Shown piece by piece: positions 1 through 56,573 of a stretch of DNA of 56,573 nucleotides. Position 1 is the first letter of the stretch. Every line of letters begins with the position of its first letter. The notes under the pieces are model-generated. The model was not told the origin of the DNA and did not search any database. It saw nothing but the letters and a program-made list of their open reading frames with translations. The stretch comes from an uncultured Oscillospiraceae bacterium (GTDB taxonomy: Bacteria; Bacillota; Clostridia; Oscillospirales; Oscillospiraceae). A program made the position numbers and the translations under genes. The stretch covers positions 1-56,573 of the forward strand of contig CAKUDE010000012.1 of assembly GCA_934645175.1 (NCBI GenBank). Direction: 5' to 3'.

Positions 1-119
1 ATCAGCTTCAAAAGGATGTCACGCATCAGCTCTCCCGTTTCCTTGTAAACAGGCGTGACGATAAAGCGGATCTTTCCAATGTAGTACACATATTCTTCCG
101 TGGCGGGCTTCTCAGTCGT
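1..119 (-). pseudogene. TnpW-like transposon protein, partial, with ACG in place of a start codon
   Basis: The minus strand reads TEKPATEEYVYYIGKIRFIV and continues to the window edge through TPVYKETGE and RDILLKL. This resembles the small TnpW-type proteins carried by clostridial conjugative transposons: a short acidic start, then YxIGxxxxxV, then a charged helix. A strong AAGGAGG lies 5-6 bases ahead, but the codon in the start position is ACG, and an in-frame TGA lies just upstream. An ATG-to-ACG mutation is the simplest reading. The 3' end is off the window. The family assignment is from memory of the motif and is moderate. Confidence 0.45.
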
Positions 120-537
120 GGCGTCCTCCTTTCACAGATGCAAAACACTATGCGCGTTCCCCATTGTCCACTGGGGAAAGCAAACAGGCCAGCACGCTGG
201 GTGCTGGCCTGCGGCTTATGACCTTGGTACTCGTCGGCACAAACTCCGCTATGCTACTTTGGGACAAAATGTCCCAAAATCCGCCCACTTCGTTGCGCCT
301 CCTCTCCCCACAAAGTCCTGCGACTTTGCGGGGTACCCCAAATCCCAAGGTGTTTTTGAAAGGTGGGAGCGCCGCATCCGCTCCTGTTGGCCTGTCATAA
401 GACAGCTCATATTCAATGCGGCGCTCCCTCACAGCGGACAGCGACGATCCGTGACGGAGCATCAACTACCTTGCTGCGGAGAGGTGAAAACTACCTCTCA
501 TATACCAAGGACAAAAATCGGGCAAATGGAGCCCCGC
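120..537. other. Non-coding remnant of a mobile element
   Basis: No convincing gene is seen here. Open frames exist on both strands, but they have no ribosome binding site and no recognisable protein. The stretch holds three close hairpins (described separately) and sits between two broken mobile-element genes, so it is most likely decayed transposon sequence. Confidence 0.5.
185..333. repeat. Three successive inverted repeats
   Basis: Arms at 185-195 and 201-211 are a perfect 11-bp inverted repeat (CAGGCCAGCAC, 5-base loop). Arms at 258-266 and 270-278 are a perfect 9-bp repeat (TTTGGGACA, 3-base loop). Arms at 306-317 and 322-333 match at 11 of 12 positions (CCCCACAAAGTC, 4-base loop). None is followed by a clear T run, so they are not ordinary terminators. 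Recombination or replication sites of the former element are possible. Confidence 0.6.
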
Positions 538-660
538 TCACAGAACTCTTTTCAAATATTTTTTCATAGCAGCCATGCCGCGCTTCACCGAGCGCCGGAC
601 AACGCTTTTGTCCACATTCTGCTCCCAGGCAATCTGGCGGTAACATCAATGTTCATAATA
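538..660 (-). pseudogene. Sigma-factor-like HTH fragment (mobile-element type), disrupted
   Basis: The minus strand reads YYEH, then an in-frame TGA, then C and YRQIAWEQNVDKSVVRRSVK, ending with MAAMKKYLKRVL and a stop. This looks like the region-4 helix-turn-helix end of the small sigma-70-like proteins common in clostridial conjugative transposons. The in-frame TGA and a TAA immediately upstream of YYEH leave only a C-terminal stub. There is no usable start, so it is called a pseudogene. Confidence 0.5.
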
Positions 661-697
661 TTACCTCAATACTTGCTTTTGAAAACTATTCCTCTTA

Positions 698-868
698 TTA
701 GGACAAATTGACAAGGGACTGCATCACCGTCTGTTCGGCGTTCTCGTAGGACTTGAAGTTCACCTTAGTGACGAGGAATAACTCCTTACGGTCAATATCG
801 CTTTGCTTGATTCCGTCGCCCACTGCCTTTTCGTTGCCGTAAGCCTCCGCTGTGTCGATCATCCGATC
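698..868 (-). pseudogene. Aldo/keto reductase, internal fragment
   Basis: The minus strand encodes [20 protein letters not shown], then ELFLVTKVN and a helix ending in SLVNL, followed by a stop. The DTAEAYGNE block is the aldo/keto reductase signature carrying the catalytic Asp and Tyr, and LFLVTKV is the next conserved strand. A full enzyme has about 280 residues. Only about 55 remain, with neither the N-terminal strand nor the rest of the barrel. The fragment is bounded on both sides by unrelated remnants, consistent with deletion or insertion scars. Confidence 0.7.
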
Positions 869-873
869 CCGTT

Positions 874-1245
874 GTGACGGATAAGCTGCGCAGCTTGAAC
901 ATTGTCAGCGAGAAGCCGCCGACGAAAAAGAGCGATATCATCCGCAAGCTGATAGCGGTCATTATTTATGCGGTTTTGTTCGCCGTGGTCCTGCGATTTG
1001 TCAACGGCATTACGACATTTCTGAATGCCGCCGTGACCGCATATCTTTTGTGGCTGGCGGTAGACTGGTATGACTTTTTGGTGGTGGATATCCTGTTGGC
1101 GCCGTTTGACAAGTTCTATAAGAAGGCTGGGGTCAGCCCGTTTGAAAAGTCAGCCGTTTGGTTTCATTTCAAAGCCAGCGTAAGAGGCATGATACTCGGA
1201 CTTGTATTTGCGCCGATCGTCGGGCTTATTGTAATGTTCCTATGA
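874..1245 (+). CDS. Membrane protein of unknown function, probably 5'-truncated
   Basis: The 123-residue product has a charged N-terminus and three likely membrane segments, near residues 27-45, 50-75 and 103-123. I do not recognise the family. The only start is a GTG directly at the boundary with the aldo/keto reductase fragment, and it has no Shine-Dalgarno sequence. The visible protein may therefore be the C-terminal part of a longer one cut by the junction. Translation is unproven. Confidence 0.4.
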
Positions 1246-1352
1246 ACAGGGCTTTCCGGACTCAACGCAAACCGCCAAAATTACGGTGGACTTTTCTATG
1301 CCCAAAAACTGCTTGATATAAGACCTTCCGGCTGTTTCAGCACATAAGCGAA

Positions 1353-1385
1353 CCCCACTGCAGAGTGTTTCTGCAGTGGGATTTT
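1353..1385 (+). terminator. Intrinsic terminator
   Basis: Arms CCCACTGCAGA (1354-1364) and TCTGCAGTGGG (1370-1380) are perfectly complementary over 11 bp with a 5-base loop and are followed by ATTTT. It insulates the TetR cassette from upstream transcription. Apart from this hairpin and the tetR promoter, I see nothing definable in 1246-1627. Confidence 0.8.
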
Positions 1386-1553
1386 GCACGTTTTAGAGGC
1401 TTCGAAGCTCTATGCCGGCGTGATTGTTAAACGAATGGCAATCGTTGAATTATCGATGACGATTATTAAAGACTGCGTTTTAAAAGGGCAATGAAACATC
1501 GACTGCGCGGCAAACTTCATATCGGGTTCGTCTTAAAAAGTACTATGAACTAC

Positions 1554-1582
1554 TTGCATTTTGTATCCTGCAGTGCTATAAT
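1554..1582 (+). promoter_or_regulatory. Sigma-A promoter of the tetR gene
   Basis: TTGCAT (1554-1559), a 17-base spacer and TATAAT (1577-1582) form a near-consensus vegetative promoter about 45 bases ahead of the TetR start codon. Confidence 0.8.
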
Positions 1583-1591
1583 GGCGTTATT

Positions 1592-1606
1592 GATAACGGT
1601 GTTATC
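1592..1606. promoter_or_regulatory. Probable TetR operator
   Basis: GATAAC-GGT-GTTATC is a perfect palindrome starting ten bases after the -10 box, so it overlaps the expected transcription start. A TetR-family repressor bound here would block its own promoter. The position and symmetry are seen in the sequence; the binding is inferred. Confidence 0.55.
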
Positions 1607-1627
1607 GGTTGCGTAGGGGGTGAAGAC

Positions 1628-2236
1628 ATGGCAAACAAGGATTATTCCCTTGACAGCGGCATCATCAATGCCGCGTATGACGAGTTCCTTTCCTGCGGCT
1701 TTCAGAAAGCATCGCTTCATAAAATAGCCCAAAAAGCCGGCGTTACCACCGGAGCGATTTACAGGCGATATAAAAACAAGGATGCGCTCTTTGCAAGCCT
1801 TTTGCAGGATTTTTTTGCGGTGATGGAGGAAGCGTTTTCCCCGGCGGCGGAGGAATATGACCGGGCGAAGGAAAGCGGTCGGGTGGAGGATATTATACGC
1901 GCCATCCGGGCTGAGGAGAATATCTATTTTTGCCTTCTGACCGAGCACTACGACGAATGCACCCTGTTTTTCAGCCGCAGCGACGGCAGCTCTGTGGAAG
2001 AAATTCGCAAGGAGCTTATGGATCGAAAAACAAAACAGACCGTCGAGTTTTTCTCCGCCGTCTATGGAAAAACGCCCAACGAGGATGCGATCCGCCTGCT
2101 GATGGGGTCGCAGTTCTGGTATTTCAGACAGCTTCTCAATGAGCACATGGAAGAGAAGAAAATGCTCGCCTGCCTTCGGTCGATTTTGGATTTCTTCAAT
2201 GCCGGGTGGCAGCAATTATGCGGCTCGCTGAACTGA
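1628..2236 (+). CDS. TetR/AcrR-family transcriptional regulator
   Basis: The 202-residue protein has a classical TetR N-terminal DNA-binding domain (about residues 10-57, with the recognition part GVTTGAIYRRYKNKDALF) and an all-helical ligand-binding C-terminal domain with no recognisable ligand signature. Translation starts at ATG 1628 behind AGGGGGTG. It has its own promoter, with a palindrome over the start of transcription, which fits an autorepressor. It precedes the transporter genes on the same strand by about 90 bases and most likely controls them. The inducer is unknown. Confidence 0.9.
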   Translation: MANKDYSLDSGIINAAYDEFLSCGFQKASLHKIAQKAGVTTGAIYRRYKNKDALFASLLQDFFAVMEEAFSPAAEEYDRAKESGRVEDIIRAIRAEENIYFCLLTEHYDECTLFFSRSDGSSVEEIRKELMDRKTKQTVEFFSAVYGKTPNEDAIRLLMGSQFWYFRQLLNEHMEEKKMLACLRSILDFFNAGWQQLCGSLN

Positions 2237-2251
2237 ATAATTCGGAATACT

Positions 2252-2303
2252 CGGGCGGTGCTCCCGCCCGCTTCTTACGCCACGTGGTTAGGCTATGCTA
2301 ACC
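2252..2303. promoter_or_regulatory. Two inverted repeats in the leader of the transporter genes
   Basis: CGGGCGG (2252-2258) pairs with CCGCCCG (2264-2270), and GGTTAG (2286-2291) pairs with CTAACC (2298-2303). The first could attenuate read-through from tetR, although no T run follows. The second could be a protein-binding site or a leader stem just ahead of the ribosome binding site. No separate promoter is obvious in the gap. Confidence 0.35.
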
Positions 2304-2322
2304 GAAAAGAAAAGAGAGAACC

Positions 2323-4485
2323 ATGATAGATTTTGAATTTGAGTTTCAATACGCAGAGGAAAAAGCTCCGGCGCTTCGGCAGACCGCCGGCAGTATTCCG
2401 GGTGGGCGCTGTGTGGTGCTGTGCGGAGGCAGCGGATGCGGAAAATCTACGCTGCTCAGGTGCATCAACGGACTGATTCCGCAGTTTTACGAGGGAGAGC
2501 TGAAAGGCTATTGCTGCCTTGCGGATAAGAATACAGACGGACTCGGCATTGGTGAGATCGGCGAGCTTGCAGCATCGGTCTTTCAGGATCCGCGCAGCCA
2601 GTTTTTCACCGTGAACAGCTCAAATGAAGTGGCGTTCGGGCTTGAAAATCACGGTCTGCCGCAGGAGGATATCCGCCAGCGGGTAGATGAGGCGTTCCGG
2701 GTGTTCCATCTGGAGCGGCTGAAGGACCGCAACGTCTATGAGCTGTCCAGTGGCGAGCGGCAGCTCATCTCCATACTCTCGGCATGGGCAATGGACACAG
2801 ATATTTTTCTCCTTGACGAGCCGACGGCCAACCTCGACTTTGCAGCCACCCAGCAGTTGAGGGAGATCCTGCTGGCGCTCAAGCAACAGGGAAAGACGCT
2901 GCTGCTCAGTGAGCATCGGCTCTATTATCTTACAGATATTGCCAATGAATATTGGGTCATGGCAGACGGCGAGATCAAAGGAAAATACACTGCCGCAGAG
3001 GCAAAGGCGCTCTCGACGGAGCAGAGACAAGCACTTTCTCTGCGCACGCTCGACCTTGCGGAGATCACAGTGCCGGAGAAAGAGCCGCTGCCGAAAACCG
3101 CGCCGACGGTGCTTGACGTCTCAGATGTCCGCTATACATACGGCAGGAAGGCTGGAGATACCCTCTCCGGTGTCAGCTTTTCCGTCCGGGAGCATGAGAT
3201 CGTCGGTCTTGTGGGGGCCAACGGCTGCGGCAAAACGACGATCGGCAAGCTGATCGCAGGGCTTTACCGCCCATCCGGCGGAAAAATCTCGCTTTTCGGA
3301 AAGCCGCAAAATCCAAAGCAACTGCAAAAGCGGGTGCTGTTCATCCTACAGGAAGCGGAGTTTCAGTTCTTCACCAACTCCGTTCTGCACGAACTTCAAT
3401 ACGGCCATGCGGTGACACCGGAGTTTGAAGCGAAAACGGAAGCGCTTCTCAAAAGCATGGATATGTGGGACTGCCGCGACCGGCATCCCTTCTCCCTCTC
3501 CGGCGGACAGATGCAGCGTCTGACACTGATGATGGCGTATCTCTCCGATAAGCCAATCGTCATACTGGACGAGCCGACAGCAGGACAGGACGCGGAAAGT
3601 CTGGAGCGGTGCGCGAAACTGATCCGCGAGATGCGAAAGGAAAAGACCGTCCTCATCATTACACATGACCTTGAGCTGATTGCAGATGCCTGCGACCGCT
3701 GCATTGGGCTGTCGGGCGAGCGCGCGGAAACAGAATTCCCCATTCATTCGGAACGAGATTTGCAAGCAGTACGGCAATATATGGATCGCTTCCATCCATC
3801 CGATGTTCCGGTGAAAAAACAGCATCAAGAACGATTCCACCCGGTGACGAAGCTGCTTTACTGGCTGGCTCTGCTGGTCGTGATCTCCACGTCCAACAAC
3901 CACTTAGTTTATGCCGCATATGCGGCACTGATCCTGCTGACCGCAGCTGACGGCTGGTTCGGAACGGCGCTGGCAGGCGGGATGAGCTTTGGAGTACTGT
4001 GGGCAGCCGACGCTCTGCTGCCGGGCACGGTGTTCTCCTTCATGCTGGTGCTGTTTCCGCGGATCATCGCCATCGGCATCTCCATGCGGACGCTTATCGG
4101 GCGCAACGAAGCAAGCCGAACGCTGGCGGCTCTGCGCAATATGCACCTGCCGGAGCGACTTATTATGATTGTCGCCGTGATCTTCCGCTTCTTCCCGGTG
4201 CTGTCCGGCGATATGAAGCTGCTGCGGCAATCCATCCGCACGCGCGGCGCGTTTGTAACGCCGTGGCAGAAGCTGCGTGCGCTGCCGTCCTATATTGAGA
4301 TACTGACGGTTCCTATGGCGCTGCGCGTCATCCGCATTGCGGAAACGCTTTCTGCCTCCGCCGAAACGCGGGGCATTGACCTACGGCTGCGAAAGAGCAA
4401 TTATCTTTCGCTCCGTTTCTCGGCGTGGGATGTTGTGTTCTGCGCCCTGTTGGCGGCATCAATCGCCGCCGGTCTTATTTTGTGA
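2323..4485 (+). CDS. Energy-coupling factor transporter, fused EcfA-EcfA'-EcfT
   Basis: The 720-residue protein combines both ATPases and the membrane coupler of an ECF-type importer. The first ATPase has Walker A GGSGCGKST (35-43), signature LSSGERQ (141-147) and FLLDEP (162-167). The second has GANGCGKTT (298-306), LSGGQMQR (392-399) and VILDEP (413-418). From about residue 505 there are several membrane helices and the EcfT coupling motifs RTRGA and AETRGI. In most ECF systems these are three polypeptides. The S-component gene follows 54 bases downstream. The substrate cannot be read from this subunit. Confidence 0.93.
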   Translation: MIDFEFEFQYAEEKAPALRQTAGSIPGGRCVVLCGGSGCGKSTLLRCINGLIPQFYEGELKGYCCLADKNTDGLGIGEIGELAASVFQDPRSQFFTVNSSNEVAFGLENHGLPQEDIRQRVDEAFRVFHLERLKDRNVYELSSGERQLISILSAWAMDTDIFLLDEPTANLDFAATQQLREILLALKQQGKTLLLSEHRLYYLTDIANEYWVMADGEIKGKYTAAEAKALSTEQRQALSLRTLDLAEITVPEKEPLPKTAPTVLDVSDVRYTYGRKAGDTLSGVSFSVREHEIVGLVGANGCGKTTIGKLIAGLYRPSGGKISLFGKPQNPKQLQKRVLFILQEAEFQFFTNSVLHELQYGHAVTPEFEAKTEALLKSMDMWDCRDRHPFSLSGGQMQRLTLMMAYLSDKPIVILDEPTAGQDAESLERCAKLIREMRKEKTVLIITHDLELIADACDRCIGLSGERAETEFPIHSERDLQAVRQYMDRFHPSDVPVKKQHQERFHPVTKLLYWLALLVVISTSNNHLVYAAYAALILLTAADGWFGTALAGGMSFGVLWAADALLPGTVFSFMLVLFPRIIAIGISMRTLIGRNEASRTLAALRNMHLPERLIMIVAVIFRFFPVLSGDMKLLRQSIRTRGAFVTPWQKLRALPSYIEILTVPMALRVIRIAETLSASAETRGIDLRLRKSNYLSLRFSAWDVVFCALLAASIAAGLIL

Positions 4486-4539
4486 CAGCTGTTCCGGGCG
4501 GCTTTCAAATACAAATACATATCAAAGGAGTTTTTACCT

Positions 4540-5115
4540 ATGAAAACAGCAAGCACAAACAAACTGAAAATCAAGGACATCATTACCGTTGTCCTGCTGG
4601 CGCTGATCAATGTCGTGATCTTCTTTGCAAGCTCACTTTTGTATGCAACGCCGATTACGATCATTCTGATGCCCGTGTTCTTCGCCCTGCTGGAAGGCGT
4701 AGTGTACTTTATCATCGGTGCAAAGGTGAAAAAGCCCGGCGCAATCCTGATCTACAGCATTGTCCGCGCCATTATGGGCGGTTATCTGCCGTATATCATC
4801 CTGTTTATCCTTTCCGGCGTCATCGCAGAGCTGTTGCTGTGGAAGATCGGCTACGGAAACGGGAAAGCGTTGACCGTCAGCTACATTATCAATCAGGTGC
4901 TTGCTGCCTTCGGAAGCACGGTGATTCCTTATGGTATTGCCGCAAAAGCAATGGCGGATCAGATGGTCACAGACGGTCGTCAGGACAATATCCTGAAGGC
5001 TTCTGAAATTCTTCAGTCGTGGTGGTCGGTCGCTCTGGTTGCAGGCGTGATCGTTGCCGCTTTTATCGGCGCAATGATCGGCAAGCGAATCGTAAAGAAG
5101 CATCTGACAGCGTAA
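4540..5115 (+). CDS. ECF transporter substrate-binding (S) component, MptD/Trep_Strep type
   Basis: The 191-residue protein is very hydrophobic, with about five to six membrane helices and a short cytoplasmic start (KTASTNKLKIKDIITVVLLA). Size, topology and its place directly after the fused AAT protein fit the S component that captures the substrate. The overall pattern resembles the MptD-like putative S components annotated in Firmicutes. ATG 4540 follows AAAGGAG. The ligand is unknown; the ABC exporter pair behind it suggests a shared small molecule. Confidence 0.75.
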   Translation: MKTASTNKLKIKDIITVVLLALINVVIFFASSLLYATPITIILMPVFFALLEGVVYFIIGAKVKKPGAILIYSIVRAIMGGYLPYIILFILSGVIAELLLWKIGYGNGKALTVSYIINQVLAAFGSTVIPYGIAAKAMADQMVTDGRQDNILKASEILQSWWSVALVAGVIVAAFIGAMIGKRIVKKHLTA

Positions 5116-5134
5116 TATGGCGGAGGAATTATCG

Positions 5135-6895
5135 ATGAACAAAACCCCGAAACCACAGCGCTCCGCCTCCTCGTGGCTTTTAGAGCTTGCGGAGGGTCGG
5201 CGGGGCGAATATGCCTTGAGCATTTTTACGGCGCTGCTGGGCGTTGCCTGCTCCCTTGTGCCGTATTTTATCATGATTCAAATCATTACCGCGCTTGTAA
5301 ACGGCACGGCAAAGCTGTCACAGTGCCTGTCGCTTTGCGCATGGATGGCAGGCTGCTGGGTGCTGCGCTATATTCTGCACAGCATTTCTACCTCACTTTC
5401 GCACCATGCAACCTTCCATGTGCTTGCCAATACCCGCACAAGACTGCTGGATAAGCTGGCGACACTGCCGCTGGGCACGGTGCTTGACCGTTCCTCCGGC
5501 TCATATAAGAACATTATCGTGGAACGGGTCGATTCCATCGAAACGACCCTTGCCCACCTGCTGCCGGAAATGACGACCAACATCGTCGGCGCGCTGGCGG
5601 TGTTTGTACTGCTGTTTGTAAACGACTGGCGCATGGGGCTTTCCATGCTGATTGTCGTTCCGCTCGGCATTCTCTGCTTTATGTCGATGTTCAGCGGCTA
5701 CAACGAGAAATTTCAGCGTACCGTCACCTCAACAAAGGCGCTCAACGACACTGCCGTGGAGTACATCAGCGGCATCGAGGTTATCAAGGCGTTCGGTCAG
5801 TCAAAAACCAGCTATGCAAGGTTTGTTTCCGCCGCTAAGGAGGGAGCCGACTGCTTCATCGAATGGATGCGCGGCAGTCTGTTTGGCCAGGTCTCGGGAA
5901 TGGCAGTTCTTCCGTCGACGCTTCTCGGCATCCTACCGGTAGGCTGCCTGCTTTATAAGCACGGCACGCTGTCTGCGGAGACCTTCCTCACGGTCATTGT
6001 CCTGTCCTTCGGCGTCATGCAGCCGCTGATTACCGCTTTTTCCTACACCGACGACATCGCGCAGGTAACGACCATCGTCGGCGAGGTGGCGAATGTGCTT
6101 TCCGGCGAGGATATGCAGCGCCCGGAAAAAGCGGAAAAACTGCCGGCCGATAACTCCATTGAATTGAAGAACGTCCGCTTTGCCTACCATGACAAAGAAG
6201 TGCTGCACGGCGTCAGCTTACGCATTGAGCCCGGCACGGTCAATGCCCTTGTCGGCCCCTCCGGCAGCGGCAAATCCACGATTGCCCGCCTGATCGCCTC
6301 CCTTTGGGATGTAAAGGACGGTGCGATTGAGCTCGGCGGCGTGGACATTCGCACCCTGCCGCTCAAGAACTGCACGGACCGCATCGCCTATGTGTCGCAG
6401 GACAACTACCTTTTTGACCTCTCCGTTATGGACAACATCCGCATGGGCAATAAAGACGCAAGTGACGATGAGGTCGTTGCCGCAGCGAAGAAATGCGGCT
6501 GCCACGAGTTTATCTTGGGGCTGGAAAACGGCTATCAGACGATATGCGGCGCTTCCGGCGGGCATCTTTCCGGCGGTGAGCGGCAGCGCATCTCTATTGC
6601 ACGCGCCATGTTGAAGGATGCGCCTGTTGTCATTTTGGACGAGGCGACCTCGTATACCGACCCGGAAAACGAAGCGGTCATTCAGTCCGCCCTTGCGCAT
6701 CTGGTGCAGGGCAAGACGCTGCTGGTCATCGCACACCGGCTTTCCACCATTGCAGACGCCGATCAGATTATCGTTGTCAATCAGGGGCAGATCGAGGCTA
6801 CCGGCACGCAGGCGGAGCTTCTTGCCTCCTGCCCGTTGTATAAAACTATGTGGGATGCCCATATCAGCGTAAAGGACGATGGGGAGGTGGCATAA
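5135..6895 (+). CDS. ABC transporter half-molecule, permease fused to ATPase (first of pair)
   Basis: About 586 residues: an exporter-type membrane domain of six helices (about residues 25-310) and an ATPase domain with GPSGSGKST, LSGGERQRIS and VVILDEATS. ATG 5135 is chosen because GGAGGA lies 7-8 bases ahead; an in-frame ATG at 5117 has no such site. The stop shares one base with the next start (TAATG), so the two half-transporters are probably made together as a heterodimer. Pairs of this kind next to ECF genes resemble siderophore-type YbtP/YbtQ or IrtA/IrtB importers, but export is equally possible from sequence. Confidence 0.88.
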   Translation: MNKTPKPQRSASSWLLELAEGRRGEYALSIFTALLGVACSLVPYFIMIQIITALVNGTAKLSQCLSLCAWMAGCWVLRYILHSISTSLSHHATFHVLANTRTRLLDKLATLPLGTVLDRSSGSYKNIIVERVDSIETTLAHLLPEMTTNIVGALAVFVLLFVNDWRMGLSMLIVVPLGILCFMSMFSGYNEKFQRTVTSTKALNDTAVEYISGIEVIKAFGQSKTSYARFVSAAKEGADCFIEWMRGSLFGQVSGMAVLPSTLLGILPVGCLLYKHGTLSAETFLTVIVLSFGVMQPLITAFSYTDDIAQVTTIVGEVANVLSGEDMQRPEKAEKLPADNSIELKNVRFAYHDKEVLHGVSLRIEPGTVNALVGPSGSGKSTIARLIASLWDVKDGAIELGGVDIRTLPLKNCTDRIAYVSQDNYLFDLSVMDNIRMGNKDASDDEVVAAAKKCGCHEFILGLENGYQTICGASGGHLSGGERQRISIARAMLKDAPVVILDEATSYTDPENEAVIQSALAHLVQGKTLLVIAHRLSTIADADQIIVVNQGQIEATGTQAELLASCPLYKTMWDAHISVKDDGEVA

Positions 6896-8628
6896 TGTTT
6901 AAGACTCTGAAAAAATTCTTTGCCTTCTGCGGCAGGGAAAACCGAAAAATGTTTGTTGCGTCCATCTGGCTCGGGGTTATCAGCGCAATCTGCTCCGCCA
7001 TGCGCATTCCCGCCGCCGCCGTTGTCATTCGGGCGCTGCTGAAAAAGAATGTCACCATGACGACCCTCTGGGTAAGCCTCGGCGTTATCGTGATCTCGTT
7101 GGTCATTACCATCGTCATCAATATGAAGTCTACCATGCTCCAGACCAGGGCGGGGTATCGCGCCTGCGCGAACAAGCGTATCGAGATCGCCGAGCATCTG
7201 CGCTATTTGCCCATGGGCTGGTTCAATGACAACAGCCTTGGCGAGGTGGCAAGCGTAACCACAAACACCATGGAGAATATGGCGAATGTGGCGACCCGCG
7301 TCGTGATGGTCACGACACGCGGTTTCCTGACCTCCGGCATCATTGCGGTCATGATGTTCCTGTTTGACTGGCGTATGGGGCTCATTACCCTTGCAGGACT
7401 GATCGTGTTCTTTGCCGTCAATGCCGCCATGCAGCGCGCAGAGCAGGCGTTGGCGCAGCGGAAATTCAATGCCGACGAACGGCTTGTATCCAAGGTGTTG
7501 GAATATGTGCAGGGCATTGCCGAGGTCAAGAATTTCGATCTGACTCACGACTCTGCAACGCAGGTGCACGGTGCTGTGGAGGAGGCGCGCAAGGCGTCGT
7601 TTGCCATGGAGCTTCCGTCGGTTCTTTATATGCTGGCGCAGTTCATCGTTAATAAACTGACGGGCGTCGCCGTCTGCGCTGCCGCCATCGTTTTCTGTTT
7701 CGGCGGCACGATGGAACTGACGAACTGTCTGCTGATGATGATCTGCTCCTTCATTCTCTTTGAGCAGCTCGACAGTGCCGGAAGCTTTTCCTCCCTGTTC
7801 CGCTCCATCGACATCGGCGTGGACAAAGCCAATTCCATCCTGAGTGTAGAACCAATGGATATTGACGGCGAGGAGCTGACACCGGAGCGGGAGGACATTG
7901 TTCTGTCTCATGTGGATTTCTCCTACGACAGCAAGCCCATTTTGCATGACGTATCCCTGACTATTCCGGAGAAGACCACCGTCGCCATCGTCGGTCCGTC
8001 CGGCTCCGGCAAAACCACGCTCTGCAATCTGATGGCGCGGTTCTGGGATGTGCAGGGCGGCAGTGTGAGTCTCGGCGGACATGATGTAAGAGAATACAGC
8101 TATGACAGCCTGATCCGCAACTTTTCCTTTGTGTTCCAGAGAACCTATCTGTTCTCTGACACGATAGCAAATAATATCCGCTTCGGCAAGCCGGATGCCA
8201 CGCTTGAAGAGGTGAAAGCCGCTGCAAAGAAAGCACGCTGCTACGACTTCATCATGGCTATGCCGGACGGCTTTGACACCGTCATCGGCGAGGGCGGCGC
8301 GACACTTTCCGGCGGCGAACGCCAGCGCATTTCCATCGCACGGGCCATTATGAAGGACGCACCTATCATCATTCTCGACGAGGCGACGGCGAATGTCGAT
8401 CCGGAAAACGAAAGGGAACTGATGGAAGCCGTTTCCGAGCTGACGCACAATAAGACGGTCATCATGATCGCCCACCGGCTCAAAACGGTACGGAATGCCG
8501 ATCGGATTTTCGTTGTCGATCACGGCGAGATCGTTCAGCAGGGGACGCATGACGAGCTGGTTGCCGTGGACGGACTCTATCGCCGATTTGTGGTTGAGCG
8601 TAAGCAGGCTGCAGGGTGGAGGGTTTGA
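6895..8628 (+). CDS. ABC transporter half-molecule, permease fused to ATPase (second of pair)
   Basis: About 577 residues with an exporter-type membrane domain (roughly residues 15-290) and an ATPase with GPSGSGKTT, LSGGERQRIS and IIILDEATA. ATG 6895 lies behind GGGAGG and overlaps the stop of the partner by one base. In both ATPases the signature motif and the Glu after Walker B appear intact, so there is no sign of one degenerate site. It is the last gene of the cassette and is followed by a strong hairpin. Confidence 0.88.
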   Translation: MFKTLKKFFAFCGRENRKMFVASIWLGVISAICSAMRIPAAAVVIRALLKKNVTMTTLWVSLGVIVISLVITIVINMKSTMLQTRAGYRACANKRIEIAEHLRYLPMGWFNDNSLGEVASVTTNTMENMANVATRVVMVTTRGFLTSGIIAVMMFLFDWRMGLITLAGLIVFFAVNAAMQRAEQALAQRKFNADERLVSKVLEYVQGIAEVKNFDLTHDSATQVHGAVEEARKASFAMELPSVLYMLAQFIVNKLTGVAVCAAAIVFCFGGTMELTNCLLMMICSFILFEQLDSAGSFSSLFRSIDIGVDKANSILSVEPMDIDGEELTPEREDIVLSHVDFSYDSKPILHDVSLTIPEKTTVAIVGPSGSGKTTLCNLMARFWDVQGGSVSLGGHDVREYSYDSLIRNFSFVFQRTYLFSDTIANNIRFGKPDATLEEVKAAAKKARCYDFIMAMPDGFDTVIGEGGATLSGGERQRISIARAIMKDAPIIILDEATANVDPENERELMEAVSELTHNKTVIMIAHRLKTVRNADRIFVVDHGEIVQQGTHDELVAVDGLYRRFVVERKQAAGWRV

Positions 8629-8656
8629 AGCAACGCAGTCTAAAAACACGAAGAGA

Positions 8657-8693
8657 AGAAGCCCGTATCAGCCATTGGCCGATACGGGCTTCT
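8657..8693 (+). terminator. Terminator hairpin after the transporter cassette
   Basis: A perfect 13-bp stem (AGAAGCCCGTATC at 8657-8669 with its complement at 8681-8693) and an 11-base loop lie 30 bases after the last ABC gene. The following bases are TCTGTTG rather than a long T run, so release efficiency is uncertain. Confidence 0.7.
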
Positions 8694-9034
8694 CTGTTGA
8701 TGAAATAGTCGCAGCATTCTCCGCCGCTAGCCGGCGCCTGTTTTCTGTGCAGCAGGGGGTCATCACCTCGTCCGGCTCGCAGAACAGCGGCATCAGCTCG
8801 GAACCGTTTGTATGAGTACAGCTCAAGCAGCGGGTAATTCATTCCTCTTATCAGTTGTTCGTACTTGTTATTTCAAACCGCAGGAAGTCGAGACCGTCGA
8901 GTTGTTCCTGTTTTACGTGAATTTCATCGTGTTTGTCCTGTCTCCGGGAATTTTGCGGGCGCTAAAGCAGGCGTCCGCGCATAAGCAGCAGGAAAGATGA
9001 GGAAACTAAGGGTATTGAAGGAGGGCGGTTCTAT
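8694..9034. other. Gene-poor spacer in the mobile region
   Basis: No convincing gene is seen. Short open frames occur on both strands. One on the plus strand (8812-9000) ends with a hydrophobic segment FLFYVNFIVFVLSPGILRAL but has no ribosome binding site. These may be remnants of former element genes. Confidence 0.4.
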
Positions 9035-9298
9035 TTGGAGATGAACGTCAGGGACGATAAGAAGCTTGTTGAAATCTGGCTGACGAATGCAGAAAAAAAT
9101 GACCCCATTCTGCGGGAGGGGCTGAAGGAGATTTACGCAAAATATAAGACGAAAAAATACATGGTTGCCGTGTTTGAGTCCGGCAAGGGTGACCTTTATG
9201 AGAATACGCGCGATCTGCTGCTGTTTAACCGACGACGCAGCGCGGAAAAGGCTGTGCAGCAGGCGAAAAAACGGCGGGAAATTGGTATGGAGTGCTGA
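9035..9298 (+). CDS. Small conserved-looking protein of mobile elements
   Basis: The 87-residue charged, helical protein begins at TTG 9035, about nine bases after GGAGG; an in-frame ATG follows two codons later. The sequence (KKLVEIWLTNAEKNDPILRE, then YKTKKYMVAVFESG) matches my memory of small hypothetical proteins that precede recombinases in gut clostridial elements, but I cannot name a function. There is no membrane segment, signal peptide or cysteine cluster. It lies 160 bases ahead of the recombinase unit. Confidence 0.6.
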   Translation: MEMNVRDDKKLVEIWLTNAEKNDPILREGLKEIYAKYKTKKYMVAVFESGKGDLYENTRDLLLFNRRRSAEKAVQQAKKRREIGMEC

Positions 9299-9346
9299 GC
9301 GTTGGGCGGAAGGGAGAGATCCTATCTGCCTGTTTTTCTTTTCCTC

Positions 9347-9375
9347 TTGAAAATTTCAAAAAGATCGTATACAAT
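9347..9375 (+). promoter_or_regulatory. Sigma-A-like promoter of the recombinase unit
   Basis: TTGAAA (9347-9352), a 17-base spacer and TACAAT (9370-9375) lie about 85 bases upstream of the 53-residue ORF. The form is vegetative rather than sporulation-sigma-like. Confidence 0.65.
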
Positions 9376-9459
9376 GTTATCTGAATATAAAATCAGAAGT
9401 TAAGACAACAAGGAGCCACGTGCCCGTGTGCTCTATGGCAGAGATGAAGGAGCGTATAA

Positions 9460-9621
9460 ATGGAAAATGGAATTACGGATCGCGGCGAAATTCTGCCACG
9501 AACACGTATCGGCAAGGTCGGCGCGGTTTACGACGAGTCCCGCAAAAGGCAGGATGCGGCGTGTGTCTCCGAGTCTGACCGGGAGACAGAAAAATATCTG
9601 AAAGGCGATGAGCTGCATTGA
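9460..9621 (+). CDS. Small protein translationally coupled to the serine recombinase
   Basis: A 53-codon frame starts at ATG 9460 behind AAGGAG and ends in a TGA that overlaps the TTG start of the recombinase (TTGA). The product (starting MENGITDRGEILPRTRIGKV) is rich in charged residues, with no known domain. The tight overlap suggests that its translation feeds ribosomes onto the recombinase start, which has only a weak site of its own. It could be a directionality or accessory factor, but that is a guess from position only. Confidence 0.6.
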   Translation: MENGITDRGEILPRTRIGKVGAVYDESRKRQDAACVSESDRETEKYLKGDELH

Positions 9622-11783
9622 TCGAACGCTTTGACATCGCGGGCTATGCCCGCATTTCCGTGGATGATGAGCAGGATCAGAAGAACATCTCGATCGAGAA
9701 CCAGAAGGCCATCATTGAGGACTATGTGAAAACTCACTTCCCCGGCAGTACGCTGACATTTTTTGAAGACCGCGACCGCTCCGGCTACACATTTGAGCAG
9801 CGCGAAAGGTACCAGGAGATGCGCCGGGGGCTGATGAGCCACAAATATGACATTCTTATCATCAAGGACTTTTCCCGATTCTCCCGCCGTAACAGCCGTG
9901 GGCTCGTGGAGCTGGAGGACCTGCGCGACGCAGGCGTCCGGATCGTTTCCATTGGCGACGGAGTGGACTTCCCCAACGATAACGATTGGCTGAAAATCCA
10001 ATTCCAGTTTCTTGTAAACGAAATGCCTGTCACGGACACCTCCCGCAAGGTGCGCAATGTCATTAAGCGGCGGCAGAACGACGGCGAGTGGATCTGTGCC
10101 GCGCCCTACGGTTATCTTGTGACCGAAGATAAGCGCTTTGAAATCATCCCGACGGAAGCCGAGACAGTCCGAAAGATTTTTGACCTCTACGGCAACGCCG
10201 GTTGGGGCTATCAGAAAATCGCCAACTACCTCACCGATCAGGGCATTCCCACGCCGCGTATGTCCGAGCGGATGCGCAAGGAAGCGGCGGGCAAGAAAAC
10301 GAAACGGGAAGCAAAAAACGCATGGGCCATCGCCACGGTGCAGGGTATTCTGGACAACGATTTCTATATCGGCACGCTCCGGCAGGGCAAGTATACCCGC
10401 GCCAAGATCAATGGTAAGGAGATCAAACGTAATGACGATGAGCACATCGTCATCGAAAACCACCATCAGGCCGTCATCGATTACCGCACCTTCGCCGTCA
10501 CCATCGCTCTGCGTGAAAAGCGTAGCTGCAACAACTATCGCGGCGTGAAGATCAACGATAATGTGTACTCCGGCTTTTTGCAGTGCGGCGACTGCGGAGG
10601 TCCCATGTTTGCCATGAGCCGCAGCGACCTGGCTCCCGCCTATACCTGCGGCACCTATCACCGGCGCGGCCTCAAGGGCTGCACCAGCCATCATATTCGC
10701 GTTGACCGGCTGGATGAACTGCTGAAAAGCTATGTGCGGAAGCTGGCGGACAGCTCTGCCGCCATGCTGAAGCAGCTCAACGAGGAGCTGAAGCGGGAGA
10801 CCGAGCAGGTGGTGGAAACGGAGCAGTCTGCCGATCATCTGGCGGCGGTGCTGGCCGATCTTACCGAGGAGCTGAAGGTTACGAAGCGCCAGCGTATCCG
10901 GGAGATTATGAAAAAGCCCGATCAGGAAACCGCCATCGAGGCGCTTTACGACGAGATGGAAGCAGACCTGCAAAAGAAGATCGACGGCCTCAACCACCAG
11001 ATCGACCTGCTGTCTGATAAGCGCAACACCATCATTCGGGTCAATCGTGTGGCCCAAACCGCCATTGACGTATTCCGCGACATTCTGGGAAAGGACAAGC
11101 TGGAACGGAATGACCTGGAGCTGCTGATTGATAAAATTCTCGTCTTTGAAGATCACTTGGAGATTAAGCTGAAATCCGATATCGACACACTGCTGCGCTG
11201 CGGAGCTCTCCCTGCGGAAACGGAGGATGCTGCAAATTTTAACCAAGGCACGGAAAATATCGAAGATATGCTGGTTCAGTCCTCCAAAAACCGGGAGGAC
11301 AAGGTTTTCCGTGTCAATGTTATCAGAGAGGGCGAGCCGTTGGAGATATTTACGGAGCGGGACGGAGAAGTCATCTTCAAGAAGTATTCCCCGGTAGGGG
11401 ATCTGCAGGAATTTGCGGCGCAGCTTTGCGATTCCATCGGGAAGAACACCGGCCATATTGCAGCCGTTTGTGACCGCGACAGCATCATTGCCGTTGCCGG
11501 CGCACCCAAGCGGGAGCTGCTGGAGAAGCGGAATTCCACCGAGCTGGAGCAGCTCATGGAGCAGCGCAAGAGTTATCGCTACCGCTCCGGCGACGCGCGC
11601 CTGCGCGTGGCGGAGACCGTGGAGCGCTATCATCTCGGAGTGGCCGCGCCGATCATTGCCGAGGGGGATCTGATGGGCTGCGTCATGCTGCTGATGAATG
11701 AAAATGATCCCGCGCTGAGCGAATCGGAACAGAAGCTTGCCCAAACGGTTGCAGGCTTTCTCGGCAAACAGATGGAAAACTGA
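9618..11783 (+). CDS. Large serine recombinase fused in frame to the C-terminal part of SpoVT
   Basis: This is a 721-residue frame. Residues about 7-150 are the resolvase catalytic domain, with GYARISVDD (Ser14 as nucleophile) and the conserved KDFSRFSRRNSRG. A recombinase domain and a zinc ribbon with CGDCGG and a later CGT/GC pair (about 318-360) follow, then a long coiled coil (about 370-480). From about residue 568 the protein reads IREGEPLEIFTERDGEVIFK and continues to the stop as the SpoVT GAF-like domain (see the separate entry). Recombinases of this type normally end near residue 550. The TTG start at 9618 overlaps the preceding small ORF. The fusion most likely records integration of the element into spoVT. 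Confidence 0.92.
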   Translation: MIERFDIAGYARISVDDEQDQKNISIENQKAIIEDYVKTHFPGSTLTFFEDRDRSGYTFEQRERYQEMRRGLMSHKYDILIIKDFSRFSRRNSRGLVELEDLRDAGVRIVSIGDGVDFPNDNDWLKIQFQFLVNEMPVTDTSRKVRNVIKRRQNDGEWICAAPYGYLVTEDKRFEIIPTEAETVRKIFDLYGNAGWGYQKIANYLTDQGIPTPRMSERMRKEAAGKKTKREAKNAWAIATVQGILDNDFYIGTLRQGKYTRAKINGKEIKRNDDEHIVIENHHQAVIDYRTFAVTIALREKRSCNNYRGVKINDNVYSGFLQCGDCGGPMFAMSRSDLAPAYTCGTYHRRGLKGCTSHHIRVDRLDELLKSYVRKLADSSAAMLKQLNEELKRETEQVVETEQSADHLAAVLADLTEELKVTKRQRIREIMKKPDQETAIEALYDEMEADLQKKIDGLNHQIDLLSDKRNTIIRVNRVAQTAIDVFRDILGKDKLERNDLELLIDKILVFEDHLEIKLKSDIDTLLRCGALPAETEDAANFNQGTENIEDMLVQSSKNREDKVFRVNVIREGEPLEIFTERDGEVIFKKYSPVGDLQEFAAQLCDSIGKNTGHIAAVCDRDSIIAVAGAPKRELLEKRNSTELEQLMEQRKSYRYRSGDARLRVAETVERYHLGVAAPIIAEGDLMGCVMLLMNENDPALSESEQKLAQTVAGFLGKQMEN
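11322..11783 (+). pseudogene. spoVT: 3' part of spoVT, separated from its AbrB-type N-terminus
   Basis: The 154 codons correspond closely to residues from about 31 of the 178-residue Bacillus SpoVT: REG-PLEIF, the DGEVI-KKYSP hinge, CDRDSIIAVAG, LEQLMEQR, the GD-GCVML strand and a terminal helix ending in FLGKQMEN. The N-terminal swapped-hairpin DNA-binding part (the typical DLGRVVIPKEIRRT segment) is missing, and recombinase sequence precedes instead. On its own this piece cannot bind DNA like SpoVT. The missing 5' part is not in the window; if the element is a clean insertion, it should lie upstream of position 1. Confidence 0.85.
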
Positions 11784-11843
11784 GGTCGCGCGCATAAAAA
11801 CGGCCGCGCCTCCGGAGGTGCGACGCTCCGGCAGTTATGTAGC

Positions 11844-11889
11844 AATACCCCCCGGTGCGGCTTTCGATCCGGCATCGGAGGGTATTTTC
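11844..11889 (+). terminator. Terminator after the spoVT 3' part
   Basis: An AATACCC...GGGTATT stem of about 15 bp (one mismatch and one wobble), extended by an inner CGG/CCG pair, is followed by TTTT. It was probably the native spoVT terminator. Confidence 0.75.
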
Positions 11890-11916
11890 TGTAGATCGGG
11901 CGCGGACGGCGATTGC

Positions 11917-12453
11917 TTAGTCAAACAGGAAGCAGCCGGTATAGGTAATGGTGTTCGGCCCGTAGTAATAGGGCAGGTCGTTTTTTTGGCAGACTTCCAG
12001 CACGAGCATCCCGTAAGCCTCCATGGATGAGACCATCAGACGCGGGAAACGGCAGGGTGCATCCGGATAGGTGCAGAGTTTGCAGCGGGTACAGGAACCG
12101 GCGCCCAGCGCCAGAAGGCGCGCGAGGCGCGGCTCGAGCAGCTTGTGCATGGCGTCGAAATGTTCTTTATGTTGCTTCTGTGCCTCTTCAATGCCCTCAA
12201 TGTCGAAGCTGTCCTCTAACTGTCCCGTCGTTTGCACCAGGATCCCGTGTGCAAAGCCCTTCAAATGCTCGCGACATTCGTCAAGCGTTCCGCAGGCGGG
12301 CGGGCAGCTCCAGCATTTGCCGTAGCGTCCGCAGGAATTTCCGTTGCACATGGCGCGAACTTCGTCCTTCAGCTCAATGGTCGCCGGGTCGAGCGGACCG
12401 GCATGTGAAAATCCAAGCTCCTTTGCGAGCGTCAGCATTTCTTCCGGGTTCAT
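11917..12453 (-). CDS. DUF2284 predicted metal-binding protein
   Basis: The 178-residue soluble protein has two cysteine clusters: CGRYGKCWSCPPACG near residue 41 and CTRCKLCTYPDAPCRFP near residue 120. Together they could ligate an iron-sulfur or other metal centre. This pattern is typical of DUF2284 proteins, often found beside corrinoid methyltransferase genes. Its start overlaps the stop of the RACE gene by four bases (ATGA), so it is the last gene of the minus-strand corrinoid operon. A redox or maturation role for corrinoid activation is inferred from context only. Confidence 0.88.
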   Translation of the reverse strand: MNPEEMLTLAKELGFSHAGPLDPATIELKDEVRAMCNGNSCGRYGKCWSCPPACGTLDECREHLKGFAHGILVQTTGQLEDSFDIEGIEEAQKQHKEHFDAMHKLLEPRLARLLALGAGSCTRCKLCTYPDAPCRFPRLMVSSMEAYGMLVLEVCQKNDLPYYYGPNTITYTGCFLFD

Positions 12454-13904
12454 TCTTCATCCTCCTCAAAGCTGAGTGCATCTACGAAGCGATCCTGAAA
12501 ATCCGGTCGCGATGCAAGCTCCAGAAATTCCGTCTGTGCGGCAAGCGTTTTACTGCGCTCAAATTCCGTGCGGCTGAGCGCGCAGCGCCTGGCGCCGTCG
12601 CCCGCGGCATTGCCGATGCCGACGATCTTTGGCAGAAGCTCCGGCGGGATCATTCCGATGCGGCAGGCGGAGACGGGATTCAGATAGTTTCCGAAAGCGC
12701 CGGCAAGGCAGACACGCCGGATATCGTCCGTTTTTATGCGTAATTGGCTGCAAAGCAGCTCGATGCCGGCGCGGACGGCGGCCTTGGCGAGCTGCACCTC
12801 GCGCACATCTTGTTGCGTCAGTGTCAGCTTGGTTCCGGGCAGACGGTATTCGCCGCCGGAAAGACGGCCGGAAGGGTCAAGCACTCCCAACTCCAGCAGT
12901 GCGGCAATCAGGTCAAGCAGACCGGAGCCGCAGATGCCGACGGCGGGAATGTCCTGCAGTACATGCAGATGCAGTGCGCCGTTTTCCACCCACGCATGGT
13001 CGATCGCGCCGGCTGCGCCGCGCATTCCGCAGGAGATCTTCGCGCCTTCAAAGGCGGGCCCGGCGGCGGTGGAGCAGGCGATGCGGTGCGTGCCGTCTCC
13101 GAGCACCATTTCGCCGTTCGTGCCGATGTCGATCAGCAGCGTCAGTTCGCGAAGCGTGTCGAACCGCGTTGCGACGAGACAGCCGACGGTGTCTGCACCG
13201 ACAAAGCCCGCAATATTCGGCAGCACACGCAGCGTGGCTTCCGGCGAAACGGGAAGCCATGGGCAGCCGTGCCGCTCCGTTGCTTCGCGGTACGCGGGCA
13301 TATAGGGCGGCGTGACGAGCGGCCGGACGTCCAGCCCCAGAAGCAGGTGGTGCATGGCCGTGTTGCCGACCGCACAGACAAGCGTGACCTCCGTGCTGTC
13401 GATACCGGCTTTTTGCGCCGTTTCGACGGTCAGCGCGCAGAGCGCAGAGCGGATGCAGTCGGTAAGCGCGTCTTTGTCCTGCTCCAGTGCATACTGAATG
13501 CGCGAAATGACGTCCGCACCGAACTGTGCCTGCGGATTCAGACAGCTCGCCTGTGCGAGCTGAACCCCCGTGTGTCCGTCCATCAGAGCGGCCACGACGG
13601 TCGTTGTTCCGATGTCAAAGGCGAGCACATAGCGGTTTGTGCCGTCGCAGGGGAGAGGCGCAGCATCTGCTGCAAGAATATGATAGTCCTGCGCCTGCGG
13701 CAGCCGTACGGTGATATCTCCGGTCAATGTGTAGCGGCAGGCAAGCTGCGGCTCACCGTTCACCAGCACGCGGCACTTGCCGCATTTTCCCTGTCCGCCG
13801 CAGGGAGCATCGAGAAAGAACCCTGCCTGCGTCAGCGCCTGAAGCAGATCAAGGCCCTCCGGGGCGTCGAAGCCGCCGTGTTCCTCCAGACGAATATGGA
13901 TCAT
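12450..13904 (-). CDS. Reductive activator of corrinoid enzymes (RACE; ferredoxin plus ASKHA ATPase)
   Basis: About 484 residues. The N-terminal [2Fe-2S] domain has Cys35, Cys41, Cys44 and Cys56 (C-x5-C-x2-C-x11-C). The rest is an ASKHA-type ATPase with phosphate loops LAFDIGTTTVVAAL and LLIDIGTNGEM and the adenosine-site LAGAFGNYL. This is the DUF4445/RamA-like architecture that returns inactive Co(II) corrinoid to Co(I) using ATP. ATG 13904 is preferred over an upstream ATG because AGGAGGT lies five bases before it. It activates, by inference, the corrinoid protein encoded just upstream. Confidence 0.92.
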   Translation of the reverse strand: MIHIRLEEHGGFDAPEGLDLLQALTQAGFFLDAPCGGQGKCGKCRVLVNGEPQLACRYTLTGDITVRLPQAQDYHILAADAAPLPCDGTNRYVLAFDIGTTTVVAALMDGHTGVQLAQASCLNPQAQFGADVISRIQYALEQDKDALTDCIRSALCALTVETAQKAGIDSTEVTLVCAVGNTAMHHLLLGLDVRPLVTPPYMPAYREATERHGCPWLPVSPEATLRVLPNIAGFVGADTVGCLVATRFDTLRELTLLIDIGTNGEMVLGDGTHRIACSTAAGPAFEGAKISCGMRGAAGAIDHAWVENGALHLHVLQDIPAVGICGSGLLDLIAALLELGVLDPSGRLSGGEYRLPGTKLTLTQQDVREVQLAKAAVRAGIELLCSQLRIKTDDIRRVCLAGAFGNYLNPVSACRIGMIPPELLPKIVGIGNAAGDGARRCALSRTEFERSKTLAAQTEFLELASRPDFQDRFVDALSFEEDEE

Positions 13905-13924
13905 AAGACCTCCTGAAAACAAAT

Positions 13925-13989
13925 GCACGGGCGGAAAGCCCGTGCCTGTATCGTTGACGCGGCGGCGGTGAGGCTAAGACCGCCGCCGC
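13925..13989 (-). terminator. Two hairpins between the corrinoid-protein and RACE genes
   Basis: GCGGCGGCGGT (13959-13969) pairs perfectly with 13979-13989, and GCACGGGC (13925-13932) pairs perfectly with 13938-13945. On the minus strand the second stem is followed by ATTTGTTTTC and then the RACE ribosome binding site. They look like a partial terminator or processing stems that lower expression of the catalytic activator relative to the corrinoid protein. Confidence 0.6.
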
Positions 13990-14052
13990 GCCGTTGTGGA
14001 GCTGAGCCGGGGAAGAAAGGTAAAAAACCCCGGGCTCATGGATGCTTGTGGG

Positions 14053-14706
14053 TTAGTCCTCGCGCGCCATACGCTCCATGGCCAAAGCCTTGGCGGCCTG
14101 GCTTGCGGAGGCGGCGTCGGTGGTATAGATGTCCGCACCGATTTCGTCACAGAATTCCTGCGAAATGGGTGCGCCGCCGACCATGATCTTGAAATCCTTA
14201 CGGCGCGGGCTCTTATTGAGCGCGGCAACGATCTCACGCATGGCGGGCATGGTGGTGGTCAGCAGGGCGCTGACGCCGACGACGGAGACCTCGGGGTCCT
14301 CGGCGGCTTCGACGAACTTCTGAACGGGCACGTCAATGCCGAGGTCAACGACCTCGTAGCCGGTGGATTCGATCATCATGACGACGAGGTTCTTGCCGAT
14401 GTCGTGCAGATCGCCGTACACGGTGCCCATGACCATCTTGCCGATCTTGCCGCTGTTTTCGCCGCCGAGATGGGGCTTGAGGGTTTCAACGCCCTTCTTC
14501 ATGGCGCGGGCTGCGACAAGCATTTCGGGAACGAAGATCTCGTTGCGCTTGAACTTTTCGCCAACCTCGCCCATGGCGTCGATCATGCCCTTGTTCAGAA
14601 TGTCGATGGGGGCGACGCCCTCATCGAGGCACTCCTGCACCAGACCGGGCACAAGCTTGGATTTGCCGTTCGCAACGGCGGTTGCCAGTTCCTGTAATTT
14701 AGACAT
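14053..14706 (-). CDS. Corrinoid (B12-binding) protein, MtaC/MtbC-like
   Basis: The 217-residue two-domain methyl carrier has an N-terminal helical cap (about 1-88) and a Rossmann-like cobalamin domain with GDLHDIGKN, in which His101 is the lower cobalt ligand, followed by VGVSALLTTT and MVGGAPIS. ATG 14706 is chosen because it lies behind AAGGAGG; the frame upstream is not protein-like. It sits between the methyltransferase and activator genes and is the methyl-carrying hub of this system. The methyl donor is not identifiable from this protein. Confidence 0.93.
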   Translation of the reverse strand: MSKLQELATAVANGKSKLVPGLVQECLDEGVAPIDILNKGMIDAMGEVGEKFKRNEIFVPEMLVAARAMKKGVETLKPHLGGENSGKIGKMVMGTVYGDLHDIGKNLVVMMIESTGYEVVDLGIDVPVQKFVEAAEDPEVSVVGVSALLTTTMPAMREIVAALNKSPRRKDFKIMVGGAPISQEFCDEIGADIYTTDAASASQAAKALAMERMARED

Positions 14707-14822
14707 TTGTTTTTCCTCCTTATGTGTGTTCAAACGGCGGAAATTTCCGGAAGCCCGCCGCAGATTCCCAAGTGCTATGCGTAGTGACTTATGTGTAATG
14801 TGTAATCCTGAAAGGGGTTCGG

Positions 14823-15632
14823 TCAATTCTTAACCGGCCCGAAGATGCCCTCGCGGTAAGCGCCGATATATTCCATGCAGTAGTCGTCCTGGCCGAGCAG
14901 CGCCTCGGTGGCATAAATGAGCCCGATCATGTCGCGGTTGGTCGGATCGAGGATGGCGCTGTCGAGACCGGCGTTCATTGCCAGCACGGTGAAGCCGAGA
15001 TTCAGCAGCTTGCGCACGGGCAGATTAAAGGAGATGTTACTCACCGCTGCGGTGATGTGGATGGTGGGGTACTTGGCACGGACGGTGGAAATGACTTCCG
15101 TATTCGTCTCGATGCCGTTTTCTGAGGTGCAGAGCATTTCAACCAGCGGATCGATATGGATGCGGTTCGGTGCGATGCCGTATTCTTTTGCCTTAGCCAT
15201 GATCTTGTCAAAGACCTTCAGACGGTCGGCGGCATTCTTGGGGATGCCGGTGTCGTCGCTGAGCAGAGCAATGACCTGCCAACCGGGGTTCTGCGCCATG
15301 ATGGGGAAAATGACGTCCAGCTTGTTGCCCTCACCGGAGACGGAGTTGAACAGGCCGGGCTTATTGCAGAACTTGTAGGCTTCGGTCAGAACCTTTACGC
15401 TGGGGCTGTCGACGGAAATGGGCAGATCGCTGACGGACTGGATACAGTCGATCATCCAGTGCAGCGTTTCCACCTCTTCGGCCTCCGGCACGGAGGCGCA
15501 GCAGTCAAGGAAAGTGGCGCCGGCGTTCGTCTGGGCGATGGCGCGCTGCTTGATGAATTCCGCATCGCGTCTGGCAATGGCGTCCGCTACGGCGGGAATG
15601 GAGCCGTTAATTTTTTCACCGATGATAATCAT
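14823..15632 (-). CDS. Methyltetrahydrofolate:corrinoid methyltransferase (pterin-binding TIM barrel)
   Basis: The 269-residue AcsE/MtvC-like enzyme has IGEKINGS at the N-terminus, FLDCCAS, SVDSPS, FNSVSGE, DDTGIP, HIDPLVE and AVSNISF, the expected run of barrel-end motifs for the DHPS-like pterin-binding family. It moves the methyl group between the corrinoid protein and tetrahydrofolate in the cytoplasm. It lies 32 bases after the regulator gene and 116 bases before the corrinoid-protein gene. That gap (14707-14822) holds only the ribosome binding site and no recognised feature. Confidence 0.93.
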   Translation of the reverse strand: MIIIGEKINGSIPAVADAIARRDAEFIKQRAIAQTNAGATFLDCCASVPEAEEVETLHWMIDCIQSVSDLPISVDSPSVKVLTEAYKFCNKPGLFNSVSGEGNKLDVIFPIMAQNPGWQVIALLSDDTGIPKNAADRLKVFDKIMAKAKEYGIAPNRIHIDPLVEMLCTSENGIETNTEVISTVRAKYPTIHITAAVSNISFNLPVRKLLNLGFTVLAMNAGLDSAILDPTNRDMIGLIYATEALLGQDDYCMEYIGAYREGIFGPVKN

Positions 15633-15664
15633 AAAAAAGCCTCCTGATTCTGTATAAAGGATGA

Positions 15665-17248
15665 TTATTCTGCGGGATTGTGGGTGCTTTGCTTTGCAAG
15701 TATTTCTTCAACGGGTTTGAGCCGCAGTAAATCCACAAAGGAATAGGACATCAGCATGAACAGCCGCACGTTCGGGTCGCTCAGATCCGCACCGATGAGC
15801 TGGTCAATTTTTTCCAGCCGCTGGTAAAATGTGTTGCGGTGGATGAAGAGCTGCTTGGCGGTTGCCGTCGCGTTCAGACCGCTGGTCAGATATTCCTGAA
15901 GCGTGGCAAGCAGCTCGGTGCCGTTCGCTCTGTCGTATTGGTACAGCCTCACAAGGCCGGGATGACAAAGATGGCGGCCATTGATCCGGCTGGTGCCATA
16001 GTGCATGAAATAGGGCAGGACATAGTCCTCAAACTTGTAGCACCAGAGATCCGGTGCATACAGATGCCCCATCTCCAGGGCCGCGGCAGCCTGCTTATAG
16101 TAGGAAACGACGGTACTGAAATCGAAGAAAACGTAGCTGATGCCGACGCGAAGCAGATGCTCGCGGAGAAACAGCGTCAATCGCTGTACAAGCGTTTCAC
16201 GCGGAAGCGGAGATTTGTCCAGATTGAACAGTGCGATGATGTGGTCGTCGTGCAGGAAAGCAAAGCTTTGGGAAAAACGGCTCTCAATGTCCGTACACAC
16301 GCTGTGATATACCGAGCTGGCCCGATCCCATCGGTTGATTTCAAAGGCGGCGCAAAGGTAGTGCTCATTATTGAGCCAGCGCATGGAAAGCAGATACTGC
16401 TCCACAACCGCCTGTTCGATCTGTTCGTTTGACAGCAGCTTCTTGACAAACTCCTCAAATCGCAGATTGTGTCCGGAATGGAAGTTTGACTTGCTCAGAA
16501 TGTTGTGAATACCGTGAGCCAGGTATTGCAGTGCATCGTCCGTCAGAGTGCGCAGCGGAGCGGTCAGCTCCGGTACGGCGACGGTGAAAATGGTATTGCT
16601 GCGATTAAAGTGCAGAAAGCGCACGTTATGCGGCAGGTATTCCTCGCTGATGAGAAAGCTGCGGCCAAATTCACCACGCGAGGAGCGCGCACGGATCAAT
16701 TCGATGATCTCCGGCGGGAGCATCCGCTCCTGTGTGCGCGGGTGTAGCGCCCATTCGATGCCGACCGGGAAATCGCACTTGCTCAGGAGACAGAAGTTGC
16801 GGTCAAAGACCAGCACGGGATTGCCGAAGAAATCTTCGCCCAGCGCTATGATCTCCTGAAGCGAGGGGGGCTTTGCCAGCGTCTCGCTCAGCCGCTGCGC
16901 CCAGTTTTGGTAGCTTACGAAAAGCTGGGAAATACGGTTAAAGATCGCATTAAATGGGGGACGCTTTGACGCCGTTTCCAGCACGAGCGCGTCAACTCCG
17001 AGCGACCGCAGCAACGTGTCATCCGTCTGACCGACAACGATCAAACTACTGCGCGGCGGGCAACGAAAGCCCTCGCCAAGCTGTGCGGCAGGCAACACAT
17101 AGCACAGCTCCTCATGCATCGGTTCGTCTTTGGCCCAAAGAGCCGGCGCGCGAAGGTGCGCCTGACGGGCGGAAAAATCATTCGATGCAATGATATGTGC
17201 GCTCTGCATATCCAGCGCGCGGCAAATCGATTCCAAGCTCAGCTCCAT
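15665..17248 (-). CDS. PucR-family transcriptional regulator
   Basis: The 527-residue protein has an N-terminal sensing domain, a middle GGDEF-like CdaR region, and a C-terminal PucR helix-turn-helix (YLTSGLNATATAKQLFIHRN, then TFYQRLEKIDQLIG). ATG 17248 is preferred to an upstream ATG because GGAGG lies seven bases before it. It is the first gene of the corrinoid operon. PucR/CdaR-type regulators are often activators that respond to a small substrate, so this protein probably senses the methyl donor or a product. A palindrome upstream of its promoter is a candidate binding site. Confidence 0.9.
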   Translation of the reverse strand: MELSLESICRALDMQSAHIIASNDFSARQAHLRAPALWAKDEPMHEELCYVLPAAQLGEGFRCPPRSSLIVVGQTDDTLLRSLGVDALVLETASKRPPFNAIFNRISQLFVSYQNWAQRLSETLAKPPSLQEIIALGEDFFGNPVLVFDRNFCLLSKCDFPVGIEWALHPRTQERMLPPEIIELIRARSSRGEFGRSFLISEEYLPHNVRFLHFNRSNTIFTVAVPELTAPLRTLTDDALQYLAHGIHNILSKSNFHSGHNLRFEEFVKKLLSNEQIEQAVVEQYLLSMRWLNNEHYLCAAFEINRWDRASSVYHSVCTDIESRFSQSFAFLHDDHIIALFNLDKSPLPRETLVQRLTLFLREHLLRVGISYVFFDFSTVVSYYKQAAAALEMGHLYAPDLWCYKFEDYVLPYFMHYGTSRINGRHLCHPGLVRLYQYDRANGTELLATLQEYLTSGLNATATAKQLFIHRNTFYQRLEKIDQLIGADLSDPNVRLFMLMSYSFVDLLRLKPVEEILAKQSTHNPAE

Positions 17249-17419
17249 GGGCGCCTCCGTCCGAGTCAAATCGGGAAACGGCACACCGGTTGACAGCCGT
17301 CCCATGCCAATATCATAGCATATCGGCATGTGGGCTTTGTGAATATTCGTGAAATTCTGTCGAAAACCACAGATTCCCAGCGAAAAGGCGGTGGGGCGCT
17401 GCCTCCCTATACCCTATCT

Positions 17420-17464
17420 ATTATAATCCGTACCTGGTTTTCTTCGCTATGTGCAAAGTGCACA
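17420..17464 (-). promoter_or_regulatory. Promoter and palindromic activator site of the corrinoid operon
   Basis: On the minus strand a TATAAT box lies at 17425-17420, but there is no acceptable -35 hexamer 16-18 bases before it. TGTGCA-AAG-TGCACA (17450-17464) is a perfect inverted repeat centred about 35 bases upstream of the -10 box. A good -10, a poor -35 and an upstream palindrome are the usual layout of an activator-dependent promoter. Confidence 0.55.
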
Positions 17465-17512
17465 CAATTTCGGGAAAGCAGCAGAGCAAATTGAATGGAT
17501 CCGTAAGATAAC

Positions 17513-17548
17513 AAAATGCCCGCCTATTTGTCAAACGGCGGACATTTT
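17513..17548 (-). terminator. Terminator after the CBM9-like gene
   Basis: AAAATGCCCGCC (17513-17524) pairs with GGCGGACATTTT (17537-17548) with one wobble. It lies ten bases past the stop codon. A-rich and T-rich flanks on both sides make it plausibly bidirectional. Confidence 0.75.
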
Positions 17549-17557
17549 GCTGCTTTT

Positions 17558-18625
17558 TTAAGGACAGGCGACCTCGCGTGTCAGATAAGTGTAACCGTCA
17601 CTGCGCAGGCAGACCAGCCCGCCTCCCTCGGCGGGGCAGGAAAGCTCAAACAGGCGGGAGGTGATTTCGATTTCGACGGGGAAGTCGGGCAACGCAATAC
17701 CAAGCGCAGCAGGGTCTGCCGTGAAGCGACCGTGTTCTCGCAGATAGGCATATTCGGCGTAGTACAGACGGCGCAGCGCCAGCTTTCGCTGCTCGTTTTC
17801 GGGGACGGGCAGCGGCTTGCCGTCCTCGGTGAAAAAGACGAAGCTCCAGAATTCGGGGCAGTGAATGTCAATCAGACCGGTCGGAGCCCAGACCCAGTTG
17901 TCCTCCGGCAGAGGCTCGCCGTTTTCGCCTGTTCGCTTGACGTATTTTCCGTCGATTACGTCAGTCGTCCAATGGACGCGCGAAAAGTTCATCCGCCAGA
18001 ATTCCCCGGCGCGCGGTGCGTGGCGCGGCGGATAGCAGCGCGGAAGCTCGGGTGGATTCAACTCACGGCTGTAGGTTTCCATCAGCGGCCGGAAGGGCAG
18101 GATGATTTCCACCGACCAGAAGCGGTTATCCGCGGCAGGCTCATTGAGCTTCCCCTCAATATGCACGGCGGTCCTTACCCCCTTGATGTCCCAGCAGCTT
18201 ACGGAGCGGCCGCCGTCACGATACGGTCGGGTGAGCATCAGGTCCCACTGCGTGTTGCGGGCATTCATTTCCAGCTCCAGATAGTCGTGTGTTGTGGAGC
18301 TGGGATCCAGAAAGACTTCAAAATCGTTGTCCAAATAAATGACGCAGTCGCGCTCGGTCAGATTGGCCCAGATTTCGTTGCCTTCCAACAGAGCCGCAAT
18401 GTAGAGGTTTTCGTCGTCCCAGCAGAGCTTCGCACGGGTGCGAAAGCGCGGCGTCGGGAAGTCGCGGCCGGAAATATCGACGAAATCCTCCGTGAAGGGA
18501 ACCTCCTGCCAAAAATCCTTGCGAATATCGCCGTCAAGCGTCAGCTTGCCTTTGGCGCGCGGACAGAAATAAACCGGCGGATCAATGGCGATGCGAGGTG
18601 TGGGAATGTCGGGGTAGTGTTTCAT
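17558..18625 (-). CDS. CBM9/DOMON-like carbohydrate-binding family 9-like protein
   Basis: The 355-residue protein has a beta-rich domain typical of family 9-like binding proteins: KGKLTLDGDIRKDFWQEVPF, then RTRAKLCWDDENLYIAALLE, DNDFEVFLDP and YLELEMNARNTQWD. There is no signal peptide or membrane segment, so it appears cytoplasmic, unusual for a polysaccharide binder. Its ATG overlaps the stop of the transglutaminase-like gene (ATGA), so the two are translated together. The ligand and any enzymatic role are unknown. Confidence 0.8.
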   Translation of the reverse strand: MKHYPDIPTPRIAIDPPVYFCPRAKGKLTLDGDIRKDFWQEVPFTEDFVDISGRDFPTPRFRTRAKLCWDDENLYIAALLEGNEIWANLTERDCVIYLDNDFEVFLDPSSTTHDYLELEMNARNTQWDLMLTRPYRDGGRSVSCWDIKGVRTAVHIEGKLNEPAADNRFWSVEIILPFRPLMETYSRELNPPELPRCYPPRHAPRAGEFWRMNFSRVHWTTDVIDGKYVKRTGENGEPLPEDNWVWAPTGLIDIHCPEFWSFVFFTEDGKPLPVPENEQRKLALRRLYYAEYAYLREHGRFTADPAALGIALPDFPVEIEITSRLFELSCPAEGGGLVCLRSDGYTYLTREVACP

Positions 18626-21087
18626 CGGTCGTCCTCCTCGGCGATGCGCAGAATGCTCAAAAGCCGCTGCGCGGTGCGGATGTTGTAGTTGGCGAAGGCA
18701 AACAGCCCTGTGCCCTTGGCACTGATCGCCGCCGCAAAGGGCAGGCGTTCATCGCCGACGCTCAGTGCGCGGCGCAGCGCAGGCAGCGCAGTTGCATCAC
18801 TTTCCAGAAGCTCCGCCCACGGTTCGCGCAGTACGGTCTGAAGCGTTGCATTGTTGGCGTCGGCGCCCGGCGCGAGCAGAATGCCGGCGCGGCAGTCGCG
18901 GCAGGCATCCCTTACGGCAAGCAGCTCCTGAAGCAGATGCTCCGTCGGCTCCTTGCCCGGCTCCGCCCAAAGCAGCACGCGCTTTACCCCTGCCGATTGT
19001 GCGAGCCAGCGCTTTGCGCTGCCGTCCGGCAGGAAGTCCGTTGCGACGGCGTGCAGCGCGGAGCGTGTTTTGTCTGGCTGACATTGCAGCGTGACCACGC
19101 GGTCGCAAGAGAGATTTACATAATGCATCCATGCGCTGGCGGTGCCGTCGATCTGACGGGTGTTTGTCATTATGCGGTATATTCCCGCAGGAAGCTCCAG
19201 CGTGTCCGTGCCGTCAAGCGTGTAGTCGCCTAACCCGAGACTCACGAAGCGGTCGCCCTCAAAGCGGCCGACGGTGAACTGCTCCTCATAATGCAGAGGA
19301 GATTCGGTATGAAGCGTCAGCCGGAAGGTCTGCGGCGTTTCGCCGGGGGCGGAGGTTTCAATGGATAGCCAGCGGTCGTCTTCCAGCCATTCGACTTCTC
19401 CCGTCAGGGCGTTGCGCCGTGCGGGAATGCCGAAGCAGCGGCAGACCGTGGCAAATACCACGCCGAAGGAGCGCGGAGAGGTCATGCCGCAGCGCAGGCT
19501 GCCTACGGCGGTGGCGTAGAAGTTGCGCATTCCGTATTCCGGCATGAGCGTAAGCCATTCATGCAGCGTATCCAGTACCTCGCGGCCGGAGGCGAAGCCC
19601 TGCGGGAACATTGCGCGGATCGCGCTGCGCTGCGGAACGAGCATTTCGTCGGAGACGCGGGGACAGAGAATGTCGTTTCGATAGATTTCGCCGTCAAAAC
19701 GTCCCCGGTAGGGAAGCGCTGCGGCGAGGCAGTCGCGGAGCATTTCGCAGGTGGCGTCGAGCAGGTCCTTCGGACGCAGGGACGAGAGCAGCTCGGCTTT
19801 CTGCGCGTCGTCAAACTCCGGCGTGGCAAGGAAAGCGGAAAGCTCCGCCTCGTTTCCGCAGGCAGCGGAAAGTACGTCCGGAGCATCGGCAAAGCTCCGC
19901 GTATAGGCGCGTCGGACACGTTCGCAGCGGCGCAGGCGCGCTTCGTGTGCCGCCAGCTCCGCCGCAGACTGCTCGGGCAGCGGGCGCTCCTGCGGCGGGG
20001 TCAGGTCGAAGGCTTCCCCCTGTCCGTCCAGCGCCTCGACGGCCGAGCCCTCCTCCAGCCGGAAATGCAGCGCGGTCGTTTCGCGCAGGTCGGCCTTTTG
20101 CGTCATAAAAACGCCGTCGTGCCAGACCTGCACCATCACATCGCCCCGGCCGAGCATCAGAGAGGTGCGGCCGGCTTCGTCGGTTTTCGCGCTGTGGACG
20201 GAGAACAGCTCGCTGTAGTTCACAAGCTGGAACAGTACCTCCGCGCCCTCGACGGGCGCGCCGTGTTTTGTAACGAGAACATTCAGCTCGGCACACTCGC
20301 CGTAGGTTCCGGTAGCGTTGACCAACGCACGCAGCGGCATCTGCGCCGTGACGCCCTTGTCCAGCAGGCAGCCGTCGCTGCGCGCAGCCACGAGCATTGC
20401 CCGCGATGCGGCGGCGGTAAACCAGCCCTTATTCAGGACAGGCTCCGGCTCACACGCGCCGAGGTAATACCATGCGCCGTCCGCCCAGACCTCGACCCAG
20501 GCGTGATTGTCGTCGCAGTGCGACCAACGGGGCACATAGACCTGCCGTGCAGGCAAACCGACGGCACGCAGCGCGCTGACGAGAAAGACGGATTCTTCGC
20601 CGCAGCGCCCCAGGGCAGCCTTGCAGAAGGTGTCCGGGCAGACGGTGCGGTCGTCCGTGGGAATGTAGGTTCCGTGTTCATAGCACCAGTAGTTGACCTC
20701 CAGCGCCGCTTCCGCCATGGTCTTGCCGTCGATGCGGGGCAGGAGCTCCTGCATCAGCCTTGCGCGGCTGCCGTCGAGATTTTCGTTGTTGATCCGCGCG
20801 GGGAGGACAAAGGTCAGAAACAGCTCCTCGGGGACGGTTTTTGCATAATCGACCGCTTCGTAGGCGGCGAGGCTTGCGCGGACATAGCCGTCAAACAGCG
20901 AAACGGGGTAGCTTACCAGATCATTCACATGGATGCAGGAATAGAGAAATTTCAGGCAGGTGCGGCGGTCGGCGGCCAGCGCGGCGCAGTAGTGCAGGAC
21001 CTCCTCGCGCTGCGCGGGGTAGAGCGCCATATTGCGTGCAAAGGCGTCCTCGACCCGCCGGGTGATCGCTTCGGAAAATTGCATCAT
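18622..21087 (-). CDS. Large transglutaminase-like domain protein
   Basis: About 821 residues, starting at ATG 21087 behind GGAGGAT. An N-terminal helical region precedes a transglutaminase core with Cys162 (GRCGEES), His195 (DDNHAWVEVW) and an acidic residue in LGACEPEP. A beta-sandwich-like part follows. A second, degenerate transglutaminase-like segment (YATAVGSLRCGMTSPRSFGV, then CFGIPARRN) and a C-terminal alpha/beta part with VLLWAEPGKEPTEHLLQELL come last. No signal peptide is seen. It might be a protease or peptidoglycan/protein crosslinking enzyme; the domain alone does not decide. Confidence 0.8.
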   Translation of the reverse strand: MMQFSEAITRRVEDAFARNMALYPAQREEVLHYCAALAADRRTCLKFLYSCIHVNDLVSYPVSLFDGYVRASLAAYEAVDYAKTVPEELFLTFVLPARINNENLDGSRARLMQELLPRIDGKTMAEAALEVNYWCYEHGTYIPTDDRTVCPDTFCKAALGRCGEESVFLVSALRAVGLPARQVYVPRWSHCDDNHAWVEVWADGAWYYLGACEPEPVLNKGWFTAAASRAMLVAARSDGCLLDKGVTAQMPLRALVNATGTYGECAELNVLVTKHGAPVEGAEVLFQLVNYSELFSVHSAKTDEAGRTSLMLGRGDVMVQVWHDGVFMTQKADLRETTALHFRLEEGSAVEALDGQGEAFDLTPPQERPLPEQSAAELAAHEARLRRCERVRRAYTRSFADAPDVLSAACGNEAELSAFLATPEFDDAQKAELLSSLRPKDLLDATCEMLRDCLAAALPYRGRFDGEIYRNDILCPRVSDEMLVPQRSAIRAMFPQGFASGREVLDTLHEWLTLMPEYGMRNFYATAVGSLRCGMTSPRSFGVVFATVCRCFGIPARRNALTGEVEWLEDDRWLSIETSAPGETPQTFRLTLHTESPLHYEEQFTVGRFEGDRFVSLGLGDYTLDGTDTLELPAGIYRIMTNTRQIDGTASAWMHYVNLSCDRVVTLQCQPDKTRSALHAVATDFLPDGSAKRWLAQSAGVKRVLLWAEPGKEPTEHLLQELLAVRDACRDCRAGILLAPGADANNATLQTVLREPWAELLESDATALPALRRALSVGDERLPFAAAISAKGTGLFAFANYNIRTAQRLLSILRIAEEDDR

Positions 21088-21117
21088 CGGATCCTCCGTT
21101 TTATATTGTCTTTGTAT

Positions 21118-21146
21118 AATATAGCACAAACAGACGCCGATGGCAA
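21118..21146 (-). promoter_or_regulatory. Promoter of the transglutaminase-like/CBM9-like pair
   Basis: On the minus strand TTGCCA (21146-21141), a 17-base spacer and TATATT (21123-21118) form a vegetative promoter about 30 bases before the start codon. Confidence 0.7.
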
Positions 21147-21193
21147 GCGCACGGCGGAAATGAAAAACCGTCCGAGCAGCGCTCAGGCGGTTT

Positions 21194-21418
21194 TTATCGA
21201 AAGTCAAACAGTTCGCGCGGCGCAACGCAGAGCACCGTGCAGATACGGAACAGGACGTCCAGGCTGACGCCGATGTTGCCCAGCTCGATGGCGGAAACAT
21301 GGCTGCGGTCGATCTCGACCAGCTCGGCCAGCTGGAGCTGGGTGAGCTTGCGCTTTTTGCGGTAGAGCGCGATGTTCAGCCCCAGCGCTTCATAATAGCT
21401 CTTGTATTCCGCCCTCAT
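21194..21418 (-). CDS. XRE-family (Cro/CI-type) regulator
   Basis: The 74-residue protein consists almost entirely of a helix-turn-helix domain (LGLNIALYRKKRKLTQLQLA, then ELVEIDRSHVSAIELG). The start at 21418 is preceded by GGGAGGGTGAGCGC. It is transcribed away from the pilin gene, and the 78-base gap up to that gene's -35 box holds a perfect 14-bp inverted repeat. It is the natural candidate for the protein that binds there. Effector-free single-domain regulators of this size are usually repressors. Confidence 0.88.
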   Translation of the reverse strand: MRAEYKSYYEALGLNIALYRKKRKLTQLQLAELVEIDRSHVSAIELGNIGVSLDVLFRICTVLCVAPRELFDFR

Positions 21419-21481
21419 GCGCTCACCCTCCCGTTTTTCTTTATTCTACCACGGGCGGCGCACCGAATAAACCTTGCCACA

Positions 21482-21518
21482 CACAGAAAATGACTATTGA
21501 CACAAGTCATTTTCTGTG
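21482..21518. promoter_or_regulatory. Perfect 14-bp inverted repeat over the pilin promoter
   Basis: CACAGAAAATGACT (21482-21495) and its exact complement (21505-21518) flank a 9-base centre that contains the -35 hexamer. As DNA it is a strong operator candidate. As RNA it would not be transcribed, because it lies upstream of the start, so a terminator role is unlikely. Confidence 0.7.
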
Positions 21519-21525
21519 CTATAGT
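21497..21525 (+). promoter_or_regulatory. Consensus sigma-A promoter of the pilin-like gene
   Basis: TTGACA (21497-21502), a 17-base spacer and TATAGT (21520-21525) lie within the inverted repeat, so occupation of the repeat would block RNA polymerase. Confidence 0.8.
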
Positions 21526-21610
21526 AGGTTTACAAACGCTGAACGGCATAACGCAGGGTTTCTCCGGCGCCGCCGGTGAAATACATATTCTACCAAAGGA
21601 GAGTTCCGAA

Positions 21611-22078
21611 ATGAAGAAAACTCGCAAAAAGGGCTTTACCATCGTAGAGCTCGTCATCGTCATCGCAGTCATTGCGATCCTCGCCGCCGTGCTGATTCCG
21701 ACGTTCAGCAATGTGATTGACAAGGCGAAGGACTCCGCCGCACTGTCCGATGCCAAGAATGCCATGACCGCCGACCTGATTCTTGCTGAAGGTGATTACG
21801 CGAATATTCCTGCCGAAGGGACTACCAGTGCAAAGCTGGACAGTGAGGATGCCTACTTTGTTAAGGTGACGCTGACTGCTGGCACTTCGGCTGACGGCTA
21901 TTATACAATTAATGAAGGTGCAGCAACGGCTGCTACGGGAAATGCCGCTGAGAACATAACCTACTACAAGCAGGTTGCCGGAAAGTTCCAGGGCAAGTAT
22001 ACAGAAGGTGTTTACACCTATGGCACATATCAGTTTACCGTCAGCACCGGCAAGTGGACGCCTGTGGAGAACGCTTAA
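21611..22078 (+). CDS. Type IV pilin-like protein
   Basis: The 155-residue protein starts MKKTRKKG, then FTIVELVIVIAVIAILAAVL: the prepilin peptidase site (G before F), Glu5 of the mature protein and the hydrophobic assembly helix. The C-terminal 110 residues form a small, Thr/Ala/Gly-rich globular part ending in FTVSTGKWTPVENA. ATG 21611 follows AAAGGAGAG. It has its own strong promoter. No assembly ATPase, platform protein or prepilin peptidase is in this window, so it must rely on machinery elsewhere, or it is a pseudopilin or released pilin. Confidence 0.88.
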   Translation: MKKTRKKGFTIVELVIVIAVIAILAAVLIPTFSNVIDKAKDSAALSDAKNAMTADLILAEGDYANIPAEGTTSAKLDSEDAYFVKVTLTAGTSADGYYTINEGAATAATGNAAENITYYKQVAGKFQGKYTEGVYTYGTYQFTVSTGKWTPVENA

Positions 22079-22120
22079 CTCACCAACTCTTCTTAAAAAT
22101 AGCTTCATATCCCTGCGCGG

Positions 22121-22145
22121 GCGCCCGGCAAAGCCGGGCGCTTTG
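22121..22145 (+). terminator. Terminator of the pilin-like gene
   Basis: GCGCCCGG (22121-22128), a CAAAG loop and CCGGGCGC (22134-22141) are followed by TTTGCATTTG. Confidence 0.8.
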
Positions 22146-22168
22146 CATTTGCCGCCGCGGCGGTTGTG

Positions 22169-22205
22169 TCATTGCGAGGGCGGCTTTGCCGCCCGTGGCA
22201 ATCTC
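22169..22205 (+). repeat. Dispersed palindromic repeat, copy A
   Basis: TCATTGCGAGG...GTGGCAATCTC enclosing a GGCGG/CCGCC stem. Copies B and C follow within 70 bases, and copy D is a near-exact inverted copy 2.3 kb away. Confidence 0.75.
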
Positions 22206-22222
22206 GTGTGCCCCCTACATTA

Positions 22223-22255
22223 GATTGCCGCGTCGCTTCGCTCCTCGCAATGACA
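22223..22255 (-). repeat. Dispersed palindromic repeat, copy B (inverted, divergent centre)
   Basis: Starts GATTGCC and ends CCTCGCAATGACA, that is, the same ends as copy A in opposite orientation with a different central stem. Confidence 0.7.
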
Positions 22256-22268
22256 TATGCACCAACTG

Positions 22269-22304
22269 TCATTGCGAGGCCACGCCAGTGGCCGTGGCAA
22301 TCTC
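22269..22304 (+). repeat. Dispersed palindromic repeat, copy C
   Basis: TCATTGCGAGGCC...GGCCGTGGCAATCTC: the same ends as copy A, with a GGCCAC-type centre. Confidence 0.75.
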
Positions 22305-22320
22305 AAGCGCCGCACCCAAA

Positions 22321-22345
22321 GGCTCCCCTTGCCACAAGGGGAGCC
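22321..22345. repeat. Short-loop hairpin
   Basis: GGCTCCCCTTG (22321-22331) pairs perfectly with CAAGGGGAGCC (22335-22345) across a 3-base loop and is followed by TTT on the plus strand. It may be a second terminator or another dispersed repeat. Repeats and hairpins account for most of the gap 22079-22446. Confidence 0.6.
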
Positions 22346-22364
22346 TTTCCACCGTATAGCAGCG

Positions 22365-22396
22365 CAAAAAAGCGCGGGGCGGCAATGCCGCCCCGC
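22365..22396 (-). terminator. Terminator of the large pilin-like gene
   Basis: GCGGGGCGGC (22374-22383) pairs perfectly with 22387-22396. On the minus strand the stem is followed by a run of six T (22370-22365). It lies about 50 bases past the stop. Confidence 0.85.
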
Positions 22397-22446
22397 GGGG
22401 GGATTCACCATGCTATTTGACAACGTGTACTTCAAAGCAGAGGAAA

Positions 22447-24462
22447 TCAGTTGCTGCCCTTTTGGACATTCTGATAATATTCGTCAACGAGCTTGATTTC
22501 ATGATTGTCATCACACGCTTTGAAATATGACGTTACATCAAACACAACTCCGTCGGCGACCTTGATTTTTGCACCATCGACGAGGGTGACAACCGTTGTT
22601 GAATTATTGTCACGGTGTATCGTAATAATATCTCCTGCGATCATTCCAACGATATTAATGCGACTATGATTGTTAAAATATAATGTTTCTTTGCCGCTGC
22701 GAGTCAGGGTTGCGTAAAGACCGGATTTTGACGCAATCTCATATTCATTTTTACCTATAAAGAATGGCAGATAGTCTTCCGCGATGTTCAATTTGGTAAT
22801 ATCTGTGATGTTGTAGAATTGACCAGCTTTTATTTTGTTAGTGCAGATCACTTTATCGTAGTATTGACCGCCCTTGATTTCAGTTACCGTTGTCCGGCCA
22901 TAGAATTTAGCGTAATTGGTTTTGCCTGCGGTGACATCGCAGTAGTATGTCCCGCACCATACTTTTTCGGAGGCGTTAACGCCACCATAAAAAGTGAAAC
23001 CGCTGAAAGTACCAGCAATAATCTTTGCGCAATCAACAAATCCGTTTATGGTGCCCATATCATTAAAAGACGCGATATTGAAACCGTTCTTCGAAATTGT
23101 TTTATCAACAAGATTGGCGTTGATTACGATGGGGATATCAATTGTGCTTTCTCCGTAGTTCCACACAAGCTTACCGTTTCCGGTGACAGTGATTGTATAA
23201 TACCGATTCTTTGCATCCGCTGCATTCTTGTTCTTTGTTCCTTCGATTGTGCTGATGACGCGGTACAAATCTTTATTGTTCTCTTTATATCCGCCAATCG
23301 TAATTTTGTGATCAATTGTAATATCGGAAAGTAGAGTGATCGTCGGATTGCCCTGCACCTGTGCCGCTGCGACTGCTTCTTCAAATGTCAAATAGCCTTG
23401 GTTTCCAACACGGCATACATATGCCTTGTTCTCCTCACGTAGCACATTGCTCATATGTTCTTCTTTTGCTTTTTCTTTTGCGGCGTTCAGTTCGGATTCA
23501 TTTTTGACATCAGGGGAATTTGCGGAATCCGTTTTGATGTCCGTTTCCGTTGCGCCGGAAACGCTCTTGTAAATGAGAACATTGCTTCCTGTAACATTGT
23601 CACGGGAAAGCGCGGGGATTTGCTGTGCGTTAGTTAAATCAAGGGTAATATCATCAAATTTTCCACCGGTTGCAACAAAATGCAGATTGCTGACGTTTGA
23701 ATCACTTTCAAGAACAACTCTGCCATGACCGACTCGCAGGAGGGCGATATCACCATGGACATGGAAAGAGTTTTGCGCCGTTTTCACGATATGTACTTCA
23801 TCGGCGTAACCATAGAATGACACGGTATCTTCCGGGGCGGCAACGGTTAGATTTCCTGCGACTGTCCTGATTCGAACAGCATCTTTAGATGAATTAGTGG
23901 GGGTATATGTTACACTCGTAATCTCGCTGCACTTACCCGCGTCGAAGCCGACACTGACATTTCCGCTGAAACTCTCAGGCGCCTTTGCGCCGCCCCAGTA
24001 GATGGAGTAGGTCTGTTTGGTGGGGAAGCCGGTCTCTTCGTCATAAATCTTCCAGAACTTGTAGACGTCGGCGGGGGCTACCGTCTTGCCGTCCTTGTTT
24101 TCGCGGTCATAGATGACCTTCAGGCCGCCTTCTTCGACCTTGGTCACGAGAGCAAAGCGGTCGTCCTCCTGGTTCCAGACGATGTCGTTTCCCTCGGAGG
24201 TGGGCGTCAGCTTGGGCATATCGTAGCCGTTGGCAAGCGCGTCGTCCAGCGCGTTCTGCATCGTCGCGTTCTTGCCGTCCAGCGCTTCCTGCATGGCCAG
24301 AGCCTTGTTCAGGTTCGTTACGAGCTGAATGTCTGCGGACGTATTTGCCGCGCGGATCAGCCCGACGAAGGTCGGGATCAGCACCGCCGCCAGAATGGCG
24401 ACGATCACGATCACAATCACCAGTTCGACGATCGTGAAGCCCTTCTTATTCAATTTTAACAT
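22447..24462 (-). CDS. Very large pilin-signal surface protein
   Basis: 671 residues, starting at ATG 24462 behind AAGGAG. The N-terminus MLKLNKKG followed by FTIVELVIVIVIVAILAAVL is a canonical prepilin leader and assembly helix; a helical spine runs to about residue 70. About 600 residues of Thr/Asn/Gly-rich, probably beta-helical or repeated beta sequence follow, with segments such as FHVHGDIALLRVGHGRVVLE and ITIGGYKENNKD. Typical pilins have 130-180 residues, so this resembles a tip adhesin or a minor pilin with an added binding domain. It is convergent with the small pilin gene. The fold of the C-terminal part is inferred from composition only. Confidence 0.82.
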   Translation of the reverse strand: MLKLNKKGFTIVELVIVIVIVAILAAVLIPTFVGLIRAANTSADIQLVTNLNKALAMQEALDGKNATMQNALDDALANGYDMPKLTPTSEGNDIVWNQEDDRFALVTKVEEGGLKVIYDRENKDGKTVAPADVYKFWKIYDEETGFPTKQTYSIYWGGAKAPESFSGNVSVGFDAGKCSEITSVTYTPTNSSKDAVRIRTVAGNLTVAAPEDTVSFYGYADEVHIVKTAQNSFHVHGDIALLRVGHGRVVLESDSNVSNLHFVATGGKFDDITLDLTNAQQIPALSRDNVTGSNVLIYKSVSGATETDIKTDSANSPDVKNESELNAAKEKAKEEHMSNVLREENKAYVCRVGNQGYLTFEEAVAAAQVQGNPTITLLSDITIDHKITIGGYKENNKDLYRVISTIEGTKNKNAADAKNRYYTITVTGNGKLVWNYGESTIDIPIVINANLVDKTISKNGFNIASFNDMGTINGFVDCAKIIAGTFSGFTFYGGVNASEKVWCGTYYCDVTAGKTNYAKFYGRTTVTEIKGGQYYDKVICTNKIKAGQFYNITDITKLNIAEDYLPFFIGKNEYEIASKSGLYATLTRSGKETLYFNNHSRINIVGMIAGDIITIHRDNNSTTVVTLVDGAKIKVADGVVFDVTSYFKACDDNHEIKLVDEYYQNVQKGSN

Positions 24463-24548
24463 GATATTTCTCCTTTTAAATTTCATCATTCGCGCCAATG
24501 GGCGCAGGTTGGGGGAGGAGCAGCAGGATGTGTGCGCGAAACCGTACA

Positions 24549-24588
24549 CGAGATTGCCACGGGCGGCAAAGCCACCCTCGCAATGACA
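24549..24588 (-). repeat. Dispersed palindromic repeat, copy D
   Basis: CGAGATTGCCACGGGCGG...CCTCGCAATGACA is the reverse complement of copy A with one base difference over the shared core. With copies A-C it brackets the large pilin-like gene. Confidence 0.75.
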
Positions 24589-24620
24589 TACTGCTCCATA
24601 TGAGCTTTTAAAAGGAAATA

Positions 24621-25091
24621 TCAACAGTTATATCGACAGAATATATATCGAGCTGCGCGTTCAGGGGGGATCGGCGCAGCCGGAGAGAGCAGGTATAGCT
24701 TCTTCCTGACAGTCTGCGGAGCAAACAGCTTGCGCAGCTTCCGCGCAACATAGCGGTAGACCGTGAGCGCCAACAGCGCCACGGCGATGCAGAGAAGAAG
24801 CGAAACAAATATCGCAATGATAAAGGAGAAGGTAAAGCAGGGGATAGCGACGCTCAAGGGCTCCAGCAGCGTGGCTTCCAGAATGCCGAGCGCCTGCTCA
24901 TGCAGGAAATTCGAAAGGAAACGCAGCATCAGACGGCTGCCCGTCAGATACGGCAGATAGGCCAGCAGCACGAGGAACAGCGCAAAGTACAGTACATAGG
25001 CGACGTGCAGACGGTGCTTTTTCAGAAAACGCAGCGTAAACAGTCCGCAGACAACGTATAAAAGACACATAACAATGCTGATGGCGCGCAT
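24621..25091 (-). CDS. Small integral membrane protein of unknown function
   Basis: 156 residues starting at ATG 25091, a few bases after AAGGAGGGG. There are about four hydrophobic segments: near residues 3-18, 25-45, 80-105 and 95-118, the last two close together. A basic C-terminal tail reads KLRKLFAPQTVRKKLYLLSP. I do not recognise the family. It lies upstream of the large pilin-like gene on the same strand, but repeat D and 158 bases separate them, so a shared transcript is uncertain. Confidence 0.55.
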   Translation of the reverse strand: MRAISIVMCLLYVVCGLFTLRFLKKHRLHVAYVLYFALFLVLLAYLPYLTGSRLMLRFLSNFLHEQALGILEATLLEPLSVAIPCFTFSFIIAIFVSLLLCIAVALLALTVYRYVARKLRKLFAPQTVRKKLYLLSPAAPIPPERAARYIFCRYNC

Positions 25092-25122
25092 CCCTACCCC
25101 TCCTTTCTGATCGTTAAAACGC

Positions 25123-25164
25123 AAAAAAGACCGTCAACGGGCATAATTCACCCGTTGACGGTCT
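25123..25164 (-). terminator. Terminator after the serine dehydratase gene
   Basis: AGACCGTCAACGGG (25128-25141) pairs perfectly over 14 bp with 25151-25164. On the minus strand a T run follows (25128-25123). It lies 150 bases beyond the stop codon, and nothing else is seen in that gap except a G10 tract. Confidence 0.8.
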
Positions 25165-25195
25165 CTGAAATACAGCTGTTTAAGCAAATAAATGC

Positions 25196-25205
25196 GGGGG
25201 GGGGG
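25196..25205. repeat. Homopolymer of ten G
   Basis: An uninterrupted G10 run lies in the non-coding gap between the serine dehydratase stop and its distal terminator. Such tracts slip during replication and during sequencing, so the length may not be exact. Confidence 0.9.
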
Positions 25206-25313
25206 TCAAACCGCTATTCCTCTGACAGTGAAGCCGTTTCAGCATCTGATTCCCTCCTTCTCTCACTCTTACGACTATTGTAGCATGGGATTTGCCGCTT
25301 GTCAAGGTGGGAA

Positions 25314-26528
25314 TCAGTCGTACATCCGCCTGTTATACAGCCGCGCAAGGCCGCCTTCGGAGGTTTCGCGGTAGCTTTCGTTCATGTGCTGACCGGTTTC
25401 CTTCATGGTGCGCACAACCATATCGAAGCTGATGTTTCGCGAGCCGACCAGAAGACCGGCGAGGTTAAAGGCGTCCATTGCCCGCTTGGCGGCAATGGCA
25501 TTGCGCTCGATGCAGGGGATCTGCACCAGTCCGCAAATGGGGTCGCAGGTCAGGCCGAGCTGGTGCTCCATTGCGATCTCTGCGGCATATTCCGTTTGCG
25601 CGATGGACACGCCGGTGAGCGTACACAGCGCGGCGGCTGCCATGGAGCAGGCCGTACCGATCTCTGCCTGACAGCCGCACTCCGCACCGGAAATCGATGC
25701 GTTCCGCTTGACAAGCGAACCGATCAGTCCCGCTACGGCCAAAGCCTGGTACACGCGCTCGTCGGGGAAGGAATAACGCTCCTGCATATACAGCAGCACC
25801 GACGGAAGCACGCCGCAGGAGCCGCAGGTTGGTGCGGTGACAACGGTGCCGTTTGCCGCATTCTCCTCCGCGACGGCGAAGGCATAGGCGCAGACGATGC
25901 GCAGCTCACGGAGCTGCGGAATTTCGTCCGGCGTTTCCTGCTCAAACAGACGCTTGGCTTTGCGTTCGACGTTCAGCCCGCCGGGCAGAATGCCCTCCGT
26001 GTGCAGACCGATATAGACCGAGCGCTTCATGCTGCGCCAGACCTCCGCGAGGAAGTCCCAGATTTCCGGGCCTTCATTCAGCTCGACGTATTCGCTGAGA
26101 GAAATATAACGCCACGCACAGAATTGCGCGATTTCGGCAAACGAGTTTTCGGGGTAGACCTCGTTTTCCGTGCCGGCGGGCTCTCCGACGATCTCAATAT
26201 CGCCGCCGCCGACGGACAGGACGCGCATCTGACCGATTTGCTCGTCATCCTGATAGGCAAAAAGGTCCATCGTATTCGGATGCGGCAGGGGCTCGGCGCT
26301 GAAGTCGCAGAACTGCACGGTCGTGCGGCTCTTGCCGAGCACTTCGTAGAGCACGCGGTCGGTACCGTGGCCGCGGCCGGTCTTGCTCAGCGACTCATAA
26401 AGCCTGACAACAAAACGGTCGGCCTGCGGATATCGCGCCAGAAACAGCCTTGCCGCACGCTCCGGCCCCATGGTATGCGAGCTGGACGGTCCTTTACCGG
26501 TTTTGTAAACGTCGCGGATGGATTTCAT
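25314..26528 (-). CDS. L-serine ammonia-lyase (serine dehydratase), iron-sulfur type, single chain
   Basis: 404 residues. The N-terminal beta-type domain has KTGKGPSSSHTMGPERAARL, and the alpha-type domain has APTCGSCGVLPS, GAECGCQAEIGTACSMAAAA and CDPICGLVQIPCIERNA, whose cysteines hold the catalytic [4Fe-4S] cluster. It deaminates L-serine to pyruvate and ammonia in the cytoplasm. Many Firmicutes split this enzyme into two genes; here both domains are in one chain, shorter than the roughly 455 residues of E. coli SdaA. The G-rich ribosome binding site lies in a run of seven G. Confidence 0.92.
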   Translation of the reverse strand: MKSIRDVYKTGKGPSSSHTMGPERAARLFLARYPQADRFVVRLYESLSKTGRGHGTDRVLYEVLGKSRTTVQFCDFSAEPLPHPNTMDLFAYQDDEQIGQMRVLSVGGGDIEIVGEPAGTENEVYPENSFAEIAQFCAWRYISLSEYVELNEGPEIWDFLAEVWRSMKRSVYIGLHTEGILPGGLNVERKAKRLFEQETPDEIPQLRELRIVCAYAFAVAEENAANGTVVTAPTCGSCGVLPSVLLYMQERYSFPDERVYQALAVAGLIGSLVKRNASISGAECGCQAEIGTACSMAAAALCTLTGVSIAQTEYAAEIAMEHQLGLTCDPICGLVQIPCIERNAIAAKRAMDAFNLAGLLVGSRNISFDMVVRTMKETGQHMNESYRETSEGGLARLYNRRMYD

Positions 26529-26563
26529 CCGGCATTCCCCCCCTCTTGGTTCAGATCGTCACA

Positions 26564-26592
26564 ACTATATCATATATTCTGAATAATTACAA
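26564..26592 (-). promoter_or_regulatory. Promoter of the serine dehydratase gene
   Basis: On the minus strand TTGTAA (26592-26587), a 17-base spacer and TATAGT (26569-26564). The -35 box overlaps the stop codon of the small gene upstream. Confidence 0.65.
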
Positions 26593-26748
26593 TTCCTGCG
26601 AGGTATTATTTTTCAGCGCCTCCAGCGCCAGCTCGCCTGCGAGCTTAAACAGGGCGTCGGCGAGCACCTGCTCGACCGGGCGGCCCGTTTGCGCTGCGAT
26701 GCGGCGGTAGAAGCCGAAGGTTGCGGGGTCGAGGCAGAGTGTTACCAT
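26587..26748 (-). CDS. Small protein of unknown function (53 residues)
   Basis: MVTLCLDPATFGFYRRIAAQ followed by two amphipathic helices. ATG 26748 lies about nine bases after AAAGGAGG and is a better start than the upstream in-frame ATG. The beta-strand-then-two-helices order recalls ribbon-helix-helix DNA-binding proteins, but no family is certain. It is divergent from proS, with 99 bases between, and could regulate it or belong with serine dehydratase. Confidence 0.5.
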   Translation of the reverse strand: MVTLCLDPATFGFYRRIAAQTGRPVEQVLADALFKLAGELALEALKNNTSQEL

Positions 26749-26788
26749 AAGAGCATCCCCTCCTTTGCAGACCATTCTATGCGAGGAC

Positions 26789-26817
26789 TTGACAGCCGTG
26801 CTATAATAAGCTGATAA
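26789..26817 (+). promoter_or_regulatory. Promoter region of proS
   Basis: A perfect TTGACA (26789-26794) is followed after 17 bases by TGATAA (26812-26817). A perfect TATAAT lies at 26802-26807, but only seven bases after TTGACA and without its own -35. Which -10 is used cannot be told from sequence. Confidence 0.6.
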
Positions 26818-26847
26818 CATCTACAAAAATGAAAGGATGCAGAGAGT

Positions 26848-28284
26848 ATGGCAAAAGAGAAAAAGGTGGAGCAGATCACCGATATGGAGGTCGATTTTGC
26901 CCAATGGTACACCGACATCTGCCGCAAGGCTGAGCTGGTTGAGTACGCTTCGGTCAAGGGCTTCACGATCCTGCGGCCCTACGGCTACGCAATCTGGGAA
27001 AATATCCAGCATATCATGGACGCAGAGTTTAAGAAGACCGGCCATGAAAACGTGGCGATGCCGGTTCTGATCCCGGAGAGCCTGCTGAAGAAGGAGGGCG
27101 AGCTGGTCAACGGCTTCGCACCCGAGGTCGCGTGGGTCACGATGGGAGGCAGCGAAAAGCTCGAAGAGCGCCTTGCTTTCCGCCCGACCTCGGAGACGAT
27201 GTTCTGCGATCACTGGTCGAGGGTTTTGCAGACCTACCGCGAGCTGCCGATGCTCTACAATCAGTGGTGCTCCGTCATCCGTTGGGAAAAAACGACCCGC
27301 CCGTTCCTCCGCAGCCGGGAGTTCTGGTGGCAGGAGGGTCATACCATTCACGAAACGGCGGAGGAGGCCGTTCACGAGACGGAGCAGCAGCTCAAATGCT
27401 ATGCGGACTTTTTTGAAAACGTCCTCGCGATTCCCGTCGTTCCCGGTCAAAAGACCGAGAAGGAAAAGTTCGCCGGCGCGGAGGCGACCTATACCGTCGA
27501 GTGCCTTATGAAGGATCACAAGGCGCTCCAGGGAGCCACCAGCCATTATTTCGGCGATAAATTCTCCAGAGCCTACAACGTGACCTTTACGGGCCGCGAC
27601 AACAAGCAGCAGTATCCCTTCCAGACCTCCTGGGGCTCTACCACACGCATGATCGGCGCGGTCATTATGGCTCACGGCGACAACAGCGGTCTCGTTCTGC
27701 CCCCGAAGATCGCTCCCGTTCAGCTCGTCGTCGTCCCCGTTGCCATGCATAAGCCCGGCGTTCTTGATGCCGCCCGTGCTCTGTGCGACCGTCTTGCCGC
27801 TGCCGGCTACCGTGTCAGGCTCGACGAGTCCGACAACTCTCTCGGCTGGAAGTGCGCGCAGTATGAAATGAAGGGTGTCCCTGTTCGCGTGGAAATCGGT
27901 CCGAAGGATATCGAGCAGGGGCAGTGCTGCATGGTTCGCCGTGATAACGGCGAAAAGAACTTCGTCTCGCTGGAGGATGTTGAGTCTGCCGCCGCCGAGC
28001 GGCTTCAGGCCGTCCATGACGGGCTATATTCCCGCGCACTCAAGAATCTTCAGGAGCATATTTACCCTGCCGACTCCATCGATGAGGCAAAGCGGCTCCA
28101 GCAGGAGAAGGGCGGCTTCATCAAAACCATGTGGTGCGGCGACGAAGCCTGCGAGCTTCGGATGAAGGAGCAGGCCGGTATGACCTCCCGCTGTATTCCC
28201 TTCCGTCAGGAACACCTCGGCGATACCTGCGCCTGCTGCGGCAGGCCGGCGACGAAAATGATCCTCTGGGGCGTTGCCTACTGA
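26848..28284 (+). CDS. proS: Prolyl-tRNA synthetase, archaeal/eukaryal-type (class II)
   Basis: 478 residues. The class II core has FRPTSETMFCDHW, VIRWEKTTRPFLRSREFWWQ with EGHT (motif 2) and QTSWGSTTRMIGAV (motif 3). An anticodon-binding domain follows (PVQLVVVPVAMHK, DNSLGWKCAQYE). The C-terminal domain carries WCGDEAC and CACCGRPA, a probable zinc site seen in the short archaeal/eukaryal-type enzymes. It lacks the editing insertion of the bacterial-type enzyme. ATG 26848 lies behind AAAGGATGCAGAGAG. Confidence 0.95.
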   Translation: MAKEKKVEQITDMEVDFAQWYTDICRKAELVEYASVKGFTILRPYGYAIWENIQHIMDAEFKKTGHENVAMPVLIPESLLKKEGELVNGFAPEVAWVTMGGSEKLEERLAFRPTSETMFCDHWSRVLQTYRELPMLYNQWCSVIRWEKTTRPFLRSREFWWQEGHTIHETAEEAVHETEQQLKCYADFFENVLAIPVVPGQKTEKEKFAGAEATYTVECLMKDHKALQGATSHYFGDKFSRAYNVTFTGRDNKQQYPFQTSWGSTTRMIGAVIMAHGDNSGLVLPPKIAPVQLVVVPVAMHKPGVLDAARALCDRLAAAGYRVRLDESDNSLGWKCAQYEMKGVPVRVEIGPKDIEQGQCCMVRRDNGEKNFVSLEDVESAAAERLQAVHDGLYSRALKNLQEHIYPADSIDEAKRLQQEKGGFIKTMWCGDEACELRMKEQAGMTSRCIPFRQEHLGDTCACCGRPATKMILWGVAY

Positions 28285-28378
28285 TTTTCTGCGTTGACAC
28301 GGCGGCGCCTTTCGCGCTGCCGTGGATTGTCTGCAAATGCCTGATCACTTGCGGCCTCCGTTCGGCTGGCCGAAATAA

Positions 28379-28414
28379 CGGCGAAAAGCCGCCCCGTAGG
28401 GCGGCTTTTCGCCG
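28379..28414 (+). terminator. Terminator of proS
   Basis: CGGCGAAAAGCCGCCC (28379-28394), loop CGTA and the exact complement (28399-28414) form a 16-bp stem whose descending arm contains CTTTTCG. Confidence 0.8.
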
Positions 28415-28442
28415 TCGAAACAGAATAGAAAGGAATCAAAAA

Positions 28443-28526
28443 ATGAAACAAGAAAGGAGTCCTTTTGATTGCCGGGCAAGAAGCGGGTCCTGCCCGGCAT
28501 CTTCGTATGATGAGAGGAGAAAATGA
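28443..28526 (+). CDS. Tiny ORF (27 residues), possible leader peptide
   Basis: MKQERSPFDCRARSGSCPAS and seven more residues, with AAAGGAATC seven bases ahead. A stem (GCCGGGCA at 28471-28478 with 28491-28498) lies inside the frame, and the stop overlaps the start of the next tiny ORF (ATGA). The product matches nothing I know. The arrangement could be a leader controlling downstream genes, or chance. Confidence 0.3.
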   Translation: MKQERSPFDCRARSGSCPASSYDERRK

Positions 28527-28612
28527 AAAAGATGATTCTATCGCTCTTGCTGCCTCAATCATACCCTATAATTATTAAGATTATAACGGAAAAGAAATTA
28601 AGTTTGTATTAA
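28523..28612 (+). CDS. Tiny ORF (29 residues), hydrophobic peptide
   Basis: MKKMILSLLLPQSYPIIIKI and nine more residues. It has a good AGAGGAGAAA site and overlaps the preceding ORF by four bases. Lys-rich ends and a hydrophobic middle could make a membrane-active or leader peptide. Its AT content is higher than that of its neighbours. Confidence 0.3.
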   Translation: MKKMILSLLLPQSYPIIIKIITEKKLSLY

Positions 28613-28690
28613 GTTGCGGAAAAGGTATGCCTGTCGAAGTCCGGCACCTCTTGCGGCGAACGGCATACGATGGAGTGGGAGGGGTGCTCT

Positions 28691-28945
28691 ATGCAGGAAT
28701 ACTATGTTACTTTTCGCTCCGTTACCGCCGCGATGAACGCTCTGCGGAGGCTCGACCGTGCGTGGATTCATACCGAGCTGGTGCGCACGCCGCGCGTGCT
28801 GTCGGCCAAGGGCTGCGGCTACAGTCTGCGTGTCCGGCGCGGCGAGCTTGCCGACTGTCTGGCATTGCTGCGCAGGGAGGACTACGGCTTCAGCCGGGTG
28901 TTCCGTCGCGAATCGGATGGGTCATGGGCGGAGGTGGCGCAATGA
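28691..28945 (+). CDS. DUF3343 protein (putative Se/S carrier-like)
   Basis: 84 residues starting at ATG 28691 behind GGAGGGG: MQEYYVTFRSVTAAMNALRR, an alpha/beta plait with a PRVLSAKGCGYSLRV strand carrying a conserved cysteine. DUF3343 proteins resemble small Se/S carriers. Its TGA overlaps the start of a cysteine desulfurase-like gene, so a role in receiving sulfur or selenium from that enzyme is plausible but not shown. Confidence 0.8.
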   Translation: MQEYYVTFRSVTAAMNALRRLDRAWIHTELVRTPRVLSAKGCGYSLRVRRGELADCLALLRREDYGFSRVFRRESDGSWAEVAQ

Positions 28946-30045
28946 TTTATCTGGACAGCGCTGCGACCGGCTTTCAAAAACCGCCGGAAGTCAGCCGGGC
29001 GATGCTGCGCGCACTGCGCTCGTGCAGCAGTGTCGGCCGCGGCGGCTATCGGCAGGCGTCCGAGGCGGCGCAGACCGTGTTTGACTGCCGCGTCCAGGTG
29101 GCGGAATACTTTGACTGTTCGCCGGAGCAGGTCGTTTTTACAATGAACGCGACCCATGGCCTGAATATTGCCGTAAAGTCGCTCGTATCGCCGGGCGGTC
29201 GGGTGATCATATCGGGCTTTGAGCATAATGCGGTTACGCGTCCGCTTTATGCACGCAATGCACGGCTCTGCGTGGTCGGGCGCAGGCTGTTTGACCCGCA
29301 GGGCCTGCTCCTGGAGCTGGAGCAGGCCCTGCAAACACCTGCCGATGCGGCTATTTTTACCCATGTTTCCAATGTCTACGGTTATATTCTGCCGCTGCGC
29401 GAGATTGCGGAGCGCTGCCGCAGCGCAGGCGTGCCGCTGATCGTTGACTGCTCCCAGTCGGCAGGGCATCTGCCGCTGTCGCTTCGCCGGACGGGCGCGC
29501 GCTTTTTTGCCATGCCGGGGCACAAGGGACTGCTCGGCCCGCAGGGAACGGGTCTGCTGCTCTGCGCGGCGGGGGCGGAGGCGCTTATTTACGGCGGGAC
29601 GGGCAGCAACTCCGCCGAACAGGAGATGCCGGACTTTTTGCCGGACCGGCTGGAGGCGGGGACGCATAATGTTCCCGGAATTGCCGGACTGGCGGCGGGA
29701 CTGCGTTATCTGCGGCGGCAGAAGCCGGGAGCGATCCTGGCGCATGAGCGCAGGCTTGTCGGCGTGGCGCGGCGTGAGCTGTCGCGCATTGAAGGGCTGC
29801 GCCTGTTTTCCGGCGCGGAGCAGAGCGGCGTGCTGTCCTTTATCCCGCCGGACGGAGACTGTGAGGCCGCGGCCGAGCGTCTGGCTGCGCAGGGGGTTGC
29901 GGTGCGAGCCGGGCTGCACTGCGCGCCGCTGGCGCATCAGAGCGGCGGCAGCTTTGAAACCGGCACCGTGCGTCTGAGCGTGTCGCCGTTCAATACGGAG
30001 GAGGAAATCCTGCGTGCGGCGGACTTTTGCATGAAACTATTTTGA
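28942..30045 (+). CDS. Class V aminotransferase, cysteine desulfurase family
   Basis: 367 residues, a PLP enzyme with YLDSAATGFQKP at the N-terminus, THGLN, VDCSQSAGHLPL, Lys195 in MPGHKGLLG as the PLP lysine, and Cys327 in GLHCAPLAH as the likely persulfide cysteine. It is probably of the group that pairs with DUF3343. It would release sulfur (or selenium) from cysteine (or selenocysteine). ATG 28942 overlaps the upstream stop. No scaffold protein (SufU, NifU), selD or tRNA-thiolation gene is adjacent. Confidence 0.9.
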   Translation: MIYLDSAATGFQKPPEVSRAMLRALRSCSSVGRGGYRQASEAAQTVFDCRVQVAEYFDCSPEQVVFTMNATHGLNIAVKSLVSPGGRVIISGFEHNAVTRPLYARNARLCVVGRRLFDPQGLLLELEQALQTPADAAIFTHVSNVYGYILPLREIAERCRSAGVPLIVDCSQSAGHLPLSLRRTGARFFAMPGHKGLLGPQGTGLLLCAAGAEALIYGGTGSNSAEQEMPDFLPDRLEAGTHNVPGIAGLAAGLRYLRRQKPGAILAHERRLVGVARRELSRIEGLRLFSGAEQSGVLSFIPPDGDCEAAAERLAAQGVAVRAGLHCAPLAHQSGGSFETGTVRLSVSPFNTEEEILRAADFCMKLF

Positions 30046-30073
30046 ATTTCGGGAGAAAACCGGCGGAACCCTC

Positions 30074-30102
30074 TTGCTATTGTCCGCAAAATCGGCTATA
30101 AT
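30074..30102 (+). promoter_or_regulatory. Promoter of the cdaA operon
   Basis: TTGCTA (30074-30079), a 17-base spacer and TATAAT (30097-30102). This is the only clear promoter at the head of the 15-kb gene run. Confidence 0.8.
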
Positions 30103-30136
30103 CAGTTGAATAAAAAGGATAAGCGGAGTATTGCCT

Positions 30137-31024
30137 ATGGAAGCCATCATAAAATATTTCCGGGATCTTGCGCTGATGCTGCCGGAACTGAAGTTCATGG
30201 ACGTCGTGGACATTCTGGTTGTTGCGTTCATACTCTACAAGATCCTTCTGGCGATCCAGTCCACCGGTGCGGCGCGCATTGCCAAGAGCATTGTCTTTAT
30301 CCTTGTTCTGACCGTGCTGACCGAAGCGCTGAATATGTACCTGATGAACTATCTGCTCGATAAGGTGTTGGAAATCGGCCTGATCGCGCTGGTTATCATG
30401 TTTCAGCCGGAGCTGCGCCGGATGCTGGAAAGGCTCGGAGGCAAGAGCCTGCGTGAGATTCTGACCGTGAAAGAGGAGCAGCGCGACATTGACCGTGTGA
30501 TTTCTCAGACGGTCAATGCCTGCGCCACCATGGCAAAGGAACGCACGGGCGTTCTGATTGTTTTTGAACGTACGACGTCTCTGACGGAGTATCAGAAATC
30601 CGGCACGGTGATCGATGCCGTGGTCTCCTCAGAGCTGCTGCGTAATATTTTCTTTACGAAGGCCGCCCTGCACGACGGTGCGGTGATCATCCGCAACGAC
30701 CGTATTGCTGCAGCCGGCTGCGTACTGCCGCTGACGGAGGATCATACCGTCAGCAGCGATCTCGGTACACGTCACCGCGCCGGCATCGGTATGAGCGAGG
30801 TTTCCGATGCGGTGGTCGTGATTGTTTCGGAGGAGACGGGCACCATCTCCGTCGCGATCGGCGGAATGCTAAAACGTTACCTGACTGCATCGACATTGGA
30901 GAAGCTTCTGCGCAATGAGCTTGCGCCCGAGCAGGAGACGCAGACGCGCAATCCCCTGACACTTCTGCGCCGCAAGGTCGGCAGCTTGAAAAAGGAGGAC
31001 GAAGATCATGATGCAGAAGCATAA
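30137..31024 (+). CDS. cdaA: Diadenylate cyclase (c-di-AMP synthase)
   Basis: 295 residues. Three N-terminal membrane helices (about 20-40, 48-68, 78-90) are followed by a DAC domain with the catalytic DGA motif (residues 180-182, in ALHDGAVII) and RHR (212-214, in GTRHRAGIG). It makes c-di-AMP from two ATP at the membrane; this messenger controls potassium and wall homeostasis. ATG 30137 is eight bases after AAGCGGAG; a TTG two codons upstream is less likely. It overlaps the start of cdaR, its usual regulator. Confidence 0.95.
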   Translation: MEAIIKYFRDLALMLPELKFMDVVDILVVAFILYKILLAIQSTGAARIAKSIVFILVLTVLTEALNMYLMNYLLDKVLEIGLIALVIMFQPELRRMLERLGGKSLREILTVKEEQRDIDRVISQTVNACATMAKERTGVLIVFERTTSLTEYQKSGTVIDAVVSSELLRNIFFTKAALHDGAVIIRNDRIAAAGCVLPLTEDHTVSSDLGTRHRAGIGMSEVSDAVVVIVSEETGTISVAIGGMLKRYLTASTLEKLLRNELAPEQETQTRNPLTLLRRKVGSLKKEDEDHDAEA

Positions 31025-32285
31025 GCTCCTCGCATTCGGCATTGCGCTGTTTTGCTCGATCTGCCTGTGGTTTTATGCCGTGACCGTCGTCAATCCAGAT
31101 GATACAAAGACCATCAGCAATGTCCGTGTCCGTCTGGACGGTACCGACATCCTTACCGCGCGCGGCCTGATGCTGACCGGCGGAGAGGATCTTCGCGTGA
31201 GCGTAAAGCTGCGCGGCCGGCGCTCCGATCTGAAGGAGCTGAACAAGGATACGGTTGTGGCGGTGGCAAACCTTGGCCGCGTGACGGAGGCGGGGGACAC
31301 CGTCCTGAGCTGGACGCTGGAGTATCCGCCGACTGTTGCCGCCGGGGACATCTCCGTTGAGGAGCGCAGCGACACGACCGTCACCGTCCCTGTTTCGCAG
31401 GTGCGCGAGCTGACGGATATGGATATCAGCGTACTGTTTGACGTGACGACTGCCAACGGCTATTGGACGGACCTGAGCCAGCTTTCGCTTGATCTCCGGA
31501 GCGTTACCGTGCGCGGACCGGCGACCGAGGTCGACCGGATCGAACAGGCTGTCGTGCGCCTGTCGCAGACGGGCATTTCCGAGAAGATCGACAGCGAATT
31601 TCCTATCTACTACACGGATCAGGACGGAAATGCGCTGACTCTGAGCAGCTACTGCACCATTTCTGCGGATGCGGTACACGTTACGCTCCCGGTCTACCAT
31701 TCCAAGCAGCTTCAGCTTGCTTATCGGATCACGGATGGCTGCGGCGTGACGGCTGCGGACGTAAAATTTACCAGCAGTCTGCCTTCGATAACGGTTACGG
31801 GAACGCCGGAGGCGCTTGCCAAGCTGGACAGCGTGCTGTATGTCGGCAGGATTGATCTTGCAACCTTCAACGGCGGCACTCTGGCCACACCGGATGCCGA
31901 CGGGCTTGAAAAGCTTCTGCCCGATGATGTGACCGTGCGGAATGATCCGCAGAGCACCACTACCCTGGCCGTACTCTCGGGCATTGTGATCCATCAGTTT
32001 GAAATTCCCGCCGAGTCGGTTCTGCGGCTCGATACGATGACGGAGCTCGGACTGCCCGAGGGAGCGGTTATTATCGTGAGCATCCGCGGCAAATCGGAGA
32101 TGATCCAGAAGCTGAAGGCGGAGGATCTGGTTGTGACGGCGGATCTTGCGCGAGATCTGAATCCGCTGACCAACACGGTCACGGTGGATGTCCGCTTACC
32201 GGAGGATAATACTGCCGGCGTCTGGGGCGGGCCGTATGAATTTCCCGTCGTTGCGGTTGATCCGCAGGACGTGGACGAGCCGTAG
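31008..32285 (+). CDS. cdaR: CdaR, YbbR-domain regulator of diadenylate cyclase
   Basis: 425 residues: an N-terminal membrane anchor (LLAFGIALFCSICLWFYAVT), then about four extracellular YbbR repeats with motifs such as VRLDGTDILTARGLML, VRGPATEVDRIEQAVV and VTGTPEALAKLDSV. The start overlaps cdaA by 17 bases. In Firmicutes it binds CdaA and modulates its activity. The glmM gene that usually follows is not here. Confidence 0.92.
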   Translation: MMQKHKLLAFGIALFCSICLWFYAVTVVNPDDTKTISNVRVRLDGTDILTARGLMLTGGEDLRVSVKLRGRRSDLKELNKDTVVAVANLGRVTEAGDTVLSWTLEYPPTVAAGDISVEERSDTTVTVPVSQVRELTDMDISVLFDVTTANGYWTDLSQLSLDLRSVTVRGPATEVDRIEQAVVRLSQTGISEKIDSEFPIYYTDQDGNALTLSSYCTISADAVHVTLPVYHSKQLQLAYRITDGCGVTAADVKFTSSLPSITVTGTPEALAKLDSVLYVGRIDLATFNGGTLATPDADGLEKLLPDDVTVRNDPQSTTTLAVLSGIVIHQFEIPAESVLRLDTMTELGLPEGAVIIVSIRGKSEMIQKLKAEDLVVTADLARDLNPLTNTVTVDVRLPEDNTAGVWGGPYEFPVVAVDPQDVDEP

Positions 32286-33152
32286 ATGTTCGGCTATGTG
32301 CTTCCGCGCAGGGACAGACTCGACGAAGCGCAGCGTTCACGCTATGCAGCCGCCTATTGCGGCCTGTGCCGCAGTCTGAAGGAGAGCTTTGGCTTTTCTG
32401 CGCGGTTTCTGGTCAATTACGACATGGTGTTCCTCTATTTCCTGCGGAACGCGGGGCGGGAGGAGAGCTTCGGCCGCTGCCGCTGCCCGGCGCGTTTCGG
32501 CTGTAAAAAAACCTGTGTCAACGAAAACGATGCGTTGCGCTATGCGGCAGAACTGAGTGTACTTTTGAGCTGCTGGAAGCTGCGCGATGCCTGCGAAGAC
32601 GGGCGTTTTCGTGTTGATGCACGTCTGGCGCTGCTGCTGTATCGGCGGAGCTACCGCCGTGCCGCCGCGCATCTGCCGGAGATTGATCGGCTGCTCGGTG
32701 AAAAGCTGAGCGCGCTGCACGCGCTGGAGCGCGCGAAATGCGCGAGCCTTGACCGTGCGGCAGACACCTTTGCCGCGCTTCTGCGCGGATTTGCGGAGGG
32801 CTGCCCGGAATCGGAACGCCGCGCTACGGAAATGCTCCTATACCACATCGGGCGTTACCTGTACCTAGTCGATGCGCTGGATGACTTGCCCAAGGATGTG
32901 AAGCATGACGTATATAACCCTCTGCGCTATCGTTATACGCTTACGGACGGCACGCTGAGCGCCGGAGACCGCGCCGCGCTGATCGATTCGATCGAAGCGT
33001 CGATCTCTCTGGCGGCTTCCGCGCTGGAGCTGCTGCCCGCAGCGGCGGCGGATCCGATCGTCCACAATATCGTCTATCTCGGATTGCCCGCGGCGCTGCA
33101 CAGTGTTGCGGCGGGCACCTTTCGCAAACGGAACAAAAGGAGCAGGCAATGA
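32286..33152 (+). CDS. DUF5685 family protein
   Basis: 288 residues, mostly helical, starting with [13 protein letters not shown] and YCGLCRSL. It has a second cysteine group, [13 protein letters not shown], and an Asp-rich helix [20 protein letters not shown]. The Asp-rich segment resembles metal-binding helices of isoprenoid-synthase folds, but no function is known. The start abuts the cdaR stop, and the stop overlaps the J-protein start (ATGA), so it is most likely co-translated with that chaperone partner. Confidence 0.85.
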
Positions 33153-33739
33153 AGGACCCCTATGAAGTGCTCGGCGTGCCGCACGGCGCGTCCGACGAGG
33201 AGATCAAAAAGGCTTACCGCGAGCTGGCGCGGAAATATCATCCCGACAACTACGCCAATAATCCGCTTGCGGATCTGGCGCAGGAAAAGATGAAGGAGAT
33301 CAACGAGGCCTATGACGCGCTGACCAAGGGGGGTGCGCAGTCGGGCTCGCAGAGCTATACCGGACAGCCGGGGTATTCCGGGCAGCAGAGCTATTCCGGC
33401 AGCGCGATCTATAACGAGATTCGCCGCCTGATTCAGACCGGGAATCTGGATGCGGCCGAGTCCAAGCTCGACGGAATCGCCAACCACAATGCCGAGTGGT
33501 ATTTTCTGCGCGGTGCGATTGCGCAGCGGCGCGGCTGGCTCGACGAGGCGGCACAGAATTTCCGCATTGCCGTCAATATGGACCCGAACAATATGGAATA
33601 CCGCGCGGCGCTCAATTCCGTAAGCGGGCGCGGTGCATACACATATCGAACGCAGCAGAGCGGCGACACGGGCGACGAGCTTTGCGGCCTGTGCAGCTCG
33701 CTGATGTGCATGAACTGCCTGTGCAACTGCTGCCGATAG
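33149..33739 (+). CDS. J-domain protein with a cysteine-rich tail
   Basis: 196 residues. The J domain has [20 protein letters not shown] with HPD at residues 31-33. A Gly/Ser/Tyr/Gln-rich linker follows, then a TPR-like helical part ([40 protein letters not shown]). The tail has seven cysteines in its last 18 residues ([18 protein letters not shown]). It lacks the zinc-finger and client domains of DnaJ, so it is a specialised Hsp70 co-chaperone. The tail could bind metal or lipid. Confidence 0.88.
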
Positions 33740-33748
33740 GAGGAACAA

Positions 33749-34627
33749 ATGATTTACAGTATGACCGGCTACGGCCGGGCGGTCGAGTGCTTCGGCGGAA
33801 AAGAAATCTCCGTAGAGCTACGCTCGGTCAACAATCGCTTTCTGGATCTGAATATCCGTCTCCCGCGCGCCCTGTCGTATGCGGAGGAGGCGGTTCGCTC
33901 TGCTGTGAAAAAGCGCGTTTCGCGCGGTAAGGTCGATGTGTTTATCGGCATCGGCGGCACGGACGAGGAGCCTGCGAAGATTTCGCTGAACCGTCCGCTG
34001 CTGGAGGGCTATTTGCAGGCGCTGCGTGCGATGGCGGAGGAGTATTCTCTGCGTGACGATGTGACTGTGATGTCTCTGGCACGACTGCCGGAGCTTCTGA
34101 CGGTGGAAAAACCGGAGCAGGACGAGGAAAAACAGACTGCCGAGCTGCTTGGCGTCGTGGAGAAGGCGCTGGATGCGTTTACGGCAATGCGCGCGACCGA
34201 GGGCGCAGCTATGGAGGCCGACCTTCGCAGCCGCGCCGCAAAGATTGAGCACAGCGTCTCGAAGATCGAGGCCTGCGGCCCGGAGCGTCTGCGTGAATAC
34301 CGCGGACGTCTGGAAACAAAGGTCCGCGAGCTGCTGGACGCAAGCAGCATTGATGAGAGCCGTCTGCTGACGGAGGTGGCAATCTATGCCGATAAAATTG
34401 CCGTCGATGAAGAAACGGTGCGTCTGCGCAGCCATCTGGCGCAGTTCGATTCGCTGCTTACTGCAGGCGGAACGGTCGGCAAGAAGCTGGATTTCCTGCT
34501 GCCGGAAATGCTCCGTGAGACAAACACCATCGGCTCGAAAAGCAACGACGTGACACAGACACGCTGTGTGCTTGAGATCAAAAACGAACTGGAAAAGCTG
34601 CGTGAGCAGGTGCAAAACATCGAGTGA
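33749..34627 (+). CDS. yicC: YicC family endoribonuclease-like protein
   Basis: 292 residues: [11 protein letters not shown] at the start, [20 protein letters not shown], and the C-terminal DUF1732 block [40 protein letters not shown], then [20 protein letters not shown]. This is the standard architecture of YicC, a stress-related endoribonuclease. AGGAGGA precedes ATG 33749. It heads the conserved run to remA and gmk. Confidence 0.95.
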
Positions 34628-34629
34628 GT

Positions 34630-34899
34630 ATGAAACTGATCAATATCGGCTTTGGCAGCTTTGTGTCATCAGACCGCCTACTGACGATCGTCAGCCCCGA
34701 TTCCGCGCCCATCAAGCGCCTTGTGCAGGAGGCAAAGGAGCGCGCCATGCTCATCGACGCGAGCTTTGGCCGCAAAACCCGCGCGGTGCTCGTAACGGAC
34801 ACCGACCATGTGATCCTCTCGGCCGTAACGCCGGAGGCCATTGCCCGCCGCCTTGCGGGGCACGAGGAAGATGAGCGGCCGGAGGAGGAAACCGAATGA
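34630..34899 (+). CDS. remA: RemA-like DUF370 DNA-binding regulator
   Basis: 89 residues: [20 protein letters not shown], then [20 protein letters not shown] and [20 protein letters not shown]. This matches RemA, the matrix-gene activator of Bacillus, including the Arg residues used for DNA binding. ATG 34630 gives the usual family N-terminus; a GTG at 34624 overlapping the yicC stop is the alternative. The position between yicC and gmk is conserved in Firmicutes. Confidence 0.93.
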
Positions 34900-35495
34900 A
34901 ACAGGGTAGAATTATTATTGTTTCCGGCCCGTCCGGCGTGGGCAAGGGAACCGTCTTGCGTAATGTCATGAGCGGCGATCCCACGCTGCGCTTTTCCGTG
35001 TCGGCCACAACCCGCGCCGTGCGTCCGGGAGAGGTGGACGGCGTACATTACTACTTTACGGACAAGCCCCATTTTGAAGAGATGATCGCCCGCGGCAAGC
35101 TGTTGGAATACGCCGCTTATGCCGGCAACTATTACGGAACGCCGGCCGAGCCGGTGGATGCGGCGCTTGCGCAGGGCATCAGCGTGGTGCTGGAGATCGA
35201 GGTGCAGGGCGCGATGCAGGTAATGCGCGCCCGCCCGGATGCCATTTCCGTGTTTGTCCTGCCGCCTTCGTTTGAGGAGCTGGAGCGCCGTCTGATCGGC
35301 CGCGGCGATACCGCGCCGGAGAGCATCGAAAAGCGACTTGCCGCCGCGCATGAGGAGTGCCGTATGGCGAAACACTACCAGTACATGATCTGCAACGATA
35401 CCGTTGCTCAGGCGGCTGCGCGGCTGCGCGCCATTATCACCGCCGAAGCTTGCAAAACACAATACCAATCCAATCCGTTTGAGGAGGAACCGTAA
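34896..35495 (+). CDS. gmk: Guanylate kinase
   Basis: 199 residues with P-loop [10 protein letters not shown], the GMP-binding block [20 protein letters not shown] and the lid residues in [11 protein letters not shown]. It phosphorylates GMP to GDP. It overlaps the end of remA by four bases (ATGA) and precedes rpoZ, as usual. Confidence 0.96.
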
Positions 35496-35496
35496 T

Positions 35497-35691
35497 ATGC
35501 TTTATCCTGCAATGTCCGAGCTGCTTAAGCACATCGACAGCCGTTATCTGATGGTCAATGTCGTGGCGCGCCGCGCGCGCCAGATTTCCATCGAAGCCGA
35601 GGAACTGCATGAGCACCTTCCCGATAAGCCCGTCACGCTTGCCATCCGCGAGGTCGCCGAAGGCAAGCTGGTCGCAAAGCTCGACGACTAA
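35497..35691 (+). CDS. rpoZ: RNA polymerase omega subunit
   Basis: 64 residues starting at ATG 35497 behind GAGGAGG: HIDSRYLMVNVVARRARQIS, the typical omega core, ending in KLVAKLDD. The frame is open well upstream inside gmk, but the ribosome binding site fixes this start. Confidence 0.94.
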   Translation: MLYPAMSELLKHIDSRYLMVNVVARRARQISIEAEELHEHLPDKPVTLAIREVAEGKLVAKLDD

Positions 35692-38130
35692 GTGATCGCA
35701 AAAATCGCCGTCAGTGCGGCAATCTATGCCATAGACAAGCCGTATGACTACCGCGTGCCGCCGAATCTGAAGCTGCTGCCCGGCCAGCGCGTGGCCGTGC
35801 CCTTTGGCCGCTCCAATAAGCGCTGTGAGGGTGTGGTGCTGGCGTTGGGTGAGGGAGAAGAGGGTTCGCTCAAGCCTGTGGCCGAGTGTCTCGACCCTGA
35901 GCCGCTGCTCGACGAGCGTGCGCTGCGTCTGGCTGCGTTTCTGCGTGAGCGCTATTTCTGCACATTTTACGAGGCAATTAAGGCGATCCTGCCTGCAGGC
36001 GTCTGGTTTCGGGAACGCGAGCGCTATGAAATCTGTGTGGAAAACTGGCGGGAGACCGTGCGACAACCGGTGCAGACTTCCGTTATGCAGACCATAGAAG
36101 CGCTCGGTGGCGCCGCGGATTATGAGGCGCTGCACCGCAGCTTCGACGAGGCGCCGCTGCAAAGCGCACTGCGCTCACTCGTGCGAAAAAAGCTCCTGTC
36201 ATGTACGACGGAGCACCGGCGGCGCCTGGGAGACAAGACGGAACGCATTGCGACGCTTGCCGCCTCGCCCGAGGAGGCGCTGCAATACGCGGCGTCGAAA
36301 AAACGTACCGCGCCGCTGCAGGGCGCCGTATTGGAGCTCCTCGCTACGGTTGGACGGTGTGCCTGCAAGGAGTTGTGCTATTTCACCGGCGCCGCGGGGC
36401 AGACGATCAACCGTCTGGAAAAACTGGGTTATCTGACGTTGTCGGAGCAGGAGGTCCTGCGCGTGGAGCCGCCCGCAGATGCGCCTGCACCGCGTGAGCT
36501 GACACTGAACGGCGAACAGGAGGCAGCCTACCGTGGCCTGCATAAGCAGATGCTTACGCCGAAGCCGGGGGTTGCGCTGCTGTATGGCGTGACCGGCAGC
36601 GGAAAGACCTCCGTTTACCTTAAGCTCATTGCCGATTGTCTGGCGATGGGCAAGGGGGCGATTGTGCTTGTCCCGGAAATAGCGCTGACGCCGCAGCTTC
36701 TTGCAATTTTTGCGGCACATTTCGGAGAGCAGGTTGCCGTTCTGCACAGCAGCTTGCGTCTGACGCAGCGTTATGATACCTGGAAGCGCATTCGCAGCGG
36801 CGAGGCTCGCGTCGTGCTTGGCACGCGCTCGGCGGTATTTGCCCCGGTGCGCGAGCTGGGGTTGCTGATCCTTGATGAGGAGCAGGAGCACAGCTACCAA
36901 TCCGAAAACGCACCGCGTTACCATGCCCGCGAGGTGGCGATTTATCGCGCCGCGCAGGTCGGTGCGCTGGCGCTGCTCGGCTCGGCGACTCCCTGCGTGG
37001 AGACAATGTACCGGGCCGAAAACGGTGTGTATTCCCTGTATACACTGAAAAAACGATATAATTCCGCGGCTCTGCCGCCGGTTGAGATCGTCGATATGAA
37101 GCGCGAGCTGAAATCGGGAAACGCGACCGCCATCAGCGAACCGCTGCTTATGGCCCTGCGGGAGAATCTGGTGCAGGGCAGGCAGTCGATCCTGTTTCTC
37201 AACCGCCGCGGTACGAGCCGGATGATTGCCTGTGTGGATTGCGGCTATGTGCCGCAGTGTCCCGCCTGTACGGTCAACCTGACCTATCACGAGGCGAACG
37301 GGCGCCTGATGTGCCATTACTGCGGCCATTCCGAGCTACTGCCGCATCGCTGTCCCGCCTGTGGCGGGCATCTGAAGCAGATCGGCTTCGGGACGCAGAA
37401 GGTGGAGCAACAGCTCCACACGCTTTTGCCGGGCACGCAGGTGCTCCGCATGGATGCGGACACCGTCTCGGCAACAAACCCGCACGAAAAGATCCTTGCG
37501 CGCTTCCGCGACGAACGTGTTCCCATCCTGCTCGGCACTCAGATGGTCGCTAAGGGACTGGATTTTGAAAACGTGACGCTTGTCGGCGTGCTGGATGCGG
37601 ACATGGCCCTTTATGTGCCAAGCTATCGCGCTGCGGAGACGGCTTTCACAATGATCACGCAGGTCATCGGCCGCGCGGGGCGCGGGGCGCTGCCCGGTCG
37701 TGCCGCCGTGCAGACCATGACGCCGGACAACGCCGTCCTCCGCCTTGCCGCCGCACAGGATTATGACGGCTTCTACCGGGCCGAGCTTCCGCTGCGTGAG
37801 CTGCGCGGCTGTCCGCCTTATGCGGATCTGCTGCGCCTGACCTTCCATGGCCGGATCGAGGAGGCTGTCTGGCAGGCTGCCGGGCGCTTCCGTGACGCGC
37901 TTCGGGCGCAGCTTGCGTCAGACTATTACCGTGCCGAGCAGGCGCGTTTGCTCGGCCCCGCCCCCGCGCAAATTGCGCGGATCAATTACAACTATCGATG
38001 TCGATTGACGTTGAGCTGCCGTAACACGCGGCCGCTGCGCCAGCTTGTTGCGTTCCTGATCCGTGAGTTTCTGAAGGATCGGCAGAATGCCGGTGTAGGC
38101 GTTTTCGTCGACGTAAACAGTGAAGAATAG
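35692..38130 (+). CDS. priA: Primosomal protein N' (replication restart helicase)
   Basis: 812 residues. An N-terminal DNA-binding part is followed by the helicase core with GVTGSGKTSVYL, the LDEEQEHSY box and LFLNRRGTSRM. Zinc-binding cysteines follow (CVDCGYVPQCPAC, CHYCGH, CPACGG), then GTQMVAKGLDFENVTLVGVL. The GTG start directly abuts the rpoZ stop. In Bacillus, coaBC lies between rpoZ and priA; it is absent here. Confidence 0.96.
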   Translation: MIAKIAVSAAIYAIDKPYDYRVPPNLKLLPGQRVAVPFGRSNKRCEGVVLALGEGEEGSLKPVAECLDPEPLLDERALRLAAFLRERYFCTFYEAIKAILPAGVWFRERERYEICVENWRETVRQPVQTSVMQTIEALGGAADYEALHRSFDEAPLQSALRSLVRKKLLSCTTEHRRRLGDKTERIATLAASPEEALQYAASKKRTAPLQGAVLELLATVGRCACKELCYFTGAAGQTINRLEKLGYLTLSEQEVLRVEPPADAPAPRELTLNGEQEAAYRGLHKQMLTPKPGVALLYGVTGSGKTSVYLKLIADCLAMGKGAIVLVPEIALTPQLLAIFAAHFGEQVAVLHSSLRLTQRYDTWKRIRSGEARVVLGTRSAVFAPVRELGLLILDEEQEHSYQSENAPRYHAREVAIYRAAQVGALALLGSATPCVETMYRAENGVYSLYTLKKRYNSAALPPVEIVDMKRELKSGNATAISEPLLMALRENLVQGRQSILFLNRRGTSRMIACVDCGYVPQCPACTVNLTYHEANGRLMCHYCGHSELLPHRCPACGGHLKQIGFGTQKVEQQLHTLLPGTQVLRMDADTVSATNPHEKILARFRDERVPILLGTQMVAKGLDFENVTLVGVLDADMALYVPSYRAAETAFTMITQVIGRAGRGALPGRAAVQTMTPDNAVLRLAAAQDYDGFYRAELPLRELRGCPPYADLLRLTFHGRIEEAVWQAAGRFRDALRAQLASDYYRAEQARLLGPAPAQIARINYNYRCRLTLSCRNTRPLRQLVAFLIREFLKDRQNAGVGVFVDVNSEE

Positions 38131-38140
38131 GAGAAACAGT

Positions 38141-38626
38141 ATGGCACTGAGAAAGATCCTGACTGCCGAAAATCCCGCGCTGCACAAGCACTGCCGTCCC
38201 GTGACGCAGTTTGACGAAAAGCTGCACACGCTTCTTGACGATATGGCGGAGACGCTTTATGACGCCAACGGGGTCGGCCTTGCCGCGCCGCAGATCGGAA
38301 TCCTGCGCCGCGTGGTCGTTGTTGACACCGGGGAGGAGATCTTGGAGCTGGTGAATCCGGAAATTCTGGAGGAGAGCGGCGAACAGGACGGTATGGAGGG
38401 CTGCCTCAGTGTGCCGGGGGAATACTGGCTGGTCAAGAGGCCGAACGTCGTGCGCGTTCGTGCGCAGGATCGGGACGGCGAATGGTTTGAAGCGGAAGGT
38501 GAGGAACTGATTGCGCGCTGCTTCTGCCACGAGATTGATCATCTGGATGGTCATCTGTATACGGAGTTTGCGCATCATCGCCTGACCGAGGAAGAAATCG
38601 AAGCCATGCAGGAGGAAAATGCGTGA
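38141..38626 (+). CDS. def: Peptide deformylase
   Basis: 161 residues with all three family motifs: GVGLAAPQIG, EGCLSVPG and HEIDHLDG, where Cys and the two His bind the metal and Glu is catalytic. ATG 38141 lies behind TAGGAGAAACAG. It removes the formyl group from nascent proteins, next to fmt, which adds it. Confidence 0.96.
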   Translation: MALRKILTAENPALHKHCRPVTQFDEKLHTLLDDMAETLYDANGVGLAAPQIGILRRVVVVDTGEEILELVNPEILEESGEQDGMEGCLSVPGEYWLVKRPNVVRVRAQDRDGEWFEAEGEELIARCFCHEIDHLDGHLYTEFAHHRLTEEEIEAMQEENA

Positions 38627-39540
38627 GAGTTGTTTTTATGGGAACCCCTGCCATTGCGGCGACCTGCCTTCAGGCGCTCATTGAGGCCGGGTTTGACCTT
38701 GCAGGCGTTTATACCAAGCCGGATATGCCAAAGAATCGCGGGATGAAGCTGGAAATGTCCGAGGTCAAGAAGCTTGCGCTGGCAAACGGCCTGCCGGTAT
38801 TCCAGCCGACGAGTTTCCGCGACGATGCGGCCGTTGACGAGCTTCGCGCGCTGCGGCCCGATGTGATCGCCGTTGTTGCCTACGGAAAGATCCTTCCGCA
38901 GCGGGTGCTGGATATTCCCGCGCTCGGCTGCATCAATATTCATGCAAGCGTATTGCCGCAGCTTCGCGGATCCGCCCCCGTGCAGTGGGCGATTCTCAAC
39001 GGTATGGCATCCACCGGCGTGACCGCCATGTATATGGCGGCGGAGATGGATGCGGGCGACATCATTGAGATCCGCGAGACGCCCATTGAGCCGGAGGAGA
39101 ATTCCGCACAGCTTATGGCGCGGCTGGCTGTGATCGGCGCCGGGCTGCTGTGCGATACCCTGCGCGCCGTTGAGCGCGGTACGGCGAAGCGCACGCCGCA
39201 GGAGCATGAAAAGGCGACGTTGGCGCCCATGCTGACCAAGGCGCTCAGCCCTGTGGATTTTTCGCGCCCGGCGCAGGAGATTTGCAACCGGGTGCGAGGA
39301 CTTGATCCCTGGCCGGTGGCTACGGCTGAGCTGGGCGGCACACGCTTTAAGCTCTATGGCGTCCGCCTTGCCGGAAAGACGAGCGACCGTCCCGCCGGAA
39401 CGCTTCTGGCATTGACGAAGCAGGGCCTTGAGATTGTCTGCGGCGACGGACAGGTCGTGACCGTGACCCATCTCCAGGCAGACGGCGGGAAACAGATGGC
39501 GGCGGCGGATTACTTCCGCGGCCACCCGATTACACTGTAA
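38623..39540 (+). CDS. fmt: Methionyl-tRNA formyltransferase
   Basis: 305 residues: VVFMGTPAIAATCLQALIEA, the folate/catalytic region NIHASVLPQLRGSAPVQWAI, MDAGDII, and a C-terminal OB-like domain with VRGLDPWPVAT. The GTG start overlaps the def stop. Confidence 0.95.
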   Translation: MRVVFMGTPAIAATCLQALIEAGFDLAGVYTKPDMPKNRGMKLEMSEVKKLALANGLPVFQPTSFRDDAAVDELRALRPDVIAVVAYGKILPQRVLDIPALGCINIHASVLPQLRGSAPVQWAILNGMASTGVTAMYMAAEMDAGDIIEIRETPIEPEENSAQLMARLAVIGAGLLCDTLRAVERGTAKRTPQEHEKATLAPMLTKALSPVDFSRPAQEICNRVRGLDPWPVATAELGGTRFKLYGVRLAGKTSDRPAGTLLALTKQGLEIVCGDGQVVTVTHLQADGGKQMAAADYFRGHPITL

Positions 39541-39544
39541 TACT

Positions 39545-40840
39545 ATGGCAAAATCGGCAAGAGATGCGGCACTGCTCGCCTTGAGCGCATGCCGCAAGGA
39601 GGGCGCATGGTCCGACGGCGCGCTCAAGCAGGCGCTGTTCGGTATGGAGCGGCGCGAGGCCGCGCTGGCCAGTCGCCTGTGTTATGGCGTGCTGCAAAAC
39701 CGTCTGCTTCTGGACTGGTGGATCGACGGCTTCACCAATGGACGCCTGCACCCTGCCGTGCGTGACGTTCTGCGACTTGGTGTGTACCAGCTCTGCTTTA
39801 TGGATCGCATCCCGGCCTCGGCGGCAATCTGTGAGGCAGTGGAGCAGACGAAGCGTGTGGCAAATCCGCAGGCGGCGAGACTGGTCAACGGCGTTCTGCG
39901 ATCCGTTCAGCGGGCGCTGCCGCTGAAGCCGCCCGACGACCCGGCGGTCCGCTACAGTCACCCGCAGGAGCTGGTGGAGCTGCTGACCGCGCAGTATGGT
40001 ACGGAAAAAACCGCGCGGCTGCTTCTGTCTCACAATGAGGCGCCTGAGACGGTTATTCAATGCAATACCTTAAAAACCGATACTCCGACGCTCTGCGCCG
40101 CACTGGATGCGGCGGGCGTTCGATATACATTGCATCCATGGCTGCCGGACTGCCTGACGATTTCGGCATCCGGAAGCCTGGAACAGCTTACCGCTTTCCG
40201 TGAAGGACTGTTCTATGTACAGGATACGGCGGCGCGTCTGGCGGCGCTCTCGGCAGGGCTGGTGCCCGGCCTGCGTGTGTTGGATTGCTGTGCCGCACCC
40301 GGCGGAAAGAGCTTTGCGGCTGCTGTTGCGATGAAAAATCGCGGCGAGCTGGTTTCCTGCGACATCCATCCACACAAGCTCAGCCTGATTGAGGCGGGGG
40401 CGCAGCGGCTCGGTGTGCGCATTCTCCGGACACAGCTTCAGGATGCAAGCCGCCCCGTCGGTCAATGGCGTGAGCGTATGGACGTCGTTCTGGCGGACGT
40501 GCCTTGCTCCGGGTTGGGAGTGATCCGGAAAAAACCGGATATCCGCTACAAGGATCTGACACAGACGGCGGCTCTGCCGGAATTGCAGCTTGCAATTCTG
40601 GAATGCCAGTCCGCATATGTCAAGCGCGGCGGCGTGCTGCTCTACAGCACCTGCACGATTCTGCGGCGCGAAAACGAGGAGGTTGCACAGGAGTTTTTGC
40701 GGCGTCACCCGGAATTCCGCCCGGAGACGGTGGATTTCCCGCCCGGCTCCGGCATTCCGAACGGCGCCATGACGACACTGCTGCCCTGTGACCACGGGAC
40801 GGATGGCTTCTTTATTTGCAAATTCAGGAGAGACGCATGA
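39545..40840 (+). CDS. rsmB: 16S rRNA (cytosine-C5) methyltransferase
   Basis: 431 residues. An N-terminal NusB-like domain (AALLALSACRKEGAWSDGAL) is followed by a SAM methyltransferase with CCAAPGGKSFA, DVPCSGLGVIRKKPDIRY and YSTCTI, the last two carrying the two catalytic cysteines. ATG 39545 follows the fmt stop by four bases. Confidence 0.95.
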   Translation: MAKSARDAALLALSACRKEGAWSDGALKQALFGMERREAALASRLCYGVLQNRLLLDWWIDGFTNGRLHPAVRDVLRLGVYQLCFMDRIPASAAICEAVEQTKRVANPQAARLVNGVLRSVQRALPLKPPDDPAVRYSHPQELVELLTAQYGTEKTARLLLSHNEAPETVIQCNTLKTDTPTLCAALDAAGVRYTLHPWLPDCLTISASGSLEQLTAFREGLFYVQDTAARLAALSAGLVPGLRVLDCCAAPGGKSFAAAVAMKNRGELVSCDIHPHKLSLIEAGAQRLGVRILRTQLQDASRPVGQWRERMDVVLADVPCSGLGVIRKKPDIRYKDLTQTAALPELQLAILECQSAYVKRGGVLLYSTCTILRRENEEVAQEFLRRHPEFRPETVDFPPGSGIPNGAMTTLLPCDHGTDGFFICKFRRDA

Positions 40841-41868
40841 AGGATATCAAATCCATGACGCTTTCCGAGCTGCGCGAGGATTTTGCCGCGCTCGGCGAAC
40901 CGGCATTTCGCGCCGGCCAGGTCTACCGTTGGCTGCATTCCGGCGTGCGAAGCTTCTCGGAGATGACGAATCTGTCCAAGGCATTGCGCGAACGCCTGGC
41001 GCGGGACTATGCGCTTACGCCGCCGACCGTTGCGCGGAAGCTTGTTTCGCAGAAGGACGGAACGGTCAAATATCTTTGGCGTCTGAGCGACGGAAACTGT
41101 GTCGAAAGCGTGCTGATGCGCTATCACCACGGAAACAGCGTATGCATTTCCTCTGAGGTCGGCTGCGCGATGGGCTGTGCTTTCTGCGCCTCGACGCGCG
41201 GCGGGCTGGTGCGGCGGTTGGAGCCGTCGGAGCTGCTGGATCAGGTGCTGTTTACGCAGGCGGATTCCGGCCTGCCTGTCAGCAATATCGTACTGATGGG
41301 CATCGGCGAGCCGCTGGATAACTACGACAATGTACGCCGTTTTCTGACACTGGTCAATTCCCCGGAGGGAATGAACATCGGAATGCGGCACATCAGCCTG
41401 TCCACCTGCGGGTTGGTCGACCGCATCGATCGGCTGGCGCAGGAGGACCTTCAGTTGACGCTTTCCGTGTCCTTGCATGCGCCGGACGACGAAGTTCGCA
41501 GCCGCCTTATGCCGGTCAATCGGCGCTATTCCGTTGAGACATTGCTCAACGCCTGTCGGCGTTACTACGACAGGACCGGTCGGCGTATTTCCTTTGAATA
41601 TGCCATGATCCGGGGCGTAAACGACACGCCGGAAATGGCGCAGCTTCTCATCCGGCGGCTGCATGGTCTGGCCGCCCATGTGAACCTGATCCCATTGAAC
41701 AACATCGCCGAAAGCCCGCTCAAGCCGAGCCTGCCGGAGGTGCTGCGGCGCTTCCAACAGACGCTGGAGGCGGCGGGGATTCCTGCCACCGTTCGCCGCA
41801 CGCTGGGAAGCGATATCAACGCTTCCTGCGGACAGCTCCGGCGCGAGTTTGAAGCGAAAAAAATCTGA
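40837..41868 (+). CDS. rlmN: 23S rRNA/tRNA adenosine-C2 methyltransferase (radical SAM)
   Basis: 343 residues with the radical SAM cluster CAMGCAFC, GIGEPLDNYDNV, HISLSTCGLV and the C-terminal methyl-carrying cysteine in NASCGQLRREF. ATG 40837 lies behind AGGAG and overlaps the rsmB stop; an upstream ATG in the rsmB frame is not used. Confidence 0.95.
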   Translation: MKDIKSMTLSELREDFAALGEPAFRAGQVYRWLHSGVRSFSEMTNLSKALRERLARDYALTPPTVARKLVSQKDGTVKYLWRLSDGNCVESVLMRYHHGNSVCISSEVGCAMGCAFCASTRGGLVRRLEPSELLDQVLFTQADSGLPVSNIVLMGIGEPLDNYDNVRRFLTLVNSPEGMNIGMRHISLSTCGLVDRIDRLAQEDLQLTLSVSLHAPDDEVRSRLMPVNRRYSVETLLNACRRYYDRTGRRISFEYAMIRGVNDTPEMAQLLIRRLHGLAAHVNLIPLNNIAESPLKPSLPEVLRRFQQTLEAAGIPATVRRTLGSDINASCGQLRREFEAKKI

Positions 41869-41887
41869 TCGAAAGGGGGAAAGACCG

Positions 41888-42616
41888 ATGAAGGCCTGGG
41901 GACTGACGGACATCGGAAATGTCCGGACGCAAAATCAGGATGCTTACCGCATTGAACACTTTGACGACGTCTGGCTTGCCGTCGTTTGCGACGGTATGGG
42001 CGGCGCGAAAGCCGGGAATGTGGCGAGCGCACTTGCCTGCGAGGTCTTTACCGAGGAGGTCAAGCGCTCGTTTCGTGCGCGAAGTACGCCGGAGGAAACG
42101 GAGCAGATGCTCCGCACCGCCGCCGCGCTGGCAAACATAACCGTCTATGAGCATTCGCAGCTCAGCGACGAGTTTTCCGGCATGGGCACAACGCTGGTTG
42201 CCGCACTGGTCGGTGCAGGGACGGCGTGGGTGCTGAATATCGGAGACAGCCGCGCCTACTTCATCAATGCTGACGGCCTGCGGCGAGTTACGACCGATCA
42301 CTCCGTCGTCGAGCTGATGGTACAGCGTGGCGAATTGACGGCTGCTGAGGCGCGGACGCACCCGCGCAAAAACCTGATTACCCGTGCCGTCGGTACGGCA
42401 AAGCAGGTGCTTGCAGATGTGTTTACCCTGCCGCTGAACGAGGGCGACTGTCTGTTGCTCTGCACAGACGGCCTTTCCAATCAAATGGCTGACGAGGAGA
42501 TCCTGTTTGAGGTGGTTCATGGCGAGACACACAGCGACTGCTGCCGGCGGCTGCTGGAGATTGCCAAGCGCCGCGGTGCGCCGGATAATGTGACCTCCGT
42601 GCTTTTGGAGGCATAA
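41888..42616 (+). CDS. prpC: PP2C-type serine/threonine phosphatase
   Basis: 242 residues: LTDIGNVRTQNQDAY, VVCDGMGGAKAG, SGMGTTLVAAL, NIGDSRAYFI, TDHSVVELMV and LCTDGLSNQM, the usual metal-binding PP2C motifs. ATG 41888 lies behind GAAAGGGGGAAAG. It reverses phosphorylation by the kinase encoded just downstream. Confidence 0.95.
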   Translation: MKAWGLTDIGNVRTQNQDAYRIEHFDDVWLAVVCDGMGGAKAGNVASALACEVFTEEVKRSFRARSTPEETEQMLRTAAALANITVYEHSQLSDEFSGMGTTLVAALVGAGTAWVLNIGDSRAYFINADGLRRVTTDHSVVELMVQRGELTAAEARTHPRKNLITRAVGTAKQVLADVFTLPLNEGDCLLLCTDGLSNQMADEEILFEVVHGETHSDCCRRLLEIAKRRGAPDNVTSVLLEA

Positions 42617-42675
42617 TATGAAAGAAAAAACGGGGTATGCCCCCGATCAATACCCCAGAAACGGAGGGAGTTACC

Positions 42676-44715
42676 ATGGATAATTACATAGGTAAGCTGC
42701 TCGACAATCGATATGAAATATTAGAGGTAATAGGAACCGGCGGAATGGCGGTCGTCTACAAGGCGCTGTGCCATCGGCTCAATCGTTTGGTTGCCGTCAA
42801 GATCCTGAAGGATGAGTTCTCGCGCGATCAGGAATTCCGCCGCCGCTTCCACGCCGAATCGCAGGCGGTTGCGATGCTTTCGCATCCGAATATTGTCAGC
42901 GTTTACGACGTTTCCCGTTCGGATGATGCTGACTATATTGTCATGGAGCTGATCGAGGGGATCACGCTGAAGCAGTATTTGGAGAAAAAGGGCGCCCTTA
43001 ACTGGCGAGAGACATTGCATTTTTCCATTCAGATCGCCAAGGCGCTGGAGCACGCGCACAGCCGCGGCATCGTTCACCGCGATATCAAGCCGCACAACAT
43101 CATGATTCTGCGTGACGGAAGCATCAAGGTTGCCGATTTCGGGATCGCCCGTATCGTTTCGGCGCAGAACACGCTGACGCGCGAAGCGCTCGGTTCCGTG
43201 CACTACATTTCCCCGGAGCAGGCAAAGGGCGCACGGGTGGATGCTCGAAGCGACCTGTACTCTCTGGGCGTTGTGATGTATGAGATGCTTACCGGCCGCA
43301 CGCCCTACGACGGCGAAACGCCCGTGTCCGTCGCCATTCAGCATATCAGCGGCGGCGCGCCTCTGCCGAGCAGCTTTGTTGACGGAATCCCGCGCGGTCT
43401 GGAGCAGATTACACTGCACGCCATGACCGCTAATGTCGATCTCCGTTACGGCTCGGCAGCCGAGATGCTGCACGATATGGAGGAATTCCGGAAGGATCCG
43501 GACATCACCTTCACCTTTGACGGCGAGGGCGGCGCTTCCGTCGTCCATGTGCCGCAGACGTCGCCGGGGGAGCGGCCTGCCGCGCCGGACGGACTGACGC
43601 CGGAGCAGCGCCGCGCTGCGCGTGTTGAGCGTGAACGCCGCGAACAGAGCGACAGGCGCAAGGGAGTGCTCACATGGGTTATTATCGTTGCCGCGCTACT
43701 GCTTGTGGCGACAGTGGTAACGGTTGTTCTGGTGCTCCGCGCAAGCGACGGCAACACTCCAAGCACCTCCGACAATACAAGCTCCAGCAAAAACGTGATC
43801 GTACCGAATCTGCTTGGCAAACAGCTTTCCGAGATCAATCCTTCGGCCTTCCCCGAACTGATTATCGATGTGGACGGCGCGACGTTTGAATATAGCGAGA
43901 TTTATGAAAAAGGGCAGATCATGGATCAGTCGCCGCAGCCCGGTGAAGAGGTTCGCGGCGGAAAATCGCGCACGGTGCGGCTGACGGTCAGCCTGGGTCG
44001 CCAGATGAATCAGATGCCCGATTTGGTCGGACAGACGGAAAGTGCCGCTCGTGCGCAGCTCACGGCTATGAATTACGGCTTGCAGATCCGTGTGGTTGAG
44101 GAGGGGAGCGATACCGTTCCCATCGGGAGCGTTGTGCGTACCGAACCGGAAACGGGTTCGGAACTTTCGCGCGGCCAGCGTGTGCTGATCTATGTCAGTC
44201 TCGGCCCGACGACGCTGCCGGATCTGAAGGGAGAGACGCTTGACAATGCCAAGGAACTGCTCAACGAGATGGTTAAGAATTTGAATCTGATTGTCAGATA
44301 CCTGGAGGAGCAGAGCGAGGATGTGCCTGCCGGCTGCGTTACCCGTACCGATCCGCTTCCCGGCAGCACGATGGGTAAGTCGCAGCGCCTGACGGTATAT
44401 GTCAGCACCGGAGACGGAAAAATCGAGGTACCGCAGGTTCTCGGCTTCGACATGATGAATGCGATCACGCTGCTGCGAGAAGCAGGGCTGCGCTACTCCA
44501 TCAGCGAGGTCTACAGCGATACGGTCGAGGCGGGTAAGGTCGTCAGCCAGAGTGAAGCGCCGAATGCCCGTGTGGAAAAGGACACCATCGTGGTTCTGGA
44601 GATTTCAAAGGGTCCTTCGCCTTCACCGACTCCCACGGATCCGGAGCTGCCTACCCTGCCCAGTGAGTCCACGACTCCTGCGAGAAGCCCCGCACGCAGA
44701 GGCGGAGTTCAATGA
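42676..44715 (+). CDS. prkC: PASTA-domain serine/threonine protein kinase
   Basis: 679 residues. The kinase domain has GTGGMAVVYKA, VAVKIL, IVHRDIKPHNIM and VADFGIARI, and the APE-like SPEQAKG. A membrane helix lies at about 330-356. Four extracellular PASTA repeats follow, starting near VIVPNLLGKQ, QMPDLVGQTE, TLPDLKGETL and EVPQVLGFDM, then a Pro/Thr tail. ATG 42676 lies behind GGAGGGAG. PrkC kinases sense muropeptides or lipid II and can trigger germination. Confidence 0.95.
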   Translation: MDNYIGKLLDNRYEILEVIGTGGMAVVYKALCHRLNRLVAVKILKDEFSRDQEFRRRFHAESQAVAMLSHPNIVSVYDVSRSDDADYIVMELIEGITLKQYLEKKGALNWRETLHFSIQIAKALEHAHSRGIVHRDIKPHNIMILRDGSIKVADFGIARIVSAQNTLTREALGSVHYISPEQAKGARVDARSDLYSLGVVMYEMLTGRTPYDGETPVSVAIQHISGGAPLPSSFVDGIPRGLEQITLHAMTANVDLRYGSAAEMLHDMEEFRKDPDITFTFDGEGGASVVHVPQTSPGERPAAPDGLTPEQRRAARVERERREQSDRRKGVLTWVIIVAALLLVATVVTVVLVLRASDGNTPSTSDNTSSSKNVIVPNLLGKQLSEINPSAFPELIIDVDGATFEYSEIYEKGQIMDQSPQPGEEVRGGKSRTVRLTVSLGRQMNQMPDLVGQTESAARAQLTAMNYGLQIRVVEEGSDTVPIGSVVRTEPETGSELSRGQRVLIYVSLGPTTLPDLKGETLDNAKELLNEMVKNLNLIVRYLEEQSEDVPAGCVTRTDPLPGSTMGKSQRLTVYVSTGDGKIEVPQVLGFDMMNAITLLREAGLRYSISEVYSDTVEAGKVVSQSEAPNARVEKDTIVVLEISKGPSPSPTPTDPELPTLPSESTTPARSPARRGGVQ

Positions 44716-45587
44716 TGCAGACCCGCCACGGCCGGATTGAAAAGGCGCTCAGCGGCTTCTATTATGTCCGAACGGAGGACGGCGCTTTGACGGAATGCCG
44801 CGCCTGCGGACGGTTTCGAAGAGAGGGCCTTACACCGCTTGTGGGCGACTGGGCGGATTTTACGGTTCTGGGCGAGCACGGTACGGTCTGGGAGCTTGCT
44901 CCGCGAAAGAACAGCTTCCTCCGCCCCGCGGTGAGCAATATAGACATTCTGGTTGTGCTGGCCTCGCAGGCAAACCCGGTTACGGATCCGTTTCTCATCG
45001 ACCGCGTCTTGTCGATTGCCGGGGACCGCTCGGTCCCCGCAGTGCTGTGCATCAACAAGATCGACTTGGCTGACGGCGCGCGCCTGACGGCGATCTATCG
45101 GCATGCGGGCTACGACGTATTTCCCACCAGTACCGTAACAGGGGAGGGAATTGAGGCGCTGCACCGTGCCATTGCCGGGAAAACGGTTGCCTTTACCGGA
45201 AATTCCGGCGTCGGAAAGAGCAGCTTGCTGAACTGTATGGGCTTTTCCGTGCGGACGGGTGAGGTTTCGGAAAAGCTCGGCAGAGGACGGCATACTACGC
45301 GCCATGTAGAGCTGTTTCATCTGCCGGACGGTACCTGTATTATCGATACTCCCGGCTTTTCTTCCTTTGACGTGGAGCGGATGGATCTTGTGATCGAGAA
45401 AAACCTCCAGTATGCCTTCCCGGACTTTGCACCGTATCTGGGGAAATGCCGCTATCACGACTGCGTTCATCTGCGGGAGCCGGACTGTGCCGTGCGCACG
45501 GCACTGGACGAAGGGTGGATTGAGCCGACGCGCTATCTGAGCTATGCGCGGCTCTACGACAGAGCGAAGGAGCAGAGAGCCCGGTAA
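44712..45587 (+). CDS. rsgA: Ribosome small-subunit GTPase
   Basis: 291 residues of the circularly permuted GTPase RsgA: an OB domain, NKIDL (G4), GNSGVGKSSLLN (G1), GRHTTRHVEL, DTPGFSSFD (G3) and the zinc site CRYHDCVHLREPDC. It overlaps the prkC stop (ATGA). rpe and thiN, which follow in Bacillus, are absent. Confidence 0.95.
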   Translation: MMQTRHGRIEKALSGFYYVRTEDGALTECRACGRFRREGLTPLVGDWADFTVLGEHGTVWELAPRKNSFLRPAVSNIDILVVLASQANPVTDPFLIDRVLSIAGDRSVPAVLCINKIDLADGARLTAIYRHAGYDVFPTSTVTGEGIEALHRAIAGKTVAFTGNSGVGKSSLLNCMGFSVRTGEVSEKLGRGRHTTRHVELFHLPDGTCIIDTPGFSSFDVERMDLVIEKNLQYAFPDFAPYLGKCRYHDCVHLREPDCAVRTALDEGWIEPTRYLSYARLYDRAKEQRAR

Positions 45588-45633
45588 GGAAAACAGTCAA
45601 ACCTGCGCCTGCTTGCAGGGCGGGCGGATATGC

Positions 45634-45664
45634 AAACGGCGTGGCCTTCCCGGTCACGCCGTTT
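45634..45664 (+). terminator. Terminator of the long housekeeping run
   Basis: AAACGGCGTGGCC (45634-45646) pairs with GGTCACGCCGTTT (45652-45664), one mismatch in 13. It lies about 45 bases after rsgA. Confidence 0.8.
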
Positions 45665-46004
45665 GACTGTATTGGAGATCCGCAGAGCGATGAAAAGTCC
45701 GATACCCTCCGGCTTCTTGTGATTGACTGCCGGAAATTGCATATGCATTATGTTTTCATGAACAGGACCCTCCCGTACAAGCCTTGCAGCGCTCAGAAGC
45801 GCCAGACCGATTCTGGTTTCATAGTATCATACAATCTACAGAAAAACAAGAACAGCCACAGCGTTTTTCCGCTGTGGCTGTTTGGCATTTGGCTGTCAGG
45901 ACTCCGGGTAGCCGTCCAAAGGTTTGTGGGCGCACCGGGAGGGATATTCCCGGTACGCCCACGCTCGGAAAATATTTAGATGAAAGGAGTACAATAGAAA
46001 GGGA
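45665..46004. other. Non-coding gap with two strong hairpins
   Basis: No gene is seen. AACAGCCACAGCG (45851-45863) pairs perfectly with 45870-45882 across a T5C loop. GTGGGCG-C-ACCGGGA (45926-45940) pairs with 45948-45962 with one internal mismatch. One of them probably ends the minus-strand regulator transcript. A small RNA is possible but has no direct support. Confidence 0.5.
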
Positions 46005-47120
46005 TCAGGCGTCGCCGCGCTTCGGCGGAAGCAGCAGCAGCTCGGCTGTCCGGAAGAAGCGGCGTACTGCCTCCTGATCCACGCTGTAATAACATCGCAG
46101 GTTCTCGCGCTGCTGGGTCAGGAAGCCGCAGTCATAGAGCACCGAAAGACTGCGTGAGAGATTGCCGGGATCAACCTCCATTGCCTCGGCAAGCTCATGG
46201 CAATAGGAGCGCCCGCGTGCAAGCCGCTGGATCAGTTCCAGCCGGCGACGGTCGCCGAGGGCCTTCATTGCCGCACAGATGCTGTCTAAATCGCCGCCGC
46301 GGTTGCGCACGGAGCTGCGGGCGTTGACCTGGCTGCCGATATAGACAAAGTTGCAGGGCAGATCAAACAGGGAATTTGCCACCATGTCATAGATCATTTC
46401 GTCGAAGTCCATAACGGAAATGGCGACGAGTGTATCCTCGCCCGCGCCGAAAACGACGTTTTCGCCGACGGCACGGCGGAGAAAATTAAGAGGGTCGAGC
46501 TGAGAAAAGGTCGAGATCCAATAGTTGTTCAGCTCGTCAAATAACCAGGCTTCTTCGGCAAACGCCTGTGCCAGACGTTGTGCGAAGGGCTCAATGAGGG
46601 TCGCGAGCTTGTCCAGCTCGGCGTCGAAGTTTCGGAATACCCGGTATAGCTCCAGCCGAAAATCCGCCGGGAGCCGGAGCGAGGAGATCTGATCAAACAG
46701 GTCGCCCTCGGCCTGCCGCCCAAAGACCAGCCCTGCAATTCCGTGAGAAACGATGCCAATGTGCTCGGACTGCAAGTAAGCCCACTGCTCGTGAATTTCG
46801 CGGATGTTCTCATGGAAATCCGGGTGCTTAAGCGTAATAAACGAATACGTCATAAGCTGGGCAAGGAAAATATCCTCAAAGCCGTTGTCCGTTTCAACAC
46901 GCCCGAAATAGTAGCGCATTTGTGCGTCGTCACGGTCGAGCTCGCCGCAGATCGTGTGAATGATGCGGTCAATGGCTTCACCCCGCCGCCGCTCGTCGGG
47001 ATCGGCCGGAATGCGCCGCTGCCCGGCGGCGGTGACGGGCGACTTACCTTCGTAATACTGATAGAGCATCGTTACGGTTTCCAGCAGAAGATAGGGAACC
47101 TTCGTCACGCGAAATGCCAT
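46005..47120 (-). CDS. Regulator with a C-terminal ArsR-type winged helix
   Basis: 371 residues starting at ATG 47120 behind GGAGGAGC. About 280 helical residues of unknown fold precede a C-terminal ArsR-like winged helix (MKALGDRRRLELIQRLARGR, then SYCHELAEAMEVDPGNLSRS and LSVLYDCGFL). ArsR proteins are normally about 100 residues, so the long N-terminal part is probably a sensor. It lies downstream of the S8 protease gene on the same strand but has its own promoter, with an inverted repeat over the -35 region. The target genes are unknown. Confidence 0.8.
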   Translation of the reverse strand: MAFRVTKVPYLLLETVTMLYQYYEGKSPVTAAGQRRIPADPDERRRGEAIDRIIHTICGELDRDDAQMRYYFGRVETDNGFEDIFLAQLMTYSFITLKHPDFHENIREIHEQWAYLQSEHIGIVSHGIAGLVFGRQAEGDLFDQISSLRLPADFRLELYRVFRNFDAELDKLATLIEPFAQRLAQAFAEEAWLFDELNNYWISTFSQLDPLNFLRRAVGENVVFGAGEDTLVAISVMDFDEMIYDMVANSLFDLPCNFVYIGSQVNARSSVRNRGGDLDSICAAMKALGDRRRLELIQRLARGRSYCHELAEAMEVDPGNLSRSLSVLYDCGFLTQQRENLRCYYSVDQEAVRRFFRTAELLLLPPKRGDA

Positions 47121-47154
47121 AGATGCTCCTCCGATTTGTTTCACTTCTTTGTTC

Positions 47155-47189
47155 ATTATAACGGAATCCTCGATGCTTTGTCAAGCATC
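47155..47189 (-). promoter_or_regulatory. Promoter and palindrome of the ArsR-type regulator
   Basis: On the minus strand TTGACA (47184-47179), an 18-base spacer and TATAAT (47160-47155). GATGCTT-TGTC-AAGCATC (47172-47189) is a perfect 7-bp inverted repeat covering the -35 box, a possible site for autorepression. Confidence 0.65.
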
Positions 47190-47199
47190 TTTTTGAAAT

Positions 47200-47239
47200 G
47201 TCCCGCGCACCGGGAAGGGAGAAACCCGATGCGCGGGAC
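47200..47239 (-). terminator. Terminator hairpin after the S8 protease gene
   Basis: GTCCCGCGCACCGGG (47200-47214) pairs with 47225-47239 at 14 of 15 positions. It lies 24 bases past the stop. The following minus-strand bases are ATTTC, so it is a weak U tract. Confidence 0.65.
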
Positions 47240-47262
47240 GGAAAAGGAAGGAGAACTGCGAA

Positions 47263-50200
47263 TTAGTCGGCTTCGAGTACGCCCTTGCACAGACGCTCGA
47301 TTACGATGGCGAGCTGTGCGCGGCTGGCGGAGCCGGAGGGATCCAGCAGACCGTATTCGTTGCCGATGATGATGCCGTTTTCAACGGCCCAGAGCATCGC
47401 ATCGACAGCATAGGGCTGCACCTTTGCCGCATCGGCAAAGTCGTCAAGCGTGGCTTCGGTTTCTACTTCAGCGCCCATATAGGCGGCGAAGCGATAGAGA
47501 AGCGTGACCATCTGCTCACGGGTCAGAGCGGATTGCGGCGCAAAGCTCGTTTCGCTCATACCCTTAACGATACCGTTTTCATAGGCCCAGACGACCGCGT
47601 CGTGGAAGTACTGGCCTTCGGCAACGTCGGTGAAGGCGGTTGTGCCTTCAACGGCGGGGCTGCCTGCGATGCGGTAAAGCACGGTAACGGCCTGCGCGCG
47701 GGTCACGGACTGATATGCGCCGAAGAGGTTGGTTTCAATGCCGTTCATGTAGCCGCGTGCGGTCACAAAGTCAATGGCATCATGCGCCCAGGCGGGCAGG
47801 GAGTCCGTGTAGCGCTTCGACGGGCAGTTGCCCTCGGTGTAGGGCAGGTCAACAAACAGGTCAAAGTGCGTCTCGTCGTGCGCCTCGTTCAGCTCGGTGA
47901 AATTCAGACAGAGCTTTGCGGCGGTCGCTTCATCCGTGTAGGAGAAGGTGAGCGTGACGAGCGTTTCGCCGGAGGCGATACCGGTCTTGCTTGCGAAGGC
48001 AAGCGTGTCGCCGTTCTGCGAGAACAGGGTGGCGATGCCTTCGGCCCGGATCAAAGTGAGCGCGTCGCGGTCGTAGTCCAGAACGAGCTTACCGTTGGTC
48101 AGCTCGCGCGGCGCATTGACGGTGACGGTTACGGTCTTGGCGTCCTCATCAATCGTATACTCCGTATTGCGCTCAAGCTTCAGAGCCTCGAATTCTTCGA
48201 CGCTGATCTCGGAGAGCGTTTCGAAGACAACCGGGTCGGATTTCGGCAGGCTCATCGGCGCTTCGGCCTTGAAGCCCGCAGAGAATAGGGCCATCGGGCG
48301 GGTTTCATCGGCGGTTGCACCGAGACGGAAGGCGCTCCATGTATTGCCGGCGCTTCGCAGCAGATACATTTCGCTTACGCCGCCGTTGTAGGTGCTGAGC
48401 GTCATGCTGCCGGTACCGGCATTGTAAACAAGCGAGGTGTTGTCTACGTCGCCGATATGCCGCGGCTGAATGGCGAGGTCTTCGACCTTCCATACGCTGG
48501 CAAGCTGCACATAGCGCTTGCCTTCCTGCTCCCAGATGTTGACCTTGTAGAGGTTGCCGAGGTTATCCATCAGGAAGAAGAACTCGCCGTCATAATACTC
48601 CTCGTTATCCTCGTCCTCATACTCGAAATAGCCGCCGTAAGCAACACCAATCAGTCGGGTTGCGCCGCGCGTACCGACATAGCTCAAGAGGTTGAATGCA
48701 CTTCGGACTTCTCCGGTTTCCGGGTTGAAGAGGTACAGGCCGTAGAAGTCGGAGATGCCGTACATGGTATTTGCGAAGGTGACGGAGGCGGTCATGTCGG
48801 TATAGGCGTGGCCGCTGTCGCCGTTGAGGGTAACATTGCCGGTTGCGGGGTCAAGGCTGTAAATGGCTGTTCCGGCGTTGATGTAGAGCTTGCCGTCCCT
48901 GGTGCGTGCGGCGGAGTTCAGACCGGAGATTTCCACCGTGTTTCCGAGCACGGGCGCGGCGGAATCGGCAAAGTTCCAGTTGAAGATTGAAACCTTACCG
49001 GTCGGATCCTGCAGGATACCGTAGGTGTCCACCGCGACAGGGCTGACGTTAACGGCGACGGTTGCGGTTTTGGTCGGGTCAAGCAGAGAGGTTGCGGTGA
49101 TGTTTGCCGTACCCTCCGCAACGCCCGTAATCACGCCGTTTCTTACAACGGCGACGGCTTCGTTGTCACTCGTCCAGCTCAGCGCGTTGTTCGAGGTATT
49201 CCAGGGCTTATAGGTGTAGGTCAGCTCCTTGGATTCACCGATCATCAGCTCAAGCTTCGTCGCGGAGAGCGTGAGCGAATCCAGACGGTCAACCGGGTCG
49301 TACCAGTGCGGGCCGGGATCCTTGGAGGCGTCGTAATCGGGAATCCAGAGATCGGTCGGGCAGATGGTAAACGTGCCGAAGGTTTCCGTCTCGCCGGTGA
49401 CGGGGTCGATCTTGACCAACACACGGCTAACGGGGTTGACCCACCAGAGGCATTTTTCCTCGTGATCATAGTAGAAGGGCTGAATGTTGTTCAGACTGGT
49501 GTTGCCGGGCGTCGGTTCGGCGATAAGCGTCAGCTCGTTTTCGCCGGGATCCATACCGCGGAAGGAGTAGACCTTATTATAGTTGTCGATGCAGTAGTAC
49601 AGGTCGCCTTCAACGTGGGCAATGCCGGTGACACGGATGTTTTTCTCGTCGCCGCAGAAGAAGGAAAGGTACTTGTGGGTCACGTCGCCGGTATCCATAT
49701 CAATCTTGGCGTAGTAGCCGGCATGAGAGGAGTCTCTGCCGACGCGCAGGAGACGCGTATAGAGCGACTCGCTGACGGGATCGAAGTAGAGATCGAGCAT
49801 GGCGCTGTTGCCGCCCTTGTCGGTCAGCGTCAGAGTCTTGGAGAAGTTGTCCTCTTCGTAGTAGATGTCGATTCTGCCGTTACCGTTCGCGGCAATGACG
49901 CGGCCGTCGGCATAGGTGACGAGGCGGTGAGACGCGGAGCTTGCGCTCTCGGAGGCACGCAGCTCGTCCTTGTTGACGTCGGTATCAAAGGCGACAAAGC
50001 CTCTGCCCGACTGATAACCGCGGAACTTCTCCGTGAACTGACGAGCGGGACGACCTTCGATCGTGACATTATAATAGGTCTCGTTGCCTGCGTAGTCGGC
50101 CACGGCAATCATGAAGCTGTCGCCGGGAAGCTGGCTGTAGTCGAAGGTTACGGTGCTTTCGACGCCAAGCTCGGTCTGGTTGACGGCCTTGCGGTCATAG

Positions 50201-53200
50201 ACGATCTTGCCGTCCTTGCTCAGAAGGAAGACGCCTGCGACATAGCGGTTGTCCTGCACCACAACGTGCAGCTTTTCGCCGCCGAGCAGCTCGCGCGAGA
50301 TGGAATTGACCTCGGGGTCGGTGTTGTCGATGGTGAAGGTAACGCCCAGCTCGCTGCCCTTGCCCAGCTTGTCCCAATCGACGATGAAGTTGCCTTCCTC
50401 ATCGATGGTGTAGTAGCCGGGATACTCCGGAGCGGCCTGGAAGCCGAGACGGACACGAGTCCCCTCGGGCAGGGAATTGCCGTTGGCATCCTTACCGCGG
50501 AACGGTGTGAAGTAGATCTCGTCGGCCTCCATCACCCAGCTGCCGGAGTTAACATTCAGATAGATGCCGTCGAGGCTGCCGGTAGAGGAATTGAAATACT
50601 CTTCATCGGTGTCGGGGTTGTAGATGCGCACGCGGCTGTCAACACTGTGACGAATCTGAACGAAGCTGAAGCCGTCAAAGTAGGTACCGTCCTTGAAGGT
50701 GATGGCAAAGCGCTCGGGCAGATACTCTTCGTCGTAGAAGTACGGGTTGCCACAGAACTCGTCATAGGTGGTTCCTCGGCGGGTAACCATGACGTAGTTC
50801 CAGTCGAAGATGTAAGGATTACGCAGATCGCCGTTTTCCGTATCCCGGGTGGTGCGGCTGCTGCGGGTGCCGACGTCGAACATACCGGCGTCCGTCCAGG
50901 AGCCGTAGTAAGCAAAGATCGGCATACCGAGGTCGGAGGTCACGGCGCCCTGCGCGTCGGACTGCGCCTCGAAGCGGAGGTAGGTCTGAATGTAAGCGCC
51001 GCCGGTGTAGTCCCTGTCCAGCGCGGCCTTCTGTTCGTCGCTCAGCGCGACGGTAACCTCCAGCTCCACCTTGCCGTTGGCGGGAACCGTCACGGACTGG
51101 CTGCTGAGCTTGCCGAGGAAGAGGTAAGCGTCGTAGGATGTGATCTTGCCGTCGCCGTTGAGGTCGGCCTTGTCCATGTTGGCCAGCTCCTTGCGTACGC
51201 CGGTTACATAGTCCAGAATTGCCTGACCGTCGGCTGCGTCGACATCGCCGTCGCCGTCAAAGTCGAAGCCGTAGACCTCCTCGGGCAGAACGGCGGACTT
51301 GCCGTTGACGAGAACGGACAGGACGGCCTCCAGCTCGGTCAGAGAATAGCTCTGATATTTGACGGCCTGACCGTTGCTTTCACCGTCGATGTAGGCCTGC
51401 GTGTAGACGTTTGCACTCAGGAAGTAGGAAAGCTCGGCGTCGGTGAGGTTGTTGAGCGTGAGCTTTACGGTGTAAACACCCTTGCGTTCGGCATCCTCGC
51501 CCAGCTCGGCCTTGACCTTGCCGTCCGGCTGGCCTTCAACGAGAATATAGGAGCCTGCGGCAATGGCGTCGGAGATGTTGGCAAGGCCTGCGCCCTGCTT
51601 GAGCATGGAGTAGGGAAGTCCGCTCGCGGGGTCGATGACCGGCGTTGCCGTGCCCATGAGCAGGCTGTGAACGAGCTGGCGCTGGGTCAACCCGGTCTTT
51701 GTCAGCAAATCGTTTTCGCGGATGTACTGCGCCAGAAGCGCGGTCATACCGGCGATCTGCGGCGCGGCCATCGAGGTGCCGGACATGGATTCGTAGCCGG
51801 TGGTCTGACCGGCGATACCGTTGACGGAGTAGATATAGCCGCCGGGAGCGGTAATCTCGGGCTTGAGCGTCAGGTCGCCGGGGACACCCCAGGAGCTGAA
51901 GCTGCTCATCTGGCCGCCGTCGCTGATTTTGAGCGCCACATCCTTGCCGTAGACGGTCATCTTGCCGGTATACACGGTGTCGGAAACGGCGGTCGCCTCA
52001 CCCTTGACCACATCGGCAGCACCCTTGGAAATGGAAATACCGGGGATAGTGGCCTGCGAGTCGGTCAGGTTCATGGCGTAGTTCTTGCTCGGGTCGGTGT
52101 TGCACATAACATAGGCAACCGCGCCGAGCGAGGCGAGACGCTCGTGCACCTCCGCAAAGGTCAGGCCGCTTGCGGGAATATTGGAGGCACTCTGCTGCAG
52201 GAAGACGATCTTTCCGGCAACGTCAATGCCCTCAAAGTCCTCAGCCATGCCGGCCTTGTCGGCAAAATAGACGTACTCAAATTCCTTGCCGTTCCCTTCG
52301 GGATCCAGCGTAACGAAGGGCAGGTTCGGAGCACCTGCGGGCAGATACTCGTAATAGCTGAAGGCATAGCGGCCGAGGACAAAGCACTGCCTCATATCCG
52401 ACGTGTTGTTAATGGAAGCAACGGTAAAGGCTTCGCTGCGGCTGCCGGGGTTGCCGCCGGTATACATCGTCGGCGTGTCGAGATAGTTATAGCCGTTGGC
52501 ACCGGCAAACTGCGCCCAGGCGTAGCTGTTGCCCATCGAAATGCTCAGAACCAGATCGGTTTTGAGCACATTCTGCCAGATGCCGTCATAGTAATCATTG
52601 TAGTACTTGGTATAGCCGGGGGAAGGGGAGCCGAGCGACATATTGACTACGTCGCAGCCAAGCAGGACGGCGTCCTCAATGGCAACGAGGTAATCGGTTG
52701 CTCTTGCGCCGCCGGCGGAGTTGAACACGCGCATATTGATGATCTGCGCGTCCGGAGCCTGACCGACAACCTTTACGGTCTGAACGGCATCGGCAAAGCC
52801 TTCGCCGTCCGGAATGTAACGGTTGGCAGCGGAGATACCGGCGACATGGGAGCCGTGCTCGCTGACGCCGTCGGAATGATCCGTGCAGGCGCCCTTATCG
52901 GCGTAGTTATAGGAGAAGGGAACCTTGCCGCTGAGGTACAGATCCTCGGCGTTCAGCTCCGGTACAAGCTCCTTGATGTGCAGCTTCGGCAGAAGCTCGG
53001 TCAGCTCATCCAAATCCAGAATATCCACACTCTTGAGATAATCGTCGAGTGTCATGTCCTTGGCCTTGGCGTTCAGCTCCATCGCGTAGAGCCATGCGGC
53101 ATTATTGAAGGACTGATGCTTGTCGCTCAAGCCGGTGTCGAGGATGGCAACGCGGCTGCCGGCGCCGGTCAGTCCCGCCGACCAGACGCCCGTCGTACCG

Positions 53201-53739
53201 GTCATACCGGTGGCAAGGTACTGGTTCGGCTCGTCCGTCTCGGTTTCCGGGACGGAATAGAGCGGCTCAATGAGGACGTCCTTGACGCCGCTGACCGCCT
53301 TGATAGTTTCAATCTGTCCGTACAGGACATTCGCGGAAATCACGTTGGCCGTCAGTGTCAGGTTCCACTGAACGTCCAACCTGTTGCCGAGGACACCGGA
53401 AATCTTCTCGGTCAGTCCGTCTTGCGTGCGGCGCAGCGAGGCGGAATACTCCATTGCCGCAGCATTGGCAGCCAGGCCGGAGACGGAGAAGCCCTTGTCC
53501 AGGACGGAGGGCGTTTCGAGAACGATCGATACGCGAACCTCGTCGGTATCGGCGAATTCGATCGTATCGTCCTCTTCCTTCTCGGTCTTGCTGTTTTGCC
53601 TGAGCGCCGCGAGGCTCTCAAACTGATTCAGTCGCTTAAGGGTAACACCGCTGTCGTCCTGGGCGAGGACGGCCGGTATGAGCGACAGAACCATGCAAAG
53701 AACGAGCAGAAGGGACAAAATGCGTTTGGTCTGCTTCAT
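47263..53739 (-). CDS. Giant S-layer-anchored subtilisin-like protease with dockerin and cohesin-like modules
   Basis: 2158 residues. Order: signal peptide (1-26, ending AVLA); inhibitor-I9-like propeptide (about 70-165); S8 domain with Asp201 (AILDTGL), His295 (EHGSHVAG) and Ser656 (GTSMAAPQ), with a protease-associated insert (about 486-580). A type I dockerin with two Ca-binding repeats (DFDGDGDVDAADG and DLNGDGKITSYDA) lies at about 823-878. A long beta-rich middle follows, then a Big2-like domain (about 1485-1568), a cohesin-like segment (about 1851-1955) and three SLH repeats (about 1980-2155). It is secreted and held to the wall by SLH. It resembles the C5a-peptidase/lactocepin group. 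The substrate is unknown. Confidence 0.93.
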   Translation of the reverse strand: MKQTKRILSLLLVLCMVLSLIPAVLAQDDSGVTLKRLNQFESLAALRQNSKTEKEEDDTIEFADTDEVRVSIVLETPSVLDKGFSVSGLAANAAAMEYSASLRRTQDGLTEKISGVLGNRLDVQWNLTLTANVISANVLYGQIETIKAVSGVKDVLIEPLYSVPETETDEPNQYLATGMTGTTGVWSAGLTGAGSRVAILDTGLSDKHQSFNNAAWLYAMELNAKAKDMTLDDYLKSVDILDLDELTELLPKLHIKELVPELNAEDLYLSGKVPFSYNYADKGACTDHSDGVSEHGSHVAGISAANRYIPDGEGFADAVQTVKVVGQAPDAQIINMRVFNSAGGARATDYLVAIEDAVLLGCDVVNMSLGSPSPGYTKYYNDYYDGIWQNVLKTDLVLSISMGNSYAWAQFAGANGYNYLDTPTMYTGGNPGSRSEAFTVASINNTSDMRQCFVLGRYAFSYYEYLPAGAPNLPFVTLDPEGNGKEFEYVYFADKAGMAEDFEGIDVAGKIVFLQQSASNIPASGLTFAEVHERLASLGAVAYVMCNTDPSKNYAMNLTDSQATIPGISISKGAADVVKGEATAVSDTVYTGKMTVYGKDVALKISDGGQMSSFSSWGVPGDLTLKPEITAPGGYIYSVNGIAGQTTGYESMSGTSMAAPQIAGMTALLAQYIRENDLLTKTGLTQRQLVHSLLMGTATPVIDPASGLPYSMLKQGAGLANISDAIAAGSYILVEGQPDGKVKAELGEDAERKGVYTVKLTLNNLTDAELSYFLSANVYTQAYIDGESNGQAVKYQSYSLTELEAVLSVLVNGKSAVLPEEVYGFDFDGDGDVDAADGQAILDYVTGVRKELANMDKADLNGDGKITSYDAYLFLGKLSSQSVTVPANGKVELEVTVALSDEQKAALDRDYTGGAYIQTYLRFEAQSDAQGAVTSDLGMPIFAYYGSWTDAGMFDVGTRSSRTTRDTENGDLRNPYIFDWNYVMVTRRGTTYDEFCGNPYFYDEEYLPERFAITFKDGTYFDGFSFVQIRHSVDSRVRIYNPDTDEEYFNSSTGSLDGIYLNVNSGSWVMEADEIYFTPFRGKDANGNSLPEGTRVRLGFQAAPEYPGYYTIDEEGNFIVDWDKLGKGSELGVTFTIDNTDPEVNSISRELLGGEKLHVVVQDNRYVAGVFLLSKDGKIVYDRKAVNQTELGVESTVTFDYSQLPGDSFMIAVADYAGNETYYNVTIEGRPARQFTEKFRGYQSGRGFVAFDTDVNKDELRASESASSASHRLVTYADGRVIAANGNGRIDIYYEEDNFSKTLTLTDKGGNSAMLDLYFDPVSESLYTRLLRVGRDSSHAGYYAKIDMDTGDVTHKYLSFFCGDEKNIRVTGIAHVEGDLYYCIDNYNKVYSFRGMDPGENELTLIAEPTPGNTSLNNIQPFYYDHEEKCLWWVNPVSRVLVKIDPVTGETETFGTFTICPTDLWIPDYDASKDPGPHWYDPVDRLDSLTLSATKLELMIGESKELTYTYKPWNTSNNALSWTSDNEAVAVVRNGVITGVAEGTANITATSLLDPTKTATVAVNVSPVAVDTYGILQDPTGKVSIFNWNFADSAAPVLGNTVEISGLNSAARTRDGKLYINAGTAIYSLDPATGNVTLNGDSGHAYTDMTASVTFANTMYGISDFYGLYLFNPETGEVRSAFNLLSYVGTRGATRLIGVAYGGYFEYEDEDNEEYYDGEFFFLMDNLGNLYKVNIWEQEGKRYVQLASVWKVEDLAIQPRHIGDVDNTSLVYNAGTGSMTLSTYNGGVSEMYLLRSAGNTWSAFRLGATADETRPMALFSAGFKAEAPMSLPKSDPVVFETLSEISVEEFEALKLERNTEYTIDEDAKTVTVTVNAPRELTNGKLVLDYDRDALTLIRAEGIATLFSQNGDTLAFASKTGIASGETLVTLTFSYTDEATAAKLCLNFTELNEAHDETHFDLFVDLPYTEGNCPSKRYTDSLPAWAHDAIDFVTARGYMNGIETNLFGAYQSVTRAQAVTVLYRIAGSPAVEGTTAFTDVAEGQYFHDAVVWAYENGIVKGMSETSFAPQSALTREQMVTLLYRFAAYMGAEVETEATLDDFADAAKVQPYAVDAMLWAVENGIIIGNEYGLLDPSGSASRAQLAIVIERLCKGVLEAD

Positions 53740-53771
53740 TGCAATAGCTCCTTTCGGTCACAACGTGATAA

Positions 53772-53802
53772 TGTTGCGCAAATTGGCACGCCTTGTTGCG
53801 CA
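53772..53802 (-). repeat. Direct repeats in the 5' leader of the protease gene
   Basis: TGCGCAACA occurs twice on the minus strand (53802-53794 and 53780-53772), 22 bases apart start to start, about two helical turns. The first copy begins about where transcription should start. Spacing and position suggest a regulator-binding site. Confidence 0.5.
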
Positions 53803-53809
53803 TATCTAC

Positions 53810-53838
53810 ATGATACCATTCGTAACGACGCTTGTCAA
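53810..53838 (-). promoter_or_regulatory. Promoter of the S8 protease gene
   Basis: On the minus strand TTGACA (53838-53833), a 17-base spacer and TATCAT (53815-53810). AAAGGAGC stands before the ATG at 53739. Confidence 0.75.
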
Positions 53839-53932
53839 TCGTTTTTGTCGGAATTGAGAATAAAAACAGAAAAAATGTCATAAAATGAAAGAAATATCGA
53901 AAAATGTGTGAAAAAACGCATAAATTTACTTG

Positions 53933-53961
53933 TTGACAAAGATTCTGTGGTCGGTTACAAT
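53933..53961 (+). promoter_or_regulatory. Promoter of the GAPDH gene
   Basis: TTGACA (53933-53938), a 17-base spacer and TACAAT (53956-53961), about 60 bases before the start. The A/T-rich stretch just upstream could act as an UP element. Confidence 0.8.
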
Positions 53962-54020
53962 AAAAGCAGCTATACAATTCCCCCCTGCGATATGGACAAA
54001 ATGACGAAAGGATGACTACA

Positions 54021-55073
54021 ATGATTCCCATAGGCATCAATGGCTTCGGCCGCATTGGCAGAGTAGTGCTCCGCATTGCTGCTGCCGCGCCCGAACGGTT
54101 TCACATCTGCGGCATCAACCTTCGCAGCGCGGAGACGGATTACATGGCGTATCTCGTCAAGTATGATTCTGTTTTCGGGCCTTTCCCCGGCACTGTCGAC
54201 TACACTCCGAATTCTCTGATTATCAATGGCAGAGAAATCATGGTGTTCAGCGAATCCGACGCCTCCAAAATTCGCTGGAGCAAGTGTGGCGCAGAGTACA
54301 TCGTTGAATCAACCGGCGTATTCAACACCTTCTACCAGGCGTCCTTGCATTTCTCCGGCGGAGCCAAAAAAGTCGTTATCTCCGCTCCGGCGAAGGACGA
54401 AATCACGCCGACCTTTGTAATGGGCGTCAACCACGAGACATACCGCCCGACAATGGGCGTTGTTTCGAACGCCTCCTGTACCACCAACTGCCTCGCCCCG
54501 CTGGCCAAGGTGATTCAGACCCGCTTCGGCATTGAACAGGGCCTGATGTCCACCATTCACGCCGCAACCTCAAAGCAAAAGCCTGTGGACTCCCGCGCCG
54601 GTCGCGACTGGCGCACGGGCCGCTCAATCCTCGGCAACATCATCCCGTCCACGACCGGCGCCGCCAAGGCGGTCAGCCGCGTGATCCCGGAGTTGAAGGG
54701 TAAGCTGACCGGTATGTCCTTCCGCGTACCATGTAACGATGTGTCTGTCGTAGACCTGACCGCCCGCCTGTGCAAGTCCGCGAGCTACAAGGAGATCTGC
54801 GCGGCGGTGCGGGAGGCCAGCGAGACGGATATGAAGGGCATCATCGGCTATACCGAAGATCAGGTGGTCTCCGCCGATATTCTCGGCAATTATAACACCT
54901 GTGTCTTTGACGCCTCCGCCGGCATTATGCTCGATGACAACTTCGTCAAGCTCATTGCGTGGTATGACAATGAGTGGGGCTATTCCGCCAAGGTGCTTGA
55001 GCTGATTGAGCATATGTACCATACCGATAACGAAGCCGTGCGTCCCGTTACGCTGGAAGAGGATCTTCGGTAA
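54021..55073 (+). CDS. gap: Glyceraldehyde-3-phosphate dehydrogenase
   Basis: 350 residues: GINGFGRIGR at the N-terminus, catalytic Cys153 in SNASCTTNC, STIHAAT, and the C-terminal WYDNEWGYSAKV. It oxidises glyceraldehyde-3-phosphate in glycolysis. ATG 54021 is nine bases after AAAGGATGAC; an ATG three codons earlier overlaps that site. After the second strand the sequence is GINLRSAETDYM: the Asp that fixes NAD in typical glycolytic enzymes (VND) is replaced by Leu, so cofactor preference may be relaxed or NADP. The gene is alone; no pgk or tpi follows. Confidence 0.94.
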   Translation: MIPIGINGFGRIGRVVLRIAAAAPERFHICGINLRSAETDYMAYLVKYDSVFGPFPGTVDYTPNSLIINGREIMVFSESDASKIRWSKCGAEYIVESTGVFNTFYQASLHFSGGAKKVVISAPAKDEITPTFVMGVNHETYRPTMGVVSNASCTTNCLAPLAKVIQTRFGIEQGLMSTIHAATSKQKPVDSRAGRDWRTGRSILGNIIPSTTGAAKAVSRVIPELKGKLTGMSFRVPCNDVSVVDLTARLCKSASYKEICAAVREASETDMKGIIGYTEDQVVSADILGNYNTCVFDASAGIMLDDNFVKLIAWYDNEWGYSAKVLELIEHMYHTDNEAVRPVTLEEDLR

Positions 55074-55099
55074 ATAAAAAGTATATTGTGTGCTGCAAC

Positions 55100-55145
55100 G
55101 ACGCCGCCCTCGGAGGATCCGAAGGCGGCGTCGCGATGATTTTTT
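55100..55145 (+). terminator. Terminator of gap
   Basis: GACGCCGCCCTCGGA (55100-55114) pairs with TCCGAAGGCGGCGTC (55118-55132), one mismatch. A T6 run follows seven bases later. Confidence 0.75.
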
Positions 55146-55236
55146 ATGCAGAGAGAAGCCTGACCGTCATGGAATATACCCGGATGAAACGGACAGAGAA
55201 AGAAGCGCGTACTGCTCCTTTCGGTAGTGTCAAGAT

Positions 55237-56559
55237 AATTGCGCAAAAATATTTGCAGACTCGGTTGAATGAAATCAGCCGGCAATAGAGACGTCGTTTA
55301 AAGCCGCCTCCAGATGCTTCATATTCATGTATTTCTTGTTGCCCCACTGGGTACCCGCCACGTGGCGAAGTCTGGCACAAACCAGCATCAGGGCGGAGTT
55401 TCCGTCCGGGAACGTCCCAACCACGCGGGTTCTGCGGCGGATCTCACGATTCAGCCGCTCAATCACATTGTTGGTGCGGATGCGCGTCCAGCGCTCGCTG
55501 GGAAAATCACAGTAGGTCAGCGTCTCCTCAATGCCGTCCTCGACCTTCTTGGCGGCTTCCTTCAGCCTCATGGCTCTCAGCTCGGCGACCACGGCTTTCG
55601 CCTTCTCGCGGGAGGCCTTCTTGTTCTCCTGCGCGTGGATCGCCTTGAGCATTTTCGCTACAATTTTGACCTTGGATCTGGGCACAACGGAGAAAACATT
55701 GCGGTAAAAGTGAACGGTGCAGCGCTGGTATCTGGCGTCCGGGAACACCTCGCCCACGGCCTCCAGCATCCCCATGCACTTGTCGCCGACGATGAGCTTC
55801 ACGCCGTCCAGACCGCGTCCCCGGAGCCACTGGAAGAAGCTGACCCAGCTGGCCTTGTCCTCCTTCATCCCTTCGGCGGCACCCAGAACCTCACGGAAAC
55901 CGTCCTCATTCACGGCAATTGCCACCAGAATCGCAACATTTTCGTACTCTCCGCCCCAGTTGCGGCGCAGATAGATGCCGTCCACATAGACGTACGGGTA
56001 TCTGCCGCCCTGCAAAGGGCGGTTCCTCCAGTCCTCAATGTGGACGTAGGCTTTCTTGTTCAGCTCACTGACCGTGGAGGCCGAAACCTTGGCACCCCAC
56101 AGCGCCTCGGTGATGTCCTCCACACGGCGCACGGAGACGCCTGCCAGATACATCTCGATGAGGGCCTCCTCCACGCTGCTTTCCCGGCGGCGATACCGCT
56201 CAATGATGGCCGTCTCGAAGGACACGCCCTTGAGCCGGGGCATGTGGAGCGTGACGTCGCCGGAGGTCGTGGTAAGATTCCGGTCATAATGGCCGCTGCG
56301 GTAGCCCTGACGGGCCTCGCTGCGCTCGTAGCGAGCGGCTTGTGCCAGGGACTCCGCCTCCTTCTCCAGCAGCTCGTTCAGCGTTTCTTCTACGCTTCCG
56401 CGGACCAATTCCCGGATTTGCCCCTTGATAATTTCCTCGTTCAGCTGTACAATCTTCTCGGACATAGTTTGCTGTCTCCTTTCAGAATGGTGTGTCGTAA
56501 CTTCATTCTACCAGAGTCTGCAAACTATGTCTCCTTTTTCGCTTCCTTTTTGCGCAATT
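55237..56559 (-). mobile_element. IS256-family insertion sequence
   Basis: AATTGCGCAAAAA (55237-55249) and its exact complement (56547-56559) are 13-bp inverted repeats around the transposase. A second, inner pair is TTTGCAGACTC (55252-55262) with GAGTCTGCAAA (56514-56524). True ends probably extend about ten bases further out (near 55226 and to or past 56573), where similarity is imperfect. I could not identify a target duplication because the window stops there. Confidence 0.85.
55275..56465 (-). CDS. IS256-family (Mutator-type) transposase
   Basis: 396 residues, full length. DDE catalytic residues are in VYVDGIYL (Asp), IVGDKCMG (Asp) and NNVIERLNREIRRRTR (Glu). CTVHFYRNVF is the CxxH motif of this family, and the N-terminal part has RYERSEARQGYRSGHYDRNL. 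ATG 56465 follows AAAGGAG. No frameshift is seen, so it is probably active or recently so. Confidence 0.96.
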   Translation of the reverse strand: MSEKIVQLNEEIIKGQIRELVRGSVEETLNELLEKEAESLAQAARYERSEARQGYRSGHYDRNLTTTSGDVTLHMPRLKGVSFETAIIERYRRRESSVEEALIEMYLAGVSVRRVEDITEALWGAKVSASTVSELNKKAYVHIEDWRNRPLQGGRYPYVYVDGIYLRRNWGGEYENVAILVAIAVNEDGFREVLGAAEGMKEDKASWVSFFQWLRGRGLDGVKLIVGDKCMGMLEAVGEVFPDARYQRCTVHFYRNVFSVVPRSKVKIVAKMLKAIHAQENKKASREKAKAVVAELRAMRLKEAAKKVEDGIEETLTYCDFPSERWTRIRTNNVIERLNREIRRRTRVVGTFPDGNSALMLVCARLRHVAGTQWGNKKYMNMKHLEAALNDVSIAG

Positions 56560-56573
56560 TATTGTACCTTATC

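Follow-up and report, generated by a model that had tools for sequence, protein, structure and literature searches.

How does a gene for a large serine recombinase come to end in the C-terminal part of a sporulation regulator? The locus that raises this question lies in an uncultured Oscillospiraceae bacterium, in a stretch of 56,573 nucleotides that was analysed as a whole and that we call the window. Comparison with related loci suggests that the fused gene is very probably the right junction (attR) of an integrative element in the host gene spoVT, and that insertion of this element exchanges the tails of the two genes. The position and orientation of the insertion, the reciprocal exchange, the several changes of state on the host-gene tree and the selection on the exchanged tail are all apparent in the sequences of relatives, and we infer that the window's own left end resembles theirs.

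The fused gene and its surroundings

The fused gene (9618..11783, forward strand) is a single frame of 721 codons that opens with TTG and has no stop inside. Pfam places a Resolvase domain at residues 7-158, a Recombinase domain at 178-301 and a zinc ribbon at 317-374, the combination within one protein that marks a large serine recombinase, and SpoVT_C at residues 595-720 with an E value of 1.6e-42. The NCBIfam model spore_V_T aligns residues 565-720 with its positions 23-180 of 180 and scores 161 bits against a cut-off of 236 bits, presumably because the N-terminus is absent from the fused protein; residues 564-720 likewise align with chain residues 23-177 of SpoVT in PDB 2w1t. These matches bear out what the earlier note had read from the window alone, namely that a recombinase runs in frame into the C-terminal part of SpoVT and that this part, whose spore_V_T match begins at model position 23, lacks its DNA-binding N-terminus. 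The structure model of the fusion is poor (mean pLDDT 54), with values of mostly 80-90 in the SpoVT part. From the same matches, and from the conservation of roughly the first 560 residues among relatives, we assign codons 1-572 (9618..11333, forward strand) to the element as the integrase body and 11336..11783 (forward strand), which holds the GAF-type SpoVT_C domain and the stop codon, to the host as the probable 3' part of spoVT.

Upstream of the integrase, a sigma-A-like promoter match (TTGAAA, spacer 17, TACAAT) lies at 9347..9375 on the forward strand, and the region 8600-12000 holds four sigma-A-like sites on both strands against 2.0 in shuffles. The vegetative promoter that the earlier note had seen here stands as a consensus match, which alone is no proof of use. 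A frame of 53 amino acids (9460..9621, forward strand) overlaps the integrase start and by its translation looks like an internally deleted RhuM-family gene; its end resembles by eye that of a longer frame before the integrase in locus L081, and the corresponding frame in L083 is a RhuM gene by Pfam. Further upstream, an element frame of 87 amino acids (9035..9298, forward strand), without a Pfam or NCBIfam match, has a near-identical counterpart in L081 as judged by eye. A TetR-like regulator, ECF-type transporter genes and two ABC half-transporters, all identified by Pfam (1628..8628, forward strand), are assigned to the element as its likely cargo because the window contains no 5' part of spoVT. 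The first gene of the host flank beyond attR encodes a DUF2284 protein (11917..12453, reverse strand).

In the relatives the cargo includes an Mrr-type nuclease, AbiEi-like and RhuM genes, DUF4143 ATPases and other ABC transporters; the integrase and the ends are common to the elements examined, and the cargo varies. No relaxase was recognised among the profiled genes of the window or the ten profiled genes of L083, L087, L088 and L089, and a MobV-like frame was seen in L081 by eye only. Elsewhere in the window, a frame at 55275-56465 (reverse strand) resembles what we take to be a mutator-type (IS256-like) transposase, and two frames, at 21497-22078 (forward strand) and 22447-24624 (reverse strand), carry FTIVELVIVI, presumably a pilin-like N-terminal motif; the second of these is joined to a long further domain.

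Relatives of the fused protein

A search of 5.8 billion proteins, which yielded at least 8000 candidates, found SpoVT_C in all 120 of the best-listed relatives of the window protein, and a second search, from L082, itself 47% identical to the window protein, again had it in 120 of 120; each list holds the best 120 only, ranked against a fused query that favours fused proteins, so that a non-fused branch could rank lower. Between the window protein and its own 120 best relatives, residues 1-560 are 78-94% identical and the remainder 46-86%, and the two values do not keep step: P0098 is 92% identical in the integrase and 46% in the SpoVT part, and P0099 78% and 86%, respectively. A scan of genomes, one per species, gave 167 related loci, and among the best 80 of these 79 continue through SpoVT_C, the remaining one being cut by a contig end. 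The frame is thus open across the junction in the window and in 79 of 80 loci, and the gene is not broken by integration as that of a suicidal integrase is. Record titles place the carriers among the best 80 mostly in Clostridia, Oscillospiraceae included; animal guts are the source of many, and some are isolates, the cultured commensals Agathobaculum butyriciproducens DSM 100391, Butyricicoccus pullicaecorum DSM 23266 and Flintibacter muris DSM 110149 among them. Some fused proteins (P0101, P0182, P0207 and P0231) bear the database name 'stage V sporulation protein T', under which a split spoVT may be scored in surveys as a gene that is present.

In a tree of the C-terminal part of SpoVT (111 sequences, 84 fused and 27 whole), the fused label needs 16 changes, seven of them forced by well-supported branches; the tree is built from few columns and the changes may be gains or losses. 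The C-terminal part in the window is nearest by path to those of L001 (87% identity) and L003. At the DNA level, the window matches these two loci only in the integrase gene and the SpoVT part (76-77%) and in one short stretch before them (72%), which suggests a similar host gene occupied by different elements in all three. The flanks of L001 and L003 past attR align in pieces only, at 69-77%, and a shared ancestral insertion is therefore not supported there.

spoVT is split in the genomes of relatives

The other part of spoVT was sought in 30 genomes chosen from the best 80 loci, mostly drafts and MAGs, and the gene is split in every one, with no full-length copy found in any. The 5' part, which comprises the first 33 to 40 residues, was found 6.8-38 kb upstream in 17 of the 30, sharing contig and strand with the 3' part; the two parts are on different contigs in nine, and a clear 5' part was not found in three. 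One genome (G008, loci L085/L086) has the reversed order, in that the 3' part comes first and the 5' part follows it on that strand after about 18.5 kb, and in G007 (L093) the first eight to ten SpoVT residues are unrecognisable. On two contigs near chromosome size, of 2.9 Mb (G155) and 4.3 Mb (G106), the parts keep the usual order and are separated by about 16 and 40 kb. Both parts of the gene therefore flank an element in order, as an intervening element requires, in 17 of the 30 relatives and in G155 and G106; the window shows the 3' part only. A tblastn search of the window with B. subtilis SpoVT found no 5' part elsewhere, and the left end of the element should hence lie upstream of position 1.

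How common the split is was counted by hand in an even sample of 150 genomes from a single host family. In 94 of them spoVT is complete or almost so; these include one matched over 1-124 only, one with an internal stop and six matched from residue 7-15 on; 22 have the 3' part only, 14 an N-terminal match only (mostly AbrB-like, that of G176 resembling a spoVT 5' part) and 20 neither. No full copy appears beside a 3'-only part in any of the 22 among the rows listed, and a frame of 718-818 amino acids holds the 3' part in 20 of them. The contig of G146 starts inside an integrase whose end joins the 3' part in frame, and in G170 (L143) spoVT is split with its 3' part joined to no integrase. In G108 (L131), an intact spoVT beginning at about 3488 is preceded by two attL-like scars (308-607 and 2566-2772), each a 5' part with a tail, which look as if elements had come and gone.

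These findings bear directly on a different reading, in which a recombinase family captured SpoVT_C once, as a sensor, and the gene contains no junction at all. The presence of the domain in every best-listed relative of both queries is what such a stable fusion would give. It would not give SpoVT identities that are independent of integrase identities, a complementary 5' part of spoVT at the opposite end of the element, 30 genomes without a full-length spoVT or at least seven forced changes of state on the tree. We consider it highly improbable, and on the decoupled identities, the split gene in 30 of 30 genomes and the tree changes we reject as a main reading what the earlier note had kept as its alternative.

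Attachment sites and exchange of tails

An attP site was reconstructed for 17 genomes by joining the P arm of the right end to the sequence that follows the core at the left end. The resulting dyad is centred on GA, with 69% of arm positions matching against 9-45% at 24 other centres, and GA is for this reason the likely crossover dinucleotide. In the window the probable core lies at 11334..11335 (forward strand), the first two bases of codon 573, and the putative P arm of attR at 11310..11333 (forward strand) within the integrase gene, as judged by its dyad with the left-end P' arm in relatives. Aligned on the junction codon, all 93 attR rows, from 82 distinct loci, have GA here and show P arm, GA and SpoVT codons in turn. 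The corresponding integration site in spoVT would be codon 32, with the GA of GAC as core. The earlier note had located the fusion point at about residue 568 and had proposed that relatives would define a 2-bp core; a fusion point does exist and is better placed at codon 573, and the comparison did yield a probable core, through the attP dyad, with symmetry in attB only slight (39.5% at the core against 37.6% at the next-best centre).

At the left end of the element, spoVT codon 33 is followed by 24-28 further codons and a stop, the commonest form of this tail being ..W-E-x-F-C-F-G-M-L-D-L-A-K-R-x-G-W. When the ends were joined by script, all 16 circles gave an integrase that continues in frame into the tail, and all 16 empty sites gave a frame that passes through the junction into SpoVT, with the first ten SpoVT residues unrecognisable in L093 (G007). 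Together with the upstream 5' parts and the lack of any full copy, the latter result upholds what the earlier note had offered as the simplest explanation, integration into spoVT with the recombinase gene crossing the right junction. Neither a complete second spoVT without a 5' fragment nor the fused protein at a locus other than spoVT, either of which that note had said would speak against it, was found in the relatives examined.

Tail codons 9-22 lie beyond most of the P' arm, and pooled, non-independent pairs from 16 left ends give them a pN/pS of 0.31 in the integrase frame; in the remaining frames the values are 1.22 and 1.24. The low value in this one frame marks the tail as a selected peptide. 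When the element is integrated, its coding sequence is at the far end, away from the integrase body. The likeliest user is the free integrase; the alternative is the truncated SpoVT, which carries the tail in the integrated state. As the integrase gene extends 24-28 codons past attP, integration swaps tails: the integrase drops its own short tail and acquires the GAF-type domain of SpoVT, and the beginning of spoVT, which encodes some 33 residues of the DNA-binding domain of AbrB type, acquires the integrase tail and then stops. The fusion in the window appears from these comparisons as one half of a reciprocal exchange, whose other half the earlier reading, made from the window alone, could not show.

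Free forms were sought in several collections. Strict attP patterns had no match in viral_contigs or in any of 400 genomes, and this absence is weak evidence because the pattern used on the 400 fits just 9 of 16 inferred attP sites and would miss seven. No relative was confirmed as a free circular form in viral_contigs, and no plasmid record covered 80% or more of the query. Among phage records, one contig stops within the gene and one fused relative is complete, at 47%; identity is below 29% in the rest of those listed. The lack of a free circle counts against the simple picture of the element, as do the reversed order in G008, the 3' part in G170 that no integrase adjoins and the slight symmetry of attB.

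A second copy of the left half of attB occurs in 10 of 17 element left ends (L083, L084, L085, L087, L089, L090, L091, L097, L098 and L100), fixed at +104 or +105, about 105 bases past spoVT codon 33; it matches at 14-16 of 18 positions, where single-base shuffles reach at most 13.

Discussion

spoVT is a sigma-G, forespore gene whose product acts in the forespore, and the forespore genome is the germ line. By established knowledge the target is thus not a mother-cell gene, the usual though not strictly defining target of intervening elements. By a hand count, the sigma G gene is full-length in 34 of 40 genomes with a split spoVT and in 32 of 40 with an intact one, and so splitting of spoVT does not accompany loss of this gene. 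Among the fused proteins, SpoVT_C has a dN/dS of 0.04-0.16 in several close pairs (such as L001/L003, L063/L067 and L026/L033), where dS is comparable to that in the integrase, and of up to 0.83 in the other listed pairs, mostly more distant; the ratio cannot separate change before insertion from change after. The low values would fit continued function, and the divergence may predate insertion.

Against this background the fate of the inserted element can be weighed. An element that sits in spoVT and no longer excises, in a host that lives without SpoVT, would make the fusion a passive result of the position of attP, and this accords with the fact that split genomes showed neither a free nor an empty form and that the fused frame arises automatically once attP and attB share phase. 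PMC5061766 also describes a severe sporulation defect on loss of SpoVT in B. cereus and none such in B. subtilis. We nevertheless think permanent trapping rather less likely than not, given that the sigma G gene is full-length equally often in split and intact hosts, that the tail is under selection and that SpoVT_C has low dN/dS in close pairs, although divergence before insertion could give the same values.

A skin-like programme, with excision of the element in the course of sporulation and timely restoration of SpoVT, is a candidate that we think somewhat less likely than not. Excision in the forespore would lose the element from the germ line unless the circle were kept or reinserted, the integrase is preceded by a promoter match of sigma-A type, and no recombination directionality factor came to light in analyses made for other ends; for such a programme speak the open frames on either side of the element, the retention of sigma G in split hosts and the precedents in other sporulation genes, for several of which passages of PMC6957869, PMC5595907 and PMC10747680 report that excision rebuilds the gene. 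Conditional excision that restores spoVT, together with two integrase forms that differ in activity or direction, is our own guess, to which we give slightly less than an even chance. In its most specific version, an integration-state switch, the free element would make the integrase with its own tail for insertion and the inserted element only the integrase with the ligand-sensing GAF-type domain of SpoVT, so that excision would be gated by a host signal of spore development and, in a forespore gene, would touch the germ line; this full chain we regard as unlikely. The truncated SpoVT N-terminus with its tail may be a second regulator.

The gene for the forespore sigma factor, sigG, itself appears split at about residue 91-97. 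Among the rows listed for 80 genomes, seven show only the part from residue 88-93 on, and in G139 both parts are present about 25 kb apart; the loci are L107 3471-5758 (G015), L109 (G145), L103 and L104 (G139), L105 (G079), L106 (G034) and L111 (G150). A serine recombinase gene lies directly upstream of the sigG 3' part in five of eight split cases and about 3.1 kb upstream in G139; G010 has none within 5.6 kb, and a contig end cuts the locus in G068. sigG may thus be a second forespore target. By eye, the G139 element (L103, about 3800-16000) appears to contain a repeat array alongside CRISPR-Cas genes.

The spoVT element has a forespore regulator as its target, and its recombinase gene itself crosses the junction; it is like skin in sigK, SP-beta in spsM, gin in gerE and yin in yabG in being a serine-recombinase element that splits a sporulation gene, and like the skin type in that the rejoined flanks restore the frame. 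The targets of reported intervening elements, as set out in parts of PMC6957869, are in contrast almost all mother-cell genes, the reason given being that the mother cell dies and the spore keeps the element. Phages with integration-dependent immunity (BPs and others), as described in sections of PMC9262239, likewise have attP inside a gene of the regulatory module, whose C-terminus integration alters; there, however, a repressor loses its 3' end through a tyrosine integrase acting at a tRNA attB, whereas here the integrase would gain a host sensor domain. The archaeal suicidal integrases of SSV type also have attP within the integrase's own gene, and differ in being tyrosine integrases that are cut in two and are stated in part of PMC8371274 to be archaea-only; the integrase described here is bacterial and of the serine type, keeps its catalytic and DNA-binding parts and would change its tail only. 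Engineered fusions of a serine integrase with its directionality factor, outlined in PMC5737554, are a further case of a domain joined to such an enzyme, artificial where the present one is natural, and it is a guess that SpoVT_C acts like the directionality factor in them.

The titles and abstract openings of the literature searched contained no report of an element inserted in spoVT, and the word 'spoVT' is absent from the main text of PMC5595907, PMC10747680 and PMC6957869. In a survey of serine recombinases and their target genes (PMC10083194), the main text is without 'spoV' and 'sporulation' occurs in the reference list only. Nor did the literature searched yield any serine integrase of bacteria whose working domains are retained while a sensor domain of the host replaces its tail.

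Our comparisons suggest a model in which an element of gut bacteria inserts in the middle of spoVT, and its integrase would then differ between the free and the inserted state. If this is right, a common element family, given that 22 of 150 genomes in one host family have the 3' part of spoVT only, attacks a forespore regulator, which would run against the stated pattern of intervening elements in mother-cell genes. There is also a practical warning, in that database naming may hide a split spoVT in gene surveys. For the family itself, the finding would mean a natural serine integrase whose C-terminus reports its integration state.
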